A DNA stretch of 64,000 bases from an uncultured Geobacteraceae bacterium (GTDB lineage Bacteria > Desulfobacterota > Desulfuromonadia > Geobacterales > Pseudopelobacteraceae): positions 1-64,000 of the forward strand of contig CAIRBT010000144.1 of the NCBI GenBank assembly GCA_903876875.1. The letters run 5' to 3'. Below, one piece after another: positions 1 to 64,000 of this stretch. The notes under the pieces are model-generated. The model did not search any database. It had not been told where the DNA came from and worked only from the letters and a program-made list of their open reading frames with translations. Numbering within the stretch: position 1 is the stretch's first letter; each line of letters begins with the position of its first letter. Made by a program: the position numbers and the translations under genes.

Positions 1-1
1 A

Positions 2-3000
2 ACCGTAGCGGTTGGCAAGGCAACGCCGACCATCACGACCCAGCCTTCGGCAAGCGGCATTAAATTTAGTCAACCGCTTTCCGCTTCGACCTTGAGCGGT
101 GGTGTTGCTTCAGTTCCTGGTTCTTTTACCTTTACCAATTCTGTCACGGTTCCCTCCGCAGTTGGTAGCTTCACTGCCGATTGGACGTTTACGCCAACCG
201 ACGCGACTAACTACACCACCGCAACCGGCACGGTAACCGTGGTAATTAGTAAGGCCACACCAAACGTTACGAAGCAGCCGACGGCAAGCGGTCTCAAATT
301 TGGCCAGTCGCTATCTTCCTCAATCCTGAGTGGTGGTACTGCTTCAGTTGCCGGTGTTTTTGCCTTTATCACTCCGACAACAACTCCACCGGTGATTGGT
401 AGTTTTAGTGCTGATTGGATATTTACACCGACCGATGTGGTCAACTATACCACTGTAACCGGCACGGTAAACGTAGATGTTGGCAAGACAACACCAAGTG
501 TTACAACACAGCCCTCAGCAAGCGGCATTACATTTGGTCAGGCACTTTCAGCCTCAACCTTGAGTGGCGGTGTTGCTTCGGTTCCCGGTGTTTTTGCCTT
601 TACCGTGGTGAACACGGTCCCATCCGTGATTGGCAATTTCAGTGCCGATTGGACATTTACTCCGACTGACGCTACCAACTATGCTGCGGTAACCGGCACG
701 GCAACTGTGGTGGTCAGCAAGGCGACGCCAAACATCACGACGCAACCCTCAGCAAGCGGTATTAAACTCGGTCAGTCACTGTCTTCCTCAACCCTGAGTG
801 GCGGAGTTGCTTCGGTGCCCGGTGCCTTTACCTTTGCCAATCCCGCTACGATTCCATCTGTTGTTGGTAACTTCAATGCGGATTGGAAATTTGCTCCGAC
901 CGATCTGGTTAACTATACAACCGTAACCGGTACGGTAACCGTGGTGGTCGGCAAGGCGACGCCAATCATCACAACGCAACCAGCTGCGAGCGGTATCAAA
1001 TATGGTCAGTCACTCTCATATTCAACCCTGAGTGGCGGTGTTGCTTCTGTTGCCGGTACTTTTGCTTTTTCGACTCCCGTCACGATTCCATCTGCACTTG
1101 GCAACTTCGCTGCCGATTGGACGTTTACCCCCACTGATATGACCAGCGATACCATCGTGACCGGCAGTGTGAACGTTTCGGTTGCCAAAGCACCGGTTAC
1201 GGTTGGCGGTTATACCGCGAGCAATAAAGCGTATGACGGCACAACGACTGCAACTCTTGGTGGTACTCCGGTTCTTACCGGTGTGATTCCGGGAGACAGT
1301 GCCAACGTATCTCTGAGTGGAACGGCCGTCGGTACCTTTGCGACCAGTACCGTCGGCACGGGAAAAACCGTCACCATCAGTGGTGTGATCCTTTCCGGCA
1401 GTGCCAGCGGCAACTATACTCTCACAAGCATCAATAGCCCGACGGCCGACATTATCAAGGCAACCGCAGCTATCACCTGGCCAACCGCTGCTTCCATCAC
1501 CTATGGTCAGACCCTTGCCTCGTCAATTCTGTCAGGCGGTTCAGCGAACGGCAGCTTTGCCTTCACCACACCGACGACCTTGCCTTCAGCCGGAACGGCG
1601 GTGCAGAGTGTTACCTTTACTCCAACAGACAGTAATTACAGCAGTGCGACCAACAGTATAAGTGTCTCTGTTGCTAAGGTCGTGGTCACGGTAAGCGGCT
1701 ACACAGCGAGCAACAAACCCTATGACGGCACTCCGGCAGCAGCCCTGAGCGGCACTCCGACTCTGAACGGTGTGATTTCCGGAGATCTCGGCAATGTGAC
1801 TCTGGGTGGCACAGCCGTCGGGCTCTTTAATTCAAGCGCCGTGGGTACCGGTAAAACTGTCACCATAACTGGCGTGATCCTTTCCGGCAGTGCCAGCAGC
1901 AACTATACTCTCGCAAGTATCAATAGCCCCATTGCAGACATAACTAAAGCAACAGCATTCGTTACCTGGCCGACCGCTTCGTCCCTCACCTATGGCCAGA
2001 CCCTGGCATCATCTGTGCTGTCGAACGGTTCCCCGAACGGTACCTTTGCCTTCACTGCTTCGGCGACATCCCCGTTAGTTGGGACCGCTCCTCAGGGAGT
2101 TACCTTTACTCCTACCGACAGCCTCAACTATAACAATGCAACCAGCAGCGTCAGCGTTACGGTTACCAAGGCACCGGTTACGGTAAGCGGCTATACGGCA
2201 AATAGCAAAACCTACGACGGCTTAACTTCCGTAACCCTTGGGGGTACTCCCGTACTGACTGGCGTGATTTCCAGTGATCTTGCAACTGTTACTCTGAGCG
2301 GTACAGCCGTTGGCGTCTTTGCCAGCAGCGCAGTCGGCACCGGTAAAGCCGTAACCGTAAGCGGCGTATCTCTTTCCGGCAGTGCCAGCAGTAACTATAT
2401 GTTGGTGAGTATCAACAGCCCCAGCGCTGACATTACCAAAGCAACGGCCTCCATCACCTGGCCGATAGCTTCATCCATAACCTATGGTCAGGCACTTGCT
2501 GCGTCGACCCTGTCTGGCGGTTCTCTGAACGGCACCTTCTCATTCACAACTCCAGCGACCTCGCCGTTAGTTGGCACAGCTCCGCAGAGTGTTACCTTTA
2601 CCCCATCGGACAACAACTACAGCAGCGCGGTTGGTACGGTAAATGTCACGGTTACCAAGGCACTGCCGAGCATCACAACACAGCCGATAGCAAACGGCAT
2701 CAATTTCGGTCAAAGCCTCTCTGTAGCATCTTTGAGTGGTGGTGTTGCCTCGGTTCCCGGCACCTTTGTTTTCACTGCTCCGGGTTTCACCCCGACATCG
2801 GTGGGTAATTACACTGCCGGTTGGACTTTTATCCCGGTTGAAACAGCCAACTACGCCACGGTAACCGGTACCGCAACTGTTTCGGTGGGCAAAGGGTCAG
2901 CTGAAATAGTCCTGTCCGGTTTGAATCCTACCTATGATGGCAAGGTGAAACCGGCGACAGTCACCACAACACCTGCGGCACTTTCTTACAGTGTCACTTA

Positions 3001-6000
3001 TAATGGCAGTACGACGATTCCGGTGAATGCGGGAACCTATGAGGTGGTTGCAACGGTTACCAGTGCCAATTACAGCGGGAGCACATCCGGCACAATGGTG
3101 ATCGGTAAGGCTTCTGCACTTATCAATCTGAACAGCACCAGCCTGAATCCTACCTATGATGGGGTGACCAAGGCGGTTGCCGTGACCACCGTACCGGCGG
3201 GACTCTCGTATAGCGTCATGTACGATGCCAGTACGATGGCACCGGTAAATGCCGGAACATACGCAGTTGCTGCGACAATTAGCGACCCGAATTATGCCGG
3301 AAGCAGTACCGGAAGTCTTGTGATTGGCAAGGCGGATGCTGCTATCAGTTTCACCGGTACCAGCTTGAACCAGATATTTGACGGTACGGCGAAAGCGGCA
3401 ATGGTGACAACGGTGCCGGGTGGTAAAGTCGTTTCACTCACGTACAATGGCGGTGCTACGGTTCCTGTCAATGCCGGTAGCTATGCTGTTGAGGCTGCTC
3501 TGAGCGATACCAATTACAAAGCAACTGCAACAGGTACCCTGGTCATCGCCAAGGCAACTCCGGTGATTTCCTGGATGACCCCCCGTGCGTTAATCGTTGG
3601 CAGCAGTTTGTCCGATGCACAGTTAAACGCTTCGGCAAATGTACCGGGGAACTTTGTGTACGATCCTCCTACCGGTACCCCTGTGGCTTCGGTGGGGAGC
3701 CAAACATTGAATGCCACTTTTACACCGGGTGATTCCGCAAACTACATCACAAATGTCAAGGCAAGTGTTACTCTCACGGTCAGTGACAAGATTGTTCCCG
3801 TCGTAACATGGGCTTCCCCCTCGGCGATTGTCTATGGGGCGGCACTTTCTCCGGCTCAATTGAATGCTTCAACGGCCGTTGCCGGCAGTTTTAGTTACAC
3901 CCCGGCAGCCGGTACGGTACTCAATGCCGGTATCCAGATGTTGAGCGCCACCTTTACACCAACCGATACGGTGACATATTCGTCGGTGACCGCCAGTGTC
4001 AGCATTACGGTCAATAAAGCTGCCGCGACGGTGACTTTTGCCAATGGCAGTTTGAGCCAGGTTTATTCGGGAGTGGCAAAGACGGTGTCGGTGCTTACGA
4101 GCCCGATGGATAAAGCCGTGGTAGTTACCTATAACGGCAGTACCGCTGTGCCGCTCAATGTAGGGACGTATGCCGTAGCTGCAAGCATAAACGATGCAAA
4201 TTTCAGTGGCAGTGTGACCGGTACTCTTGTTATCGATAAAGCTGCCCAGACGCTCTCTTTTGCTCCACCGGCGAGCAAAACCTATGGAGATGCCTCTGTG
4301 TATGTGGCGGCATCGTCTTCAGCAGGGGTGACGGCAAATGTTTCCCTCGTGAGTGGCCCGGCGGTATTGAACGGTGCGGTGTTGACGATCACCGGAGCCG
4401 GAGAAATCAAGCTTAAGGCGAGCCAGGCGGGAGATAGTAACTACCTGGCCGCGACGGATGCCGTTGCCAGTATCATTGTCGCACCAAAACCGCTGGTTAT
4501 TACGGCAAACAATGCGATACGTCCCTATGGTGCTGTCAACCCTGTGAATCCCGGTTTTACAGCACCGGCCCTTGTGGCGGGGGATCTGATTTCAGCTGTC
4601 AGCTATACCTACGCGGAGAGTGCCAATTCGAATGTGACTTCGAGCGTCGGCACAACCCATGCCATTACTCCGGCTAATGCGGTATTCAGCAGCGGCAGTG
4701 CGGCCAATTACGCTCTTACGTATAAACAGGGGAGCCTGACCATTGAGGGAACCGCCAGTCAAACGATCAGTTTTTCTGCCCCTTCGAGTAAAACCTATGG
4801 CGACGCACCAGTGACACTTACGGCGACGTCTTCTGCGGATCTTCCGGTGAGTTTTACCTTGGTGAGTGGCCCTGCCACCTTGAGCGGATCCACTCTTTCA
4901 TTTACCGGTGCGGGATCTGTTGTGGTAACGGCATCGCAGAGCGGCAGCATTAATGTTGCCGCTGCCGCCGATGTCACCCAGACCATTGTGGTTTCCCGTA
5001 AGCCACTTACCATACGTGCCAACAATGCAAGCCGCATCTACGGTGCAGCCAACCCGGTGAACACCGGTTTCACCGCACCTGACCTGGTCGCCGGTGATGT
5101 CATTTCCGGTGTGGTGCTCGCCTATGGGGCAAGTGCCACCGCCACTGCAAATGTTGCGACGACCCACGCGATCAGCATTACCCCGGGAACCGTCCAGTTT
5201 AGTACCGGTAAGAGCAGTAACTATATTATTGCCTATCAAGACGGCGTGTTAACAATTGCCGGACAGGCCAGCCAGTCAATTGCCTTTGCTGCCGTGCCGG
5301 TAAATAAAACGTATGGTGACGCACCGATTATTCTCAATGCGGTTGCGTCGTCCGGTCTGCCGATAGCTTATTCGGTGAAAGGTCCTGCCACTTTGACGGG
5401 AAATACGCTTGGTATTACCGGAGTAGGAGAGGTTGTGGTTACTGCCGCGCAGGCGGGTAATCTTAACTATGCTGCGGCAACGGAGTTCTCACAGACAATT
5501 AAAGTATCTCAAAAAGTGCTGTCAATTGTCGCCAACAATGGGAGTCGTGCCTATGGTGCGGTTAATCCCGCTAATCCCGGATTTTCCGCACCGGGGCTTG
5601 TTGTGGGTGACGCCATCTCGACGGTGGTTTATACCTATGGGGCAACAGCAACTCTGGAGGCAAACGCAGGGACAGAACACGCTATTTCAGTAAGTTCGGC
5701 CCAGTTCAGCTCAGGCAGTGCGGCCAATTATGCCATAACGTATATTGATGGGACTCTGACCATTTCAGGGGGGCTTGGTCAGGCGATCAGCTTCACTGCT
5801 CCGGCTCAAAAAGGCTATGGTGATGCACCAATCCTCTTAAGTGCGACGGCAACATCCAATCTTCCGGTCAGTTTTGCCATTGTGAGTGGGCCGGGGACTA
5901 TGTCAAACGGCACCAAACTTACCATAACCGGTGCCGGGAATATCGTGGTTAAGGCGACCCAATCGGGGAACACCAACTTTACCGCTGCCCCGGATGTTCA

Positions 6001-9000
6001 ACAGACCATAATCGTTTCACCACGGCCGATTGTTCTCACCCCCAACGGTACCAGTCGTGCCTATGGTGCTGCCAACCCGGAAAACCCCGGCTTTACTGTC
6101 AGCAATATGGTCACGGGAGACGCAATTTCATCTGTTTCATACAGCTATGCAGTAACCGCCACTACAGAGGCTGGTGTTGGCTCGACCCACATACTTTCCG
6201 TGGTGCCCGGCTCAGCACAATTCAGTGCCGGAAATGCAACTAATTACGTTGTTTCGTATGCCACCAGTCTCCTGACGATAGCCGGTAAGGCACGGCAGAC
6301 GATCAGTTTCTCTACGGCAGATTCTAAAAAATATGGTGATGAACCGATCGTCTTGAATGCAACGGCAACATCGGGTCTGCCGGTCAGTTTCGCATTGCTG
6401 AGCGGTCCTGCAACTGTGACAGATGGTACAACCCTCACCATAATCGGTGCCGGAACCATTGTGGTCAAGGCAACCCAGGCCGGCAATAGTAACTATACTG
6501 CGGCAACTGATGTGGCCCAGACGATCGTCGTTGCTCCAAAGCCACTCACCATAACGGCGAATAATGCCAGCCGTGCCTATGGCGTTGTTAATCCTGGCAA
6601 CCCCGGCTTTACCGCTCCCGGTCTGAAAACCGGAGACGTTATCTCGGCAGTTACCTATACGTATGCACCCACTGCCGGTTTGACGGCCACTGTGGGGACA
6701 TCACATGGGATCACCCCGAGTGCGGCACAATTTAAAGTCGGCACTGCCGGTAATTATGCCATTACCTACGCTGAAGGTACGTTGACCGTTTCTGAAACCG
6801 CCAGCCAGGCCATAAGTTTTGCCGCCCCGCTTGGTAAAACCTATGGCGATGCACCGTTCAGGTTGGCTGCCACCGCTACGTCCGGACTGCCGGTAAGCTT
6901 TGTGCTGGTGAACGGCCCGGCAACATTATCCGGTGCTACGCTCACGCTTACCGGTGCCGGGAATGTTGTTGTGAAGGCGGTACAGGAAGGTACCATCAAC
7001 TATTCCGCAGCCGCCGATGTTCTGCAGACCATACTGGTTTCACCGAAAGCTCTTACGGTTACGGCCAATAACTCAAGCCGTTCCTACGCCGCTGCCAATC
7101 CGGCCACTCCTGGCTTTACGGCTCCCGCACTGGTGGCAGGCGATATCATCTCCACCGTGGTTTATACCTATGCTTCAACGGCGACGGTGACTGCGGGCGT
7201 CGGTACGCAGCACGGAATTACCCCGAGTTCCGCACAATTCAGCTCCGGCAATGCCGGAAATTATGCCATTACCTACCTGGATGGCACCCTTACCATTGCA
7301 GGTACCGCTTCACAGACCATCAGTTTCACGGTGCCGGTTGCTAAAACCTATGGCGACGCTCCGATGGCTCTGAATGGTGTTGCCACCTCCAGCCTCCCGG
7401 TCGGGTTTGCGGTTGTCAGTGGTCCTGGCCGTATTACCGGTACTACCATGACCATTACCGGTGCCGGGACCATTCTGGTCAAGGCGATCCAGTCGGGAAA
7501 CAGCGACTATGCCGCCGCACCGGAAATCGTTCAGACTATAGTTGTGGCACCGAAAGCCCTGGCTATTTCTGCCAATAAGGCGAGTCGTGGCTATGCTGTC
7601 GCCAACCCGGTAAATCCGGGCTTTACCGCTCCTGATCTGGTGGCGGGTGATAGTATCTCAGGCGTTATCTATAGCTATCAGGCAACTGCCACCATGACGG
7701 CTGCTGTCGGTTTTGGCCCCCATACCATCACGCCAAGTGCGGCACAGTTCAGTGCCGGCAGTGCTGCAAACTATGTCATTACCTATAACGATGGCCTGCT
7801 TGTCATTGCCGGGAAAGCAAGCCAGACGATCAGTTTCGTCACTCCGGCGGGAAGATCATACGGCGATGCGCCGATTGCATTGTCTGCGTCGGCAACGTCC
7901 GGTCTGTCGACCGGCTTTGCCCTTGTGAGCGGACCGGCGACCCTGGTTGACTCAACCCTTACCATAACCGGTGCCGGAACCATTGTTGTCAAGGCCTCCC
8001 AGCAGGGGAATGAAAACTATGCGGCCGCCGCCGATGTTTCCGTTACCATCGTGGTTGCCCCCAAAGTATTAACCATTACGGCACATGACGTTAATCGTGC
8101 CTACGCCGTTGTCAACCCATCTAACCCGGGATTTACCGCCGCGACTCTTGTCGGTGGTGATACTATTGATAAAGTAACGTTCACCTATCAAGCAACAGCC
8201 GTTGCAGCGGCATCGGTCGGATCAACGCACAGCATTACCCCCAGTGCGGCACACTTTGCCACTGGCATTTCTACAAACTATGTCATAACCTATGTATCGG
8301 GAATATTGACTGTATCTGAAAAAGCACCCCAGACGATTGCCTTTGTTCCGCCGACCGGCAGAAGCTACGGCGATGCTTCGCTGACCTTGAGTGCTGGTGC
8401 CTCTTCAGCTCTGCCGGTCACGTTTACCCTGATTGAAGGGCCCGCGAGCCTGAGCGGTTCCCTTTTGACCATAAGCGGCGCCGGCACCATAAAAGTTGTG
8501 GCGTCCCAATCCGGTAACAACAATTATGCGCCGGCCACCGAGGTAACGGGTACCATCGTTGTGCAGCCGAAACCGCTTACCATTACCGCCAACAGTATCA
8601 GTCGAAGCTTTGGTGCCACGAACCCGACCAACCCCGGCTTTACCACGTCACCACTTGTGCCGGGTGATAACATAAGCAGTATCTCATATAGCTATCCGGC
8701 CGATACTTCCGGGAATGCCGGTACCAGCTACGGGATCACTCCGGGCAACGCCATCTTCTCTGTCGGTTCAGCAGCAAACTATACCATCACCTATGTTGCC
8801 GGTTCCCTGACGGTGGCGGGGGGGCAGAAACAGGTGATCACCTTTGCTCCGGTTACCAGCAGAGTGTACGGGGATGCTCCGCTTCAACTGGTCGCCACTG
8901 CCGACTCCGGTCTGCCGGTGAACATAACCTTGGTAAGCGGTCCCGCCACACTGGCCGGAAATGTGTTAACAGTCACCGGTGCCGGAACCATTAACCTGAA

Positions 9001-12000
9001 GGCTTCCCAGACGGGCGACACCAACTACTCTCCGGCTCTCGATGTGCCGGTCAGTATCACGGTCACTCCCCGCAAATTGTCGATTGTCGCAAACAACGGG
9101 AGCCGCTCCTATGGTGCTGCCAACCCGTTTGATCCCGGCTTCTCCGCACCCGGCCTGGCCTTTGGTGATAAAATCAGTGGTGTGACCTATGGCTACACGG
9201 CGACTGCGACCGCCCATGTTGATACCACATCACCGATTATTCCGGCAGCAGCCGTCTTCAGTGTCGGCAGTGCTAATAATTATGACATTACCTATGTGCC
9301 GGGAACATTAACTATCGTTGGAAAATCATCACAGACGATCACCTTTACCCCTCCGGCAACCAAGGTCTATGGCGACATTTCAACCCTGAAACTGAGCGCC
9401 ACCTCAACGTCTGGATTACCGGTGACCCTTGCCCGCATCAGCGGTCCGGCCACCCTTGAGGGGGATACACTGACCATAACCGGAGCAGGTGTCATCAATC
9501 TCAAGGCATTGCAGTCGGGGGATGGCGATAATCTTCCCGCCTCTGACATAACAGCGGCAATTACCATTGCTCCACGGCCGCTTGTGGTGACTGCGGATAC
9601 CAAATCACGGATCTACGGCGATACGGACACCCTGACCTACAAGATTACCAGCGGTTCGTTGGTTGGTACGGATGCCTTCAGCGGTGTGCTTACCCGTACC
9701 GTCGGTGAAAATGTCGGGAGCTATCAGATCCAGAAGGGGACGCTTACGGCGGGTGCCAACTATGCCCTGACGTTCTTACCGGCGAATCTGACGATTATCG
9801 CAAAAACTCTGGTCGTGACTGCCGATGCCAAAACAAAAGTGTATGGCGGGACAGATCCGCTACTCACCTACCATAACGACCCTCTTGTGGGTACGGACAT
9901 CCTTTCTGGAAAACTCGTGCGAGTGAGCGGAGAGTCCGTTGGTGCTTATGCAATTCAGCAGGGTTCGATCACTGCCGGATCCAACTATAGTATTTCCTTT
10001 GTCACTGCTAATGTGACGGTAACGGCACGGCCGCTGACCATTACCGCCAACAGTGCCAGTAGGGCGTATGGCGAAGCGGATCCTGCCAATCCCGGGTTCA
10101 CGGCACCTTCACTGGTTGCCGGTGATTCCATTGCCAGTGTCTCCTACGTCTTTAGCAGAATTACTCCCGATGGGGTCGGCAATCAGTACCCCATTACTCC
10201 GGCCGGGGCTGTCTTTAGTGTTGGCAATGCGAATAACTATGACATTACCTATGCACCGGGTACCATGACCGTTCCAGGGCAGAAAGCACAGAGCATTACC
10301 TTCGCTCCTCCGCTTACCATGGTGTATGGTGACGCACCCCTGGTTTTGAGTGCTTCGGCAGACTCTCCCCTGCCGGTCAGTTTTACCCTTGTGAGCGGGC
10401 CTGCCACACTGAGCGGCAGCACCCTGACCATAACCGGAGCCGGAACCGTAACGGTGAAAGCATCTCAGGCCGGTGACAGCAACTATGCGGCGGCTTCCGG
10501 TGTGACTGCGGTGATAACCGTTACCAAAGCTGCTCAGACAATCGGCACCATAAGCGGTTCCGCAACGCTCAACTATGGTGTGTCCACAACCCTCAGCGTG
10601 GTGGCTGCTCCGTCAGGCATCCCGATCACATTTACCACGTCCACTCCGACGGTTTGTACGGTTGCCGGTACTACTGTCAAGGCGGTCGGTGGCGGAATGT
10701 GTACCATTACCGCCGATCTGCCGGGGAATGCCAATTACACCGCTGCCCCCCCGGCAACAAAAAATATTACCGTAAGCACCATCGCCCCCACCGCTCCGGT
10801 TGTCAGGACTGTCACTGGCGGCAATGGTCGGGTCATCGTCACCTTAACAGCTCCGGTTTCTAATGGCGGCACTGCGGTTACCGGCTATACGGTGAAAAGT
10901 ATCCCTGCCGGTGGGGTTGATTATAATGCCGGTTCCACGTTGACAACCCACACCGTGACCGGCCTTACCAACGGTACGGCGTACACCTTTACGGTCACGG
11001 CGACTAATGCCAGTGGCACAAGTACCGATTCCGAACCATCGGCAGCGGTGACCCCGGTGACTGACCCTGATGCTCCAAAAGTTACCAAAGTAACGGCTGC
11101 AGCTGGTCAGGTCACTGTGGAATTTACGACGCCTGCCAATGGCGGCAGTCCTCTTACGCTCTATACGGTAACCTCGACACCGGGCAACAAGATTGCCACC
11201 GGCACCACCGGTCCGGTGGTGGTCACCGGATTGACCAACGGTACGGCCTACACGTTTACGGTGACGGCAGCGAGTGCCGTGGGCACCAGTCTTCCGTCAG
11301 CACCTTCCGCTTCGGTAACACCGGTAACCGTACCCGATGCACCACTGTCACTGTATGCAACGGGTAATAACGCTGAGGCCACGGTCACCTTTACGGTGCC
11401 TGTCTCCAATGGTGGCAGTCCGCTAACCGGATATACGGTGACGTCTAATCCGGTCGGCGGCATTGACCGTAACGCCAACAGTACCGCAACAGTTCACAAG
11501 ATAGGCAATTTGGTTAACGGTACATCCTACACCTTTACGGTTACGGCAAGTAACGCCGTGGGCACCAGTCAGCCGTCCAGCCAGTCCAGCAGCATTACGC
11601 CGACTGCCGATGTGCCGGGAGCACCGACAATCGGCACCGCAACCGGTGACAATGCCAGTGCGACGGTGAGCTTTACCGCACCGTCCAGCAATGGCGGCAG
11701 TGCCATCACCGGCTACACGGTGACTTCGATGCCGGGTAACATTTCCGCCACCGGTACCGCCAGTCCCATAATCGTAACCGGCCTTACCAACGGCACACCA
11801 TACACGTTTACCGTGACCGCAACGACTGTTGCCGGTACCAGTACCCCTTCGGCTGTTTCCAACAGTGTCACCCCTGCCACGGTTCCTGATGCTCCGTATG
11901 GAGTTACCACGACCGGCGGTAATGCCAGTGCCACCGTTTCATTCAAGGCACCGGTGGTCAATGGCGGCAGCCCGATCAGTAAATATGCCGTGACTTCAAC

Positions 12001-15000
12001 ACCTGGCGGGATAGTGAAGGAGGGTACCTCCAGTCCCATAATTGTCACCGGCCTTACCAACGGCATTACGTACAAATTTACCGTTGTCGCGGTAAATGCC
12101 AAGGGAGCAAGCCAGATGTCAACTGAATCCAACAGTGTGACGCCGGATGTCAACCCTGCCGCTCCAACCGGAGTGGTTGCCATCAAGGGGAACTCCAAAG
12201 CCACCGTGACCTTTACCGCCTCTGTATTGAACGGCGGCAGTGCAATTGCCGGTTATACGGTTGTTTCAAACCCTGCGGGGGGGTATGACACCAATGCAGC
12301 GACATCCCTGACCAGCCATGAAATAACCGGCTTGACCAACGGCACGGCGTACACTTTTACCGTCGTAGCCAGCAACGCCACCAAAACCAGTCTTCCTTCG
12401 GCGGCATCGAGCAGTGTGATGCCGTCAACGTTTGCCTCAGCACCGACGTCGGTGTCGGCACTGAAAGGTAATGCCAGCGCAACGATAAGCTTTTCAACGC
12501 CATCGTCCAATGGTGGTATCCCGATAACCGGCTACACCGTGACATCTACTCCCGGAAATTTCAGCGCGACCGGCACCTCCAGCCCGCTCTTTATTACCGG
12601 TCTGATCAACGGCACCTCCTATACGTTTACGGTTGCTGCCCTCAATGAAAATGGTGCCGGCACTCCATCTGCGGTATCCAACAGTGTGACTCCGCTGGCC
12701 AACGTGCCGGGTACTCCCGCCATCAGTTCGGTTATCGGAGGCAACTCCTTTGCCCAGGTGACTATTACCGCACCCCTTTCAAACGGTGGCAGCGACATAA
12801 CCGGTTATACGGTTTCATCTAACCCGCCGGGGGGTGTTGACAATGACGCCGGTGCAGCGGACGCCACCCACACGATTACCAACCTGGTCAACGGTACCCG
12901 CTACACCTTTACCGCGACCGCTGCCAACAGTGCTGGTACCGGTGCGTCATCGGGAGTTTCTGCGGTTGTTATTCCTGATGTGGTTCCCGGAGCTCCGACA
13001 ATTACCGCTGTTACCGTTGACAATGCCGCTGCAACGGTTGCTTTCTCTCCACCTGCAGACAGTGGCGGCACCCCGGTTACCTCCTATCTGGTGACCGCCG
13101 TTCAGGACAACAGTAAAACCGCATACGGCCCAACCAGTCCCATAACGGTCAAAGGTCTGACCAACGGCACGCAATATAGCTTTGTCGTTACTGCGATCAA
13201 TAGCAAGGGGGCGGGCGAGCCGTCGGCAAACTCAGATTCGGTCACACCAAAGGATACGACCGCCCCGCTTGTGGCACTGTTTGTTGCACCGGCATCTGTC
13301 GAGGCGCGGGATACGGACAGCAAAGTATCGATAGGGATTTCAATTTACGCACTTGATGAAGTCGGTGTCACCGGCTATCTGATTACTGAAACCGATGCCA
13401 CTCCCAAGGTTGATGACGGCTGGATTGCCAATACGCAACCGCAAAACTTCAGTATTAATGCAACGGTGGCTATTTCCGCAACACCGGGCATCCATACCCT
13501 GTTCGCTTGGGTCAGGGATGCTGCCGGTAACATCTCTGTGCCCTACAGTGCCCAGACGGTGGTAACCCCGGTGGATACCACCCCTCCGGTCATTATCTCC
13601 GGGCCGACGGTGACGTCCGTTCGTGATACGTTTGCCGTGGTTGAATGGCAGACGAATGAGTCTTCCAAAGGGGGAGTGAACTTCGGAGATACCTATCCGC
13701 TCACGACGTCACTACCGGAAAGTGACTACGTTATCAGTCACTCACAAACCATGAGCGGTCTGGAAGCTGATAAAACCTATTACGTTGAGGTCTTTGCTTC
13801 CGACCACACCGGTAATGGACCGACGTTAAGTAAAGTTGTCTCCTTCCGGACCAGTCCGTCACCGGATACGACCGCACCGTTTATCACCGAAGGGCCGACA
13901 GTCATTGGTATCGGTAATACGTCTGCAACGGTTCAGTGGCGTACCAACGAGCCGGCACGGGGCAATGTGTATTATGGCTCTGTGGCAACTCTCGGCAGTT
14001 CTGCTGAAGAGCCGGGGACAGATTTTACCACCATACACAGCGTCAAGCTCAGCGGCCTGACGGCGGAGACGGTGTACTACCTGAAGGTGACGGCCACCGA
14101 TAACGCAAAGATTCCCAATGGCCCCCGCGAAAGCACCATGGTTTCTTTCACGACGGTTGCCAATCCTGATACCACCCCGCCAAAGGTTGTTGAAGGACCA
14201 ATGGTGGTGAATATTTCCGATACCGGAGCTACGGTACTCTGGAAGACCGATGAACCTTCTACCAGCGAAGTCACCATAAGTAATGGTTCCAACTATGCCC
14301 TGGTTGCAGACAAGGCTCTGACGACCAGCCATACGGTGAATCTGAGCAGTTTGCAGGCGTTGACTCCGTACAACTATGCCGTTGCCTCATCGGACGGTTC
14401 AGGCAATATCACCCGGCTTGCCAACAGGACTTTTACCACCTTTGCCGAACCTGATATTACGCCACCGGTCATTCTTGAAGGGCCGATGGTAATTTCTGTG
14501 ACTGACAAATCTGCCGTTATCAACTGGGCAACCAACAAGCCGGCCGATAGCGTTATCCAATACGGAAAAACGGAAAGCCTTGACGGGGCGGAGAGTCGCA
14601 CCGAATTAATCCGGGCTCACAGTCTCTACCTGACCAATCTTGAGGCGGGAACGCTCTATTATTACCGGGTGCTTTCAACGGATACGTTTGGTAACGGCCC
14701 GACGGAAAGTAAAGTATTTACCTTTACCACCAATGATCGCCCGGTATACAAGCAGCCGGTAATAACCAAAGCACCGAGCATTATTTACTCAACGGATACC
14801 AGTCTCACCATCTATTGGGAAACGGATGACCCGTGTGATTCCGTCGTGTATTATGGTGCAAACGGAGTATTAAATAACCGTGTCGCCAACAGTGAAATGG
14901 TTACGAAACACCAGATAACTATTTCAAATTTAATCGCAGGAACCCAGTATTCCCTGTCGGTTTCATCGACCAACGCAAGCGGCAATACGATTGTTGCAGA

Positions 15001-17848
15001 CGCAGGTGGTAACAATGAGTCACGCATGGCCTTTGGTCTGGTCGGCATGTTGGTGGACTCGATGGTAAACGTCTTCACCGCGATTGATATAAAAACCGGG
15101 GCAAACGCAGATACCACTCCTCCGGTTATTACTCCCGGTTCTCTCCTGGTAACCGGTATTACCGATACTCAGGCTCTTGTTTCCTGGACTACGGATGAAA
15201 TTTCCGACACTCAGATACACTACGGTGTGGTAAGTGGTGCACTTAATTTATTCGATGGCACAACCGAACAAAAAACCTCTCATACCTTTGTATTAACCAA
15301 TCTTGCTCCGAATACCGCTTATTTCTTTACGGTTTCATCCACCGATCCAAGTAATAATGGACCGACGACCAGTGGAGAGCTGACCTTTACCACTCAGTCA
15401 GCACCTGATACAACACCGCCCCAGTTTACGGTGTTGCCATCCCCCTCACTTGTCGGGACTGATTCGGCGACCATAACCTGGGAAACCGATGAACCGGCCA
15501 CAACCGAAGTCAAGTACGGCTTGAGTGCTGCGACTATGACTCACCCAGCCTCGATCTCCGGCTATAGTGGATCCCATTCGATAACTCTGACATTGAATCC
15601 GGGGACGATGTACTATGTAAGTGCGATATCCCGTGATAGCTCCGGTAACGTTTGGGAGTCTCCGCTTGACCCCTTTACCACCTATGGTTCCGCCGATGTG
15701 AGCGAGCCGGTTACCACGCCGTCGTTAAGTGCAGGTACCTATACCGGTCCTCAGGTCGTAGGCCTCTCCGCCGATAAACCGGCAACTATTTACTATACAA
15801 TAGACGGTACAGTGCCCACCCTCTCTTCGGGTCAATACAATGGGCCGCTTTCCTTAGCGACCAGTACGACTATCGGTTTCTTTGCCATAGATGGCTCGGG
15901 TAACCGGGAAGTGGCAAAGAGTGCCGGTTATCTCATTCAGTATCCGATCACCGTGGCAACTCCTGATAGTAACGGAGTGATTACCTGCGCGACACTGGCA
16001 AACTCCGGCGAAGCTGCGACGTGTCAGATTACCCCGATTACCGGCTACCAATTGTCCTCTGCAACCGGTTGCGGCGGAGCCTGGAACGGTACAGCCTACA
16101 CCACCGGTCTGATCACGACAGGGTGTACGGTGACGGCATATTTCGGCAAAATTAATTATGTGGTTGATTTTTACAGTAATGGCGGCACAGCTGTCAGCAG
16201 CCAGAGTATACCTTACAACACGAATGCTGGGGTACCGGGTGAGCCGGGTAGAACCGGCTATACCTTTGCCGGATGGTATGGTGACCCCGATTTGACACAA
16301 CCGTTCAGCTTCAGCACTGTGATTACCGCCGACCTCCATCTGTATGCTAAATGGGACTTGAACCGTTATGCCGTGAGCTTCTCCACCGATGGTGGCAGCG
16401 GCGTTACGAGCCAGTCTGTCGGCTACCATACGGCGGCGACCCAGCCGAGCGACCCGACAAAGAACGGTTACACCTTTGCCGGGTGGTACGGTGATGCCGG
16501 CCTGACTTCGGCCTTTGTCTTTACCACGCCGATCATGGTTGACATGGTGTTGTATGCCAAGTGGACGCTTAACAGCTACACGGTGAGCTTCTCCAGCAAT
16601 GGTGGCAGCACTGTTGCCAGCCAGACTATCGCCTACAACGGCACTGCCACGGCACCGGTTGCCGCCCCGTCAAAAGCCGGTGCCACGTTTGCTGGTTGGT
16701 ACAGCGATGCCGGTTTGACGACTCCGTTCGTCTTTACCACGCCGATCACAGCTGACACGGTGCTGTATGCGAAATGGACGATCAACAATTACACGGTGAG
16801 CTTCACCACTAATGGTGGCAGCACTGTTACCAGCCAGACCATCGCCTACAACGGTACGGCCACGGCACCGGTTCCCGCCCCGTCAAAAGCCGGTGCCACT
16901 TTTGCCGGCTGGTACGGCGATGCCGGTTTGACCTCGGCCTTTGTCTTTACCACACCGATCACAGTTGACACGGTGCTGTATGCGAAATGGACGATCAATA
17001 ATTACACGGTGAGCTTCACTACTAATGGTGGCAGCACCGTTACCAGCCAGACCATCGCCCACAACGGCACTGCCACGGCACCGGTTGCCGCCCCGTCAAA
17101 AGCCGGTTCCACGTTTGCCGGCTGGTACAGCGATGCCGGTTTGACGACTCCGTTCGTCTTTACCACACCGATCACAGCTGACACGGTGCTGTATGCGAAA
17201 TGGATGATCAACAATTACACGGTGAACTTCACCACTAATGGTGGCAGCACTGTTACGAGCCAGACCATCGCCTACAACGGCACTGCCACGGCACCGGTTG
17301 CCGCTCCGACAAAAACCGGTGCCACGTTTGCTGGCTGGTACAGCGATGCCGGTTTGACGACTCCGTTCGTCTTTACCACACCGATCACAGCTGACATGGT
17401 GCTGTATGCGAAATGGATGATCAACAATTACACGGTGAGCTTCACCACTAATGGTGGCAGCACTGTTACGAGCCAGACCATCGCCTACAACGGTACGGCC
17501 ACGGCGCCGGTTGCCGCTCCGACAAAAACCGGTGCCACCTTTGTCGCCTGGAACAGCGATGCTGCTTTGACAACCCGTTTTGTCTTTACCACGCCGATTG
17601 TGGGCGATACCGTTTTGTATGCGGAGTGGGTGGCCGAGTTCTGCCCGACAATCAGTGGTGACATCAATGGCGACGCCAAAGTCGATATTAAAGATGCACT
17701 TTTAGCTCTTCAGATGACCGTAGGTCTGAAAACGCCAACTCCCCTCCAGCTTCTGTGCGGAGATGTGGCACCATTGATCAATGGTAAGGCCGACGGGAAA
17801 ATTAATATCAGTGATGTCGTGGTAATTCTGGAAAAAGTAGTTCAATAA
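2..17848 (+). CDS. Giant multi-repeat surface protein with C-terminal dockerin-like domain (5' end outside window)
   Basis: The frame is open from the first base, so the true start lies upstream and 5,948 residues are visible. Order of modules (numbered from base 2): five 78-residue units (about 6-395); three 163-residue YDG-type modules (396-885); one more 78-residue unit (886-963); MBG-type units; about ten 170-residue MBG 'YGX-type' modules plus variants (about 1410-3510); nine fibronectin III domains (about 3600-4415); seven fn3-like domains each opening near DTTPP (about 4523-5230); a chitobiase-C-terminal-like domain (about 5230-5317); seven Listeria-Bacteroides repeats (about 5384-5878); and a dockerin-like end (5880-5948) whose first loop GDINGDAKVDIKD carries D/N ligands for calcium, the second loop being GKADGKINISD. 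It is rich in Thr/Ser/Gly/Val and poor in Cys, as expected of an extracellular adhesin or matrix protein. No sortase signal or autotransporter barrel is visible. Its function is inferred from architecture only; the neighbouring lipoprotein may anchor it. Confidence 0.9.
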   Translation, partial: TVAVGKATPTITTQPSASGIKFSQPLSASTLSGGVASVPGSFTFTNSVTVPSAVGSFTADWTFTPTDATNYTTATGTVTVVISKATPNVTKQPTASGLKFGQSLSSSILSGGTASVAGVFAFITPTTTPPVIGSFSADWIFTPTDVVNYTTVTGTVNVDVGKTTPSVTTQPSASGITFGQALSASTLSGGVASVPGVFAFTVVNTVPSVIGNFSADWTFTPTDATNYAAVTGTATVVVSKATPNITTQPSASGIKLGQSLSSSTLSGGVASVPGAFTFANPATIPSVVGNFNADWKFAPTDLVNYTTVTGTVTVVVGKATPIITTQPAASGIKYGQSLSYSTLSGGVASVAGTFAFSTPVTIPSALGNFAADWTFTPTDMTSDTIVTGSVNVSVAKAPVTVGGYTASNKAYDGTTTATLGGTPVLTGVIPGDSANVSLSGTAVGTFATSTVGTGKTVTISGVILSGSASGNYTLTSINSPTADIIKATAAITWPTAASITYGQTLASSILSGGSANGSFAFTTPTTLPSAGTAVQSVTFTPTDSNYSSATNSISVSVAKVVVTVSGYTASNKPYDGTPAAALSGTPTLNGVISGDLGNVTLGGTAVGLFNSSAVGTGKTVTITGVILSGSASSNYTLASINSPIADITKATAFVTWPTASSLTYGQTLASSVLSNGSPNGTFAFTASATSPLVGTAPQGVTFTPTDSLNYNNATSSVSVTVTKAPVTVSGYTANSKTYDGLTSVTLGGTPVLTGVISSDLATVTLSGTAVGVFASSAVGTGKAVTVSGVSLSGSASSNYMLVSINSPSADITKATASITWPIASSITYGQALAASTLSGGSLNGTFSFTTPATSPLVGTAPQSVTFTPSDNNYSSAVGTVNVTVTKALPSITTQPIANGINFGQSLSVASLSGGVASVPGTFVFTAPGFTPTSVGNYTAGWTFIPVETANYATVTGTATVSVGKGSAEIVLSGLNPTYDGKVKPATVTTTPAALSYSVTYNGSTTIPVNAGTYEVVATVTSANYSGSTSGTMVIGKASALINLNSTSLNPTYDGVTKAVAVTTVPAGLSYSVMYDASTMAPVNAGTYAVAATISDPNYAGSSTGSLVIGKADAAISFTGTSLNQIFDGTAKAAMVTTVPGGKVVSLTYNGGATVPVNAGSYAVEAALSDTNYKATATGTLVIAKATPVISWMTPRALIVGSSLSDAQLNASANVPGNFVYDPPTGTPVASVGSQTLNATFTPGDSANYITNVKASVTLTVSDKIVPVVTWASPSAIVYGAALSPAQLNASTAVAGSFSYTPAAGTVLNAGIQMLSATFTPTDTVTYSSVTASVSITVNKAAATVTFANGSLSQVYSGVAKTVSVLTSPMDKAVVVTYNGSTAVPLNVGTYAVAASINDANFSGSVTGTLVIDKAAQTLSFAPPASKTYGDASVYVAASSSAGVTANVSLVSGPAVLNGAVLTITGAGEIKLKASQAGDSNYLAATDAVASIIVAPKPLVITANNAIRPYGAVNPVNPGFTAPALVAGDLISAVSYTYAESANSNVTSSVGTTHAITPANAVFSSGSAANYALTYKQGSLTIEGTASQTISFSAPSSKTYGDAPVTLTATSSADLPVSFTLVSGPATLSGSTLSFTGAGSVVVTASQSGSINVAAAADVTQTIVVSRKPLTIRANNASRIYGAANPVNTGFTAPDLVAGDVISGVVLAYGASATATANVATTHAISITPGTVQFSTGKSSNYIIAYQDGVLTIAGQASQSIAFAAVPVNKTYGDAPIILNAVASSGLPIAYSVKGPATLTGNTLGITGVGEVVVTAAQAGNLNYAAATEFSQTIKVSQKVLSIVANNGSRAYGAVNPANPGFSAPGLVVGDAISTVVYTYGATATLEANAGTEHAISVSSAQFSSGSAANYAITYIDGTLTISGGLGQAISFTAPAQKGYGDAPILLSATATSNLPVSFAIVSGPGTMSNGTKLTITGAGNIVVKATQSGNTNFTAAPDVQQTIIVSPRPIVLTPNGTSRAYGAANPENPGFTVSNMVTGDAISSVSYSYAVTATTEAGVGSTHILSVVPGSAQFSAGNATNYVVSYATSLLTIAGKARQTISFSTADSKKYGDEPIVLNATATSGLPVSFALLSGPATVTDGTTLTIIGAGTIVVKATQAGNSNYTAATDVAQTIVVAPKPLTITANNASRAYGVVNPGNPGFTAPGLKTGDVISAVTYTYAPTAGLTATVGTSHGITPSAAQFKVGTAGNYAITYAEGTLTVSETASQAISFAAPLGKTYGDAPFRLAATATSGLPVSFVLVNGPATLSGATLTLTGAGNVVVKAVQEGTINYSAAADVLQTILVSPKALTVTANNSSRSYAAANPATPGFTAPALVAGDIISTVVYTYASTATVTAGVGTQHGITPSSAQFSSGNAGNYAITYLDGTLTIAGTASQTISFTVPVAKTYGDAPMALNGVATSSLPVGFAVVSGPGRITGTTMTITGAGTILVKAIQSGNSDYAAAPEIVQTIVVAPKALAISANKASRGYAVANPVNPGFTAPDLVAGDSISGVIYSYQATATMTAAVGFGPHTITPSAAQFSAGSAANYVITYNDGLLVIAGKASQTISFVTPAGRSYGDAPIALSASATSGLSTGFALVSGPATLVDSTLTITGAGTIVVKASQQGNENYAAAADVSVTIVVAPKVLTITAHDVNRAYAVVNPSNPGFTAATLVGGDTIDKVTFTYQATAVAAASVGSTHSITPSAAHFATGISTNYVITYVSGILTVSEKAPQTIAFVPPTGRSYGDASLTLSAGASSALPVTFTLIEGPASLSGSLLTISGAGTIKVVASQSGNNNYAPATEVTGTIVVQPKPLTITANSISRSFGATNPTNPGFTTSPLVPGDNISSISYSYPADTSGNAGTSYGITPGNAIFSVGSAANYTITYVAGSLTVAGGQKQVITFAPVTSRVYGDAPLQLVATADSGLPVNITLVSGPATLAGNVLTVTGAGTINLKASQTGDTNYSPALDVPVSITVTPRKLSIVANNGSRSYGAANPFDPGFSAPGLAFGDKISGVTYGYTATATAHVDTTSPIIPAAAVFSVGSANNYDITYVPGTLTIVGKSSQTITFTPPATKVYGDISTLKLSATSTSGLPVTLARISGPATLEGDTLTITGAGVINLKALQSGDGDNLPASDITAAITIAPRPLVVTADTKSRIYGDTDTLTYKITSGSLVGTDAFSGVLTRTVGENVGSYQIQKGTLTAGANYALTFLPANLTIIAKTLVVTADAKTKVYGGTDPLLTYHNDPLVGTDILSGKLVRVSGESVGAYAIQQGSITAGSNYSISFVTANVTVTARPLTITANSASRAYGEADPANPGFTAPSLVAGDSIASVSYVFSRITPDGVGNQYPITPAGAVFSVGNANNYDITYAPGTMTVPGQKAQSITFAPPLTMVYGDAPLVLSASADSPLPVSFTLVSGPATLSGSTLTITGAGTVTVKASQAGDSNYAAASGVTAVITVTKAAQTIGTISGSATLNYGVSTTLSVVAAPSGIPITFTTSTPTVCTVAGTTVKAVGGGMCTITADLPGNANYTAAPPATKNITVSTIAPTAPVVRTVTGGNGRVIVTLTAPVSNGGTAVTGYTVKSIPAGGVDYNAGSTLTTHTVTGLTNGTAYTFTVTATNASGTSTDSEPSAAVTPVTDPDAPKVTKVTAAAGQVTVEFTTPANGGSPLTLYTVTSTPGNKIATGTTGPVVVTGLTNGTAYTFTVTAASAVGTSLPSAPSASVTPVTVPDAPLSLYATGNNAEATVTFTVPVSNGGSPLTGYTVTSNPVGGIDRNANSTATVHKIGNLVNGTSYTFTVTASNAVGTSQPSSQSSSITPTADVPGAPTIGTATGDNASATVSFTAPSSNGGSAITGYTVTSMPGNISATGTASPIIVTGLTNGTPYTFTVTATTVAGTSTPSAVSNSVTPATVPDAPYGVTTTGGNASATVSFKAPVVNGGSPISKYAVTSTPGGIVKEGTSSPIIVTGLTNGITYKFTVVAVNAKGASQMSTESNSVTPDVNPAAPTGVVAIKGNSKATVTFTASVLNGGSAIAGYTVVSNPAGGYDTNAATSLTSHEITGLTNGTAYTFTVVASNATKTSLPSAASSSVMPSTFASAPTSVSALKGNASATISFSTPSSNGGIPITGYTVTSTPGNFSATGTSSPLFITGLINGTSYTFTVAALNENGAGTPSAVSNSVTPLANVPGTPAISSVIGGNSFAQVTITAPLSNGGSDITGYTVSSNPPGGVDNDAGAADATHTITNLVNGTRYTFTATAANSAGTGASSGVSAVVIPDVVPGAPTITAVTVDNAAATVAFSPPADSGGTPVTSYLVTAVQDNSKTAYGPTSPITVKGLTNGTQYSFVVTAINSKGAGEPSANSDSVTPKDTTAPLVALFVAPASVEARDTDSKVSIGISIYALDEVGVTGYLITETDATPKVDDGWIANTQPQNFSINATVAISATPGIHTLFAWVRDAAGNISVPYSAQTVVTPVDTTPPVIISGPTVTSVRDTFAVVEWQTNESSKGGVNFGDTYPLTTSLPESDYVISHSQTMSGLEADKTYYVEVFASDHTGNGPTLSKVVSFRTSPSPDTTAPFITEGPTVIGIGNTSATVQWRTNEPARGNVYYGSVATLGSSAEEPGTDFTTIHSVKLSGLTAETVYYLKVTATDNAKIPNGPRESTMVSFTTVANPDTTPPKVVEGPMVVNISDTGATVLWKTDEPSTSEVTISNGSNYALVADKALTTSHTVNLSSLQALTPYNYAVASSDGSGNITRLANRTFTTFAEPDITPPVILEGPMVISVTDKSAVINWATNKPADSVIQYGKTESLDGAESRTELIRAHSLYLTNLEAGTLYYYRVLSTDTFGNGPTESKVFTFTTNDRPVYKQPVITKAPSIIYSTDTSLTIYWETDDPCDSVVYYGANGVLNNRVANSEMVTKHQITISNLIAGTQYSLSVSSTNASGNTIVADAGGNNESRMAFGLVGMLVDSMVNVFTAIDIKTGANADTTPPVITPGSLLVTGITDTQALVSWTTDEISDTQIHYGVVSGALNLFDGTTEQKTSHTFVLTNLAPNTAYFFTVSSTDPSNNGPTTSGELTFTTQSAPDTTPPQFTVLPSPSLVGTDSATITWETDEPATTEVKYGLSAATMTHPASISGYSGSHSITLTLNPGTMYYVSAISRDSSGNVWESPLDPFTTYGSADVSEPVTTPSLSAGTYTGPQVVGLSADKPATIYYTIDGTVPTLSSGQYNGPLSLATSTTIGFFAIDGSGNREVAKSAGYLIQYPITVATPDSNGVITCATLANSGEAATCQITPITGYQLSSATGCGGAWNGTAYTTGLITTGCTVTAYFGKINYVVDFYSNGGTAVSSQSIPYNTNAGVPGEPGRTGYTFAGWYGDPDLTQPFSFSTVITADLHLYAKWDLNRYAVSFSTDGGSGVTSQSVGYHTAATQPSDPTKNGYTFAGWYGDAGLTSAFVFTTPIMVDMVLYAKWTLNSYTVSFSSNGGSTVASQTIAYNGTATAPVAAPSKAGATFAGWYSDAGLTTPFVFTTPITADTVLYAKWTINNYTVSFTTNGGSTVTSQTIAYNGTATAPVPAPSKAGATFAGWYGDAGLTSAFVFTTPITVDTVLYAKWTINNYTVSFTTNGGSTVTSQTIAHNGTATAPVAAPSKAGSTFAGWYSDAGLTTPFVFTTPITADTVLYAKWMINNYTVNFTTNGGSTVTSQTIAYNGTATAPVAAPTKTGATFAGWYSDAGLTTPFVFTTPITADMVLYAKWMINNYTVSFTTNGGSTVTSQTIAYNGTATAPVAAPTKTGATFVAWNSDAALTTRFVFTTPIVGDTVLYAEWVAEFCPTISGDINGDAKVDIKDALLALQMTVGLKTPTPLQLLCGDVAPLINGKADGKINISDVVVILEKVVQ
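17..1186 (+). repeat. Five tandem 234-bp coding repeats (78 residues each)
   Basis: Each unit opens with a Lys-Ala/Thr-Thr-Pro codon group, at bases 17, 251, 485, 719 and 953; the spacing is exactly 234 bp every time. The units encode the same beta-sandwich motif, with SGGVASV near the middle and FTPTD towards the end. A sixth copy stands apart at 2657-2890, after the three 163-residue modules, which shows the array was built by duplication and insertion. The array probably continues upstream of the window. Confidence 0.9.
4240..10530 (+). repeat. Array of about ten ~510-bp MBG/YGX-type modules plus shorter variants
   Basis: A module of about 170 residues repeats. Each contains a 'KTYGDAP' segment, a 'TITGAG' segment, an 'ITANNASRAYG' segment and a 'NYAITY' segment. 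The ANN.SR.YG landmark recurs near bases 4500, 5010, 5525, 6040, 6550, 7060, 7565, 8080, 8585 and 9085, with variant or shortened copies near 9590, 9820 and 10040. The copies have diverged, with wobble-position differences throughout, so this is an old array kept in frame by selection rather than a fresh duplication. Confidence 0.85.
16151..17635 (+). repeat. Seven Listeria-Bacteroides (Flg_new) repeats; last five are 213-bp near-identical units
   Basis: Units begin at 16151, 16361, 16571, 16784, 16997, 17210 and 17423. The first two are 210 bp and the later ones exactly 213 bp (71 residues). Each encodes a strand pair ending in 'FAGWY..DAGLT' and 'VLYAKW'; the last copy has degenerate versions (FVAWNSD, LYAEW). 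The later copies are almost identical in DNA, including silent positions, which points to recent duplication or gene conversion and makes this the part of the gene most prone to copy-number change. Confidence 0.9.
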
Positions 17849-17920
17849 ACTGAAGTTCATTTACCCGAACGGGACACGTTTTAATTTCTTCATGAATTAA
17901 TGTGTGTGGAGGAAGTAACG

Positions 17921-19075
17921 ATGAATATACGACAGCTTTGTATTATAGCACTCTTCTTGTTAACCGCCTGTGGAGGCGGAGGGGGGGGGGGCGGTGCTGC
18001 ACCGACCGTCATCGGTGGGGTTGCTTCCAAGGGGATTATCGTCGGCGGCACGGTTACCGTCTATGCACTTAATGCCGATGGCAGTAAAACAGTGCTTAGG
18101 AAAGATATACCTACCGATAGCAACGGCAGATACTCGGCTGATGTCGGTGGCTATGCCGGGCCGGTGGTGGTGGAAGTGTGGGGTGACTATACTGACGAAG
18201 CAACCGGAGCTATCAAGCACATTACGCAAGGGGAGCCACTTCGGGCGGCACTCAGTAGTGTGAGCGGTAATGTTGCACTGTCTGTCACGCCGCTTACCGA
18301 TCTGGCGGTGCGCCAGGCGGGAACCCTTACCGCTCAGAAAATTCTGGCTGCCAATAAACAGATATCAGAAATTTTCAAGGTTGATATAACCGCGACCGCT
18401 CCGGTAGCGACTACGGCTCAGGCATTTCAATCGAGCCAGACGACGCAGGCACAGAAAGATTACTCCCTTGCTCTGGCGGCAATCTCACAGCAGATGAAAA
18501 CTGGCACACAACTTTCTGCAGTTCTTGATACGTTGCAAGGTGGCATAACTGATACCGGGCTGAGTGAGCAGGCAGCACACACCTTTACCACGTCGGTGTC
18601 AGAATTTATCGCAAACGACAAGAACCAGACCGGTGTAGCCTCAATTGCAGATACTTCACTCAAGGCGGTGGGTTTAACGACGGTCAAATTGGTGCTCGTT
18701 CTGGAAGGCAATGCTGCGGCGTGTAAAGGGCTGCAGACGGTTATTACCCTTCCCGCCGGTGTTACCATGAGAGCCGATACCAGTGGTCAAATTCTCGACG
18801 GAGCCATTGTGGCCGCAGGAAGTGCTTCCGGTGGCTACCTTACCGGGCGTTATGCAGCGGCGACGCAATCAGAGTCGGCGACGATTACTCTGGCACTTAC
18901 ACCCGCAGGTACGTTGGCGGCGGGAGCCATCGTTGAGATTAATGCCGACATTGCACCCGGTTCGGCCGTGCCACTTCTCAGTGGATTTACCGTTGACGGT
19001 GGCCAGAGTAACTTCTCCGGCGAACATGGTGTTGAATTAAGCGGCATGGTATTGTCATTGATGTTCAAGATATAG
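17921..19075 (+). CDS. Outer-surface lipoprotein with cohesin-like C-terminal module
   Basis: The start is ATG 17921, behind a strong GGAGGAAG site at 17908-17915; an upstream in-frame start at 17900 lacks such a site. The 384-residue product opens with a hydrophobic signal ending in the lipobox LTAC, so Cys17 should be lipidated after signal peptidase II cleavage. Eight glycines follow, encoded partly by a run of 11 G. Residues about 27-130 resemble a carboxypeptidase-regulatory-like or transthyretin-like beta fold. Residues about 250-384 form a second beta-rich module with 'ITLPAGVTMRADTSG', a pattern I recall from Geobacter proteins with cohesin-like domains. It lies 72 bp after the giant dockerin-ended gene, in the same direction. 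The role as its anchor is inference; the lipoprotein nature is well supported. Confidence 0.82.
   Translation: MNIRQLCIIALFLLTACGGGGGGGGAAPTVIGGVASKGIIVGGTVTVYALNADGSKTVLRKDIPTDSNGRYSADVGGYAGPVVVEVWGDYTDEATGAIKHITQGEPLRAALSSVSGNVALSVTPLTDLAVRQAGTLTAQKILAANKQISEIFKVDITATAPVATTAQAFQSSQTTQAQKDYSLALAAISQQMKTGTQLSAVLDTLQGGITDTGLSEQAAHTFTTSVSEFIANDKNQTGVASIADTSLKAVGLTTVKLVLVLEGNAAACKGLQTVITLPAGVTMRADTSGQILDGAIVAAGSASGGYLTGRYAAATQSESATITLALTPAGTLAAGAIVEINADIAPGSAVPLLSGFTVDGGQSNFSGEHGVELSGMVLSLMFKI
17981..17991 (+). repeat. G11 homopolymer inside the lipoprotein coding sequence
   Basis: Eleven consecutive G residues fall in the poly-glycine stretch right after the lipidated cysteine. Slippage by one base would shift the frame and abolish the mature lipoprotein. 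As a coding mononucleotide run near the 5' end, it is a candidate phase-variable tract. Confidence 0.7.
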
Positions 19076-19103
19076 CAGCGCGATTCTATTAGATTTTCCG
19101 TGC

Positions 19104-19122
19104 ACCACCCCGTTGGGGTGGT
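19104..19122. terminator. Short perfect hairpin after the lipoprotein gene
   Basis: An eight-base stem (ACCACCCC / GGGGTGGT) with a GTT loop lies 28 bp after the stop codon. No T-run follows, so intrinsic termination is uncertain. Confidence 0.4.
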
Positions 19123-19191
19123 ACCCAAGGAAAGAGGCACATCTCCCGATTAATTCTCGTAGGTTGTAACATTTACCCCCCCACACACACT

Positions 19192-19226
19192 CCCCCCTTG
19201 TCAGGGGGGAGGTCTTTAAGCCTCCC
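19192..19226. repeat. Intergenic C6/G6 palindromic element
   Basis: The 389-bp gap before gyrA contains six C and six G separated by TTGTCA, overlapping a second stem GGGAGG/CCTCCC. A related C-rich/G-rich palindrome occurs at 42573-42593, so this may be a dispersed intergenic element. Apart from this, the hairpin at 19104 and the gyrA promoter, nothing else is visible in the gap. Confidence 0.5.
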
Positions 19227-19356
19227 TTGAAAAGCTTAATTCTGAGAAGAAGTGCCGAGTTGCCGGGAGAATGATGAAAAGAGCCGCGTTTGGCCCCTTA
19301 TTCTGTATGGAGGCAGGTCTCCTTTATGGGAACAGTGAACCCCAATATCACATCTG

Positions 19357-19385
19357 TTTACAATCGCTGCAAAAAGTTATATAAA
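19357..19385 (+). promoter_or_regulatory. Probable sigma-70 promoter for gyrA
   Basis: TTTACA at 19357-19362 and TATAAA at 19380-19385 are separated by 17 bp, each matching five of six consensus bases. The predicted transcript start is about 70 bp upstream of the gyrA start codon. Confidence 0.6.
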
Positions 19386-19464
19386 TAACAGTTCTCATAA
19401 AATTCAAGAGATCGCACAAAATACCTTTCTCCCGGCAACGGCGAGAAGAGCATGATCGAGGAAC

Positions 19465-22005
19465 ATGATGCAGACTCCAGTGGAAAACTCAGGTAACAAG
19501 ATTGCGGTAAACATTGAAGACGAGATGAAACGATCCTACATGGATTATGCCATGTCGGTTATTATCGGCCGGGCTCTGCCGGATGTGCGGGACGGACTTA
19601 AGCCGGTACACCGCCGCTGCCTTTACGCCATGTACGACATGGGGAACGACTACAATAAGCCGTATAAGAAGTCGGCTCGTGTGGTCGGTGATGTTATCGG
19701 TAAGTACCACCCCCACGGCGATACCGCTGCCTACGACACCATCGTGCGTATGGCTCAGGACTTCTCCCTCCGTTATATGCTGGTTGACGGCCAGGGGAAC
19801 TTCGGCTCGGTGGATGGTGACCGCCCGGCCGCCATGCGTTATACCGAAATCCGCCTTCGCCATCTCTCCCATGAGCTGCTCGCCGATCTCGATAAAGAAA
19901 CCGTCAACATGGCACCCAACTACAACGATGAGATGCTGGAACCGATGGTGCTGCCGTCCAAGTTTCCCAACCTGCTGATCAACGGTTCAACCGGTATCGC
20001 GGTTGGTATGGCTACCAACATCCCTCCCCACAATCTGGGTGAAATTATTGACGGCATCATCGGCATTATCAATAATCCTGACATGGATTTTGAAGAGCTG
20101 CTCTCCATGGTTCCTGGTCCGGACTTTCCGACCGGTGCCACCATCTACGGCCGCCGGGGTATCAGGGATGCCTACAGCACCGGGCGGGGCATTATCCAGA
20201 TTCGTGCCAAGGCCCATGTGGAGGCATCGAAACGCTCGGAACGACAGGCTATTATCGTTACTGAACTCCCCTATCAGGTCAACAAGGCCCGCTTGATTGA
20301 GAAAATTGCCGAGCTGGTGAAAGAGAAGAAGGTCGAAGGGATCACGGAAATCCGCGATGAATCCGACCGTCAGGGGATGCGCATCGTCATCGAGGTGAAA
20401 CGGGATGAAAATGCCGAAGTGCTGCTCAATCAGCTCTATAAGCAGTCCCAGTTGCAGGTTTCCTTCGGTATCATCATGCTGGCCATTGTCCATAACCGGC
20501 CACGGGTACTGACCCTGCGGGAGATGATGGACTGCTTTGTGGAGCATCGCTGTGAAGTGGTGACCCGGCGCACCAACTTTGAACTGAAAAAAGCCCTGGC
20601 ACGGGCTCATATTCTGGAAGGTCTCAAAATAGCCCTCGATTGGCTCGATGCAGTTATCGAAATGATTCGTGAATCAAAAACACCGCCGGAAGCCAAGCTG
20701 GGGCTGATGGAAGGGAAATTCGCCAATCCGGACTTCCTGGCCCGCTTGAACCTGCCCCGCCCGGTCGGTTTTGAAGGTTCGGTGCAGCTGTCCGACATTC
20801 AGGCCCAGGCGATTTTGGAAATGCGTTTGCAACGTTTGACCGGCCTTGAACGGGACAAGATTATTGCCGAATATGCCGAAATCATGAAGTTGATCGCCCG
20901 CTTGCGGGAAATTCTGTCGTCGGACAGCGAGATTCTCAAGATCATCGTTGCCGAACTGACCGAAATCCGGGAGCGTTTCGGTGACCGCCGCCGTTCGGAA
21001 ATCGCCGATCAGAGTGCGGATATTTCACGGGAAGACACCATAGAAGATGAGGAGATGGTGGTCACCATTTCCCACACCGGCTACATCAAGCGGAGTGCGG
21101 TCGATCTGTATCGCTCCCAGCGGCGGGGTGGTAAAGGGAAGACCGGCATGAAGACAAAAGATGAGGATTTTGTCGAGCAGCTTTTCATCGCCTCTACCAA
21201 AGATTATCTGCTCTGCTTCACCGATGCCGGACGGATGTACTGGCTCAAGGTCTATGAAATTCCGGAGGGGAGCCGTACCACCAAGGGGAAAGCGGTGGTT
21301 AACCTGGTCAACGTATCGGCCGGTGAGAAGATCACCACCATTTTACCGGTGAAGGAATTCAGCGAGAATACCTATCTGTTCATGGCTACCCAGAACGGCG
21401 TGGTGAAGAAGACCCCGCTGGTGGATTATTCAAATGTCCGGAGCGGCGGCATCAACGCCGTCAATCTGGATGATGGTGACCGGCTGATTTCAGTGGCTCT
21501 CACCGATGGCAGCAAGGATATTTTCCTGGCCTCCCGTAACGGTAAGGCGATCCGCTTCAATGAAGAGGATGTGCGCCCCATGGGACGGGTTACCCGTGGC
21601 GTTCGTGGGATGAATCTGGCCGGTGATGACCGGGTTATCGGTATGGAAATTGTCGATAATACGGCAGTTGGCTCAACCATCTTCACGGTCTGCGAAAATG
21701 GTTTCGGTAAACGCACGGACCTCGATGAATATCGTGACCAGACCCGTGGCGGCAAGGGGATTATCACCATTAAAACCACCGAGCGTAACGGTTCGGTGGT
21801 CAACGTCATGCAGGTTGCCGACGACCATGATCTGATGGTTATCACCGATCAGGGGAAAATTCTCCGGGTGCCGGTATCCGGTTTCTCGGTTATCGGCAGG
21901 AACACCCAGGGGGTTAACCTGATGAATACGGAGGACAACGAGAAGGTTGTCGCCGTTGCCCGCCTGGCCGAAAAAGATGAGGATGACGGGGAAGATATCG
22001 AATAG
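19465..22005 (+). CDS. gyrA: DNA gyrase subunit A
   Basis: The 846-residue product is the breakage-reunion subunit of the type II topoisomerase that introduces negative supercoils using GyrB-hydrolysed ATP. The catalytic tyrosine is Tyr126 in AAMRYTEIR. The C-terminal DNA-wrapping domain carries the GyrA box QRRGGKG at 552-558, which separates it from ParC. The quinolone-resistance region reads [10 protein letters not shown], with Thr87 where E. coli has Ser83 and the downstream Asp kept. The acidic tail ([11 protein letters not shown]) is normal. Two Met codons (19465, 19468) could both serve as start. In Geobacter relatives I recall gyrB immediately upstream; here the giant adhesin and lipoprotein genes occupy that position. 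Confidence 0.97.
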
Positions 22006-22034
22006 AACTGGAACAGCAGATTTAAACGCTGATG

Positions 22035-22070
22035 GTGCCGGGCTGCTCTCATGTATATGCAGTCCGGCAC
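22035..22070 (+). terminator. Hairpin downstream of gyrA
   Basis: A 12-bp stem with one G-U pair (GTGCCGGGCTGC / GCAGTCCGGCAC) and a 12-base loop lies 30 bp after the gyrA stop. There is no strong T-run, so it may terminate weakly or stabilise the 3' end. Confidence 0.45.
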
Positions 22071-22159
22071 TGTCGTATGGAGACGCTGCCGATACTGTAG
22101 ACATGATTGCCTTCACCCGGAGCGTATGATAAAGTGTACCTATTCAGCGGCCATTTGTA

Positions 22160-22187
22160 GTAGAGACGCAACATTTTGCGTCTCTAC
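22160..22187. repeat. Dispersed 'GTAGAGACGCAA' palindrome
   Basis: A perfect 12-bp inverted repeat (GTAGAGACGCAA / TTGCGTCTCTAC) surrounds a CATT loop in the 355-bp gap between gyrA and the HEAT-like gene. From memory, near-identical palindromes are scattered in intergenic regions of several unrelated bacterial phyla, including Geobacter relatives. Apart from this and the hairpin at 22035, nothing else is recognised in the gap. Confidence 0.65.
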
Positions 22188-22360
22188 GTTTAATCATCGG
22201 TCAATTGTACTACTGTTTACAGGCACTCCGGAGACACGCCACTGCCAAGATGTTCAACGACTTTTCTCACATCCTGACATCGCTCCCGGTTGTAGACGAG
22301 TTGAATAGTTACGATAACGTTACGCACAGAAAAGAGAAAAGTTTCCTCGGTATATGAATT

Positions 22361-23953
22361 ATGAACCTGTCCCCAACCATAGATACCACGCTCCGTGAAC
22401 GGCGCCGCATCAATCGGCTGCTTGATTTTCTCAAGCGGGATGATCTGACCGGCGACCAGATGGAGCGGATCGGTCGGCGTCTGCAAAAGTCGGGAAAGCG
22501 GGCTCTGTCACCCTTGGTGCGTAAGCTCTGGCGGGAACAGAACGGCACGGCCATCTATCGCTATACCTGCATGCTTGATTTCTTTGATGCCTCGGCCTGG
22601 ATGGATCAGCTGATCCAGATAACCCTCAAGCGCACCGATCTTGAGGAGGATGGCAAGCTGGCTCTGCTGGATCTGCTCCACGACAGTGGTATAGATGTGA
22701 CGGCACCCCCCTTTGCCTCCCTGACCGGCTACGGTTCCCCCACGCTGGACGGCTTTGTGGATGACTGTCTTACCGACGGTGAACGGGGGATGGTACGTTT
22801 TATCGACAGTTTTCTTGATGTTGCCGATGAGTTTCGCAGTCGCATGCTCAATCACCTTGCCGATAACGGTTCTCCTGAAGCGGTGGCTCTGCTGGAAATT
22901 CTCCTGACCTTTGAAAAGGAAGAGATCGTTTTGGAGGTGATTCGGGTGTTGGGGCGGCTCAAGAACGGCTACGCCCTTGACGTCCTCCAACGGGTCGGGG
23001 AGCGGAGTTCCGGCGACCGGCAGGGGATGATACAGAGAAGTATCCGCCGTCTCTCATTTACCGGTGTTACGGAGCCGATGCCGCTCCCCCACTCCTTCCA
23101 ACAGCCCCTCCCATTCCATGAGGTCTATGCCGGGCCGGTCGACTTCTACGGTTCCCGCACCCTCTGGTTCTCCTGGCGGCTGGAAGATGAGAGCTTTGCC
23201 GCCATGCTGGTGCTGACCGGTGAAACCGACGGGATGCTCAATGCCATCAGCTACCGGATGAAGAACAACCGGGAGTATGACCACATTCTGAAGGATGTGG
23301 CCAGTGGGGAAATGCTCAAACCGGTTGCTGCCGACTATGCCCAGGCGGCTCTGCGGGATGCCCTGTACCTGAGCCGGGAGGCCGGTTTTTATCTCCCCCC
23401 CGATTTTTACGTCGATATGCGACTGTTCCGCCCCGATTGCCTGAAGCCTGAAGCGTATGTACCCCGCTTCAAACTCACCCACCTGGAACATATCGTGGAG
23501 AAGATCCCCGCCTATGTGGCTGCCAGTAACGAGCTGCTTGATGAGCCGGGGCTGGAGGGGTGGCTGCTGACTGAAACGGCACTCTATGATGTTGCGGATC
23601 GGCTCGCGGCCGTTGATGGCGGCGGTGAACCGGGGAGCGTGTCTCCCGAGGTCATGGAGAATGAAATCTCCCGCTGCTGCGACGAGCTGCTTGCACCACG
23701 CCGTGCCGAAATCATCAAACGCCTGCTGCTGACTGCCGATTACCTGCAACAGACCGAGGGGGAGGAGAGCAGCGTGCAGAAAACCCTGGCAACGGCCTTA
23801 AGCCTGGTGGGGGGATTTCTCCCGGACAATCGTCATCCGTTTCTGAGACGTTTATTGCTTGATAGTATAGATGCAGCCCGGCAGACCCTTGCCGAAGGCT
23901 ATGATCCACGACTTGAGGAAGGGCCCGACGATGACGATGAATACGACGACTAG
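22361..23953 (+). CDS. HEAT-like helical repeat protein, conserved hypothetical
   Basis: The 530-residue product is soluble, with no signal peptide or membrane segment. Residues about 150-230 show paired amphipathic helices of the HEAT/armadillo kind (for example 'AVALLEILLTFEKEEIVLEV'), suggesting a protein-binding scaffold. The C-terminus is strongly acidic ([12 protein letters not shown]). I recall a protein of this type between gyrA and gpsA in Geobacter, which supports a conserved but unassigned role. The Shine-Dalgarno site before ATG 22361 is weak. The 3' end overlaps the likely gpsA start by 23 bp, so the two are probably co-transcribed. No enzymatic motif is recognised. Confidence 0.8.
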   Translation: MNLSPTIDTTLRERRRINRLLDFLKRDDLTGDQMERIGRRLQKSGKRALSPLVRKLWREQNGTAIYRYTCMLDFFDASAWMDQLIQITLKRTDLEEDGKLALLDLLHDSGIDVTAPPFASLTGYGSPTLDGFVDDCLTDGERGMVRFIDSFLDVADEFRSRMLNHLADNGSPEAVALLEILLTFEKEEIVLEVIRVLGRLKNGYALDVLQRVGERSSGDRQGMIQRSIRRLSFTGVTEPMPLPHSFQQPLPFHEVYAGPVDFYGSRTLWFSWRLEDESFAAMLVLTGETDGMLNAISYRMKNNREYDHILKDVASGEMLKPVAADYAQAALRDALYLSREAGFYLPPDFYVDMRLFRPDCLKPEAYVPRFKLTHLEHIVEKIPAYVAASNELLDEPGLEGWLLTETALYDVADRLAAVDGGGEPGSVSPEVMENEISRCCDELLAPRRAEIIKRLLLTADYLQQTEGEESSVQKTLATALSLVGGFLPDNRHPFLRRLLLDSIDAARQTLAEGYDPRLEEGPDDDDEYDD

Positions 23954-24980
23954 CAGTACCGGGGAACAGATGGTTGAGATCGAGCGAATTGCGGTAATCG
24001 GAGGCGGCAGCTGGGGCACGGCTCTGGCCGGACGTCTGGCGGCCAATGGCAATGACACGATACTCTGGGCCTATGAGCCCGAACTGGTGGCCGAGATCAA
24101 CGGCAGCCACACCAATTCCCTCTACCTCCCCGGTGTACATCTCCACCCTGCCTTGGCCTGTACCGGCAGTCTTGAGGAGGCGGTCAAGGGACGGGGCATC
24201 ATCCTGCTGGTCACACCGGTACAGGTGATGGGGGGGGTGCTTGGGCAACTGGCTCCTCATATCTCACCCGAGGCCATTATTGCCAATGCTTCCAAAGGGA
24301 TCGAGCTGGCTACTCTCCGTACCGTCTCGCGGATTTGCAGTGACACGCTGGGAGAAGAGGCTCTTTCCCGCTATGTGGCACTCTCGGGGCCGACCTTTGC
24401 CCGTGAGGTGGCCATGGAGCTGCCGTCCCTGATCGTGGCCGCCTCCCGCAACAGTGAGAGTGCCCGACGGGTGCAGTCGGCTTTCAGTTGCCCCTGCCTG
24501 CGGGTCTATACCAACAGTGATGTGATTGGTGTGGAGCTGGGGGGGGCGGTTAAAAATGTTATCGCCATTGCCGCCGGTATCTGCGATGGGTTGGGGTTCG
24601 GCCATAACGCCCGGGCTGCTCTCATTACCCGGGGACTGGTGGAGATGAACCGGCTCGGTCAGGCCATGGGTGCCCAGAGTGCCACCTTTGCCGGACTTGC
24701 CGGTATGGGGGATCTGGTGCTTACCTGCACCGGTGATCTGTCCCGCAACCGTACCGTCGGTTTTAAGCTGGGGCAGGGGATGAAGCTGGCTGACATTCTG
24801 GCGGAAATGCGGATGGTGGCTGAAGGGGTGAAAAGTGCCGAATCGGTGTTCCAGCTTTCCCGACGTCTTGCCGTTGAGATGCCGATCGTTGAGAAAACCT
24901 TTCAGATACTCCACGAGGACAAACCGGCCCGTCAGGCGGTCATCGAGCTGATGGCCCGTGATCTGAAGGCGGAGGGGTGA
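23931..24980 (+). CDS. gpsA: Glycerol-3-phosphate dehydrogenase [NAD(P)+]
   Basis: GpsA reduces dihydroxyacetone phosphate to sn-glycerol 3-phosphate, the backbone of phospholipids. The Rossmann motif appears at the N-terminus ([13 protein letters not shown]). The family motifs follow: [18 protein letters not shown], and the catalytic-lysine region [18 protein letters not shown] chose ATG 23931 because GAGGAAGGG sits 7 bp upstream; ATG 23970 gives an N-terminus of more usual length and is a real alternative. ATG 23871 would overlap the preceding gene by 83 bp and is unlikely. The stop overlaps the ispF start by one base (TGATG), a sign of translational coupling. Confidence 0.95.
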
Positions 24981-25483
24981 TGGACCGGGAAAAGAGTATG
25001 CCACCCATGCGTATCGGTCATGGCTATGACGTCCATCGTTTGGTGGAAAACCGGCGGTTGATGATGGGGGGGGTTCACATCCCGTGGCGCAAGGGGCTCT
25101 TGGGACATTCCGATGCTGACGTGCTCGTGCATGCCATCGCCGATGCCCTATTGGGAGCCGTTGGTGAGGGGGATATCGGTCGTCACTTCCCTGACAACGA
25201 TCCGGCCTACAAAGATGCCGACAGCCTCAAGCTGCTGGTCAGGGTAGAAGAACTGGTGGCCGGGCGGGGGTACGTACTGGGCAATCTGGACGCCACCATC
25301 ATCGCCCAGTTGCCGAAAATGGCACCCCATATCCAACAGATGTGTGAAAAAATCGCCACCGTGCTGAAGGTGGCGGTGGGACAGATCAATGTCAAAGCCA
25401 CCACCGAGGAAGGGCTCGGCTTCAGTGGTGCCGGCGAGGGCATTGCCGCCCACGCCGTGGCACTGGTGGTACGTGCCTCCTGA
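24980..25483 (+). CDS. ispF: 2-C-methyl-D-erythritol 2,4-cyclodiphosphate synthase
   Basis: IspF cyclises CDP-methylerythritol 2-phosphate in the non-mevalonate isoprenoid pathway, releasing CMP. The metal-binding motif GYDVH (Asp and His) lies near residue 15 and [12 protein letters not shown] follows. The conserved [13 protein letters not shown] and the C-terminal [13 protein letters not shown] segments are intact. At 167 residues it is slightly longer than usual because of an N-terminal extension; a start at the later Met before RIGHGYDVH is possible. GGAGGGG directly before ATG 24980 supports the chosen start. Isoprenoid output feeds the prenyl chains used by UbiA and UppP-related genes elsewhere in the window. 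Confidence 0.95.
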
Positions 25484-26401
25484 TTACAGCCCCTGCTCTG
25501 CCAACTCTTCCACCAGTTTTTTCTGTACACTGCTTAACGCTTCCGGAACGTGAACACTTATTTTGACGTAGAGATCCCCCTTGGTATTGGAACCGAGAGC
25601 CTTGATACCGCACGCTTTTAAGCGTATTTTGGTGCCCGGCTGGATGCCGGCCGGTACCTTGATCCGCTTGTCCCCCTCCAGGGTCGGCACATCCAGTGAG
25701 ATCCCCAGACAGGCCGCACTGTAGGGGATGGCCCGCTCAACGAACAGGTCACCCCCATCACGGGTGAAGAACGGGTCGGCGGCAACGTGGAGAATCAGGA
25801 ACATATCCCCCGGACTCCCCCCCCCTTCTCCCGGTGCTCCCTTGCCGCTGATGCGAATCCGGCTGCCGTTATCAACGCCGGCCGGTATCTTGACTTTCAG
25901 CTCTTCCCGCTGACCGTTACGGCGAAAGGCAATCTGTTTTTCGGCTCCGTTGGCGGCATCACGGAAGCTGATGGTAAGCTCCATTTCATGGTCGCCCCCC
26001 TTTGCCGAACCAGTCCGGAATCCCCCCCTGCTCCCCGCTGCGCCCCGGGCAAAGCCACCGCCAAAGAGACGTGAGAAGAGATCTTCAGAGCCACCCCCGC
26101 CAAAGCCCCCCCCCATATCCTTATAGGCATTGCTGAAATCGAAACCCCGGAAGATATCCTCCTGGCTGTACTGCTTATGGAACCCGTTGGAGCCGTAGGT
26201 GTCATACTGTTGTTTTTTATCCGGGTCGGAGAGTACCGCATAGGCCTCGTTGAGCTCTTTGAACTTGTCTTCGGCTCCCTTGTCGTCGGGGTTACGATCC
26301 GGATGGTACTTTACGGCCAGTTTCCGAAACGCCTTCTTGATATCGTCGGCCGAGGCCCCCTTTTCGATGCCAAGTGCCTTGTAGTAGTCTGCCTGCGCCA
26401 T
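25484..26401 (-). CDS. DnaJ/CbpA-type co-chaperone (no zinc finger)
   Basis: The 305-residue product has an N-terminal J domain with the HPD motif ([10 protein letters not shown]), a Gly/Phe-rich linker (about 80-130) and two C-terminal peptide-binding beta domains. The Cys-rich zinc-finger region of classical DnaJ is missing, so it is a type II Hsp40 like CbpA. It would stimulate DnaK ATPase and deliver unfolded substrates. The start ATG 26401 has GGAG 7 bp upstream. It is divergent from the haem gene and stops directly against ispF, so it is probably transcribed alone from the promoter at 26435-26463. Confidence 0.93.
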
Positions 26402-26434
26402 GGTGTGTCTCCAATATTCTTGATATGAAATAAC

Positions 26435-26463
26435 AATGTAAGCATTAACAGCGGGAGTGTCAA
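26435..26463 (-). promoter_or_regulatory. Probable sigma-70 promoter for the DnaJ-type gene
   Basis: On the minus strand TTGACA (26458-26463) and TACATT (26435-26440) are 17 bp apart. It lies in the 311-bp divergent gap shared with the haem gene. Confidence 0.5.
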
Positions 26464-26490
26464 CCGGGTGTCATCGTACATGCATCAGAA

Positions 26491-26520
26491 TTGATGACTT
26501 TACGTGGTTGCTGTGATAAT
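26491..26520 (+). promoter_or_regulatory. Possible promoter for the protoporphyrinogen oxidase gene
   Basis: TTGATG (26491-26496) is followed after 17-18 bp by TGATAAT (26514-26520). This would give a 5' leader of about 185 bp. No other structure was recognised in this divergent gap. Confidence 0.4.
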
Positions 26521-26712
26521 TTAGTGAAGTAGGGTTATTGAGTGCGGTTTGTGGAGGTAAGATTTATGCAAGCATTTCGATAAACTCAAACAGCTGATTC
26601 GCAGCTCATCTCCATAAAAATTCCCAAGATTCACTTCCCTTTGACAGCAAAGCGGCTCAGGAATAGATGCCACTCGTAACAGCCACTATCGAAAAGTGAA
26701 AAGGACTCTCCC

Positions 26713-28119
26713 ATGAAAAAAGTAGTTATTATCGGCGGTGGTATTTCCGGGTTGGCAACCGCTTGGTTGCTGCGAGCCAAGGCAGAGGCGGCCGGAAAAG
26801 AGCTGTCCATTACCCTGCTGGAGAAGGAAGAACGGGCGGGGGGGAAGATTAAGAGCATTCATGAAGAAGGCTTTGTCTGTGAATGGGGCCCCAACGGGTT
26901 CCTCGACAGCAAACCCCAAACCTTGGATCTCTGTACGGCTCTTGGCGTGGCGGGACATCTGCACCGGAGCAATGACAACGCCCGTAAACGTTTTATCTTC
27001 TCCGGTGGTGAACTGCACCAGCTCCCCGATGGTGGCCCGGCATTTTTGAAGAGCCGTCTCATATCCTGGCCCGGAAAACTCCGGTTGGCGTTGGAACCGA
27101 CCCCCTTTATCGCCCGGGCACCGGTCGGTGTGGATGAAACTCTGGCCGCTTTTGGACGGCGCCGTCTCGGTGCAGAAGCGTTGGACAAACTAATAGCACC
27201 CATGGTTTCCGGTATCTTTGCCGGTGACCCGGAAACCATGTCACTGGTCTCCTGCTTTGGGCGCATTGCCGAGCTGGAGCGGGAGTACGGTGGGTTGATC
27301 AAAGCCATGATCATGTTGGCCAAAAAGAAAAAACGGGATCAGGCCGCCGGAAAAGTGGTCTCCAGTGCTGCCGGGCCGGGCGGGGTACTGACCTCGTTCC
27401 GGGAGGGGATCCAGTATCTTTCCGATGGTTTGGCAACCTCCCTCGGCACCATCGTAAAAACTGGCGTCACGGTTACGTCAGTGGCTACCGGGGGGAGTGA
27501 TCCCTATCGGGTGTGCTGCGCCGATGGCAGTGAATACGGAGCCGATCTGGCCATTGTGGCCTCTCCCGCCTTTGCCGCCGCAGAGATGCTGGATGGGCTG
27601 GACAGTGCCATTTCCGCCACCCTTCGCCAGATACCCTATGCCAGTATGACGGTCATCTGTTTCGGCTATCGTCAAGAGCAGATTGGTCACTTTCTCGATG
27701 GCTTCGGTTACCTTATCCCGAAAAAAGAGCGGCTGAATACCCTGGGAACCCTATGGGATTCCAGTATGTTCGACAACCGGGCACCGGAGGGGAAGGTGCT
27801 GCTACGGAGCATGATGGGGGGGGCCTGTTTCCCCGATTATGTGAAGCTGTCCGACGATGAAGTGGTGGCACGGGTTAGGGAAGATTTGAAAAAAACCATG
27901 GCAATTGACGCGGTACCGGAATTTGTCAGGGTTTTCCGCCATCCCCAGGCCATCCCCCAGTACACGGTGGGTCATGGCAAACGGCTGGAAACACTTGAGG
28001 GACTGCTGGTGTCCCATCCGGGGCTGCTGCTGACCGGCAACTCCTATCGGGGTATCGGGCTCAACGACTGTGTAGCCGCAGCCGAACGGGCGGCCGACGG
28101 GGCTCTGGGGATGCTTTAG
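26713..28119 (+). CDS. hemG: Protoporphyrinogen/coproporphyrinogen oxidase, FAD-dependent
   Basis: This 468-residue flavoprotein oxidises the porphyrinogen ring in late haem synthesis. The dinucleotide-binding motif GGGISG is at residues 8-13 and an ELSITLLEKEERAGGK segment completes the FAD fold. A second FAD-contact segment at the C-terminus reads LLLTGNSYRGIGLND. The overall pattern is that of the HemY/PPOX family, named hemG in Geobacter annotations. Whether it acts on protoporphyrinogen IX or coproporphyrinogen III cannot be told from the sequence. AAGGA lies 7 bp before ATG 26713. The convergent tag gene begins just after the stop. Confidence 0.92.
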   Translation: MKKVVIIGGGISGLATAWLLRAKAEAAGKELSITLLEKEERAGGKIKSIHEEGFVCEWGPNGFLDSKPQTLDLCTALGVAGHLHRSNDNARKRFIFSGGELHQLPDGGPAFLKSRLISWPGKLRLALEPTPFIARAPVGVDETLAAFGRRRLGAEALDKLIAPMVSGIFAGDPETMSLVSCFGRIAELEREYGGLIKAMIMLAKKKKRDQAAGKVVSSAAGPGGVLTSFREGIQYLSDGLATSLGTIVKTGVTVTSVATGGSDPYRVCCADGSEYGADLAIVASPAFAAAEMLDGLDSAISATLRQIPYASMTVICFGYRQEQIGHFLDGFGYLIPKKERLNTLGTLWDSSMFDNRAPEGKVLLRSMMGGACFPDYVKLSDDEVVARVREDLKKTMAIDAVPEFVRVFRHPQAIPQYTVGHGKRLETLEGLLVSHPGLLLTGNSYRGIGLNDCVAAAERAADGALGML

Positions 28120-28120
28120 G

Positions 28121-28708
28121 TCACCCCAATCCACTCAGTTCCTGCCAGCGGAAGCAGTCGGTCGTATGGTCGTTAACCATGCCGATAGCCTGCATGAAAG
28201 CGTAGCAGATGGTGCTGCCGACAAAGCGGAACCCCCGCTTTTTGAGATCCCGGCTGATGGCATCGGAAAGGGGGGTGCTGGCAGGTACTTCTGCCAGACT
28301 TTGCCAGCGGTTTTGCAGCGGGGTACCATCGACAAAACGCCAGATATAGGTGTCGAAGGAGCCGAATTCCTGCTGAACTTCCAGAAAAGCCTGGGCATTA
28401 CTGATGGTCGATGCAACTTTCAGTCGATTGCGGATAATGCCCGGATTTTCCAGTAAGGCAACGACCTGTCCACCATCGAAGCGGGCAACCTGCTCCGGAT
28501 CAAAGTTGGCAAAAACGCTCCGGTAGGTAGGTCGTTTCCGCAGCACCGTGATCCAAGAAAGCCCGGCCTGTGCCCCCTCCAGTGTGATAAATTCAAACAG
28601 CATTCGCTCCTCATGCACCGGCACCCCCCACTCGGTGTCGTGATACGTCTGGTAAAGGGGATCACTGCCAGCCCAGAGACAACGGTGGTTTGCTACGATA
28701 ATGTTCAC
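28121..28708 (-). CDS. tag: DNA-3-methyladenine glycosylase I
   Basis: Tag excises 3-methyladenine from alkylated DNA, starting base-excision repair. The 195-residue product carries RCLWAG near residue 9 and YHDTEWG near 23, with VNDHTTDC near the C-terminus. The Cys and His in these motifs match the structural zinc ligands of E. coli Tag. ITLEGAQAGLSWITVLRKR is the helix-hairpin-helix region that defines the family. It is the last gene of a minus-strand run uppP - radC - TSUP - tag, starting 12 bp after the TSUP stop. Confidence 0.95.
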   Translation of the reverse strand: MNIIVANHRCLWAGSDPLYQTYHDTEWGVPVHEERMLFEFITLEGAQAGLSWITVLRKRPTYRSVFANFDPEQVARFDGGQVVALLENPGIIRNRLKVASTISNAQAFLEVQQEFGSFDTYIWRFVDGTPLQNRWQSLAEVPASTPLSDAISRDLKKRGFRFVGSTICYAFMQAIGMVNDHTTDCFRWQELSGLG

Positions 28709-28720
28709 GACTTCTCCTTT

Positions 28721-29512
28721 TTAGAACAGCCCCAGCACCATCTTGATTCCCATACCGATCAACAGCAGGGCGAATATCTTTTTTAACTTTCCAATGGGAA
28801 GACTGTGTGCCAGACGGGCACCCAGCGGTGCCGTTGCCACGCTGGCGGCGGAAACGCCGATGAGAGCGGGAAGATACACATATCCCCAGCAGTACGGGGG
28901 AAGGGATATCGGGAGCCCGTTGACCACGTATCCGGCCGCCCCGGCCAGGGCGATGGGAAAACCGATGGCGGCGGAGGTGCCGATGGCCCGGTGAATGGCC
29001 ACATTGCACCAAATCAGAAATGGTACCGACATGCTGCCGCCGCCGATGCCGACCAGGCTGGAAATGCCACCTATCACCCCTCCGACACCGAACAGTGCCC
29101 CGCTTCCCGGCAATTGACGCTGGGGTGGTGGTTTAATGTCGAGCAGCATCTGTAGGGATACATAGAAGAGAAACAGTACGAAGAACAGCTTGAGAAAATA
29201 GGTGGATAGCTGGGCGGCAAGCCACGAACCGAGAAAGGTGCCGACCATGATGCCGGGTGTGAGGCGGCGCACCACCGGCCACTCCACGGCACCGCGGCCA
29301 TGGTGGGCGCGGAGACTGGAAACCGAGGTGAAGATGATGCTGGCAAGGGATGTGCCGAGGGCCAGATGGAGAATGTGGGCCTCGGGGAGCTGCTGTGCTG
29401 TGAAAATGAAGGAGAGTACCGGCACGATCACCAGGCCGCCGCCAACTCCGAGCAGTCCCGCCAGCACTCCGGCACCGGCTCCGAGGGTGATATACATGAG
29501 CCAGACCGTCAT
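28721..29512 (-). CDS. Sulfite exporter TauE/SafE family (TSUP) membrane permease
   Basis: The 263-residue protein has about eight hydrophobic segments and two homologous halves, each opening with a glycine-rich signature (LAGLLGVGGGLVIVP and ISSLVGIGGGSMSVP). These are characteristic of the TSUP family, which moves sulfite, sulfoacetate or other organosulfur anions across the inner membrane. The substrate cannot be predicted here, as neighbours are DNA repair genes. The start is one base downstream of the radC stop, so the two are translated from one message. Confidence 0.88.
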   Translation of the reverse strand: MTVWLMYITLGAGAGVLAGLLGVGGGLVIVPVLSFIFTAQQLPEAHILHLALGTSLASIIFTSVSSLRAHHGRGAVEWPVVRRLTPGIMVGTFLGSWLAAQLSTYFLKLFFVLFLFYVSLQMLLDIKPPPQRQLPGSGALFGVGGVIGGISSLVGIGGGSMSVPFLIWCNVAIHRAIGTSAAIGFPIALAGAAGYVVNGLPISLPPYCWGYVYLPALIGVSAASVATAPLGARLAHSLPIGKLKKIFALLLIGMGIKMVLGLF

Positions 29513-29513
29513 C

Positions 29514-30203
29514 TCAGAGTAACCCCCGTTCCACGAAGCTCAAATACTCACCATCCCCGACAATAATGTGATCAAGAACCTTGATGCCCATCAGCTCACC
29601 CCCTTCCTTCAGCCGACGGGTGATGGCGATATCTTCACTGCTGGGGGCGGGGTCTCCGGTGGGGTGATTATGGATCAGAATCAGGGCGGCGGCCGATTCC
29701 TTGATGGCTGGATTGAATACCTCGCGGGGGTGGACGATGCTCTGATTGAGGCTCCCTTCAGAGATCTGCACCCGCTTGATGATGCGGTTTTTGCCATCAA
29801 GGAGCAGAATGAGGAAATATTCTTTGTGGCAGTCACGGAATTCGTGGTGGAAGTAGTCAAAAACTTGGCGGGGAGAGGTGAAACGGTCAAGACGCTCAAG
29901 CTTTCTCCCCTGAAAGCGGGAGGCCAGGGCGAAGGCTGCTTTGATACTGGTGGCCTTTGCCAGTCCCACCCCTTTGACGGCACAGAGTTCGCAAAGGTCA
30001 GCATTGCCCAGTTCCCGAAGATTGTCGCTGAAATGGCTGATTAATTCCCGGCCAAGATCAATGGCACTCTGTTTTGAACCGGGGTCACCGGTTCTCAGCA
30101 GGAGAGCCAGTAGTTCAGCATCTGACAGTGTTGCTACACCCGACTTGAGCATCTTTTCACGGGGCCGCTCGTCTGCCGGCCATTCCTTGATGCTGCCACC
30201 CAT
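29514..30203 (-). CDS. radC: RadC/YeeS family JAMM-domain protein
   Basis: The 229-residue protein has an N-terminal helix-hairpin-helix (LCAVKGVGLAKA) and a C-terminal JAMM metalloprotease-like fold. Zinc ligands are visible in LIHNHPTGDPAPS and the following DHIIVGD. Despite the historical name, a role in DNA repair is not established for the family and no substrate is known. It sits between uppP (upstream) and the TSUP permease (downstream) in the same direction. Confidence 0.93.
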   Translation of the reverse strand: MGGSIKEWPADERPREKMLKSGVATLSDAELLALLLRTGDPGSKQSAIDLGRELISHFSDNLRELGNADLCELCAVKGVGLAKATSIKAAFALASRFQGRKLERLDRFTSPRQVFDYFHHEFRDCHKEYFLILLLDGKNRIIKRVQISEGSLNQSIVHPREVFNPAIKESAAALILIHNHPTGDPAPSSEDIAITRRLKEGGELMGIKVLDHIIVGDGEYLSFVERGLL

Positions 30204-30229
30204 GGCATACCTCTTGTACTCAGTAGATT

Positions 30230-31051
30230 TTACCCCTTGAAGCCGGCGATGATGGCGATAATGACCGCCGAACCGGCGATGAAACGATACCAGACAAAAA
30301 GCGACAAACTATTTTTTTGTATCAGTCGCAGTAAAAATACCACACTAATATAGCCGGTTACCGCAGAAAACAGGATGCCGACCAGCATGGGCAGCCCTTC
30401 ACCGGCCGGTATGCCCTGTTTAACCAGATGAACTGTTTTCAGTAGGGCGGCACCGGCAACAATGGGGAGCGACATCAAAAAAGAAAAACGGGCGGCACTT
30501 TCCCGGGTGAACCCCAACATCAGGCCGGTGGTGATGGTAATGCCGGAGCGGGAAACGCCCGGAATCAGTGCCAGACACTGCATCAGACCGATCAGGATGG
30601 CACTGCCCGGTTTGATTTCATCCAGGATGCGCCGCTTTCTCCCGAGAAAATCGGCCAAGCCGAGAAGAATACCGAAACCGATCAGAAAACCGGCAATAAG
30701 AAGTGGGTTGGAGCGGAACATCTCCTCAGCCTTGTGTTCAAGTAGCTTACCTGCCACCGCCGCTGGGATGGTACCCAGAACTATCAGGAGCGGCAGCCTT
30801 CGAGCTGCCGTATCAAGTCGGCGGGTGAGAAGAATGTCGATGCAGGATACGGACATCTCGATGATCTCCCGCCAAAAATAAAGGGACAAGGCCAAAAAGG
30901 TGCCAAGGTGCAGTGCCACATCGAAGGTCAGTCCGGATGCTGGCCACTTAAGCAGCCAGGGAATGAGAATCAGATGGGCCGAACTGCTGATGGGGAGCAC
31001 TTCGGTAAAGCCCTGAATAATGCCGAGAACGGCGGCGTGGAGCAGATTCAT
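30230..31051 (-). CDS. uppP: Undecaprenyl-diphosphatase (UppP/BacA)
   Basis: UppP removes a phosphate from undecaprenyl diphosphate to recycle the lipid carrier for peptidoglycan and polysaccharide synthesis. I start it at ATG 31051 (273 residues) behind GGAGATACC; the frame is open about 400 bp further upstream, but that part overlaps the divergent DUF47 gene and has no family similarity. The signature QGFTEVLPISSSAH lies near residues 13-26 and GVSRSG further on, both at the active site, within about eight membrane segments. The carrier it recycles would also serve the polysaccharide locus at 33-39 kb. Confidence 0.94.
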   Translation of the reverse strand: MNLLHAAVLGIIQGFTEVLPISSSAHLILIPWLLKWPASGLTFDVALHLGTFLALSLYFWREIIEMSVSCIDILLTRRLDTAARRLPLLIVLGTIPAAVAGKLLEHKAEEMFRSNPLLIAGFLIGFGILLGLADFLGRKRRILDEIKPGSAILIGLMQCLALIPGVSRSGITITTGLMLGFTRESAARFSFLMSLPIVAGAALLKTVHLVKQGIPAGEGLPMLVGILFSAVTGYISVVFLLRLIQKNSLSLFVWYRFIAGSAVIIAIIAGFKG

Positions 31052-31162
31052 GGTATCTCCTTCGTATACCGCAGTTTTTCTTCCTGAATTTCCGGAGGAA
31101 AACTGGCGTAAGTCAAGAGAATAGCCTAGTTTGTCGGCAAAGGCAATCCACCTGTGCGAATA

Positions 31163-31191
31163 TTTACTGTGAACAGAGCCGAAAGTGTGAT
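31163..31191 (+). promoter_or_regulatory. Possible promoter for the DUF47-pit operon
   Basis: TTTACT (31163-31168) and TGTGAT (31186-31191) are 17 bp apart, each matching four of six consensus bases. No clear Pho box was seen in the 193-bp divergent gap. Confidence 0.3.
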
Positions 31192-31244
31192 AAGAGGAAA
31201 CGTTACAGTAGTACAATGGTACGAAACTCAACGGAGGAGCAGTC

Positions 31245-31865
31245 ATGTTCGGATTTATTCCTAAGGAAGAAAAATTCTTCAAACTTTTCAAAGAGATGAC
31301 GGAAAATATCATCGTTGGAGCCGGACTTTTAAAGGAGATGCTGGATACCTTTGAAAATCCTTTGGAAAGCCAGCGCCGTATCAAAGATATAGAACATAAA
31401 GGGGATTCCATTACCCACGAGATCATCCAGACCCTCAACAAAACCTTTATCACCCCCCTCGACCGGGAAGATATCTACGCCCTCGCCTCAAAACTGGATG
31501 ATATTCTCGATCTGATTGATGCTTCCGCCCAGCGGGTTATTATGTACAACGTGGAATCAATCCCCCCCGAGGCCAAATCGCTTGGCTTTATCATTTTACA
31601 ATCCTGCCATGCGGTTGATAAAGCGGTGGCCATGCTTGGCAAGAAAACCAACGAGCAGATTTTTGCCGCCTGTGTCGAAATAAACTCTCTGGAAAATGAA
31701 GCGGATCGGGTCAGTCGGGAAGCGATCAGCCGCCTGTTTGACGAGGAGAAGGATCCCATCCAACTGATTAAATGGAAAGAAATCTACGAAACCCTCGAAA
31801 AGGCGACCGACAAGTGTGAGGACGCATCCAACATTCTGGAAAGTGTGGTGGTAAAGAATGCTTGA
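31245..31865 (+). CDS. DUF47/PhoU-like Pit accessory protein
   Basis: The 206-residue all-helical protein belongs to the DUF47 family related to PhoU. Acidic helices with E/D-rich motifs (DIEHKGDSITHEII near 46 and EINSLENEADRVSREAI near 145) match the metal-binding ExxxD pattern of PhoU-like bundles. Such proteins are encoded next to low-affinity phosphate transporters and are thought to control them. The stop overlaps the start of pit by 8 bp, so the pair is translated together. GGAGGAG precedes ATG 31245. Confidence 0.92.
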   Translation: MFGFIPKEEKFFKLFKEMTENIIVGAGLLKEMLDTFENPLESQRRIKDIEHKGDSITHEIIQTLNKTFITPLDREDIYALASKLDDILDLIDASAQRVIMYNVESIPPEAKSLGFIILQSCHAVDKAVAMLGKKTNEQIFAACVEINSLENEADRVSREAISRLFDEEKDPIQLIKWKEIYETLEKATDKCEDASNILESVVVKNA

Positions 31866-32856
31866 TCCGGCCTTTGTGATGCTCTGCCTGGTTATCCTGG
31901 CGGCACTGCTCTTCGACTATATCAACGGATTCCATGACACCGCCAATGCCATCGCCACCAGCGTCTCCACTCGGGCATTGTCAGTTAAAGCGGCAATAAT
32001 ACTTGCCGCCACTCTTAACTTTGCGGGAGCAATGGCCTTTACCAAGGTGGCGAAAACCATCGGTACCGGCATAATAAGTGCCGAACATCTGACCCAGATG
32101 GTGGTGCTGGCCGGGGTTATCGGAGCCATCACCTGGAATGTCATTACCTGGTACTTCGGCCTCCCTTCTTCTTCTTCCCATGCCATCGTGGGGGGACTTG
32201 TCGGTGCGGTTATCGCCCACGTGGGGCCGTCGGCACTACTCTGGAGCGGTCTGAAGAAAATCATTATGGCTCTGGTTCTCTCACCGATCCTGGTCATTGC
32301 CGGCTTTATCTTTGTGGTGATCTTCTCGCGGATTCTGCAATTCCGCTCCCCTGCCGGAGTTAATCGGGGCTTTCGCAAGATGCAGATTCTGTCGGCGGCG
32401 TTCATGGCCTTTTCCCACGGCACAGCCGATGCCCAGAAATCAATGGGGGTTATCACCATGGCACTGCTCAGTTACGGTGCCATTCCGACCTTTGAAGTGC
32501 CCATGTGGGTCAAGTTTACCTGTGCCCTTGCCATGGCAATCGGTACCGCCGCCGGTGGCTGGCGGATTATCAAAACAGTGGGACGGGATTTTGTTAAATT
32601 GCAGCCCATGACCGGTTTTTCCGTTGATTCGGCCTCCACCTGCGTTATTCTTGGTGCCTCCATGCTGGGGCTACCGACTAGTACTACCCATGTGGTTACC
32701 TCCTCCATTCTCGGTGTCGGCCTCTCCAAAAGTCTCAATGCGGTAAACTGGAATGTGGCAAAGCGTATTGTGACCGCCTGGGTACTCACCATTCCGGCTG
32801 CGGCACTGGTCGCCTATCTGGTCTATCAGGTGGGGAGCCCCCTGCTGGGCAAATAA
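31858..32856 (+). CDS. pit: Low-affinity inorganic phosphate transporter, PiT family
   Basis: The 332-residue inner-membrane protein has about ten hydrophobic segments. Each half carries the PiT signature: FDYINGFHDTANAIATSVSTR near residue 19 (only part of the longer motif) and GVITMALLSYG with AFSHGTADAQKSMG near 182. These define phosphate-cation symport, usually coupled to protons or sodium. It overlaps the DUF47 regulator gene, the typical arrangement for bacterial Pit systems. Confidence 0.94.
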   Translation: MLDPAFVMLCLVILAALLFDYINGFHDTANAIATSVSTRALSVKAAIILAATLNFAGAMAFTKVAKTIGTGIISAEHLTQMVVLAGVIGAITWNVITWYFGLPSSSSHAIVGGLVGAVIAHVGPSALLWSGLKKIIMALVLSPILVIAGFIFVVIFSRILQFRSPAGVNRGFRKMQILSAAFMAFSHGTADAQKSMGVITMALLSYGAIPTFEVPMWVKFTCALAMAIGTAAGGWRIIKTVGRDFVKLQPMTGFSVDSASTCVILGASMLGLPTSTTHVVTSSILGVGLSKSLNAVNWNVAKRIVTAWVLTIPAAALVAYLVYQVGSPLLGK

Positions 32857-32863
32857 GCATGAG

Positions 32864-33203
32864 GTGCATACCGACCGTTTACCATATCTCACCACGTCGG
32901 AGCAGCCGTTTGAAGCTGAATTTCTTGTTGATACCGGAGTCATAAATTGTCTGGTTCCCGCCGACTGTCTTAAAAAAGCTGGTGTACAGGTGGAGGGAAG
33001 CGATACCTATAAGCTGGCAAATGGAGAGCTGGTATACTATCAATTTGGGTTTGCCCGTGTCTCATTTATGGGGGATGAAACCGTCGCGCGTATCATGTTT
33101 GGACCGGAGAAGTGTAGGTGCTGTGACACTGGAAAGCATGGGAATCGGCGGGGAACCGGTGTCGGGGATGCTCAAACGGATGTCTGCAAAGCCGCTGAAA
33201 TAA
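32864..33203 (+). pseudogene. Frameshifted clan AA retropepsin-like aspartic protease
   Basis: A GTG-initiated frame encodes EFLVDTGV, with the catalytic D-T-G motif, and continues to FMGDETVARIMFGPEK near base 33112. The matching C-terminal part of the family, VGAVTLESMG...LKRMSAKPLK, is in the next frame and ends at 33203. One extra base at about 33113-33114 explains the break. The N-terminus is also short for the family, so the gene appears inactivated. The product would have been a small aspartic protease of the kind found near mobile or toxin-antitoxin genes, though no partner is visible. Low conservation of the start leaves its exact boundary uncertain. Confidence 0.72.
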
Positions 33204-33269
33204 TTAAACAGCTGTTAAAGCCGCCGTTGCTGCAAAGAGCTAAACGGAGAGTGGCAGAGAGGGAAAGAG

Positions 33270-34343
33270 ATGAAACAGGCCGTAATTCTTGTCACCGGAG
33301 GTGCCGGTTTTATTGGCTCTGCGGTAATTCGCCACCTTGTCGGCGAAACCGATCACGTCGTCATTAATCTGGACAAGCTAACCTACGCCGGTAATCTGGA
33401 TTCATTGGCCGAAGTGGCAGGCAACAGTCGTTACTTCTTCGAACAGGCTGATATTACTGATCGTTTTGCCCTTGAGCGTGTTTTTGCACAGCACCGGCCG
33501 ACCGCCGTCATGCACCTGGCGGCAGAAAGCCATGTGGATCGCTCCATAGATGGCCCGGGGGAGTTCATCCAGACCAACATGGTGGGTACCTATACGCTGC
33601 TGGAGGCAACGAGAAGCTACTGGAGCGGTCTGGATGACGGGGCGCGGAGTGCCTTTCGCTTTCACCATATCAGCACCGATGAGGTCTATGGTGATCTCCA
33701 TGGTACCGACGATCTCTTTACCGAAACAACCCCCTATGCCCCCAGTTCCCCCTATTCGGCCAGTAAGGCGGGGAGTGACCACCTGGTACGGGCCTGGCAG
33801 CGTACCTACGGCTTGCCGACTCTGGTGACCAACTGTTCCAATAACTACGGTCCCTGTCACTTTCCGGAAAAACTTATCCCCCACGTTATTCTCAATGCAC
33901 TCCAGGGCAAGCCGTTGCCGGTCTACGGTGACGGTCAGCAGGTTCGGGACTGGCTCTACGTGGAGGATCATGCCCGGGCACTGGTTGAAGTGGTGACGCG
34001 GGGAGCCATTGGTGAAACCTACAACATCGGCGGTCACAACGAGCAGCGGAACCTGACGGTGGTGCAGACGATCTGCGACCTGCTGGAAGAGCTGGCACCG
34101 GAACGGAAAGCGTCCGGGATTTCGTCCTATCGGGAGCTGATTACTTTTGTGAAAGATCGCCCGGGACACGACGCCCGCTATGCCATTGATGCGGGTAAGA
34201 TTGAACGGGAACTGGGATGGACACCCCGGGAAACGTTTGGCAGCGGCATGCGCAAGACGGTACAATGGTACCTGGACAATGAAAACTGGTGGCAACGTGT
34301 CCTCAGCGGTGCCTATAAGCTGGAAAGGATTGGTGATGCATGA
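33270..34343 (+). CDS. rfbB: dTDP-glucose 4,6-dehydratase
   Basis: RfbB (RmlB) converts dTDP-glucose to dTDP-4-keto-6-deoxyglucose, the branch point to rhamnose, fucosamine and related sugars. The 357-residue product is a short-chain dehydrogenase: NAD motif GGAGFIG near residue 10, STDEVYG and YSASK as the active-site motif, and [14 protein letters not shown] typical of the family. It overlaps rfbA by four bases (ATGA). The order rfbB-rfbA without rfbC/rfbD means the later steps are encoded elsewhere or the sugar is not rhamnose. Confidence 0.96.
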
Positions 34344-35218
34344 TTAAGGGAATTATTCTGGCAGGAGGAACCGGTTCACGCCTGCACCCCGCCACTCTTG
34401 CTGTTTCCAAACAACTTTTGCCGGTGTTTGACAAGCCGATGATCTATTATCCGCTCTCGACCCTCATGTTGGCCGGTATCCGGGATGTACTGGTAATATC
34501 CACCCCCCAGGATACCCCCCGCTTTCAGCAGTTGCTCGGCGATGGCAGCCAATGGGGAGTGACGTTGAGCTACGCGGTACAGCCAAGTCCCGACGGGCTT
34601 GCCCAGGCATTTATCATCGGTGAGGAATTCATCGGCCAGGAGCGCTGTGCCCTCGTGCTGGGGGATAACATTTTTTATGGTCATGACTTCCATCAGCTGC
34701 TAAGCAACGCCTGCACGCGGCAACGGGGAGCCAGTGTCTTTGCCTACCATGTGCAGGATCCGGAGCGATATGGTGTGGCGGAGTTTGACGGCAACGGCAG
34801 GGTACTCTCGCTGGAAGAGAAACCGGCATATCCCAAATCAAACTATGCGGTGACCGGTCTCTATTTTTATGATTCCCAGGTAGTGGCACTGGCAAAATCC
34901 TTGAAACCATCACCACGGGGGGAACTGGAAATCACCGACCTGAATCGACTTTACCTTGAACAGGGTGAACTGTCGGTGGAAATAATGGGGCGCGGTTATG
35001 CCTGGCTCGACACCGGAACCCACGAAAGCCTGCTGGAAGCCAGCCAGTTTGTGGCGACCCTGGAAAATCGCCAGGGGTTGAAAGTCGCCTGTCCGGAGGA
35101 GATAGCCTGGCGGCATGGCTGGATCAACGATGAGCAACTGGCCGCCCTGGCCGCTCCTCTGTCGAAAAACGGCTACGGTACATATCTCAACTCCCTTTTG
35201 AAGCAGAAGAGGTATTAG
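34340..35218 (+). CDS. rfbA: Glucose-1-phosphate thymidylyltransferase
   Basis: RfbA (RmlA) makes dTDP-glucose from glucose 1-phosphate and dTTP, the substrate of the preceding RfbB. The 292-residue product has the nucleotide-binding loop [11 protein letters not shown] at residues 8-18, [17 protein letters not shown], and the metal-binding VLGDNIFYG. It is full length compared with E. coli RmlA. It is translationally coupled to rfbB and followed 52 bp later by a flippase-like gene, consistent with a surface polysaccharide locus. Confidence 0.96.
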
Positions 35219-35270
35219 CAGCCTGGGATGGCAGCAAGCGGTCTCCCGGAGTACCGCCTGATCGGGGCAC

Positions 35271-36662
35271 ATGATCCGTACCGAGCATATCAGAAAGTAT
35301 CTGTCGTATCTCTGCGTAAAAGCTTTTGATACGACCACCCCGGAGGGTCTCGTTGCCGAACGGTATCGTTTGGCGGCGTGGGCGGCTCTCATGGATTTTG
35401 CCAGTACCGGGCTTGGTCTGGTAACATTGATTATCAGCGTCCCCCTGACGCTTCCCTACCTGGGGCAGGAACGCTTCGGGGTCTGGATGACGGTGTCAAG
35501 CTTTGGTGTACTGCTTTCGTTCATGGACTTTGGCGTCGGTAATGCACTCATAAACCGGGTTGCCGCTGCAAATGCGACGGGAGATCGCACTGCATTGCGC
35601 TTTACAATTACCCATGGCATGACAATACTCACCGTCATTGGGATCGTTGTCGGGGTACTCCTTGTCCCCTTCTCGTCCCAGTTGCCCTGGCACCGGCTGA
35701 TTAAAGTTACCACGCCGTTTGCCTCCGAAGAGGCACGTAAGGCGGTCCTTGTTTTTGTCATACTCTTTGCGGCAGGCATTCCGCTTGTCGGAGTACAGAA
35801 AATATTTCAGGGACTCCAGCAGGCGTGGCTGGTTCATGTCACCAAATGTATCGGCTCCCTTATCTCCATAGCACTGATCTACCGTTTGACTCGACTGCAC
35901 GCCGGTTCACCGGAGCTGCTTCTGGCAACCCTGGGGGTGCAGACCGTTATGCCACTGCTGTTGCTGGCACTACTGGTGAAAAAACGGCTGATCGCGGGAG
36001 GTGCCCCACCAGTGGGTGGCTGGAAAGCGGAGAGCAGATCCCTTGTGCGAATCGGGGGGCTCTTTTTTGTGTTACAGGTGGGGTACCTGGTGGGGTGGAG
36101 TGCGGACCCCCTCATGGTCTCCTCGCTGCTGGGGGCTGCGGAAGTTGCCAAGTTAGTGCTTGTCCAGCGGCTTTTTATGATGGTAAGCATACCACTCTCT
36201 ATCATGAATGCCCCGTTGTGGGGAGCCTATGCTGATGCTTATGCACGCAATGACAAAGCATTCATACGGCAGACGCTGAAAAAATCATTACTCGGTACGG
36301 TGTGTGGTGCGCTCATTATAAGTTCTCTGATAGTGAGCTGTTCAGGATTCATTTTCAGCATCTGGACCAAAGGGGGAATTGTCATCCCCCCGTTGCTGGT
36401 ACTCAGCTACGGGATATGGATTGTTATCGAAGCGACCGGTAACGCCTTTGCCATGTTCCTGAATGGTGTGGGAGAAATTCGGGGACAGGTGTTTGTGGTT
36501 GTCAGTTTTGTACTGGTGGCGGTGCCACTGAAGCTGTACGCTACCGCCACCTACGGCTTGAACGGTATCATACTGGCTACCATGTGTTCCTACATCATTG
36601 CGGTCATCTGTCCGTATGTTTTTATCTTCAGAAAAAGATTTTTGGCCTATGTGCATGAGTAG
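35271..36662 (+). CDS. Wzx-like polysaccharide/lipid-linked oligosaccharide flippase
   Basis: This 463-residue protein has about twelve to fourteen hydrophobic segments. Its N-terminal part (PYLGQERFGVWMTVSSFGVLL) resembles the polysaccharide biosynthesis flippase family (MOP superfamily). It would turn undecaprenyl-linked repeat units across the inner membrane. No Wzy polymerase is seen nearby. The start ATG 35271 lacks a strong ribosome-binding site and the first ~35 residues are polar; a later start around the RLAAWAALMD segment cannot be excluded. The following glycosyltransferase overlaps its end. Confidence 0.82.
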   Translation: MIRTEHIRKYLSYLCVKAFDTTTPEGLVAERYRLAAWAALMDFASTGLGLVTLIISVPLTLPYLGQERFGVWMTVSSFGVLLSFMDFGVGNALINRVAAANATGDRTALRFTITHGMTILTVIGIVVGVLLVPFSSQLPWHRLIKVTTPFASEEARKAVLVFVILFAAGIPLVGVQKIFQGLQQAWLVHVTKCIGSLISIALIYRLTRLHAGSPELLLATLGVQTVMPLLLLALLVKKRLIAGGAPPVGGWKAESRSLVRIGGLFFVLQVGYLVGWSADPLMVSSLLGAAEVAKLVLVQRLFMMVSIPLSIMNAPLWGAYADAYARNDKAFIRQTLKKSLLGTVCGALIISSLIVSCSGFIFSIWTKGGIVIPPLLVLSYGIWIVIEATGNAFAMFLNGVGEIRGQVFVVVSFVLVAVPLKLYATATYGLNGIILATMCSYIIAVICPYVFIFRKRFLAYVHE

Positions 36663-37875
36663 TAGATTACTGGCTGGTCAGAACATACGTAAGTGCAGAA
36701 ACTTTCTGACGGCAGCTGTTAATTATCAATTAGATTCCCTTGTTCTCTGCTCTCTTGCCTTGTATGCCCTGATTCGGCCGCCAGCTCCACCACAGGGCCT
36801 GTTACTCATACGGCTGGATGCCATTGGTGACTTTATCCTCTGGCTTGCTGCGGCAGAGAAACTGAGACAATTGTACCACGGAGAGCAGATAGCGCTGATC
36901 GCCCACCCCGCATGGGCGGATTTGGCCAGAAAACTGCCTTTTTTTGATGATGTTGTCGCTGTTGACAGCGACCTGTTTGCGACAAATCTGGCCTATCGCT
37001 GGAAAATAATCCGGTTGGTGAGAGCACGTGGTGTCAAAACGGTTATACAGCCGACCTATTCAAGAAAGTTTCTTATCGGAGACTCCCTTGTTCGGGCGAC
37101 AGCTGCCCCTGAGCGGATCGGTTCGGAGGGGGATTGCAGTAATAGTGGAGCTGGTGCTCAGCGTATTTCCGACACCTGGTACACCCGACGTGTGCCGGCC
37201 AGCAGCGGCAGGCTCATGGAGCTTGCGCGTAACGCGGAATTTACTCGGGGTCTGGGGGGTACAGACCCCGGCGGTCGAATTGTAGCATTACCACCGGTGG
37301 ATGAGTTGCCAGCTCTCTACCGGGACAGCCGCTATTTTATTATGATGCCCGGCGCGTCTTGGGTTGGTAGGCAGTGGCCATATCAGCACTTTGCACACAT
37401 ACTTCGGTCAGTACATGAAAAAACCGGCTGGCTGGGGGTGCTCTGTGGCACCGGAGCAGAGTGGTCACTCTGTGATAAGATTATTGCAGGGTCAGGGATT
37501 CAGGCCATCAACAGCTCTGGAGACAGCACACTGACACAGTTTGTTGAGATGGTTCGCAATGCACAGCTGCTAATTGGCAATGAAAGTGCCGGTATACATA
37601 TTGCTGCCGCTGTACAGACACCGTCGGTCTGTATTTTGGGGGGAGGGCATTATGGACGGTTTCTACCGTACCCCGAGGGAGCAGGCGGGGTGCTTCCGGT
37701 TCCGGTTGTGAGCCCCATGGAATGCTTTGGCTGCAACTGGCACTGTACAAAACAGGTGGAAATGGACTCACCGGTACCTTGCCTGTCCGCAATTACCGTT
37801 GATCAGGTTTTAGAAGCTGTGTGGGGGATTATTGCTGACAACGAACGTGACGTTAAGATGACCGCTATTACATGA
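36649..37875 (+). CDS. Glycosyltransferase family 9 (heptosyltransferase-like)
   Basis: The protein has the ADP-heptose:LPS heptosyltransferase pattern: LLLIRLDAIGDFILWLAAAE at the N-terminal Rossmann half, and PGASWVGRQWPYQHFAHI with LIGNESAGIHIAAAVQTPSV in the second half. The donor binds in the cleft between them. A CFGCNWHCTKQ segment near the end carries extra Cys residues of the kind seen in GT9 proteins of Geobacter. I start at ATG 36649 (36655 is equally possible), overlapping the flippase end; the frame could be extended to 36598. The acceptor sugar is unknown. Confidence 0.87.
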   Translation: MCMSSRLLAGQNIRKCRNFLTAAVNYQLDSLVLCSLALYALIRPPAPPQGLLLIRLDAIGDFILWLAAAEKLRQLYHGEQIALIAHPAWADLARKLPFFDDVVAVDSDLFATNLAYRWKIIRLVRARGVKTVIQPTYSRKFLIGDSLVRATAAPERIGSEGDCSNSGAGAQRISDTWYTRRVPASSGRLMELARNAEFTRGLGGTDPGGRIVALPPVDELPALYRDSRYFIMMPGASWVGRQWPYQHFAHILRSVHEKTGWLGVLCGTGAEWSLCDKIIAGSGIQAINSSGDSTLTQFVEMVRNAQLLIGNESAGIHIAAAVQTPSVCILGGGHYGRFLPYPEGAGGVLPVPVVSPMECFGCNWHCTKQVEMDSPVPCLSAITVDQVLEAVWGIIADNERDVKMTAIT

Positions 37876-37914
37876 TATAGTACAAACTATGATCCAACAG
37901 GAGACGATACGAAC

Positions 37915-39033
37915 ATGAAAAAAGCAATTATAACTGGTATCACCGGTCAGGATGGCTCCTATCTTGCGGAATTACTACTGGAAAAAGGCTATGAAGTCCA
38001 TGGCATCAAGCGACGTGCCTCACTTTTCAACACCCAGCGGGTTGACCATATCTATCAGGATCCCCATGTCAAGGATGCCCATTTCAAGCTGCACTACGGA
38101 GATTTGACCGATTCGTCGAACCTGACACGTATCATTCAGGAGGTGCAGCCCGATGAAATTTACAATCTGGGAGCCCAATCCCACGTGGCGGTCAGTTTTG
38201 AATCACCGGAGTACACCGTTGACGTTGATGGCGTAGGCACACTGCGCATCCTTGAAGCCATACGTCTTTTGGGCTTGGACAAAAAGACCCGTTTCTATCA
38301 GGCCTCCACGTCCGAACTCTACGGTCTGGTGCAGGAAATTCCCCAAAAAGAGACCACACCGTTTTACCCCCGGTCACCCTATGCGGTTGCCAAACTCTAT
38401 GCCTACTGGATTACGGTCAACTACCGTGAAGCTTACGGCATGTATGCCTGCAACGGCATCCTGTTTAACCATGAATCTCCCCGCCGGGGGGAAACCTTTG
38501 TCACCCGCAAGATTACTCGTGGCATTGCCAACATTTCACAAGGTATGGAAAAATGCCTCTATATGGGAAACATCGACTCGCTGCGTGACTGGGGTCATGC
38601 CAAGGACTATGTCAAGATGCAGTGGATGATGTTGCAGCAGGAACAGCCGGAGGACTTTGTCATTGCCACCGGTGTCCAGTACACGGTACGCCAGTTCATT
38701 ACCTGGTCGGCGGCCGAACTGGGAATTATGGTGGAGTTTTCCGGGGACGGAGTGGGTGAAATCGGTACCGTTGTGGCGGTAAATGGCAACAAGGCACCGG
38801 CGGTCAACGTGGGTGATGTCATCGTGCGCATTGATCCCCGCTATTTCCGTCCGTCCGAGGTGGAGACGCTCCTGGGTGATCCTTCAAAGGCAAAGGCCAA
38901 GCTTGGCTGGGTGCCGGAGATAACCGTTCAGGAGATGTGTGCCGAGATGGTTGCCAGTGACCTGGAAGAGGCAAAGCGCCACGCTCTCCTGAAGAAACAT
39001 GGCTACAACGTGGCGGTAAGTACTGAACATTGA
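37915..39033 (+). CDS. gmd: GDP-mannose 4,6-dehydratase
   Basis: Gmd forms GDP-4-keto-6-deoxymannose from GDP-mannose, en route to GDP-fucose, GDP-rhamnose or perosamine. The 372-residue product has [12 protein letters not shown] (NADP motif), the active-site STSELYG and [10 protein letters not shown] (YxxxK), and the [13 protein letters not shown] region. AGGAGA precedes ATG 37915. The usual partner, GDP-fucose synthase (fcl), is not downstream: the next gene is convergent with only 7 bp between. The final sugar therefore depends on genes elsewhere. Confidence 0.96.
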
Positions 39034-39040
39034 AGGTCGT

Positions 39041-39415
39041 TTACGACGGAGGACAATCCATAAAAGAAGAGGTTATTGATGATTTATGTGCTCCCGGATC
39101 AACCGGGTCGCTGGAAGCCGCAAGCTTCTGCCTGACGCTCTCAATTTTATCTTCCATGGTCTGTTGTCGATCGGTGCGGGTTCCGGCTTTGATGGTGGTC
39201 GTGATGCGGGGGGCTCCCATGGCATGAACCCGCTCGTGACAGCTCTTGATGGCAGCAAACACCTGATCCCACTCCCCTTCGATGTTCGTTCCGTAGGAGT
39301 GCAGTGCAATCTTGAGCCCCGCCTCGGTAAGGACCTTTTCGCATTCTGCGATGTAGCTCGACAGCGAAACCCCCACCCCCAGCGGCACAATGCAGAGATC
39401 AACCAGTACGTTCAT
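39041..39415 (-). CDS. MTH1187/YqgV family thiamine-binding protein
   Basis: The 124-residue protein matches the DUF77 (MTH1187) fold, which forms ferredoxin-like tetramers and binds thiamine or related ligands in some members. Motifs include LCIVPLGVGVSLSSYI at the start and ALHSYGTNIEGEWD in the middle. AGGAGGA precedes ATG 39415. The last ~14 residues after HKSSI lie in a poorly conserved tail that reaches towards the end of the convergent gmd gene. It may relate to thiamine homeostasis, like the TPP-controlled genes at 62.5 kb. Confidence 0.88.
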   Translation of the reverse strand: MNVLVDLCIVPLGVGVSLSSYIAECEKVLTEAGLKIALHSYGTNIEGEWDQVFAAIKSCHERVHAMGAPRITTTIKAGTRTDRQQTMEDKIESVRQKLAASSDPVDPGAHKSSITSSFMDCPPS

Positions 39416-39461
39416 ATTTCCTCCTGTTTAACCAGATTGTCCACTGACGCTTTCACTAAAA

Positions 39462-39508
39462 GGCATTATCACGCGAAGGCACGAAGGGCGCGCAGAGATC
39501 CAAAAACA
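39462..39508. repeat. Possible degenerate dispersed repeat ('GCGAAGGCACGAAG' type)
   Basis: The stretch CACGCGAAGGCACGAAGG and the following GCGCGCAGAGATCC resemble the 'cgaaggacgcgaag' element that recurs in intergenic DNA of many proteobacteria. Only one copy is visible in this window, so identification is tentative. Confidence 0.35.
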
Positions 39509-39576
39509 CAATTCTTTGTTTGAATACAGAGAAGAAGGACTTTAAATCCCAATTTCCTTGGCATTCTCCCTGTGAA

Positions 39577-40260
39577 TCACCGCTCTCCAAAAATAGCTGT
39601 CCCGACCCGCACCAGGGTTGCACCCTCCTGGATTGCTACTTCAAAATCACCGGACATCCCCATGGACAGTTCGTTCATCGACACACCGGCAATGGCCTCA
39701 GCGGTAACGATGTCTGCCAATTGGCGCAGGGCTGCGAAACAGGGACGAGCCCGCTCCGGTTCGTCGAAAAAGGGGGGCATGGTCATGAGACCGGTGACCC
39801 TCACATGGGGGAGACGGGCGCAGTGATGAAGCAACTGAAGTGCCTCCTCCGTGGTCGTTCCCGATTTGCTTGCCTCTCCGGAAATATTCACCTGAATCAG
39901 GATGTCACACACCCTGTCCAACCTGCCCCATTGACGATCAATTTCTTCTGCCAGAGAGAGGCGGTCCACGGAATGAATCAGGGACACCTCACCGGCGATG
40001 TATTTGACCTTGTTACTCTGGAGGTGGCCGATAACGTGCCACTCCACCGGCTCTGTCACTTCGGTCAATTTGGGTAACAGCTCCTGAATGTAATTTTCCC
40101 CAAAGACTGTCTGACCTGCCTGAAAAGCAGTTAGTACATCGGCTGCCGGGCGGGTTTTCGATACCGCCACCAGACGGATTTCAGCCGGGTCACGGCCTGC
40201 CGTCAGGGCGGCAGCGGTGATACGGTCATGTATGCGGGCAAGATTGTCAGCAATGCTCAT
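39577..40260 (-). CDS. yggS: YggS family pyridoxal-5'-phosphate homeostasis protein
   Basis: The fold is a PLP-bound TIM barrel without known catalytic activity; it buffers free PLP and affects amino-acid homeostasis. The PLP lysine lies in LVAVSKTRPA. FGENYIQELLPK, WHVIGHLQSNK and the C-terminal SMGMSGDFEVAI with VRVGTAIFG are the family motifs. I start at ATG 40260 (227 residues), 7 bp after the maf stop; a start at 40302 would overlap maf. It is the last gene of glcD-type - small membrane - maf - yggS. Confidence 0.94.
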   Translation of the reverse strand: MSIADNLARIHDRITAAALTAGRDPAEIRLVAVSKTRPAADVLTAFQAGQTVFGENYIQELLPKLTEVTEPVEWHVIGHLQSNKVKYIAGEVSLIHSVDRLSLAEEIDRQWGRLDRVCDILIQVNISGEASKSGTTTEEALQLLHHCARLPHVRVTGLMTMPPFFDEPERARPCFAALRQLADIVTAEAIAGVSMNELSMGMSGDFEVAIQEGATLVRVGTAIFGER

Positions 40261-40267
40261 GGCGCGA

Positions 40268-40858
40268 TCACTCCACCCCGCCCATGGCCTGCAGTTCTTC
40301 ATACAGCTCGGTCATGGGCAGGCCGACCACATTGGTGTAAGAGCCGTTAATGGAACGGACGAAATGGAGGGCACCCCCCTGAATGGCATAGGCACCGGCC
40401 TTGTCCATGGGGCAGCCGGTGGCGATGTAGTCCGTAATTTCCCGGTCAGTCAGGGGTTTAAAGGTTACTTCAGTACGGACTGCCCGGGTAGTTAGGCTGC
40501 CGGAGCGGGAGTCCCGCACCGTAAAACCGGTAATAACCTCGTGGCTGCGTCCCGACAGTCGTCTGAGCATGACAAAGGCATCATCTTCGTCCGCCGGTTT
40601 GCCAAGAATGTCACCATCCAGCGTCACAATGGTGTCGGCTCCGACGAAGAACCGTCCTTTATGGGTAGCGGCAACGGCGGCAGACTTTTCACACGATAGA
40701 CGCATAACGTGATCGACCGGCACTTCACCCGGCAGGGCATCTTCACAAATATCCGCCGGTACTACCTCAAAAACAATTCCGGCCAGCTCCATCAATTCAC
40801 TGCGGCGGGGTGAGGCAGAAGCCAGTACTATGGTGTCAGGGCTGTTTTTCATCTTCAC
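40268..40858 (-). CDS. maf: Maf family nucleoside triphosphate pyrophosphatase
   Basis: Maf proteins hydrolyse non-canonical or canonical nucleoside triphosphates (dTTP/UTP in the YhdE group) and delay septation when overproduced. The 196-residue product has the signature LASASPRRSEL at residues 12-22 and VGADTIV and MDKAGAYAIQG further on. It overlaps the upstream membrane-protein gene by 23 bp and is followed at 7 bp by yggS. An alternative Met two codons later is equally acceptable as start. Confidence 0.94.
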   Translation of the reverse strand: MKMKNSPDTIVLASASPRRSELMELAGIVFEVVPADICEDALPGEVPVDHVMRLSCEKSAAVAATHKGRFFVGADTIVTLDGDILGKPADEDDAFVMLRRLSGRSHEVITGFTVRDSRSGSLTTRAVRTEVTFKPLTDREITDYIATGCPMDKAGAYAIQGGALHFVRSINGSYTNVVGLPMTELYEELQAMGGVE

Positions 40859-41147
40859 TCACTTTCCGCGCCGCTTCTTCCCGCTCCCGGCGTCGGGCTT
40901 CGGCCTGTTTCTGCAGGTTATGCTCGGCCTCCATATCCTGCCAGTGCTTTGTCCAGTCGGTCTGGCGGACCTTATGCAGAATAAACACCCCCGGAACAAT
41001 CACACACCCCCAGAAAGTAATTATGCTCTTGTCGTTGACGATGCCGAAGACCAACAATATAATGCCCATCACGAGCAGAAACGCTTCCATGGAAAAAATA
41101 AGCCCAAGCCATGAAACAGTCCCCTTTTCCTTTTGTGTATAGCCCAT
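40836..41147 (-). CDS. Small two-helix membrane protein, unknown function
   Basis: The 103-residue product has two hydrophobic segments (about residues 13-35 and 42-57) and a charged C-terminal tail of about 40 residues rich in Glu, Arg and Lys (QKQAEARRREREEAARK), likely helical and cytoplasmic. No family was recognised. Its start codon overlaps the stop of the GlcD-type oxidase by one base (TAATG) and its end overlaps maf by 23 bp, so it belongs to the same message. Confidence 0.78.
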   Translation of the reverse strand: MGYTQKEKGTVSWLGLIFSMEAFLLVMGIILLVFGIVNDKSIITFWGCVIVPGVFILHKVRQTDWTKHWQDMEAEHNLQKQAEARRREREEAARKVSEDEKQP

Positions 41148-42538
41148 TACGCTTTCTCCTCCCAGGGGAACATCTTGCCTGGATTTAAAATATTATTCGG
41201 GTCAAGGGCCGCCTTGATGGCCTTCATGGCAGCGATCTGATCCGGTGACAGCTCAAGCTCGATGTAGGGAGCCTTGGAAAGACCGACCCCATGCTCACCC
41301 GACATGGTACCGTTCAGGTCGAGGGCGGCCTGGAATACATCGCGAATCGCCTCGTGTGCCTTCTCATCCATACCCGGTATGGCCTTGTCAATCATGACAT
41401 TGACATGGATATTACCATCACCGGCATGACCAAAATTGACGATAGGAATATCGTATTTGGCCTGGATTTTTTCAATGGTCCGGATGATGTCCGGAACCTT
41501 ACTGCGGGGCACCACGATATCTTCATTATATTTGGTCGGATTAATGTCCCGCAGTGACGGCGACACCAGACGGCGCACCCGCCAGAGCTCTTCCGATTCG
41601 GCGGCATTCTTGGCGGCACGGAACTGCACCAGCCCCAGGGGAGTAATCAGGTCATGGATCTGTGCCGCCTGTTTTTCGATGAGATCACGATCGCCATCCA
41701 CCTCTATCAGCAGGACAGCTCTCCCCTCGGGGGGGATGCCCAGATTAAAACGGCGCTCAACGCATTGCAGAGTGGCGTAATCCATGAATTCGAGGGTCGT
41801 CGGAATGATTTTGTTGCCGATGATGGTGGAGACCGCCTTGGCGGCACCGTCAATGGAGTCGAAGATCGTCAGCATGGTCTTTTTGGCATCGGGAAACGGG
41901 AGGATTTTAAAGATGATTTTGGTGATGACCCCCAGGGTTCCCTCGCTGCCGCAGAGCAGGCGGGTCATGTCATAACCGACAACCGCCTTATAGGTTTCAC
42001 CGCCGGTACGGATAATTTGGCCGGTTGGCAGCACCACTTCGAGCCCCATGACAAAGTCACGGGTGACGCCGTACTTAACGCAGCGGGGGCCACCGGCGTT
42101 TTCCGCCACATTCCCCCCCAGGGTTGAGAACTTCAGGGAGGCGGGATCGGGGGGGTAGAAAAAACCGAGTTTTTCCACGGCAATCTGGAACTGTTCGGTT
42201 ACCACACCTGGCTCGACTTCGGCAATGAGGTTTTCGGTATCAATGCGAAGAATACGGTTCATGCGGGTGGTCACCAGTACCACGCCCCCCCCCTTGGGGA
42301 GGGAGCCACCGGTAAAGCCACTGCCGGCTCCCCGGGGAAATACCGGAAAGCCACCGCTGTTGGCCAGCTTGAGGATGGCGGAAACTTCGGACGCATTAGC
42401 AGGATGAATCACCGCATCGGGAAGAAACTCCATCTGGGTGGCATCATACCCGTAACAGATCATATCCAGTTTTGCGGTGGTTATATTTTCCGGTCCGACA
42501 ATGGCGGTCAGCCGGGAGAGTAACTCTGGGGTAAGCAT
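41147..42538 (-). CDS. FAD-binding oxidoreductase, GlcD/D-lactate dehydrogenase type
   Basis: The 463-residue flavoprotein has the PCMH-type FAD domain (FPRGAGSGFTGGSLP near residue 87, STLGGNVAENAGGPR near 138) and a C-terminal FAD-linked oxidase domain with HAGDGNIHVNVM and GTMSGEHGVGLSK. This pattern covers glycolate oxidase GlcD and D-lactate/D-2-hydroxyacid dehydrogenases. No GlcE/GlcF partner is present, so a single-subunit 2-hydroxyacid dehydrogenase is the best reading. It opens a minus-strand operon with the small membrane protein, maf and yggS. Confidence 0.9.
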   Translation of the reverse strand: MLTPELLSRLTAIVGPENITTAKLDMICYGYDATQMEFLPDAVIHPANASEVSAILKLANSGGFPVFPRGAGSGFTGGSLPKGGGVVLVTTRMNRILRIDTENLIAEVEPGVVTEQFQIAVEKLGFFYPPDPASLKFSTLGGNVAENAGGPRCVKYGVTRDFVMGLEVVLPTGQIIRTGGETYKAVVGYDMTRLLCGSEGTLGVITKIIFKILPFPDAKKTMLTIFDSIDGAAKAVSTIIGNKIIPTTLEFMDYATLQCVERRFNLGIPPEGRAVLLIEVDGDRDLIEKQAAQIHDLITPLGLVQFRAAKNAAESEELWRVRRLVSPSLRDINPTKYNEDIVVPRSKVPDIIRTIEKIQAKYDIPIVNFGHAGDGNIHVNVMIDKAIPGMDEKAHEAIRDVFQAALDLNGTMSGEHGVGLSKAPYIELELSPDQIAAMKAIKAALDPNNILNPGKMFPWEEKA

Positions 42539-42572
42539 ATGTGATGTCTCCTTACAAAAATCACCCTCAATC

Positions 42573-42593
42573 CCCCCCTTTGTAAAAGGGGGG
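42573..42593. repeat. Intergenic CCCCCCTTT/AAAGGGGGG palindrome
   Basis: A nine-base perfect stem with loop GTA lies in the 242-bp gap between the divergent GlcD-type and FKBP genes. AATCC runs flank it on the left and GGATT runs on the right, making a larger nested palindrome (about 42569-42605). It resembles the element near 19192. Confidence 0.55.
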
Positions 42594-42709
42594 ATAGGGG
42601 GGGATTTGCAGTTAATGTGCGCTTAAAAATTACGCTGAACAGGCTTTCTTCAATTTACCATTGATACGGCCTGTCAACAAGGGGCTTTTCGCTCCGGTGA
42701 AAATCTCTG

Positions 42710-42738
42710 TTGCCAGTCGCACCGAAACCATCTATTGT
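42710..42738 (+). promoter_or_regulatory. Probable promoter for the FKBP gene
   Basis: TTGCCA (42710-42715) and TATTGT (42733-42738) are separated by 17 bp; the expected transcript start is about 35 bp before ATG 42781. Confidence 0.45.
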
Positions 42739-42780
42739 TACCGCCGATGTAATTACTGTCAAACAGGGAGGTCTCAGTAC

Positions 42781-43203
42781 ATGGTTCGTTTCAGGAGTAT
42801 TGCAGCAGCAGCTATTTTGGCAGCACTATGTGTCATCCCCGCCTTTGGGGCGCAGGAAAAAGCGGTTACCACCGCTTCCGGTCTGAAATATGTCGATACG
42901 GTCGTGGGCAAGGGGGCTTCACCGGTCAAAGGCAAGTCGGTGAAGGTACATTACACCGGCACCCTGGAAAACGGCAAGAAATTCGACAGCTCCGTTGACC
43001 GCAAAGAGCCCTTTTCCTTTGTCATCGGTGTAGGTCAGGTTATTCCGGGATGGGATGAAGGGGTTTTATCCATGAAGGTCGGCGGCAAACGGAAGCTGAT
43101 TATCCCCTCCAAACTGGGGTACGGCACCAGGGGTGCCGGTGGTGTGATCCCACCCAATGCCACCCTGCTCTTTGATGTGGAGCTGCTGGATGTGGCAAAA
43201 TAA
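42781..43203 (+). CDS. Exported FKBP-type peptidyl-prolyl cis-trans isomerase
   Basis: I start it at ATG 42781 behind AGGGAGG; an in-frame start at 42661 would add an implausible leader. The 140-residue product opens with a signal peptide ([18 protein letters not shown], cleavage likely after AFGA), so it acts in the periplasm. The FKBP core has [33 protein letters not shown] and [19 protein letters not shown]. It would speed proline isomerisation during folding of exported proteins. A strong terminator follows at 43226. Confidence 0.95.
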
Positions 43204-43225
43204 CCCTGCTGTGACGTAATGCCGG

Positions 43226-43259
43226 AACGAAACAGCCCGCCACCGCGGGCTGTTTCGTT
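43226..43259 (+). terminator. Strong intrinsic terminator after the FKBP gene
   Basis: A perfect 15-bp stem (AACGAAACAGCCCGC with its complement) and a four-base loop CACC; the descending arm is T-rich. It lies between FKBP and greB and may also act in the opposite direction. Confidence 0.85.
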
Positions 43260-43277
43260 CTCATTTGAGAGGATCTC

Positions 43278-43751
43278 ATGACTAACCTGATCTCGGCCGA
43301 AGGGCTGAAAAAAATGTGTGACGAGTACGACTACCTCTGGAAGGTGGAACGCCCCAAGGTGGTACAAGGGGTTTCCGACGCGGCTGCCGAAGGAGATCGG
43401 TCCGAAAATGCTGAGTATATCTATGGCAAAAAGCGACTGCGGGAGATCGACCGGAAACTGAAACACCTCGGTTCCCGCCTGAAGGTTCTTAAGGTCGCCA
43501 CGGTACCGGCTCACCCGAACCAGGTAACCTTTGGTTGCTGGGTGACCTATGAGGAGGATTCGGGGGAGGAACGGTGCTACCAGTTGGTGGGGCCGGACGA
43601 AATTGATGTCAGTGTGGGGCGCATCAGTATGGATTCACCGGTGGGGCAGGCACTGCTCCATAAAAAAGTTGATGACGAGGTCACCGTCCGCAAGCCGGGG
43701 GGAGAAATTACGCTGTACATCACCGGTATCTCCTCTCTTCGCCCGAAATAA
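43278..43751 (+). CDS. greB: Transcription elongation factor GreB
   Basis: Gre factors enter the RNA polymerase secondary channel and stimulate cleavage of backtracked RNA. The 157-residue product has the N-terminal coiled coil with GDRSENAEYIYGKKRLREIDRK (D and E of the loop tip in GDRSENAEY) and the FKBP-like C-terminal domain with DEIDVSVGRISMDSPVG and ALLHKKVDDEV. The KKRLREID pattern favours GreB over GreA. The preceding FKBP terminator suggests separate transcription. GAGAGGAT precedes ATG 43278. Confidence 0.94.
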   Translation: MTNLISAEGLKKMCDEYDYLWKVERPKVVQGVSDAAAEGDRSENAEYIYGKKRLREIDRKLKHLGSRLKVLKVATVPAHPNQVTFGCWVTYEEDSGEERCYQLVGPDEIDVSVGRISMDSPVGQALLHKKVDDEVTVRKPGGEITLYITGISSLRPK

Positions 43752-43766
43752 CTCCCCCTCTTTCCG

Positions 43767-45032
43767 TCAGTTCTCCGCTCCCTGCCGGTTTCTTAAAGCT
43801 GCCAACTGTTCGCCGCAGGTGGTACAGCCATTGATACCAACCCGCTCCAACAGGGGAGCCACGGCTTCCTCCGGCTCTATCCGGGGATAGAGCCGGTCGC
43901 TCAATTCATGGATCAGCCGCATCGTACGAAAACCGTCAAACCAGTTATGAAATTCCCCCGCCAGCCGTGCCGGATGCCGGTTGTTCCTCCGGAGGTTTTC
44001 CCACGAAGTTGCAAAGCCGGCCTGTTCCAGCACGTCACGGAGTACCGGTGAAATGCCGGTCGCCAGAGCCAGCAGTTCCGTGGCATCGGCTCCGCCGTGG
44101 CGTGCCATTTCGGCCAGCCACTGCCCCACCACTGAAAAGACCACCGGCTGGTAAAACAACACCCGCTGCTTCCCCTGGATCAGCATATCCCCCACGGAAC
44201 GCCCGGTGCCGAATGGCACCCGTTCCGAAGCGCGGGGGGAGGGATGAACCACGGTGCCGCTCAGGGCTGTCACCCCGGATGTTTTATGTAGCTGCTGCAA
44301 AAAATAGAAATCTTCACCGGCAAGGCGACGGTTCATCCCCCCGGCGGCCACATAGGCCGAAGCCCGGCAGGCCATGGCACTCCCTACACTGTGAAAGGCA
44401 TAGGGGGAACCGGCCAGCTCCAGACCGAGGATATAGCTGCGCAGAAACAGTTCATAGCGGTCGATGGCCTGCTGACCGGCCGGATCGGCGGCCGCTCTGT
44501 GCCGATAGGGGATGCTGCACCCTCCGGCGGTTGTGGTGGCAAAATGGTGAGAGAGTGCCGGAAGATAGTCCGGCTGCACGATGGTATCGGCGTCAAGGCA
44601 GATCAAGAGCGGGTCGCTCCGGTAATCAAGAGAGGTGAGCGCCAGATCCATGCCAATTTTTCGTGCCAGACCAACCCCCTGCTTCAGGGGAAGCTTCCGC
44701 CCCGGCGAGGCGGCATCGACCCAGCAGAGGTTGGTAAGCCCCAGTTGCTCCTTCCAGTGGGGAAGCTGTTCCAAGGTAGTCTGGTTATCGGCGGTTTCGC
44801 TCTCCGCTACGTCAGACCGCTGATTGACCACGACCAGAATAAGGGTTCGCTCCAACAGGTGGGGTGGGTTACGGGAGAGGGATTGCAGCGTCAGTGGCAG
44901 ATCAACAGCTTCGGCCCGTGACGGGATGACGATGGCAGCATCGTAACGCCCCTCTGGCACCATGTCCAGCTGCCAGGGGGGATTGGTTCCCCGTTTTTGG
45001 AGATAGGAGGCGAAGGGAGCAGGAATCGGCAT
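43767..45032 (-). CDS. GT2-like glycosyltransferase
   Basis: About 421 residues from ATG 45032, 10 bp after the ubiX stop; ATG 45074 within ubiX is an alternative. The GT-A fold begins with YDAAIVIPSRAEA and has LLICLDADTIVQPDYL (D-x-D metal motif) and AGEDFYFLQQLHK near the acceptor site. There are no clear membrane segments. The last 25 residues contain a CTTC pair of unknown meaning. It is the final gene of the run glgA - ubiD - ubiA - ubiX, and its substrate cannot be inferred from these neighbours. Confidence 0.82.
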   Translation of the reverse strand: MPIPAPFASYLQKRGTNPPWQLDMVPEGRYDAAIVIPSRAEAVDLPLTLQSLSRNPPHLLERTLILVVVNQRSDVAESETADNQTTLEQLPHWKEQLGLTNLCWVDAASPGRKLPLKQGVGLARKIGMDLALTSLDYRSDPLLICLDADTIVQPDYLPALSHHFATTTAGGCSIPYRHRAAADPAGQQAIDRYELFLRSYILGLELAGSPYAFHSVGSAMACRASAYVAAGGMNRRLAGEDFYFLQQLHKTSGVTALSGTVVHPSPRASERVPFGTGRSVGDMLIQGKQRVLFYQPVVFSVVGQWLAEMARHGGADATELLALATGISPVLRDVLEQAGFATSWENLRRNNRHPARLAGEFHNWFDGFRTMRLIHELSDRLYPRIEPEEAVAPLLERVGINGCTTCGEQLAALRNRQGAEN

Positions 45033-45042
45033 CGAGGCGAGC

Positions 45043-45648
45043 CTAGCGGCTTCCCCACCGTTTATACAGGTCATTATCCATCCCCAGCTGATCGAGAATC
45101 TTCCCCACCACAAAATCAACCAGATCCAGAATGGTGTCCGGCTGACTGTAAAAGGCCGGCATGGCCGGTATGATGCGGGCACCGGAGCGGGAGAGTTTCA
45201 GCATGTTTTCCAGATGGATATCGGAGAGGGGGGTTTCCCGGGGGACCAGCAGTAACGGTCGTCGCTCCTTGAGCATCACATCGGCACAGCGTTCGATGAG
45301 GTTGCCGGAGACACCGACGGCAATCCGCGCCAGGGTTCCCATGCTGCAGGGCACCACCACCATGGCATCCGGTGCCGAAGAGCCGCTGGCAACGGGACAG
45401 AACAGATCATCGGGATGTACCAGCGTGATGCCGGATGTTATTTCCAGATGTTCCCGGAGCCGTCCCCCCGCCTTTTCCAGATCGCCCGACAGGTCAAGGC
45501 CGGTCTCTTCCCGGCAGACCGCCGTGCCGCTGCAACTGGCACAGAAAGTGACCTGCACCGAATTCAAAACCAGTTGTTCCGCCAGCCGGAGCCCGTACAG
45601 GGAGCCGGAGGCACCGGTCAGTGCAATGAATACATGTTGTGGAATCAT
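45043..45648 (-). CDS. ubiX: UbiX-type flavin prenyltransferase
   Basis: UbiX joins a dimethylallyl unit to FMN, producing the prenylated flavin cofactor that UbiD needs. The 201-residue product has the N-terminal ALTGASGSLYGLRLAEQL motif and VVVPCSMGTLARIAVGVSGNLIERCADV, the FMN- and phosphate-binding segments. Since this lineage is expected to make menaquinone, the pair probably matches the futalosine-route proteins MqnM/MqnL. It lies 4 bp after ubiA. Confidence 0.94.
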   Translation of the reverse strand: MIPQHVFIALTGASGSLYGLRLAEQLVLNSVQVTFCASCSGTAVCREETGLDLSGDLEKAGGRLREHLEITSGITLVHPDDLFCPVASGSSAPDAMVVVPCSMGTLARIAVGVSGNLIERCADVMLKERRPLLLVPRETPLSDIHLENMLKLSRSGARIIPAMPAFYSQPDTILDLVDFVVGKILDQLGMDNDLYKRWGSR

Positions 45649-45652
45649 GGCG

Positions 45653-46516
45653 TTACCTCGTCAGTACATCGGCGGCCGTAAAGAGTACAATGGCCACGCT
45701 GATATAGCCGTTCATGTTAAAAAATGCCGCATTCAGCTTGGTCAGGTCACCGTTTCTCAACAGCCAGTGTTCATAGAGCAGCATGGCGATGGTGACGATA
45801 ATACCGGCCAGAAAGAACGGCCCAAGCTGCATCAGATTAAAGAGCGAAAACAGCAGCCCGACCATAATAACATGGAAAATGCGTGCTGCCCGGAGGGAGC
45901 CGTTCACCCCCAGCAATACCGGAATGGAGTGGAGCCCGGCCTTCCGGTCAAACTCCAGATCCTGCAGGGCGTAGAGAATATCGAAGCCGGCCACCCAGAA
46001 CAGCACCACCCCCCCTAAAAGGAGGGCGGGACCTTCGATAGCTCCTTTGATCGCCACCCAGGCACCGATGGGGGCGGCCGCCAGGCAGATGCCGAGCACC
46101 ACATGGGCCAGTGAGGTGAAGCGTTTGCAGTAGGAGTAGAGCAGCAGAAAAAAGAGTGCCACCGGTGACAGATAAAGACAGAGGGGCCCCAGCATGTGAG
46201 CAGAAAATAGCATCAGGAGCGAAGAGACAATGATAAAACAGAGGGTTAGCCCCTTGCCGAGCAGTCCGGCCGGCAGTGCCCGGGTTACGGTGCGGGGGTT
46301 CCTGGCATCAATGTCGGCATCAATGAGCCGGTTCATGGCCATTGCCGCGGTACGGGCACCGACCATGGCCAGTATGATCCAGGCCGTCTGGTGGAGGGAG
46401 GGGAGTCCTCCGGCGGCCAGCAAGGCACCGGTCAGGGCGAAGGGGAGCGCAAAGATGGTATGGGCAAACTTGATCATCTCCAAAAAGATGCCAATTTTTT
46501 TCATGAGGTCGGTCAC
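45653..46516 (-). CDS. ubiA: UbiA-family prenyltransferase
   Basis: This inner-membrane enzyme attaches a polyprenyl chain to an aromatic acid. The first aspartate-rich motif NRLIDADIDARNPRT lies near residue 67 and the second region LEFDRKAGLHSIPV (D...E) near 185, among about nine membrane segments. The start is taken as GTG 46516, overlapping the ubiD stop by four bases, with AAGGAG 11 bp upstream; ATG 46504 is the alternative. In a menaquinone-only bacterium it would be MqnP, acting on 1,4-dihydroxy-6-naphthoate. Confidence 0.9.
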   Translation of the reverse strand: MTDLMKKIGIFLEMIKFAHTIFALPFALTGALLAAGGLPSLHQTAWIILAMVGARTAAMAMNRLIDADIDARNPRTVTRALPAGLLGKGLTLCFIIVSSLLMLFSAHMLGPLCLYLSPVALFFLLLYSYCKRFTSLAHVVLGICLAAAPIGAWVAIKGAIEGPALLLGGVVLFWVAGFDILYALQDLEFDRKAGLHSIPVLLGVNGSLRAARIFHVIMVGLLFSLFNLMQLGPFFLAGIIVTIAMLLYEHWLLRNGDLTKLNAAFFNMNGYISVAIVLFTAADVLTR

Positions 46517-47931
46517 GGTATGCGGTACTCCTTCCAGCGACTGGTGAGATGGGAGGCCATGTCATCGCCCCTGCCCGGTTTCGTGCGGGGGTGTCGGCAG
46601 CCGGTGCCATCGACGGCCAGCCGTCCGGTCTTCGGGTCTCTGAACATATCATGGGTAAGATCGGTCAGATTGATGGTTCTCCAGGCGGCATGCTGCGGTG
46701 TGGCCGGTCCAGTTCCGGCATCAATAAACACCAAAATCCGGGCAGCGGCAAACCAGGGGAGACGCCACAACTCTCCGGCACAGTTCCGTACCATGGCGGG
46801 GCCCGGTTTTTCAAGGGAAATGATGGCACTCTGGTGGAAAACCCATTCGGGGGGGAAGTGGATATCGACAATATCCGGCAGCAGCTTGCGCAGAAAGGCC
46901 AGCAGCAGCCGTTCCCACACCTGTGCCATCCAGCAGTCCTCCATGGGAGGGGGGCCAACGATGGTGGCCGGAACAATCGCTCCGGGACGGTGGTCAATGG
47001 CGGTTACTTCCAGAAGCGGTGCCGGTGCGGCGGCCGAATAGGAGCCGGTGTGGTTGCCGAAGGGGCCTTCAGTGACCAGAACCGCCGGATCCACATAGCC
47101 TTCTATGACGAGCTCGGCACCACGGGGCACCCGCAGTGGCACTGTGCGGCATGGAACGGTGGTGAGGGGGGCTCCCCCCAGAAAACCGGCAAAGGTCAAT
47201 TCATCAAGGGCTCCGGGGAGGGGAAGCAGGGCACAGAATAGTGCTGCCGGTGCCCCCCCCAGTACGATGGCAACCGGCATCTTTGTCCCCGCCTGGCGGT
47301 ACTGTTCGGCATGTCGTGCCCCCCCGCTGCCCGGTTTCCATTGAATGGCGGCGGAACGGCACCCCCGAAGTTGAACCCGGTACATGCCACAGTTGGCGGT
47401 TCCCCCTTCGGGATCAACCGTGTACACCTGGGGGAGGGTCAGATAGCGGGGGAACCCCTCGCTGCTGCCATCCTCCTGCCAGTTTTGGAGGAACGGGATA
47501 CGGGTCAAATCGGGGGGCATCATCTGCTGTAAATCAGCATCCGGTTCGTTGCAGGTGTGGGGAGTAAAACGTTTAAACTCAAACAGTTGTTCCAAGCCCG
47601 GGTCAAGGGAGCCGAAGTCGCCGACCGGAAGCAAATCGAGCAGGTGCCCCAGTCGCCTGGTCAATTCGTCAAGAGCAGTAATGCCCAAGGCACGGCAGAG
47701 CCTGCCGGTTGAGCCGAACAGATTGGTCGCCACCCGGAAATGGGCTCCGGCGGGTTGCTCAAAGAGGAGAGCCGTGCCACCACCGGGACGTTTGCAGACA
47801 TAATCCGTAATGGCGGCGATTTCCAGGAGCGGATCCACAACGGCGTGAACCCGGCAGAGCTCACCGGCAGCATCGAGGTGGGCAATAAAGGCGGAAAGAT
47901 CCTCCGTCGTTTGAAGGTGCCGGTTCACCAT
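46513..47931 (-). CDS. ubiD: UbiD-family decarboxylase
   Basis: The 472-residue protein belongs to the UbiD family, decarboxylating prenylated aromatic acids with prenyl-FMN. FPRYLTLPQVYT, CGMYRVQLRG, and VTEGPFGNHTGSYS (Glu of the catalytic E-R-E set) are visible. It follows glgA by 9 bp and overlaps ubiA, giving a ubiD-ubiA-ubiX cassette in translation order. As with its partners, the menaquinone (MqnL) role is the likely one but is inferred. Confidence 0.93.
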   Translation of the reverse strand: MVNRHLQTTEDLSAFIAHLDAAGELCRVHAVVDPLLEIAAITDYVCKRPGGGTALLFEQPAGAHFRVATNLFGSTGRLCRALGITALDELTRRLGHLLDLLPVGDFGSLDPGLEQLFEFKRFTPHTCNEPDADLQQMMPPDLTRIPFLQNWQEDGSSEGFPRYLTLPQVYTVDPEGGTANCGMYRVQLRGCRSAAIQWKPGSGGARHAEQYRQAGTKMPVAIVLGGAPAALFCALLPLPGALDELTFAGFLGGAPLTTVPCRTVPLRVPRGAELVIEGYVDPAVLVTEGPFGNHTGSYSAAAPAPLLEVTAIDHRPGAIVPATIVGPPPMEDCWMAQVWERLLLAFLRKLLPDIVDIHFPPEWVFHQSAIISLEKPGPAMVRNCAGELWRLPWFAAARILVFIDAGTGPATPQHAAWRTINLTDLTHDMFRDPKTGRLAVDGTGCRHPRTKPGRGDDMASHLTSRWKEYRIP

Positions 47932-47940
47932 GGCAGCGGC

Positions 47941-49536
47941 TTATTCCCCGAAACGGTTGCGGAAATATTCCCCCCCCCGCCGTCTCAAAATAGCCAGGCG
48001 GTACAGTTCGTCATATTTCTGGGCAGCTACCTCCCAGGTGAAACGTTTTCTCATGCCGTTTTTCCGCAGAGCTGCCAGCCCCTTGGGGTTGTTGAAAAAT
48101 GTCCAGGCCGCCCAACCGACGGTGTCATACAGTGCCGTGGCACTGTGATTCCAGAATTTGAAACCGTCGCCGGTTGACACCGCTTCGTTAAAGTTTTCCA
48201 CGCTATCATCCAGGCCGCCGGTGGCTCGCACAATGGGGGGGGTTCCGTAGGCGAGGGAGTACATCTGGTTCAAGCCGCACGGTTCAAAGGCCGATGGCAT
48301 GACAAAAAAGTCCGATCCCGCCTCAACCTTGTGAGCCAATGCCTCATTATAACCGATATGGCAGGCGAATTTTTCCGGGTACTGAGCCGCGATGTCGCCA
48401 AAGTAAAAGTGTGCCCATGGTTCACCGTTACCAACCACCGCAAACTGGCAATCCATGGTAAGAATCCGGTGGATAGCTTCGGCGAGGATGTCAGTTCCTT
48501 TCTGCTTGACCATACGGGAAACGATGCCAAAGAGCGGCACATCATCCCGCTGGGGGAGCCCCATGACGGCCTGCAGATCACGTTTGCAGGCGGCTTTTCC
48601 CTTTTTGACGGTTTTCTGGGTGTAGTTTGCAGCGATAAAACGGTCGGTGGCCGGATCCCACTCTTCATAATCAACGCCGTTGAGGATGCCGCTCAGATCG
48701 GTGGCCCGATCGCGGACGGCTCCTTCCAGTCCCCAGCCAAAGGCGGCGGTCTGGATCTCCCGGGAATACTCTTCACTGACCGTGTTGAGCAGGGTAGTAT
48801 GATAAATGCCCCCCTTGAGCAGGTTCACCTGGTCATTCATCTCCAGCTCCAGGTAGGTGAAGTGCTTCCAGCCGACCCCCAGCACCTCCATCAGGCCGGG
48901 ATAAAAATTCCCCTGATGCTGCATATTGTGCAGTGTCAGCAGTGAGGCGGCATTGCCCACATACCGGTCATGAAGATAGGAGGTATTGAGGAGTACCGGA
49001 ATGACACCGGTATGCCAGTCGTGGGCATGCACCACGTCGGGTGTCCAGTCAAGCATTTTACAGAGTTCAAGGGACGCCTTGGAGAGAAAGACAAAACGGT
49101 TGTCGTTGTCCAGATACCCCTCTCCCCGTTCCTGATAGAGGCCGGCGCGGCCATAGTACCCCTGGTGCTCCAGCAGGTAGACCGGCACATCACTGCCGGG
49201 AAGCCGTCCTTCCCAGACACCGCAATACTGGTGCCCCATGATACCCATGGGTACCACCAGGGTACCGGGGAGCAGTTTCAGATTGAATTTATCCGGGTTG
49301 ACGCTGTAATAACGGGGAAGTACCACCCGCACGTCATGTCCCATGCAAGCCAGATATTTGGGGAGTGCCCCAACCACATCGCCCAGGCCCCCCTCTTTCG
49401 CAAAGGGAGCTGCTTCGGATGCGGAGAACAAAATAGCGAGGGAGCCGTGGTTGTTCTTCATGGTGTCAACCCGATGGTATGGGGCAGATAACGGAAACAT
49501 CGGGAAATTAAAATCGTTGAAATCGGCATAGGGCAT
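47941..49536 (-). CDS. glgA: Glycogen synthase (ADP-glucose)
   Basis: GlgA extends alpha-1,4-glucan chains from ADP-glucose. I start it at ATG 49536 (531 residues); the frame opens upstream without similarity, and a later Met at 49461 is possible, as the GT5 fold begins at ILFSASEAAPFAKEGGLGD. That K-x-G-G-L loop binds the donor. Other landmarks are DVVHAHDWHTGVIPV, GILNGVDYEEWDP and MPSAFEPCGLNQMYSLAYG (second E-x-x-x-E-type region). It leads the minus-strand operon from a promoter with a perfect TATAAT at 49592-49597. No other glycogen gene is nearby. Confidence 0.94.
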   Translation of the reverse strand: MPYADFNDFNFPMFPLSAPYHRVDTMKNNHGSLAILFSASEAAPFAKEGGLGDVVGALPKYLACMGHDVRVVLPRYYSVNPDKFNLKLLPGTLVVPMGIMGHQYCGVWEGRLPGSDVPVYLLEHQGYYGRAGLYQERGEGYLDNDNRFVFLSKASLELCKMLDWTPDVVHAHDWHTGVIPVLLNTSYLHDRYVGNAASLLTLHNMQHQGNFYPGLMEVLGVGWKHFTYLELEMNDQVNLLKGGIYHTTLLNTVSEEYSREIQTAAFGWGLEGAVRDRATDLSGILNGVDYEEWDPATDRFIAANYTQKTVKKGKAACKRDLQAVMGLPQRDDVPLFGIVSRMVKQKGTDILAEAIHRILTMDCQFAVVGNGEPWAHFYFGDIAAQYPEKFACHIGYNEALAHKVEAGSDFFVMPSAFEPCGLNQMYSLAYGTPPIVRATGGLDDSVENFNEAVSTGDGFKFWNHSATALYDTVGWAAWTFFNNPKGLAALRKNGMRKRFTWEVAAQKYDELYRLAILRRRGGEYFRNRFGE

Positions 49537-49591
49537 ATTCTTTCGACCGGTGAAGTGGCTCACCAATCCATGGATTGAAAAACAGTGGTTA

Positions 49592-49620
49592 ATTATAACA
49601 GGCGTGGGGCTGAAATCCAA
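49592..49620 (-). promoter_or_regulatory. Probable promoter for glgA-ubiDAX
   Basis: On the minus strand, perfect TATAAT (49592-49597) lies 17 bp after TTGGAT (49615-49620). The 322-bp gap also holds the divergent promoter at 49741; the rest is AT-rich with no other structure seen. Confidence 0.5.
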
Positions 49621-49740
49621 TGGATTATTTGTCTGACAAATTTTCAGTATTACGAATATATTTTAATTGGCATACTGTTATTATTAGCATGCAGTATAAC
49701 TGCCGCATGAATCCCGCTTCCTGTGTTAATAATTATTATC

Positions 49741-49769
49741 TTGACCAGACGTGCATCTAACGTTAATTT
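49741..49769 (+). promoter_or_regulatory. Possible promoter for the cheY-cheC-GGDEF cluster
   Basis: TTGACC (49741-49746) and TAATTT (49764-49769) are 17 bp apart, about 90 bp before ATG 49859. Confidence 0.4.
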
Positions 49770-49858
49770 GCCGGATTATCACTCGATTGATATCAACGGT
49801 TAAAATAAACGATTGATGAGACGCCACTTGTGGGGGCACGATCCAAGTGAGGGAGCTT

Positions 49859-50221
49859 ATGGCTATTATTATGCATGTAGATGATTCATCGTTTTCCCGG
49901 CTCCAGATAGGAAAAGTCCTGAAAAAGGGGGGGCACAGCGTGCTCGCCGCAGACAACGGCAACAGTGCGCTTGCCCTTCTTCAGACGGCAACGCCGGATC
50001 TCATCATCAGTGACTTGTTGATGCCCGATATGGATGGATTCGCGCTGCTTGAAGCATTACGAGAGCAGGGGAATACCATACCGGTTATCATGGTCACTGC
50101 TGATATACAAAAAGACACCGAAGCGATATGCCTCGGGCTCGGTGCAGCCACTCTGTTTAACAAGCCGCCTGACGAGGAGCAGTTACTCACCTTCATTGAG
50201 AATGCACTGACAAAGGAATAA
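49859..50221 (+). CDS. Single-domain CheY-like response regulator
   Basis: I start at ATG 49859 (120 residues) with GAGGGAG just upstream; GTG 49847 is in frame but weaker. The receiver residues are complete: Asp8-Asp9 for magnesium, the phospho-acceptor Asp52 in IISDLLMPDMDG, Thr80 and Lys102 in FNKPPDE. There is no output domain, so it must signal by protein contact. It is followed after 5 bp by CheC, a known CheY-P phosphatase family, so the pair may form a self-limiting switch. No chemotaxis kinase is nearby. Confidence 0.9.
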   Translation: MAIIMHVDDSSFSRLQIGKVLKKGGHSVLAADNGNSALALLQTATPDLIISDLLMPDMDGFALLEALREQGNTIPVIMVTADIQKDTEAICLGLGAATLFNKPPDEEQLLTFIENALTKE

Positions 50222-50226
50222 GAAAT

Positions 50227-50826
50227 ATGAATCTTTCGGATGAGTTGCTTGATGCATTGAAAGAAATAATTAATATTAGCCTTGGTAAAGCGGCCGGAAC
50301 GCTCAATGAGCTGCTTGCCAACCGCATACTGCTTGAGGTTCCCAGCATTGTTTTTATTGCACCATCGGCACTGAGCGATCATATCAACAATCGGTGTGCA
50401 GATACCATATCGTTGGTTTCACTCCCTTTTAACGGCCAATTCAGTGGTTTATCAACCCTGTTGTTTTCCTCCGACAGTGCTTCAAAGCTGGTTGACATGC
50501 TCTTGGGTGAAGAGACTCCCGTCGATGATATTGACGCCATTAAGTCCGGCACGCTCACAGAAATAGGCAATATTTTGCTCAACGCGGTGGTTGGCTCCAT
50601 TGGCAACATTCTCCATTCCCGGCTCAACTACTCAATTCCTTCCTATTATGTGGGGAATCTGGGAGAAATCTTGTTGCCGATTCTCCGTAATGACAGTGCC
50701 GCCCTTGAGATAACCACACGATTTACGGTACAGAGCCGCCATATTACGGGAGAGTTTCTTTTGCTGTTTGAAGTAGGTGCCTTTGATTTTTTTGTTGATG
50801 CACTTGACTCAGCAATTTATGGGTAG
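50227..50826 (+). CDS. CheC-family phosphatase
   Basis: The 199-residue product has both active-site copies of the CheC/CheX/FliY signature, E-x-x-N: Glu13-Asn16 in KEIINISLGKAA and Glu112-Asn115 in LTEIGNILLNAVVG. Two intact centres suggest a functional CheY-P phosphatase. It lies between a stand-alone CheY and a diguanylate cyclase with short gaps, and no chemoreceptor methylation genes are nearby, so it may serve a non-chemotaxis pathway. Confidence 0.9.
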   Translation: MNLSDELLDALKEIINISLGKAAGTLNELLANRILLEVPSIVFIAPSALSDHINNRCADTISLVSLPFNGQFSGLSTLLFSSDSASKLVDMLLGEETPVDDIDAIKSGTLTEIGNILLNAVVGSIGNILHSRLNYSIPSYYVGNLGEILLPILRNDSAALEITTRFTVQSRHITGEFLLLFEVGAFDFFVDALDSAIYG

Positions 50827-50834
50827 GGGACGCT

Positions 50835-52211
50835 GTGCCTAGTCAGATGATTGCTCAACTGTTACACATAATGGACACCATACCGATTGGTGTTATGATC
50901 CTGGATCGGGATATGGCCGTCGTCAGCTGGAACAAGCTCCTGGCCGACTGGACCGGTATCCCCTCTGCACAGGTCGTTGGAACCTCCATTGTTGATCGGT
51001 ATCCCCATCTGGGTACGGTACGCTACGCCGGGAGGATACTGCCTATTTTTGATGCCGGCCCTCCGGTGGTCTTTTCACCCCAGCTCCATCCTCATTTTAT
51101 CCCCTCTGTCCGAATTGATGGCCAGCAACGGATTCTGCAAACCACCGTAACTCCCACGACGCTCAATGGCTGCATTTACGCTGTTGTCTCCATTCAGGAT
51201 GTGACCGATTTAATGCTGACAGCCCAGGAAAGTCGTCAGCTCTATCGCATGGCGCTGAAAGAGATTGAATACCGAAAGCGGGTCGAGGATGAATTACAGG
51301 TCAGCTCTGAAAGAGTGCGTTCCATCGTTGATACGGTAATGGAAGCGATTATTGTCATTAATACCGATCTGGTAATTGAAGAATTTAATCATGCGGCAGA
51401 GCAGATATTCGGGTACGCTGCTGAGGAAGTAATCGGCAAAAGCATTCTTCTGTTGATGCCGGAACCGTACCATTCGGAGCACGGCGGCTATATGAATCGA
51501 TATTTACAGACCGGGGTGCCCCACATCATGGGCAAAGGGAAGGAAGCCACCGGTTTGCGTAAGGATGGCACCCTGTTTCCGGTACAGCTGGGCGTCAATG
51601 AAATGCAGCTCGGCAATAAGCGGCTTTTTACCGGCATTATCAGTGATATTACCGAAAGAAAGCAGGCTGAGTTTGTACTTGAAGAGGCTAACCGCAGATA
51701 CAAGTCCCTGAGCTTTACCGATGGGCTGACCGGCGTGGCCAACCGGAGGCGTTTTGATGAAGTTCTCGATCGCGAGTACTCCCGCCACACCCGTTCCGGT
51801 GGGGAGCTGGCCCTCATACTGCTTGATATAGATTATTTTAAATCCTACAATGACACCTATGGTCACGTCCAGGGGGATGATTGCCTGCGGACGGTCAGTC
51901 AGGCAATCAGCAGCTGTATCACCCGTCCGGCTGACCTTGTCGCCCGGTATGGCGGGGAGGAATTTGCCTGCATTCTCCCGGAGACGGATTTGCGTGGTGC
52001 TGTTACCATTGCGGAGAAAATTCGTCAGACCATCGTCGATTGCGCAATTCCCCATGATTCTTCTAAGGCCGCAGCACACGTCACGGCAAGCTTAGGGGTC
52101 GTGGTGGTAACCTGTACACTGGATCAAACCTGTGAAGACATTCTCAACCAGGTTGACGAACTACTCTACCTGGCAAAATCACGCGGCCGTAACAGAGTTG
52201 AATACCTATAA
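50835..52211 (+). CDS. PAS-PAS-GGDEF diguanylate cyclase
   Basis: The 458-residue cytoplasmic protein has two PAS regions (about 8-125 and 160-280; IMDTIPIGVMILDRDM and VDTVMEAIIVINTDL) and a C-terminal GGDEF domain. The active-site motif is YGGEEF, a catalytically competent variant. RPAD sits exactly five residues before it, matching the RxxD product-inhibition site, so activity should be feedback-limited by cyclic di-GMP. GTG 50835 is used because GGGGA precedes it. The stop overlaps the start of the membrane glycosyltransferase by one base (TAATG). Confidence 0.92.
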   Translation: MPSQMIAQLLHIMDTIPIGVMILDRDMAVVSWNKLLADWTGIPSAQVVGTSIVDRYPHLGTVRYAGRILPIFDAGPPVVFSPQLHPHFIPSVRIDGQQRILQTTVTPTTLNGCIYAVVSIQDVTDLMLTAQESRQLYRMALKEIEYRKRVEDELQVSSERVRSIVDTVMEAIIVINTDLVIEEFNHAAEQIFGYAAEEVIGKSILLLMPEPYHSEHGGYMNRYLQTGVPHIMGKGKEATGLRKDGTLFPVQLGVNEMQLGNKRLFTGIISDITERKQAEFVLEEANRRYKSLSFTDGLTGVANRRRFDEVLDREYSRHTRSGGELALILLDIDYFKSYNDTYGHVQGDDCLRTVSQAISSCITRPADLVARYGGEEFACILPETDLRGAVTIAEKIRQTIVDCAIPHDSSKAAAHVTASLGVVVVTCTLDQTCEDILNQVDELLYLAKSRGRNRVEYL

Positions 52212-53899
52212 TGAAACCATCAAATACAGCAGCGCGTCTCAAGGGTACGTTCAGAAACGCGAGCTTTTTGCTGCCAATCTTTTTTTCCGTAGTAGTCTGT
52301 TGGCGATTTTATCACCCCACGGGTCTTACCTCAGACGGCCATACCTACCTGCAAATTGCCAGAAATATCCAGATGGGCATCGGCCTTGGCTGGCAGGCTC
52401 TCTGGGCAACTCCGTTGCCGTCTCTCATTATCGCCGGAACAGACAGCCTGTTCGGCATACATGATCTTCTACGAACCGCTGGACTTATTGCACCGGTAAT
52501 GGGTGTGCTGTTGACCGCCTCGGTCTATTATCTTGCGGTTGGCCTTGCGGGGCGGAAAGTTGCTTGCATCGCTTCGCTGGTGACGGCGGTCACCCCCCAC
52601 TATCTCTGGATCATCTTTTCAACGGAACCGGAGATCTATTATACTGTCTTTCTCTTAAGTGCGTTAGGGTTGCTTGATCGCGCTGTTACCCGTACTGCAC
52701 TGCTCTTAGCAGCCGGAGCCGGTTGTCTGTTCTGCTGTGCCTACTTAAGCCGCTCTGAAGGCTTCCTCATCATGGTCATATCTGTTACGGCACTTCTCCT
52801 CGACCAGAGAAAACAGCTGAGGTGTTCGAACGTACTCAAAATTGTGGCCACACTGCTGGTGGCATTCTTGCTCACAGCGTCACCCTACCTGTTCTTTCTC
52901 AAGAAAAACTACGGAACCTTCGTAATCAGCCCTAAAGCGACCTATGTGCTGATCTGGATGAAGGGGCAGGTCTACAAAGATCACACCATAGTTGAACAGG
53001 AAAATGAGGACTTATGGGGACTTACACCTGGCTTGAAGCTCAAATGGCAAGTCCCGTCTGGAATTGGTGATCTGGTACACTATCTTCTACAGGATCCCGG
53101 GAAGAGTGCCCGTGTCTATGTCACTAATTTATTGTCTGAGTTGCCCGGTAGACCGGCCAACAACAGCGGTGCCCTTCAGTACCCGAATGTATACCCGGTT
53201 TATCTGGCCCTCCTTGCTTTGTATGCTCTGCTGCTGCCCTGGGAGCAGCCATCTCGACGCAAGAAGCTCATACTTGCCGCTCCGTTCCTCATCCTGTTTA
53301 TTCTACCGGTTTTCACCGGAGGGTGGTGGAAATACTTGGTTCCCTATTCACCACTGCTCACCATCCTGGCAACCATTGGGTTAGTACGGGGGGTTGACAC
53401 TGTTTTTATTAACAGGAAATCAACTGGAACCATTGTCGTTACTCTGTTCACTCTGGTACTTATGGCCTATTACGTTGACCGCTATCATGGCTTACGGGCA
53501 ACGCTTTTCCCCTGGTACGCCACTCCGTTACCCGCACCAACGGTAACCAAGGATAAAAATGCCAGCCAGAAATCCCTGCTGGCCGAAGATGCCCGTAAAG
53601 CAGGGCAATGGGCTGCGGCACATTATGGTGCAGGGAAAAACTATATGGTTCCCTGGAATAAGTTGATATACCATCTCAACGGACTCTGGACCGCACTCCC
53701 CGTTGCGGAACCATCGGAGGTTTATCAGTATGCGCTGCGCAATCAGGTTGATCTCCTCGTACTAGAAGGTATAAACCCCACCATACCAGATGCCGCCCTG
53801 ACTGATGTTGTCTACGGATTCACTCTCGATTCGGTCTACCATTCGGAGAAGACACTCTACAGAGTAGCTTTTTTTCGTCCGATTCCACCTGCAAAGTAA
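52211..53899 (+). CDS. Multi-spanning GT-C glycosyltransferase (GT39/ArnT-like)
   Basis: The 562-residue protein has roughly ten hydrophobic segments and a large soluble C-terminal part (about 420-562). Near the N-terminus, TSDGHTYLQIARNIQMGIG carries the acidic residue of the first periplasmic loop, and SRSEG lies further on; both are typical of Dol-P-Man/ArnT-like GT-C enzymes that use polyprenyl-phosphate sugars. The substrate is unknown. It is translationally coupled to the GGDEF gene, linking cyclic di-GMP signalling with a cell-surface sugar transfer. Confidence 0.83.
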   Translation: MKPSNTAARLKGTFRNASFLLPIFFSVVVCWRFYHPTGLTSDGHTYLQIARNIQMGIGLGWQALWATPLPSLIIAGTDSLFGIHDLLRTAGLIAPVMGVLLTASVYYLAVGLAGRKVACIASLVTAVTPHYLWIIFSTEPEIYYTVFLLSALGLLDRAVTRTALLLAAGAGCLFCCAYLSRSEGFLIMVISVTALLLDQRKQLRCSNVLKIVATLLVAFLLTASPYLFFLKKNYGTFVISPKATYVLIWMKGQVYKDHTIVEQENEDLWGLTPGLKLKWQVPSGIGDLVHYLLQDPGKSARVYVTNLLSELPGRPANNSGALQYPNVYPVYLALLALYALLLPWEQPSRRKKLILAAPFLILFILPVFTGGWWKYLVPYSPLLTILATIGLVRGVDTVFINRKSTGTIVVTLFTLVLMAYYVDRYHGLRATLFPWYATPLPAPTVTKDKNASQKSLLAEDARKAGQWAAAHYGAGKNYMVPWNKLIYHLNGLWTALPVAEPSEVYQYALRNQVDLLVLEGINPTIPDAALTDVVYGFTLDSVYHSEKTLYRVAFFRPIPPAK

Positions 53900-54027
53900 C
53901 TACGGCATCTGATAAAATAGTGAGCGACCTCGATAAATATATTGCATTTAGAGGTAAAAATAATGTAATAAAATGAAATAATATTAGGTGAGTACATACA
54001 TATAGACTAACACATGACAGGAGACTA

Positions 54028-54534
54028 ATGATGATTTGGCCATCGAAGAAAGCACTTTTGCTTTCCGGGGTTGCTGTTGGGGGAGGAACCTTGGCAATTA
54101 TGACCGCCGGAGTTGCTGCACCGGCCGTCGGAATGCTGGTAGGAATTGTTGCCGGTTCTGCAGGATTATCTGTCCTGAAAAGATGCGGTTTTGCTGGCGG
54201 CTGCGGCTGTTGTGCCGAGGGAGCAAGCTGCGCAGAAGGTACGTCCTGTGCCACAGGGGCACCCCGCGATGCTGACAACACAACGACAGTTGGTGGAGCG
54301 GGTGCCTTCGATTTTTCAGCACTTTCCGATTCTGATGATGACGTACTGCTCAAGGTAATGGCATCAAAACTGAGAGAGGAAATCAGCGAACTCAAGCAGA
54401 ACCTCAATGACTCCAAAAACAGTCGTTTTTTTGAGCGGGGAGACCTTTTGCAAGAACTGGCTGAGAAAGAATCAAAATTAAAAAATATTGGTGATACTCT
54501 GTCAGCAACGGTACACAGTCGTTCTGACGGGTAG
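54028..54534 (+). CDS. Cys-rich membrane protein with C-terminal coiled coil, orphan
   Basis: The 168-residue product is not recognised. AGGAGA precedes two adjacent Met codons (54028, 54031). Residues about 8-50 form one or two hydrophobic, Gly/Ala-rich helices, possibly a hairpin. A cluster of Cys follows (CGFAGGCGCCAEGASCAEG and two more nearby), spaced like a metal- or disulfide-binding loop. Residues about 105-155 are charged and likely coiled coil (KLREEISELKQNLND). It is not clearly linked to the flagellin downstream; a hairpin at 54544 separates them. Confidence 0.72.
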   Translation: MMIWPSKKALLLSGVAVGGGTLAIMTAGVAAPAVGMLVGIVAGSAGLSVLKRCGFAGGCGCCAEGASCAEGTSCATGAPRDADNTTTVGGAGAFDFSALSDSDDDVLLKVMASKLREEISELKQNLNDSKNSRFFERGDLLQELAEKESKLKNIGDTLSATVHSRSDG

Positions 54535-54543
54535 TAATAACGC

Positions 54544-54572
54544 GCGGGGGCAGTGGTAATCACTGCCCCCGC
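54544..54572 (+). terminator. Hairpin after the Cys-rich membrane protein
   Basis: A perfect 12-bp stem (GCGGGGGCAGTG and complement) with loop GTAAT lies 10 bp after the stop. No T-run follows, so termination may be factor-assisted. Confidence 0.6.
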
Positions 54573-54814
54573 AGCACCTTCACCTCACTCAGTTTCTCCG
54601 ATCCTATCTTCGCGTTTCACCCACCATGGTAACATCTCAGCAACCCTATCGCCTTGATTCCTCGTCACAAATAAAAAGTGTCTTCCTCATGGCCTGTCCC
54701 TTAGGCGTAATCCGTATGTTTTAACTCTAGTATTCGCCAAAAATGCCGACAAGTAACGATAGCGCAGAAAGCGCCTCCGAGACACTCGGAATCAACCAGA
54801 AAAGGAGCACGATC

Positions 54815-55630
54815 ATGGGAGTTTCAAACATCTCGCTCACCGCAGGTATGAGGAATAATCTCCTCGCCCTGCAACAGACTGCGACGCAAGTCACGCAGAC
54901 TCAGAACCGGTTGAGTAGCGGCAAGAAAGTTAATACCGCTCTCGACAATCCGACCAACTTCTTTGCCGCCCAGGCCGCAACCAACCGCGCAAGCGACCTG
55001 GCAGACCGCAAAGACAGTATGAGTGAAGCGGTGCAGACAATCAAGAGTGCCGATAACGGCATCTCTGCGATTACTGGACTGATTCAGTCAGCCAAAGGCC
55101 TTGCCAGTGCAGCGGCATCAACAAACGACACGTTGTCACAGGCTACTTACGAAACCCAGTTCAACACGATCGCCAGTCAGATCACCACGTTGGCAAGTGA
55201 CGCCGGGTACCGTGGTACCAACCTGTTGACGTCCGGTACCCTTTCAATTGAATTCAGCCAAAAAACCGGCGATGCCAATCTGACAGTGAACGGTTTCGGT
55301 GCCGATGCTTCAACCCTCGGTATTTCTTCCGCAGGGAGCTGGATGACAAGCGGTAACGCTTCTAGTACCAATGCTTTTATGGATACGGCATTGACTACCC
55401 TGCGTACCCAGTCTTCGTCACTGGCAAGTAACCTGACTACGATCACCACCCGTCAGTCGTTCACTGACTCGATGATCAACACGCTGCAGGTCGGTTCGGA
55501 CAATCTTACCCTTGCCGATATGAACCAGGAAGGTGCAAACATGCTGGCTCTGCAAACCCGTCAGTCACTGGGAACCACAGCTCTGAGTCTCTCTTCACAG
55601 GCTGCCCAGTCAGTATTGAAACTGTTCTAG
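54815..55630 (+). CDS. fliC: Flagellin
   Basis: I start at ATG 54815 (271 residues) because AAAGGAG lies 7 bp upstream; a longer frame from 54743 adds a polar leader unlike flagellin. The N-terminal D0/D1 helix has LLALQQTATQVTQTQNRLSSGKK in part (NRLSSGKKVNTALDNP) and the C-terminal helix has MLALQTRQSLGTTALSLSS and ends in VLKLF. The central variable region is short, so the filament would have a small D2/D3. The motor genes motA and motB lie 4 kb away in this window, but no export or chaperone gene adjoins it. Confidence 0.92.
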   Translation: MGVSNISLTAGMRNNLLALQQTATQVTQTQNRLSSGKKVNTALDNPTNFFAAQAATNRASDLADRKDSMSEAVQTIKSADNGISAITGLIQSAKGLASAAASTNDTLSQATYETQFNTIASQITTLASDAGYRGTNLLTSGTLSIEFSQKTGDANLTVNGFGADASTLGISSAGSWMTSGNASSTNAFMDTALTTLRTQSSSLASNLTTITTRQSFTDSMINTLQVGSDNLTLADMNQEGANMLALQTRQSLGTTALSLSSQAAQSVLKLF

Positions 55631-55681
55631 ACGTAATGTGACAATGGTTTAAAGCGGAAAATTGTCTCGTTACACCCAGCC

Positions 55682-55735
55682 AGAGCCGTAAAGCACGCAG
55701 AATTGTCCGTTCTGTGCTGCTTTACGGCTCTTTCT
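55682..55735 (+). terminator. Strong terminator after flagellin
   Basis: A long hairpin with 14 perfect pairs (AGAGCCGTAAAGCA / TGCTTTACGGCTCT) followed by TTCTATATT; the inner part is interrupted by small bulges. Confidence 0.8.
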
Positions 55736-55779
55736 ATATTAGAAGCCATAAATTATCCCGCCGCCCGGTGTCAATTTTA

Positions 55780-55809
55780 TTGACAACAGACGACAATATT
55801 TCGTATCGT
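55780..55809 (+). promoter_or_regulatory. Promoter for the SAM-riboswitch metX message
   Basis: Perfect TTGACA (55780-55785) and TATCGT (55804-55809), 18 bp apart, place the start of transcription a few bases before the riboswitch aptamer. Confidence 0.6.
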
Positions 55810-55824
55810 CTTAAAAAGAACCTG

Positions 55825-55950
55825 CTTATCGAGAGTGGTGGAGGGAAAAGGCCCTGCGAAGCCACAGCAACCGGTCATTTAGGTGCTTGGAATTTAGTTC
55901 CGAGTTCCTGAGACGTCAGGTGCTAAATCCTGCCCTTGGGCAAAGATGAG
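55825..55950 (+). promoter_or_regulatory. SAM-I (S-box) riboswitch aptamer
   Basis: The conserved S-box order is visible: CTTATC closing strand, GAGAG, GGTGGAGGGA, GGCCCTGCGAAGCC, CAGCAACC, GGTGCTAAATCC and the return strand GATGAG. The two ends pair (CTTATC with GATGAG, one G-U). Binding of S-adenosylmethionine should favour the downstream terminator and lower metX expression. Confidence 0.9.
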
Positions 55951-55973
55951 AGGTGTGCTGTAACGATATCAGC

Positions 55974-56024
55974 CCCTTCCCATCCCGTTGAGCCCACTCA
56001 GCCTGAAGATGTGAAGGGTTTTTT
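55974..56024 (+). terminator. Riboswitch expression platform: terminator overlapping the metX ribosome-binding site
   Basis: CCCTTC (55974-55979) pairs with GAAGGG (56013-56018), which is followed by six T and then the metX ATG at 56025. The GAAGGG arm is also the only Shine-Dalgarno-like sequence, so the same hairpin could block transcription and translation. The loop is long, with inner TGAG/CTCA pairing. Confidence 0.6.
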
Positions 56025-57122
56025 ATGTCAGAAAGCTATATAACGGAGCAATCAAAGCTCTTTGAAGCCGGAATTCGTCTCGATAGCGGCCGTATCCTCG
56101 CGCCCATTACACTGGTGTACGAAACCTACGGGCAGCTCAATGACGCCCGCAGTAATGCCATCCTGGTTGAACATGCCTGGACCGGTGATGCCCATCTGGC
56201 CGGTAAGCGTGACCCTTCCGAAACCAAACCGGGGTGGTGGGATGCCATCGTCGGTCCGGGACGACTCCTTGATACCGACCACTACTTTATTATCTGTTCA
56301 AATGTCATCGGCTCCTGTTTCGGCTCCACCGGGCCGACCTCCCTTAATCCCAAAACCGGCAAACGCTATAACCTGTCATTCCCGGTGATCACCATTCGCG
56401 ACATGGTCAGGGCGCAGAAGCTGCTCATTGACTCACTGGGCATCAACCGTCTCCACTCGGTGATGGGGGGGAGTATGGGGGGGATGCAGGCACTGGAGTG
56501 GGCAACCCAGTATCCTGAGGCCATCGCCTCGGCCATCGCCCTTGCCACCACACCCCGCCCCTCGCCCCAGGCAATTTCCCTCAATGCGGTGGCACGCTGG
56601 GCAATCTACAACGACCCTACCTGGCGTAAAGGGGAGTATAAATACAATCCAAAAGATGGTCTTGCTTTGGCTCGTGGCATCGGCCACATCACCTTCCTCT
56701 CCGATGAATCCATGAACAGCAAGTTTGGCCGCCGGTTTTCCGCCCGTGACGGCCAGTTCGATTTTTTCGGCCAGTTTGAAGTGGAGCGGTATTTGAACTA
56801 CAACGGCTACAATTTTGTGGATCGCTTTGATGCTAACTCATTCCTCTATCTGGCAAAGTCACTGGATCTCTACGATGTTGCCTGGGGGTACGAATCCATG
56901 GCGGAGGCCTTCAGTCAGGTGCGGGTGCCGATCCAGTTCTACGCCTTCAGCTCTGACTGGCTCTACCCCCCCTATCAGACCGAAGAGATGGTTGCCTGTT
57001 TACAAGAACTGGGTAAGGATGTTGAATATCATCTCATTACCTCGGCCTATGGTCATGACGCTTTTCTTTTGGAACATGAAACCTTTGCACCGCTGGTGCG
57101 CAGCTTCCTCGGACGGGTCTAA
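56025..57122 (+). CDS. metX: Homoserine O-acetyltransferase
   Basis: MetX acylates homoserine for direct sulfhydrylation to homocysteine. The 365-residue alpha/beta-hydrolase has the nucleophile elbow GGSMGGM (Ser) near residue 149, the catalytic Asp in FSSDWLYPP and the His in [22 protein letters not shown] and [18 protein letters not shown] are family motifs. The SAM-I riboswitch upstream fits its role in methionine synthesis. The ttcA-like gene follows after 3 bp. Acetyl- versus succinyl-CoA specificity is assumed from the family. Confidence 0.95.
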
Positions 57123-57125
57123 ACC

Positions 57126-58001
57126 ATGAACCTTTCAGAACAGTCTGTTCCGGCTACCGATTATCGGGAGAGCCGTCACTTCAAAAAACTACGCCACGGC
57201 ATCGGTAAAGCCATTGGCGACTTCGGCCTGATTGAAGCGGGGGATCGGATCGCAGTGGCGGTATCGGGGGGGGAAGATTCCTACACGCTGCTCCTGCTGC
57301 TTGAGGAGTTGCGCAGGCGGGCACCGGTACCTTTCGAGTTGGTGGCGGTTAATATTGATTCCGGCTACCCCGGCTATCGCATTGACGTCATAGAACGGTT
57401 CTTGCGGGATCGTGGTTTTGAATACCGGATGGTGCCCAGTGAACATTACGCTATCATTCAGGAAAAACGCCGTCCCGGCTCGTCCTACTGCTCCATCTGC
57501 TCCCGCCTGAAGCGGGGCGCACTGTATGAGGCGGCTCAAAGTCTTGGTTGTAACAAGCTTGCCCTCGGTCACCATGAGGACGATTTTATTGAGACACTGC
57601 TGCTGAACCAGTTCTTTGTCGGCTCACTCAAATCAATGGCGGCCTCAATGCTGGCGGATAATGGTGTTATTACCGTCATCAGACCGCTGGTGTACCTGCT
57701 GGAAGAGGATATTATCACCTTTTCCCGACAGGCAGAGTTGCCCATTGTCTGCTGCTGCTGTCCGGTATGTGGCACTGCCGATATCCAGCGCAAACGGATG
57801 AAACGTCTACTTACCGAGTTGCAGAAAGACATTCCCCATGTCAAAAGCAGTTTGCTGAAAGCCCTGTCAAACGTTCACCCCCGCCATCTGCTTGATCCGT
57901 CGCTGCACAGGCATACGCCGACCGGCACAACGGTCACTCCGCACAGCGATCCGGGGTCTGCTGACCTTGATATTGAAATCCGCCAACAGATCGAGGAATG
58001 A
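57126..58001 (+). CDS. TtcA-like tRNA 2-thiocytidine synthetase family protein
   Basis: The 291-residue PP-loop protein has VSGGEDSYTLLLLLEELRR near residue 47 and the CSICSRLKRGALYEAA Cys pair, then GHHEDDFIETLLLN and a Cys cluster (CCCCPVC). TtcA uses an iron-sulfur cluster and ATP to thiolate C32 of tRNA. In E. coli TtcA the loop is SGGKDS; here Glu replaces Lys, which may change the activity. It shares the metX message and hence the SAM-riboswitch control. The C-terminal ~40 residues are poorly conserved. Confidence 0.85.
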   Translation: MNLSEQSVPATDYRESRHFKKLRHGIGKAIGDFGLIEAGDRIAVAVSGGEDSYTLLLLLEELRRRAPVPFELVAVNIDSGYPGYRIDVIERFLRDRGFEYRMVPSEHYAIIQEKRRPGSSYCSICSRLKRGALYEAAQSLGCNKLALGHHEDDFIETLLLNQFFVGSLKSMAASMLADNGVITVIRPLVYLLEEDIITFSRQAELPIVCCCCPVCGTADIQRKRMKRLLTELQKDIPHVKSSLLKALSNVHPRHLLDPSLHRHTPTGTTVTPHSDPGSADLDIEIRQQIEE

Positions 58002-58175
58002 GTACCACCCGCCAACCGCCACAGCTGCAACTCCTGCTATCATTATCGCTTCCATATCTCCCCCGTGTCATTTAAAATGTACGGGAAGCATACCAGAAGG
58101 TTGCGACAGAATACGTCATTTGTGCTTTTGGGGAATGGACTTTTTTGAAAACAGATCGTGTACGGAGCGGCTGTA

Positions 58176-59120
58176 ATGAATGAACAACCGGAAAACATAC
58201 TGAAATGGCTGGGGGGAAAACCGTCGCTCGGTGAGCTGGAGGCTCGTTATCCGGAGATAAGGGAAGCGGTGCGACAGGAACTTGCCACACTGCTGGCCGA
58301 AGGCTCTGCGGCAGGACTGCCGGTCTATCTCAAACGGTTACAGACTGAGGAACAGCACTTGGAGCAGAAGTACCGGGGGAGTCGTGCTGACCGGAAGAAC
58401 GCCACTCCCCTTGCCTTGCAGATGATTCGGATGCGCATGGCCCATCTGGCGGTCAAGCAGCACCTGATTTCGGAGGCGACCGGTATCGTCAAGGGGAAAG
58501 TCCGCTTCAATCTCATCAATGGCATGGTGGCGCAGAAACTGCTCTTTACGGAGGGGTTGGTGCGAAAGCCGGTGTCCCTGTTCTGGTTTCGTCTGCTCTG
58601 GCCCCTGCTCTGGCAGCGCAAACTGCTCATGCCGCTGGTGCAACCGGAGGGGATTTACTGTTTCTACTCAGAGCCGTTGATTGCTGCGCTGTCCCGGTTG
58701 ATCGCTGGTCGCTTTTGCCTGGAAATTGCTGCCGGAGATGGCACTCTGAGCCGTTTTCTGGGGGAAAAGGGGGTGAAAATAGTGGCAACCGACGACCATA
58801 GCTGGCAGCATGAGGTGCGTTATCCCCACCAGGTGGAAAAGCGTGAAGCGGGTGAGGCACTCCGAGAATACTTGCCACCGGTGGTGATCTGCTCCTGGCC
58901 CCCGGCCGGAAACCGCTTTGAACAGCAGGTCTTCAGAACCAAAAGTGTGCAGCTGTATATTGTTATCGGCAGTCGTCACCATTTTGCCGCAGGAAACTGG
59001 GCTGCATATCACCAACAGACGGCCTTCGATTTTGCGGAGGAACCGGCACTCAGCAGCCTGCTGCTGCCACCGGAGCTTGATGGGGCGGTCTATCTGTTTC
59101 GGCGTACACAGGACCCGTAA
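58176..59120 (+). CDS. Putative SAM-dependent methyltransferase-like protein
   Basis: The product of 314 residues starts at ATG 58176 behind a GGAG; GTG 58158 is less likely. The N-terminal half is helical and charged. Around residue 185 CLEIAAGDGTLSRFLGEKG matches the glycine-rich nucleotide loop of class I methyltransferases, followed by VKIVATDDHSW (acidic residue) and VVICSWPP, which resembles the D/N-P-P-Y catalytic motif in altered form. The substrate is unknown and the catalytic motif is not standard, so it may be a binding protein. Confidence 0.72.
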   Translation: MNEQPENILKWLGGKPSLGELEARYPEIREAVRQELATLLAEGSAAGLPVYLKRLQTEEQHLEQKYRGSRADRKNATPLALQMIRMRMAHLAVKQHLISEATGIVKGKVRFNLINGMVAQKLLFTEGLVRKPVSLFWFRLLWPLLWQRKLLMPLVQPEGIYCFYSEPLIAALSRLIAGRFCLEIAAGDGTLSRFLGEKGVKIVATDDHSWQHEVRYPHQVEKREAGEALREYLPPVVICSWPPAGNRFEQQVFRTKSVQLYIVIGSRHHFAAGNWAAYHQQTAFDFAEEPALSSLLLPPELDGAVYLFRRTQDP

Positions 59121-59129
59121 TACGGCACG

Positions 59130-59915
59130 TCAGGGCTCACCGCGCTCGGCATCACCGGAAAGCATGACGAGGTCGACCCGGCGATTCTTAGCTCTCCCTT
59201 CGGCGGTTCCATTGTCGGCAATGGGGCGGAATTCGGCATAGCCGGTTGCTGATATCTTGTTGGGGTCAATATCATAGTTTCTTAGCAGATATTTGAGGCC
59301 GGTGGTTGCCCGTGCGGTGGAAAGTTCCCAGTTCGACGGGAATTGACTGGTATTGATGGGAACATTGTCCGTATGCCCTTCCAGGCGAAGCGGATTGTTA
59401 TACTGGGACATCACTTCGGCTATGGTATTGACCAGTTCGTACGCTTCCGGTTTGATGGCTGCCTGGCCGGAGTTGAAAAAACCCGCTTCCTTGAGGCTGA
59501 CAATGAGCCCCCGGCGGGTTATTTCAAGGGTCACCTTGCTCTGGGCACCCTGCTTGGTCAGATAGGCATCGACCGCCGATTTTATCTGTCGAAAGTCTTT
59601 CTCTTCAGCCCGGGTCTTGGTTTGGCCGCTGCGTGGTTTGGCCATCGGTGTCGATTTGATTTCCGGCTTGAGTGTGGGAATTGCAGAGATAGCCGATGAG
59701 GTTATGACATTGACCTTTGGTGCGGTGGCACCAGCTGTTGCCATACCGAAGGATTGCTGAATAGCAGCGACCACCTCTTCCACCTTTTTCTTGTCGCTTT
59801 GCCCCATGGCGTAGAGCACGACGAAAACGGCAAAGAGCAGGGTGATAAAGTCGGCATAGGAGACCAGCCAGCGTTCATGGTTTACATGCTTTTCAGGTTC
59901 TTTTTTCAGTGCCAT
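59130..59915 (-). CDS. motB: Flagellar motor stator protein MotB
   Basis: MotB pairs with MotA to form the proton (or sodium) channel and anchors the stator to peptidoglycan. The 261-residue protein has one membrane segment with the channel Asp in SYADFITLLFAVFVVLY and a C-terminal OmpA-like domain (LEGHTDNVPINTSQFPSNWELS, in part, and KNRRVDLVML) that binds peptidoglycan. It follows motA by 6 bp in the operon flbD - motA - motB. Confidence 0.95.
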   Translation of the reverse strand: MALKKEPEKHVNHERWLVSYADFITLLFAVFVVLYAMGQSDKKKVEEVVAAIQQSFGMATAGATAPKVNVITSSAISAIPTLKPEIKSTPMAKPRSGQTKTRAEEKDFRQIKSAVDAYLTKQGAQSKVTLEITRRGLIVSLKEAGFFNSGQAAIKPEAYELVNTIAEVMSQYNNPLRLEGHTDNVPINTSQFPSNWELSTARATTGLKYLLRNYDIDPNKISATGYAEFRPIADNGTAEGRAKNRRVDLVMLSGDAERGEP

Positions 59916-59921
59916 GGTTAA

Positions 59922-60671
59922 TTAGTGCCCGCCGCCGACAAAGGACATCAGCTTCTGTTCAATAAAGTGGGGGTTCTCACCATTCTGAATGGCGATCAAC
60001 CCCTCAAGTATCATAACCCTGCGTAATACCTCTTCTTTCATGCGTATCTTCAGCTTGGTGCCAATGGGCAGGCAGATAACGTTGGCAACAATGAGCCCGT
60101 AAATAGTTGCCACGAAGGCGACCGCGATTCCCCCTCCCAGCTTTGAGGTGTCGGAGAGGTTGGCCATAACGTGGATCAGCCCGAGCACGGCGCCGATGAT
60201 GCCGATGGTGGGGGAGAAACCGCCGGCGGCTTCATAAAACTCGACGGAATGCTTCGTGTGGTCTTCAAAGGCCATGATATCCGCTTCAAGGGTTTCTCGC
60301 AGTTTCTGCGGGTCAATACCGTCAACCACCAGGGAGATCCCCTTCTTGATAAACGGATCCTTGGCCGACTGGGCTTCCTGTTCCAGGGAGATGAGGCCGT
60401 TGCGACGAGCCTTGGTGGCGTAGTTGATGATATCTTTCACAACCTGTTCATGGTCAACCTTGGCCGGAAGGAAGGCTATCTTGATCGCCTTGAAGGAGCT
60501 GATGATGGATGGCAGGGGAAAGCAGACGAAGGTGGCACCAAAGGTACCCCCCAGCACGATCATGGCCGCAGTGGGCTGAATGAGGGCACTGATATGAACC
60601 CCCTCAAGTGCGGCTCCACCGAAGACGGCCCCGAAGGCCATTAAGATTCCTACTACTGTGGCTAAATCCAT
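59922..60671 (-). CDS. motA: Flagellar motor stator protein MotA
   Basis: The 249-residue protein has about four membrane segments and the TolQ/ExbB-like fold: the cytoplasmic loop with the charged residues, GGFSPTIGIIGAVLGLIHVM and GIAVAFVATIYGLIVAN near the pore. It starts at ATG 60671, 3 bp after the FlbD stop. With MotB it would drive flagellar rotation. Confidence 0.95.
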   Translation of the reverse strand: MDLATVVGILMAFGAVFGGAALEGVHISALIQPTAAMIVLGGTFGATFVCFPLPSIISSFKAIKIAFLPAKVDHEQVVKDIINYATKARRNGLISLEQEAQSAKDPFIKKGISLVVDGIDPQKLRETLEADIMAFEDHTKHSVEFYEAAGGFSPTIGIIGAVLGLIHVMANLSDTSKLGGGIAVAFVATIYGLIVANVICLPIGTKLKIRMKEEVLRRVMILEGLIAIQNGENPHFIEQKLMSFVGGGH

Positions 60672-60674
60672 ATG

Positions 60675-60998
60675 CTAATAATCCCGGCTGTGGAATGGAG
60701 TAGGGATACGCTTCCCCTGATACTCGGAAAGAGGCTCTTCCGCATGTGCAATGCTGCACTGAAACTGGCTGACGCCAGTGCGCCCCAGGTATTTCTTTGC
60801 GGTACCAAACGCCGCCTGCCGGGAAATACGAGCCCGAAAGGCAACCACCCGGCTTATGATGCTGCGAGCCCGGTCAATGACGATATACCGATTACCGTTA
60901 TGGAGCGTGATGACCGTATCCGGGGTTTCCTCAATGCAAATTATGTGATCCGGATTCAAATACATAACCTGTTTATCCAGACGGGTGACAGCTATCAT
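60675..60998 (-). CDS. flbD: FlbD/swarming-motility family protein with long C-terminal tail
   Basis: The conserved FlbD core is ATRLD-like: MIAVTRLDKQVMYLNPDHI followed by ICIEETPDTVITLHNGNRY. I start at ATG 60998 (107 residues) with GGAG 6 bp upstream; an in-frame start at 61046 adds an unconserved leader. FlbD-type proteins are usually 60-80 residues, so the last ~40 residues, including FQCSIAHAEEP, are an unusual extension. It precedes motA and motB, the standard position for this family, whose exact function in motility is unclear. Confidence 0.87.
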   Translation of the reverse strand: MIAVTRLDKQVMYLNPDHIICIEETPDTVITLHNGNRYIVIDRARSIISRVVAFRARISRQAAFGTAKKYLGRTGVSQFQCSIAHAEEPLSEYQGKRIPTPFHSRDY

Positions 60999-61095
60999 GC
61001 AAACTCCAATACAGAATGAGTAATTTCTATAAATATCAAAAATCATTCAAGGTCAAGAACTTTTTATTGTTCTCCCCTGCTCCACCCCTGCTTTT

Positions 61096-62187
61096 TCAAA
61101 TCATTGCGTCAATTGCTTCAAAATTTATATACCGCTCGGCGATGGAATTAATGAGATCAATTTTTTCCCGATCCTCGGGGCCGATTTTCGATACATGCTC
61201 CCGCAGCTGATAAAATATCTCAGACGAGGTCTCCGCCATGCGGATATAGGGGATATTACTGTCATCGATAATGCGCTGGGTGATATCCGAAACGGCCACA
61301 TGACCGCCAATAACCAGGCCAGCCAGTTTTTTTCGGTATTCGGGAATGTGGTGGAGTGACGAGGCGGTTACCAGCAGTTCGTCCCGGGAACTGGTCACGA
61401 TCAGCAGGGTGGAGTCGTCCAGACTGTCAATAACCCGTTGGGACGAGGCGGCACCCAGCTGGATGGTATGGCAGAGACGGCTCCGGTCGGTTGGATCCCC
61501 CTTGAGTGGTAGTCCCAGCAGTTCTGACACATGGAGCAGGGTCGGGTCGGCAAGGGTGGGGAGGTAATCAAAGGCACTGGTCACCATGATGTCGGTTTCG
61601 GCAAAGGCCTTTTCCAGATACCCAAGGGTGTTGACGCGCTTTTCCGGAACCAGCTTGTTGGCCATGATGATTCGCACGTCGGCATGTTCCCGCTGGTAGA
61701 GTGCCAGATTCAGTTCAACCGCGTCGATGACGTTGCCGATGCCTCCCCCGGTTACCAGCAGCACCGGTGCGTTCAATTCGGCGGCAATGCGGGCGTTATT
61801 CATTCCCACCACCGAACCGACACCGCCGTGGCCGGCCCCTTCGATAATGAGAAAGTCATATTTTTCTTCCAGTCGATCACAGGCGGCACGGATAGCCTTG
61901 CGGGGTGCTTCCGGATCCATTTCGCCATCCAGAAAACGGCGGGTTGTACCGGGTGCCAAAGTTACCGGCGACATCAGTTCCACATCTTCCTCAACACCAA
62001 ACACCGTGGAGAACATGGCGGCATCCTTATCGACGATGGTGCCGTTAAACTCAATCCACTTGGGACCGATCGGTTTCATGAAGCCGACCCGCCGGTATTT
62101 TTGTTGTGCCAGATGCATCAGGGAAAGGCTGATAGTGGTTTTACCGCAATGCTGACCGGTGGCTCCGATAAATATTTTTTTGCACAT
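61096..62187 (-). CDS. BioD-like P-loop NTPase with DRTGG domain
   Basis: The 363-residue protein begins with the P-loop GATGQHCGKTT and a dethiobiotin-synthase-like domain (to about residue 215: LIIEGAGHGGVGSVVGMNNA). A DRTGG domain follows (about 235-335), the arrangement found at the N-terminus of some phosphotransacetylases. The phosphotransacetylase catalytic domain itself is absent, so it probably senses or regulates rather than makes acetyl phosphate. It is transcribed alone towards flbD. Confidence 0.86.
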   Translation of the reverse strand: MCKKIFIGATGQHCGKTTISLSLMHLAQQKYRRVGFMKPIGPKWIEFNGTIVDKDAAMFSTVFGVEEDVELMSPVTLAPGTTRRFLDGEMDPEAPRKAIRAACDRLEEKYDFLIIEGAGHGGVGSVVGMNNARIAAELNAPVLLVTGGGIGNVIDAVELNLALYQREHADVRIIMANKLVPEKRVNTLGYLEKAFAETDIMVTSAFDYLPTLADPTLLHVSELLGLPLKGDPTDRSRLCHTIQLGAASSQRVIDSLDDSTLLIVTSSRDELLVTASSLHHIPEYRKKLAGLVIGGHVAVSDITQRIIDDSNIPYIRMAETSSEIFYQLREHVSKIGPEDREKIDLINSIAERYINFEAIDAMI

Positions 62188-62349
62188 AGCTTTAGATGTG
62201 ACTCCTCAACTCTCAATAACCATGAAAAAGCGGAAAGAACGGGCTTTACTGATGATACCATGCCAGAAATTACCGAATCTTTCAAGAGAGAGCAACCAAT
62301 CATCGTAAATAACCCATCGGGTAATGCGGATTAATCTGACTAAAATGAA

Positions 62350-62378
62350 TTGACAGCGGAACATCAATCATCTACTTT
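62350..62378 (+). promoter_or_regulatory. Promoter for the TPP-riboswitch thi operon
   Basis: Perfect TTGACA (62350-62355) followed after 17 bp by a weak TACTTT (62373-62378); transcription would start just at the aptamer. Confidence 0.4.
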
Positions 62379-62387
62379 GAGCAAAAG

Positions 62388-62464
62388 CTGGGGGAGTTTC
62401 GACTGAGAACGGTAAGTACCGTGACCCTTCGTACCTGATCCGGGTAATGCCGGCGTAGGGAAGC
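62388..62464 (+). promoter_or_regulatory. TPP riboswitch (THI element)
   Basis: The defining segments are visible: ACTGAGA at 62402-62408, then ACCCTTCGTACCTGATCCGG and GTAATGCCGGCGTAGGGAAG. This aptamer binds thiamine pyrophosphate. It lies 60 bp before the thiS start, with an intrinsic terminator between them. Confidence 0.95.
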
Positions 62465-62485
62465 GCGCCGATTGAGGTAACACAC

Positions 62486-62508
62486 AAGCCGCTGCCGCGG
62501 TTTTTTTT
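62486..62508 (+). terminator. Riboswitch-controlled terminator before thiS
   Basis: AAGCCGC and GCGGTT arms form a short stem around TGCC, followed by eight T. The thiS ribosome-binding site (AAGGAGG) starts a few bases later, so ligand binding probably controls termination here. Confidence 0.75.
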
Positions 62509-62525
62509 GTTTGAAGGAGGCAGGT

Positions 62526-62735
62526 ATGCAGATCACACTCAATGGTGACAGGACAGAGGTTGCCGAAGTAAGTACGGTAGCTTCGCTGCTCATACAACTC
62601 AGCATCGGCAGGGACCGGGTGGCGGTGGAACGAAACGGTGACATTGTGCCGAAGGCAACCTACGAACAACAGGCACTCGCTGAAAACGATACTATTGAAA
62701 TAGTCCATTTTGTCGGTGGAGGGCAAACGATATGA
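62526..62735 (+). CDS. thiS: Sulfur carrier protein ThiS with a C-terminal tail
   Basis: ThiS is the ubiquitin-like carrier that brings sulfur, as a C-terminal thiocarboxylate, to the thiazole synthase ThiG. I start at ATG 62526 (69 residues) behind AAGGAGG. The fold ends in the expected HFVGGG, but Gln-Thr-Ile follows before the stop, so the diglycine is not terminal. The extra codons arise where the stop overlaps the thiG ATG (ATGA) and the thiG ribosome-binding site. Activity would need removal of the tail or a different way to form the thiocarboxylate. Confidence 0.9.
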
Positions 62736-63511
62736 CCCAATGTACGGATAAACTAATCATAGGGGGGCGTGAGTTTTCTTCACGTCTCATGGTAGGCACC
62801 GGTAAGTATGCCAGTTTTGAGCAGACCGCCCAAGCTCTGGCTGTCTCCGGTGCGCAAATAATTACGGTGGCGGTACGGAGAGTTAATCTTGATCGGAGCA
62901 AAGAGTCGCTCCTTGATTATATAGACCTCAAAAAATACACCCTCCTGCCGAATACCGCCGGTTGTTATACCGCCGACGATGCGGTGCGAACCTGTCGCCT
63001 TGCCCGGGAAGCCGGCATGTCTGACTTTGTCAAGCTGGAGGTGCTGGGGGATGAAAAAACCCTCTTTCCAGACAATGAAGAGCTGCTCAAGGCGGCGAAG
63101 ATACTGGTGGCAGAGGGCTTCACCGTGCTCCCCTATTGCAGCGATGACGTGATTGTCTGTAAAAAGCTGGAGGACATCGGTTGCGCAGCGGTGATGCCGC
63201 TGGGGGCACCCATCGGCAGCGGTCTCGGCATTCGTAATCCCTATAATATCAGGATAATTCTGGAAAACGTCTCGGTTCCGGTCATTGTTGATGCCGGTGT
63301 CGGCTCGGCCTCAGATGCGGCGGTAGCCATGGAGCTTGGCTGTGCCGGGGTGCTGATGAACACCGCCATTGCCGGTGCCCAGGACCCCATCGCCATGGCA
63401 GAAGCCATGAAGCTGGCGGTCATTGCGGGGAGGCTCTCCTTTAAAGCGGGGCGAATTCCAAGAAAACTTTACGCCAATGCGTCCAGTCCGCTGGATGGCA
63501 TGATCGGGTAA
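62732..63511 (+). CDS. thiG: Thiazole synthase ThiG
   Basis: ThiG builds the thiazole phosphate from deoxyxylulose 5-phosphate, dehydroglycine and ThiS thiocarboxylate. The 259-residue TIM barrel has [16 protein letters not shown] near the start, the imine-forming lysine in FVKLEVLGD, and phosphate loops [22 protein letters not shown] and [11 protein letters not shown]. It overlaps thiS by four bases and uses GGAGGG within the thiS end as its ribosome-binding site. Confidence 0.96.
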
Positions 63512-63521
63512 ACAGCATTTC

Positions 63522-64000
63522 ATGTCACTCTCCGATTTTTGCCTCTACCTGATTACTGACCGGCATCAGACCGGGGGCAGGGAGCTGCTGGAGGTGGTGG
63601 AACGGGCACTTGACGGCGGGGTCAGGGGAGTGCAACTCCGGGAAAAGGATCTGTCCGGTGCCGAAATGTACCGCACTGCTGAGGCCATGCGCCAGCTGAC
63701 CGACCGCTATGACGCCCGGCTCCTTATCAATGAGCGTGCCGATGTCGCTGTGGCGGTGGGAGCCGATGGTGTTCAGCTTGGCATTGCCGGTCTGCCGGTT
63801 TCTGCCGTGCGACAGCTCCTTGGCCCTGGCAAAATTATTGGCTATTCTGCCCATAGCCGGGAAGAAGCAGAGCGGGTGCAGCGGGATGGTGCCGATTTTG
63901 TCACCTTCGGCCCTGTCTATGAAACCCCCTCAAAGCTGCGCTACGGGGCACCGGTCGGTCTGCAGCGGTTGACGGAGACGGCCGCCGCACTACGGATTCC
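63522..64000 (+). CDS. thiE: Thiamine-phosphate synthase (ThiE), truncated by window end
   Basis: From ATG 63522, 10 bp after thiG, an open frame continues past base 64,000. It reads MSLSDFCLYLITDRHQ, VQLREKDLSGAEM (pyrophosphate-binding Q-x-R-E-K), LLINERADVAVAVGADGVQLG (substrate pocket) and IGYSAHSREEAERVQ with FVTFGPVYETPSK. These match ThiE/TenI-type thiamine phosphate synthase, which joins the thiazole and pyrimidine moieties. The visible 159 residues lack only the C-terminal phosphate-binding end. Confidence 0.92.
   Translation, partial: MSLSDFCLYLITDRHQTGGRELLEVVERALDGGVRGVQLREKDLSGAEMYRTAEAMRQLTDRYDARLLINERADVAVAVGADGVQLGIAGLPVSAVRQLLGPGKIIGYSAHSREEAERVQRDGADFVTFGPVYETPSKLRYGAPVGLQRLTETAAALRI

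Follow-up and report, generated by a model that had tools for sequence, protein, structure and literature searches.

A putative two-gene display cassette of a dockerin-ended giant repeat protein and a cohesin-like lipoprotein in Geobacterales

The window analysed here, a stretch of 64,000 nucleotides, comprises the initial 64 kb of contig C144, which belongs to a genome of 3.93 Mb in 191 contigs. Its left end is occupied by a very long open reading frame, which is followed on the same strand by the gene of a predicted lipoprotein. The two genes and their features are:

1-1166, + strand: 234-bp tandem repeat in five copies, at the beginning of the MBG_3/YDG part
2-17848, + strand: giant repeat protein gene, an open reading frame of at least 5,948 aa with its stop codon TAA at 17846-17848 and its 5′ end beyond the contig
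2-10400 (end approximate), + strand: MBG_3 (3.4e-84), YDG (1.8e-44) and MBG_2 (1.5e-73) domains (Pfam)
10400-15700 (borders approximate), + strand: fn3 (1.5e-69) and Pur_ac_phosph_N-type beta-sandwich domains (Pfam)
15728-15910, + strand: CHB_HEX_C_1 domain (Pfam, 6.7e-19)
16367-17622 (borders approximate), + strand: seven Flg_new (List-Bact) repeats (Pfam)
16471-17598, + strand: 213-bp tandem array within the Flg_new region
17642-17845, + strand: C-terminal dockerin module with two calcium-type loops and an insertion in the second
17908-17912, + strand: predicted ribosome-binding site GGAGG of the lipoprotein gene
17921-19075, + strand: lipoprotein gene, with predicted signal peptide (17921-17968), codon of the lipidated Cys (17969-17971) and a glycine run
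17999-18640 (borders approximate), + strand: N-terminal part of the lipoprotein, a transthyretin/CnaB-like beta-sandwich and then helices
18677-19072, + strand: cohesin-like C-terminal domain of the lipoprotein (model and Foldseek)

As the contig starts at base 1 of the window, the N-terminus of the giant protein is missing and no usable start is known; a clear continuation of it was not found in the same genome. The original prediction of a protein of more than 5,900 residues therefore stands as an open frame of at least 5,948 aa, whereas completeness and true length cannot be stated. Among the 150 dockerin matches listed in our survey of the class this frame is the longest. Long frames with YDG/MBG-like repeats were also seen at the left end of contig C152 (L178; 4,811 aa, running off the contig) and on C155 (L179; 3,747 aa), both with a start resembling filamentous-haemagglutinin exoproteins. 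Immediately 3′ of the two genes, and co-directional with them, lies gyrA (window 19465-22005).

The lipoprotein gene most likely starts at the ATG at 17921, 72 bp past the stop of the giant gene and preceded by the GGAGG motif; the ORF listing places the start of the frame at 17900. The N-terminus carries the lipobox LLTA-C followed by glycines (MNIRQLCIIALFLLTA-CGGGG), and the residue after the Cys is not Asp. By these features of its sequence it is a predicted outer-membrane lipoprotein, in agreement with the lipidated protein that had been proposed at this distance. No terminator-like or promoter-like site was found on the coding strand in the gap between the two genes.

The C-terminal end of the giant protein reads GDINGDAKVDIKDALLALQ...GDVAPLINGKADGKINISDVVVILEKVV. 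Its first loop has the canonical form D-x-N-x-D-x-x-x-D-x-x-D and its second loop an insertion (D-VAPLINGKA-DGKINISD). The loop 1 pattern is present in 50 of the 76 dockerin–lipoprotein pairs that we compared and the inserted loop 2 in 72. Searched with Pfam Dockerin_1 (PF00404), the last 68 aa of the giant protein scored 18.4 bits (E 0.0026), which is below the cut-off of 22.9. We also built a family profile, A2, from the end regions of 20 genes situated immediately 5′ of related lipoproteins. Dockerin_1 matched 14 of these 20 members (best 7.5e-6), and the best matches of A2 among solved structures were dockerins (2y3n_B, E 0.0023). Thus, the profile search proposed for this module leaves this copy below the cut-off, whereas the family profile finds solved dockerins. 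The modelled module matches the C. thermocellum dockerin 2ccl_B with a TM of 0.86 (by target length), an rmsd of 1.5 and a probability of 1.00, and in a joined model with the lipoprotein it forms three helices with a pLDDT near 90. With its two loops, the Pfam matches of its relatives and its predicted fold, the module is confirmed as a dockerin, as the original prediction of a calcium-type dockerin-like pair had it.

A dockerin subtype with a degenerate loop 1, mostly of the RNIIY type, was seen at L162, L160, L209, L220, L224 and L230; several of these dockerins accompany a divergent lipoprotein type (GVAQAGIF...FKGYSG). Two further genes of this genome, on C152 (L160:5061-7382, +) and C134 (L163:2086-3018, +), have EF-hand-like ends (CDGSGVVSISEVQ and NGDGAISPSEF, respectively) and are linked to Pfam-type cohesins, one within the same 774-aa protein and the other directly 5′ of a 175-aa cohesin protein. 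These ends possibly represent a second cohesin-dockerin type.

For the last ~135 residues of the lipoprotein no cohesin match was obtained in Pfam or NCBIfam. PF00963 matched none of 24 members of the lipoprotein family, the family of the domain had no sequence-profile match in the PDB, and an hhalign comparison with the cohesins of the same genome gave a non-significant probability of 2.5%. As there is no significant sequence relation to cohesins, the assignment of the domain is based on its fold. The model, which was built with 32 relatives, has a pLDDT of 90.8 and a pTM of 0.82, and 18 of its top 20 Foldseek matches in the PDB are cohesin chains, several of them from the same entries. The best match is 2xdh, a non-cellulosomal cohesin of A. 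fulgidus (probability 1.00, TM 0.51-0.55, E 0.015). Others are 4uyp, 2zf9 and 4n2o, and the cohesin probabilities are mostly 0.95-1.00 with a TM of about 0.5. Since the E-values are modest (0.015), we consider the fold evidence good but not overwhelming. Two outcomes had been named beforehand as speaking against a cohesin. The lack of a cohesin profile match was indeed found at the level of sequence, but the weightier of the two, a confidently predicted different fold, did not appear. The predicted cohesin-type fold is thereby borne out with moderate strength, and the C-terminal domain of the lipoprotein is a probable cohesin. The N-terminal part of the lipoprotein is also present in other lipoproteins with other C-termini, including some from other phyla.

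To follow the pair through other genomes, a second profile, A1, representing the lipoprotein C-terminus, was used together with A2. Both profiles detect six loci in this genome, matched one to one and always with the dockerin 5′; three of these loci (C33, C111 and one of the two on C107) were absent from the search alignments. Near relatives of the lipoprotein are mostly encoded directly 3′ of a dockerin-ended gene (exceptions are L010/L080, L014/L089, L018/L090 and L088). In a survey with named organisms, the named relatives belong to Geobacterales, namely Geomonas, Geomesophilobacter, Oryzomonas and Geobacter-type genomes. Among 277 genomes of the class, A1 was found in 97 and A2 in 107. The co-occurrence that had been expected in related genomes is indeed seen: 95 genomes have both, 14 have one only (A1 in 2, A2 in 12) and 168 have neither, with a Fisher value of 9e-58 that ignores shared ancestry. 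The family is seldom found beyond the class: of the genomes sampled from other classes of the phylum, two have it.

Of the best 150 A1 matches, at least 73 are preceded, at 105-1081 bp and in the same orientation, by an A2 match listed among the best 150 of that profile; none of the 150 has such an A2 match downstream or on the opposite strand. The spacing falls into two main modes of roughly 105-240 bp and 720-1,090 bp. These reflect two forms of lipoprotein: short ones of about 170-200 aa, in which nothing but a lipobox and the cohesin-like domain is present, and long ones that also have the N-terminal part. A lipobox-like motif is present in 70 of the 76 pairs. Among 20 dockerin genes for which no neighbour was listed, about five were judged to precede a short cohesin-type lipoprotein and the others not. 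We conclude that the dockerin-then-cohesin-like pair is a real and recurrent two-gene module across the order.

As the dockerin and the lipoprotein share a reading frame, we read through the stops and predicted them as one chain. The joined chain has a pTM of 0.76, which lies between the values estimated for a free and a docked dockerin. Dockerin distances correlate with cohesin distances over the 76 pairs (r 0.49), a value that none of 999 within-genome shuffles reached. However, among the 52 long forms the dockerin correlates with the N-terminal part of the lipoprotein (0.61) much as with the cohesin (0.65), and the partial correlations (0.38 vs 0.46) do not differ significantly. The similar co-divergence of both parts with the dockerin is ascribed to linked inheritance, and this mirror-tree comparison was rejected as evidence of contact, being non-specific.

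The dockerins are attached to a variety of proteins. In this genome they are found on the giant protein, an RHS/Glucodextran_B protein, a protein with an NHL propeller and Glucodextran_B, a small protein with a Pfam cohesin domain, a 187-aa protein and an fn3 protein; the cargo in other genomes includes a 2,509-aa sortilin/BNR-propeller protein and a multicopper oxidase. The giant adhesin of the earlier description, with its adhesin-like repeats, is just one type of cargo beside propellers, a multicopper oxidase and a small cohesin protein. Such varied cargo points to a general anchor. The multicopper oxidase domain (PF07731, 1.5e-22) is part of a dockerin-ended protein encoded 5′ of a lipoprotein gene (L124:1-1131), and multicopper oxidases in Geobacterales may be relevant to metal reduction. 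A pair on C107 (L159:10238-13793) is flanked on both sides by multihaem-cytochrome-like genes with CXXCH-type motifs, and long open frames with ends resembling cytochromes lie downstream of the orphan dockerins L257 and L259.

Considering both folds and the recurrence of the pair across the order, always with the dockerin first, we think it likely that the two genes form a display cassette, in which the dockerin-tailed protein would be held by the cohesin-like lipoprotein through predicted binding. The cohesin-dockerin pairing that had been proposed for this locus is thus supported, as a putative one. The large repeat protein would first be exported, as the apparent Sec signal peptides of complete relatives suggest. 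Its C-terminal dockerin is predicted to fold, probably around calcium, judging from the loop residues. The outer-membrane lipoprotein encoded by the co-directional next gene would then bind the dockerin via its cohesin-like domain, a step to which fold, adjacency and recurrence point. This would attach the giant protein to the cell envelope without a covalent bond, most probably on the outer surface. As the same cassette is found with different cargo, the pair would act as a general C-terminal anchor and not as part of a cellulosome.

The strongest of the alternatives is a genome-wide network in which neighbours are not the main partners, the dockerins are taken by Pfam-type cohesins and adjacency merely reflects co-regulation. 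Five Pfam-type cohesins are encoded in the genome, one of them as part of a lipoprotein secretin; orphan dockerins exist, and in some genomes a dockerin was found while no cohesin-like lipoprotein was detected. We nevertheless consider such a network improbable, because the dockerin and lipoprotein genes lie next to each other, one to one and in a constant order, both here and for at least half of the best matches. The secretin, moreover, is also encoded by genomes that lack these dockerins, e.g., G258, G261 and G274. The secretin itself (P0003, on C173, L164:3861-6359, - strand; PF00263 1e-38) has a C-terminal Pfam cohesin domain (8.8e-8), and its gene adjoins PilO-like and pseudopilin genes. 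In many genomes of the class, including ones without the dockerin family, similarity among its relatives spans the cohesin part. The idea that its cohesin belongs to the same cassette is weakened by its occurrence in genomes without these dockerins.

Alternatively, the lipoprotein could be a helper in the periplasm or at the outer membrane, a chaperone or an export factor that contacts the cargo transiently before its final release. The conserved N-terminal part of the long form, which is found in other lipoproteins, may indeed do more than anchor, but the short forms suit a tether better than a machine, and we regard this as quite unlikely. That the genes are chance neighbours, with an EF-hand-like pair that merely stabilises its protein and an unrelated lipoprotein, would fit the sub-threshold Pfam scores of this copy but is made very unlikely by the recurrence across the order, the fixed order and spacing and the strong co-occurrence.

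The display cassette can be compared with known systems. Cohesin and dockerin modules are known outside cellulosomes in many lineages (Peer et al., 2009, cited in PMC9012536). The pair shares with these the occurrence of both folds outside cellulose degradation, and its best fold match is the A. fulgidus 2xdh. It differs in that the cohesin-like family is not matched by the Pfam cohesin profile and is part of a lipoprotein, whose gene directly follows that of the presumed dockerin partner at several loci in a genome. Adjacent cohesin and dockerin proteins are described for the syntrophic sulfate reducers Hot-Seep1 and Seep-SRB (PMC10553843), and such modules likewise for ANME archaea (PMC9012536). 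They have in common with our pair adjacent cohesin and dockerin modules, adhesin-like proteins and a suggested role in cell contact without cellulose degradation; the Geobacterales lipoprotein family does not appear in the accessible parts of these two papers.

Cellulosomes resemble the pair in that the dockerin fold of the giant protein is close to the C. thermocellum type I dockerin 2ccl_B, but the pair has no multi-cohesin scaffoldin or carbohydrate-active enzyme domain and its dockerin loop 2 is inserted. With one cohesin-like domain per lipoprotein, non-catalytic Pfam domains in the giant protein, and fn3, Glucodextran_B, NHL and cohesin domains in the dockerin cargo of this genome, we reject a cellulosome reading for the pair. 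Dockerin-bearing fn3/sialidase-like genes matched to Geobacter were expressed in Fe(III)-reducing soil, and the dockerin was taken there as a sign of cellulose degradation (PMC6199725). These genes encode the same kind of protein, with fn3 or propeller domains and a dockerin; in contrast to that reading, the cassette suggests anchoring at the envelope. A literature search, beyond whose reach most subscription papers lay, found no description of the lipoprotein family or the cassette. We place the cassette among the non-cellulosomal cohesin-dockerin systems, as a variant of this known kind.

More tentatively, and with considerable doubt, Geobacterales might use sets of cohesin-dockerin pairs, each specific to its neighbour and working in parallel, with up to more than 10 per genome, as a general code by which exported proteins are sorted and anchored. 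Its purpose would resemble that of sortase or PEP-CTERM systems, in a non-covalent form and possibly with proteins handed over from the cohesin-bearing secretin.

If the display cassette is true, the cohesins would gain a family on lipoproteins that escapes sequence profiles, and natural pairs would be at hand to study cohesin-dockerin specificity. The dockerins of Geobacter-type bacteria would then be a label of the surface proteome in organisms whose way of life depends on contact with minerals and partner cells.
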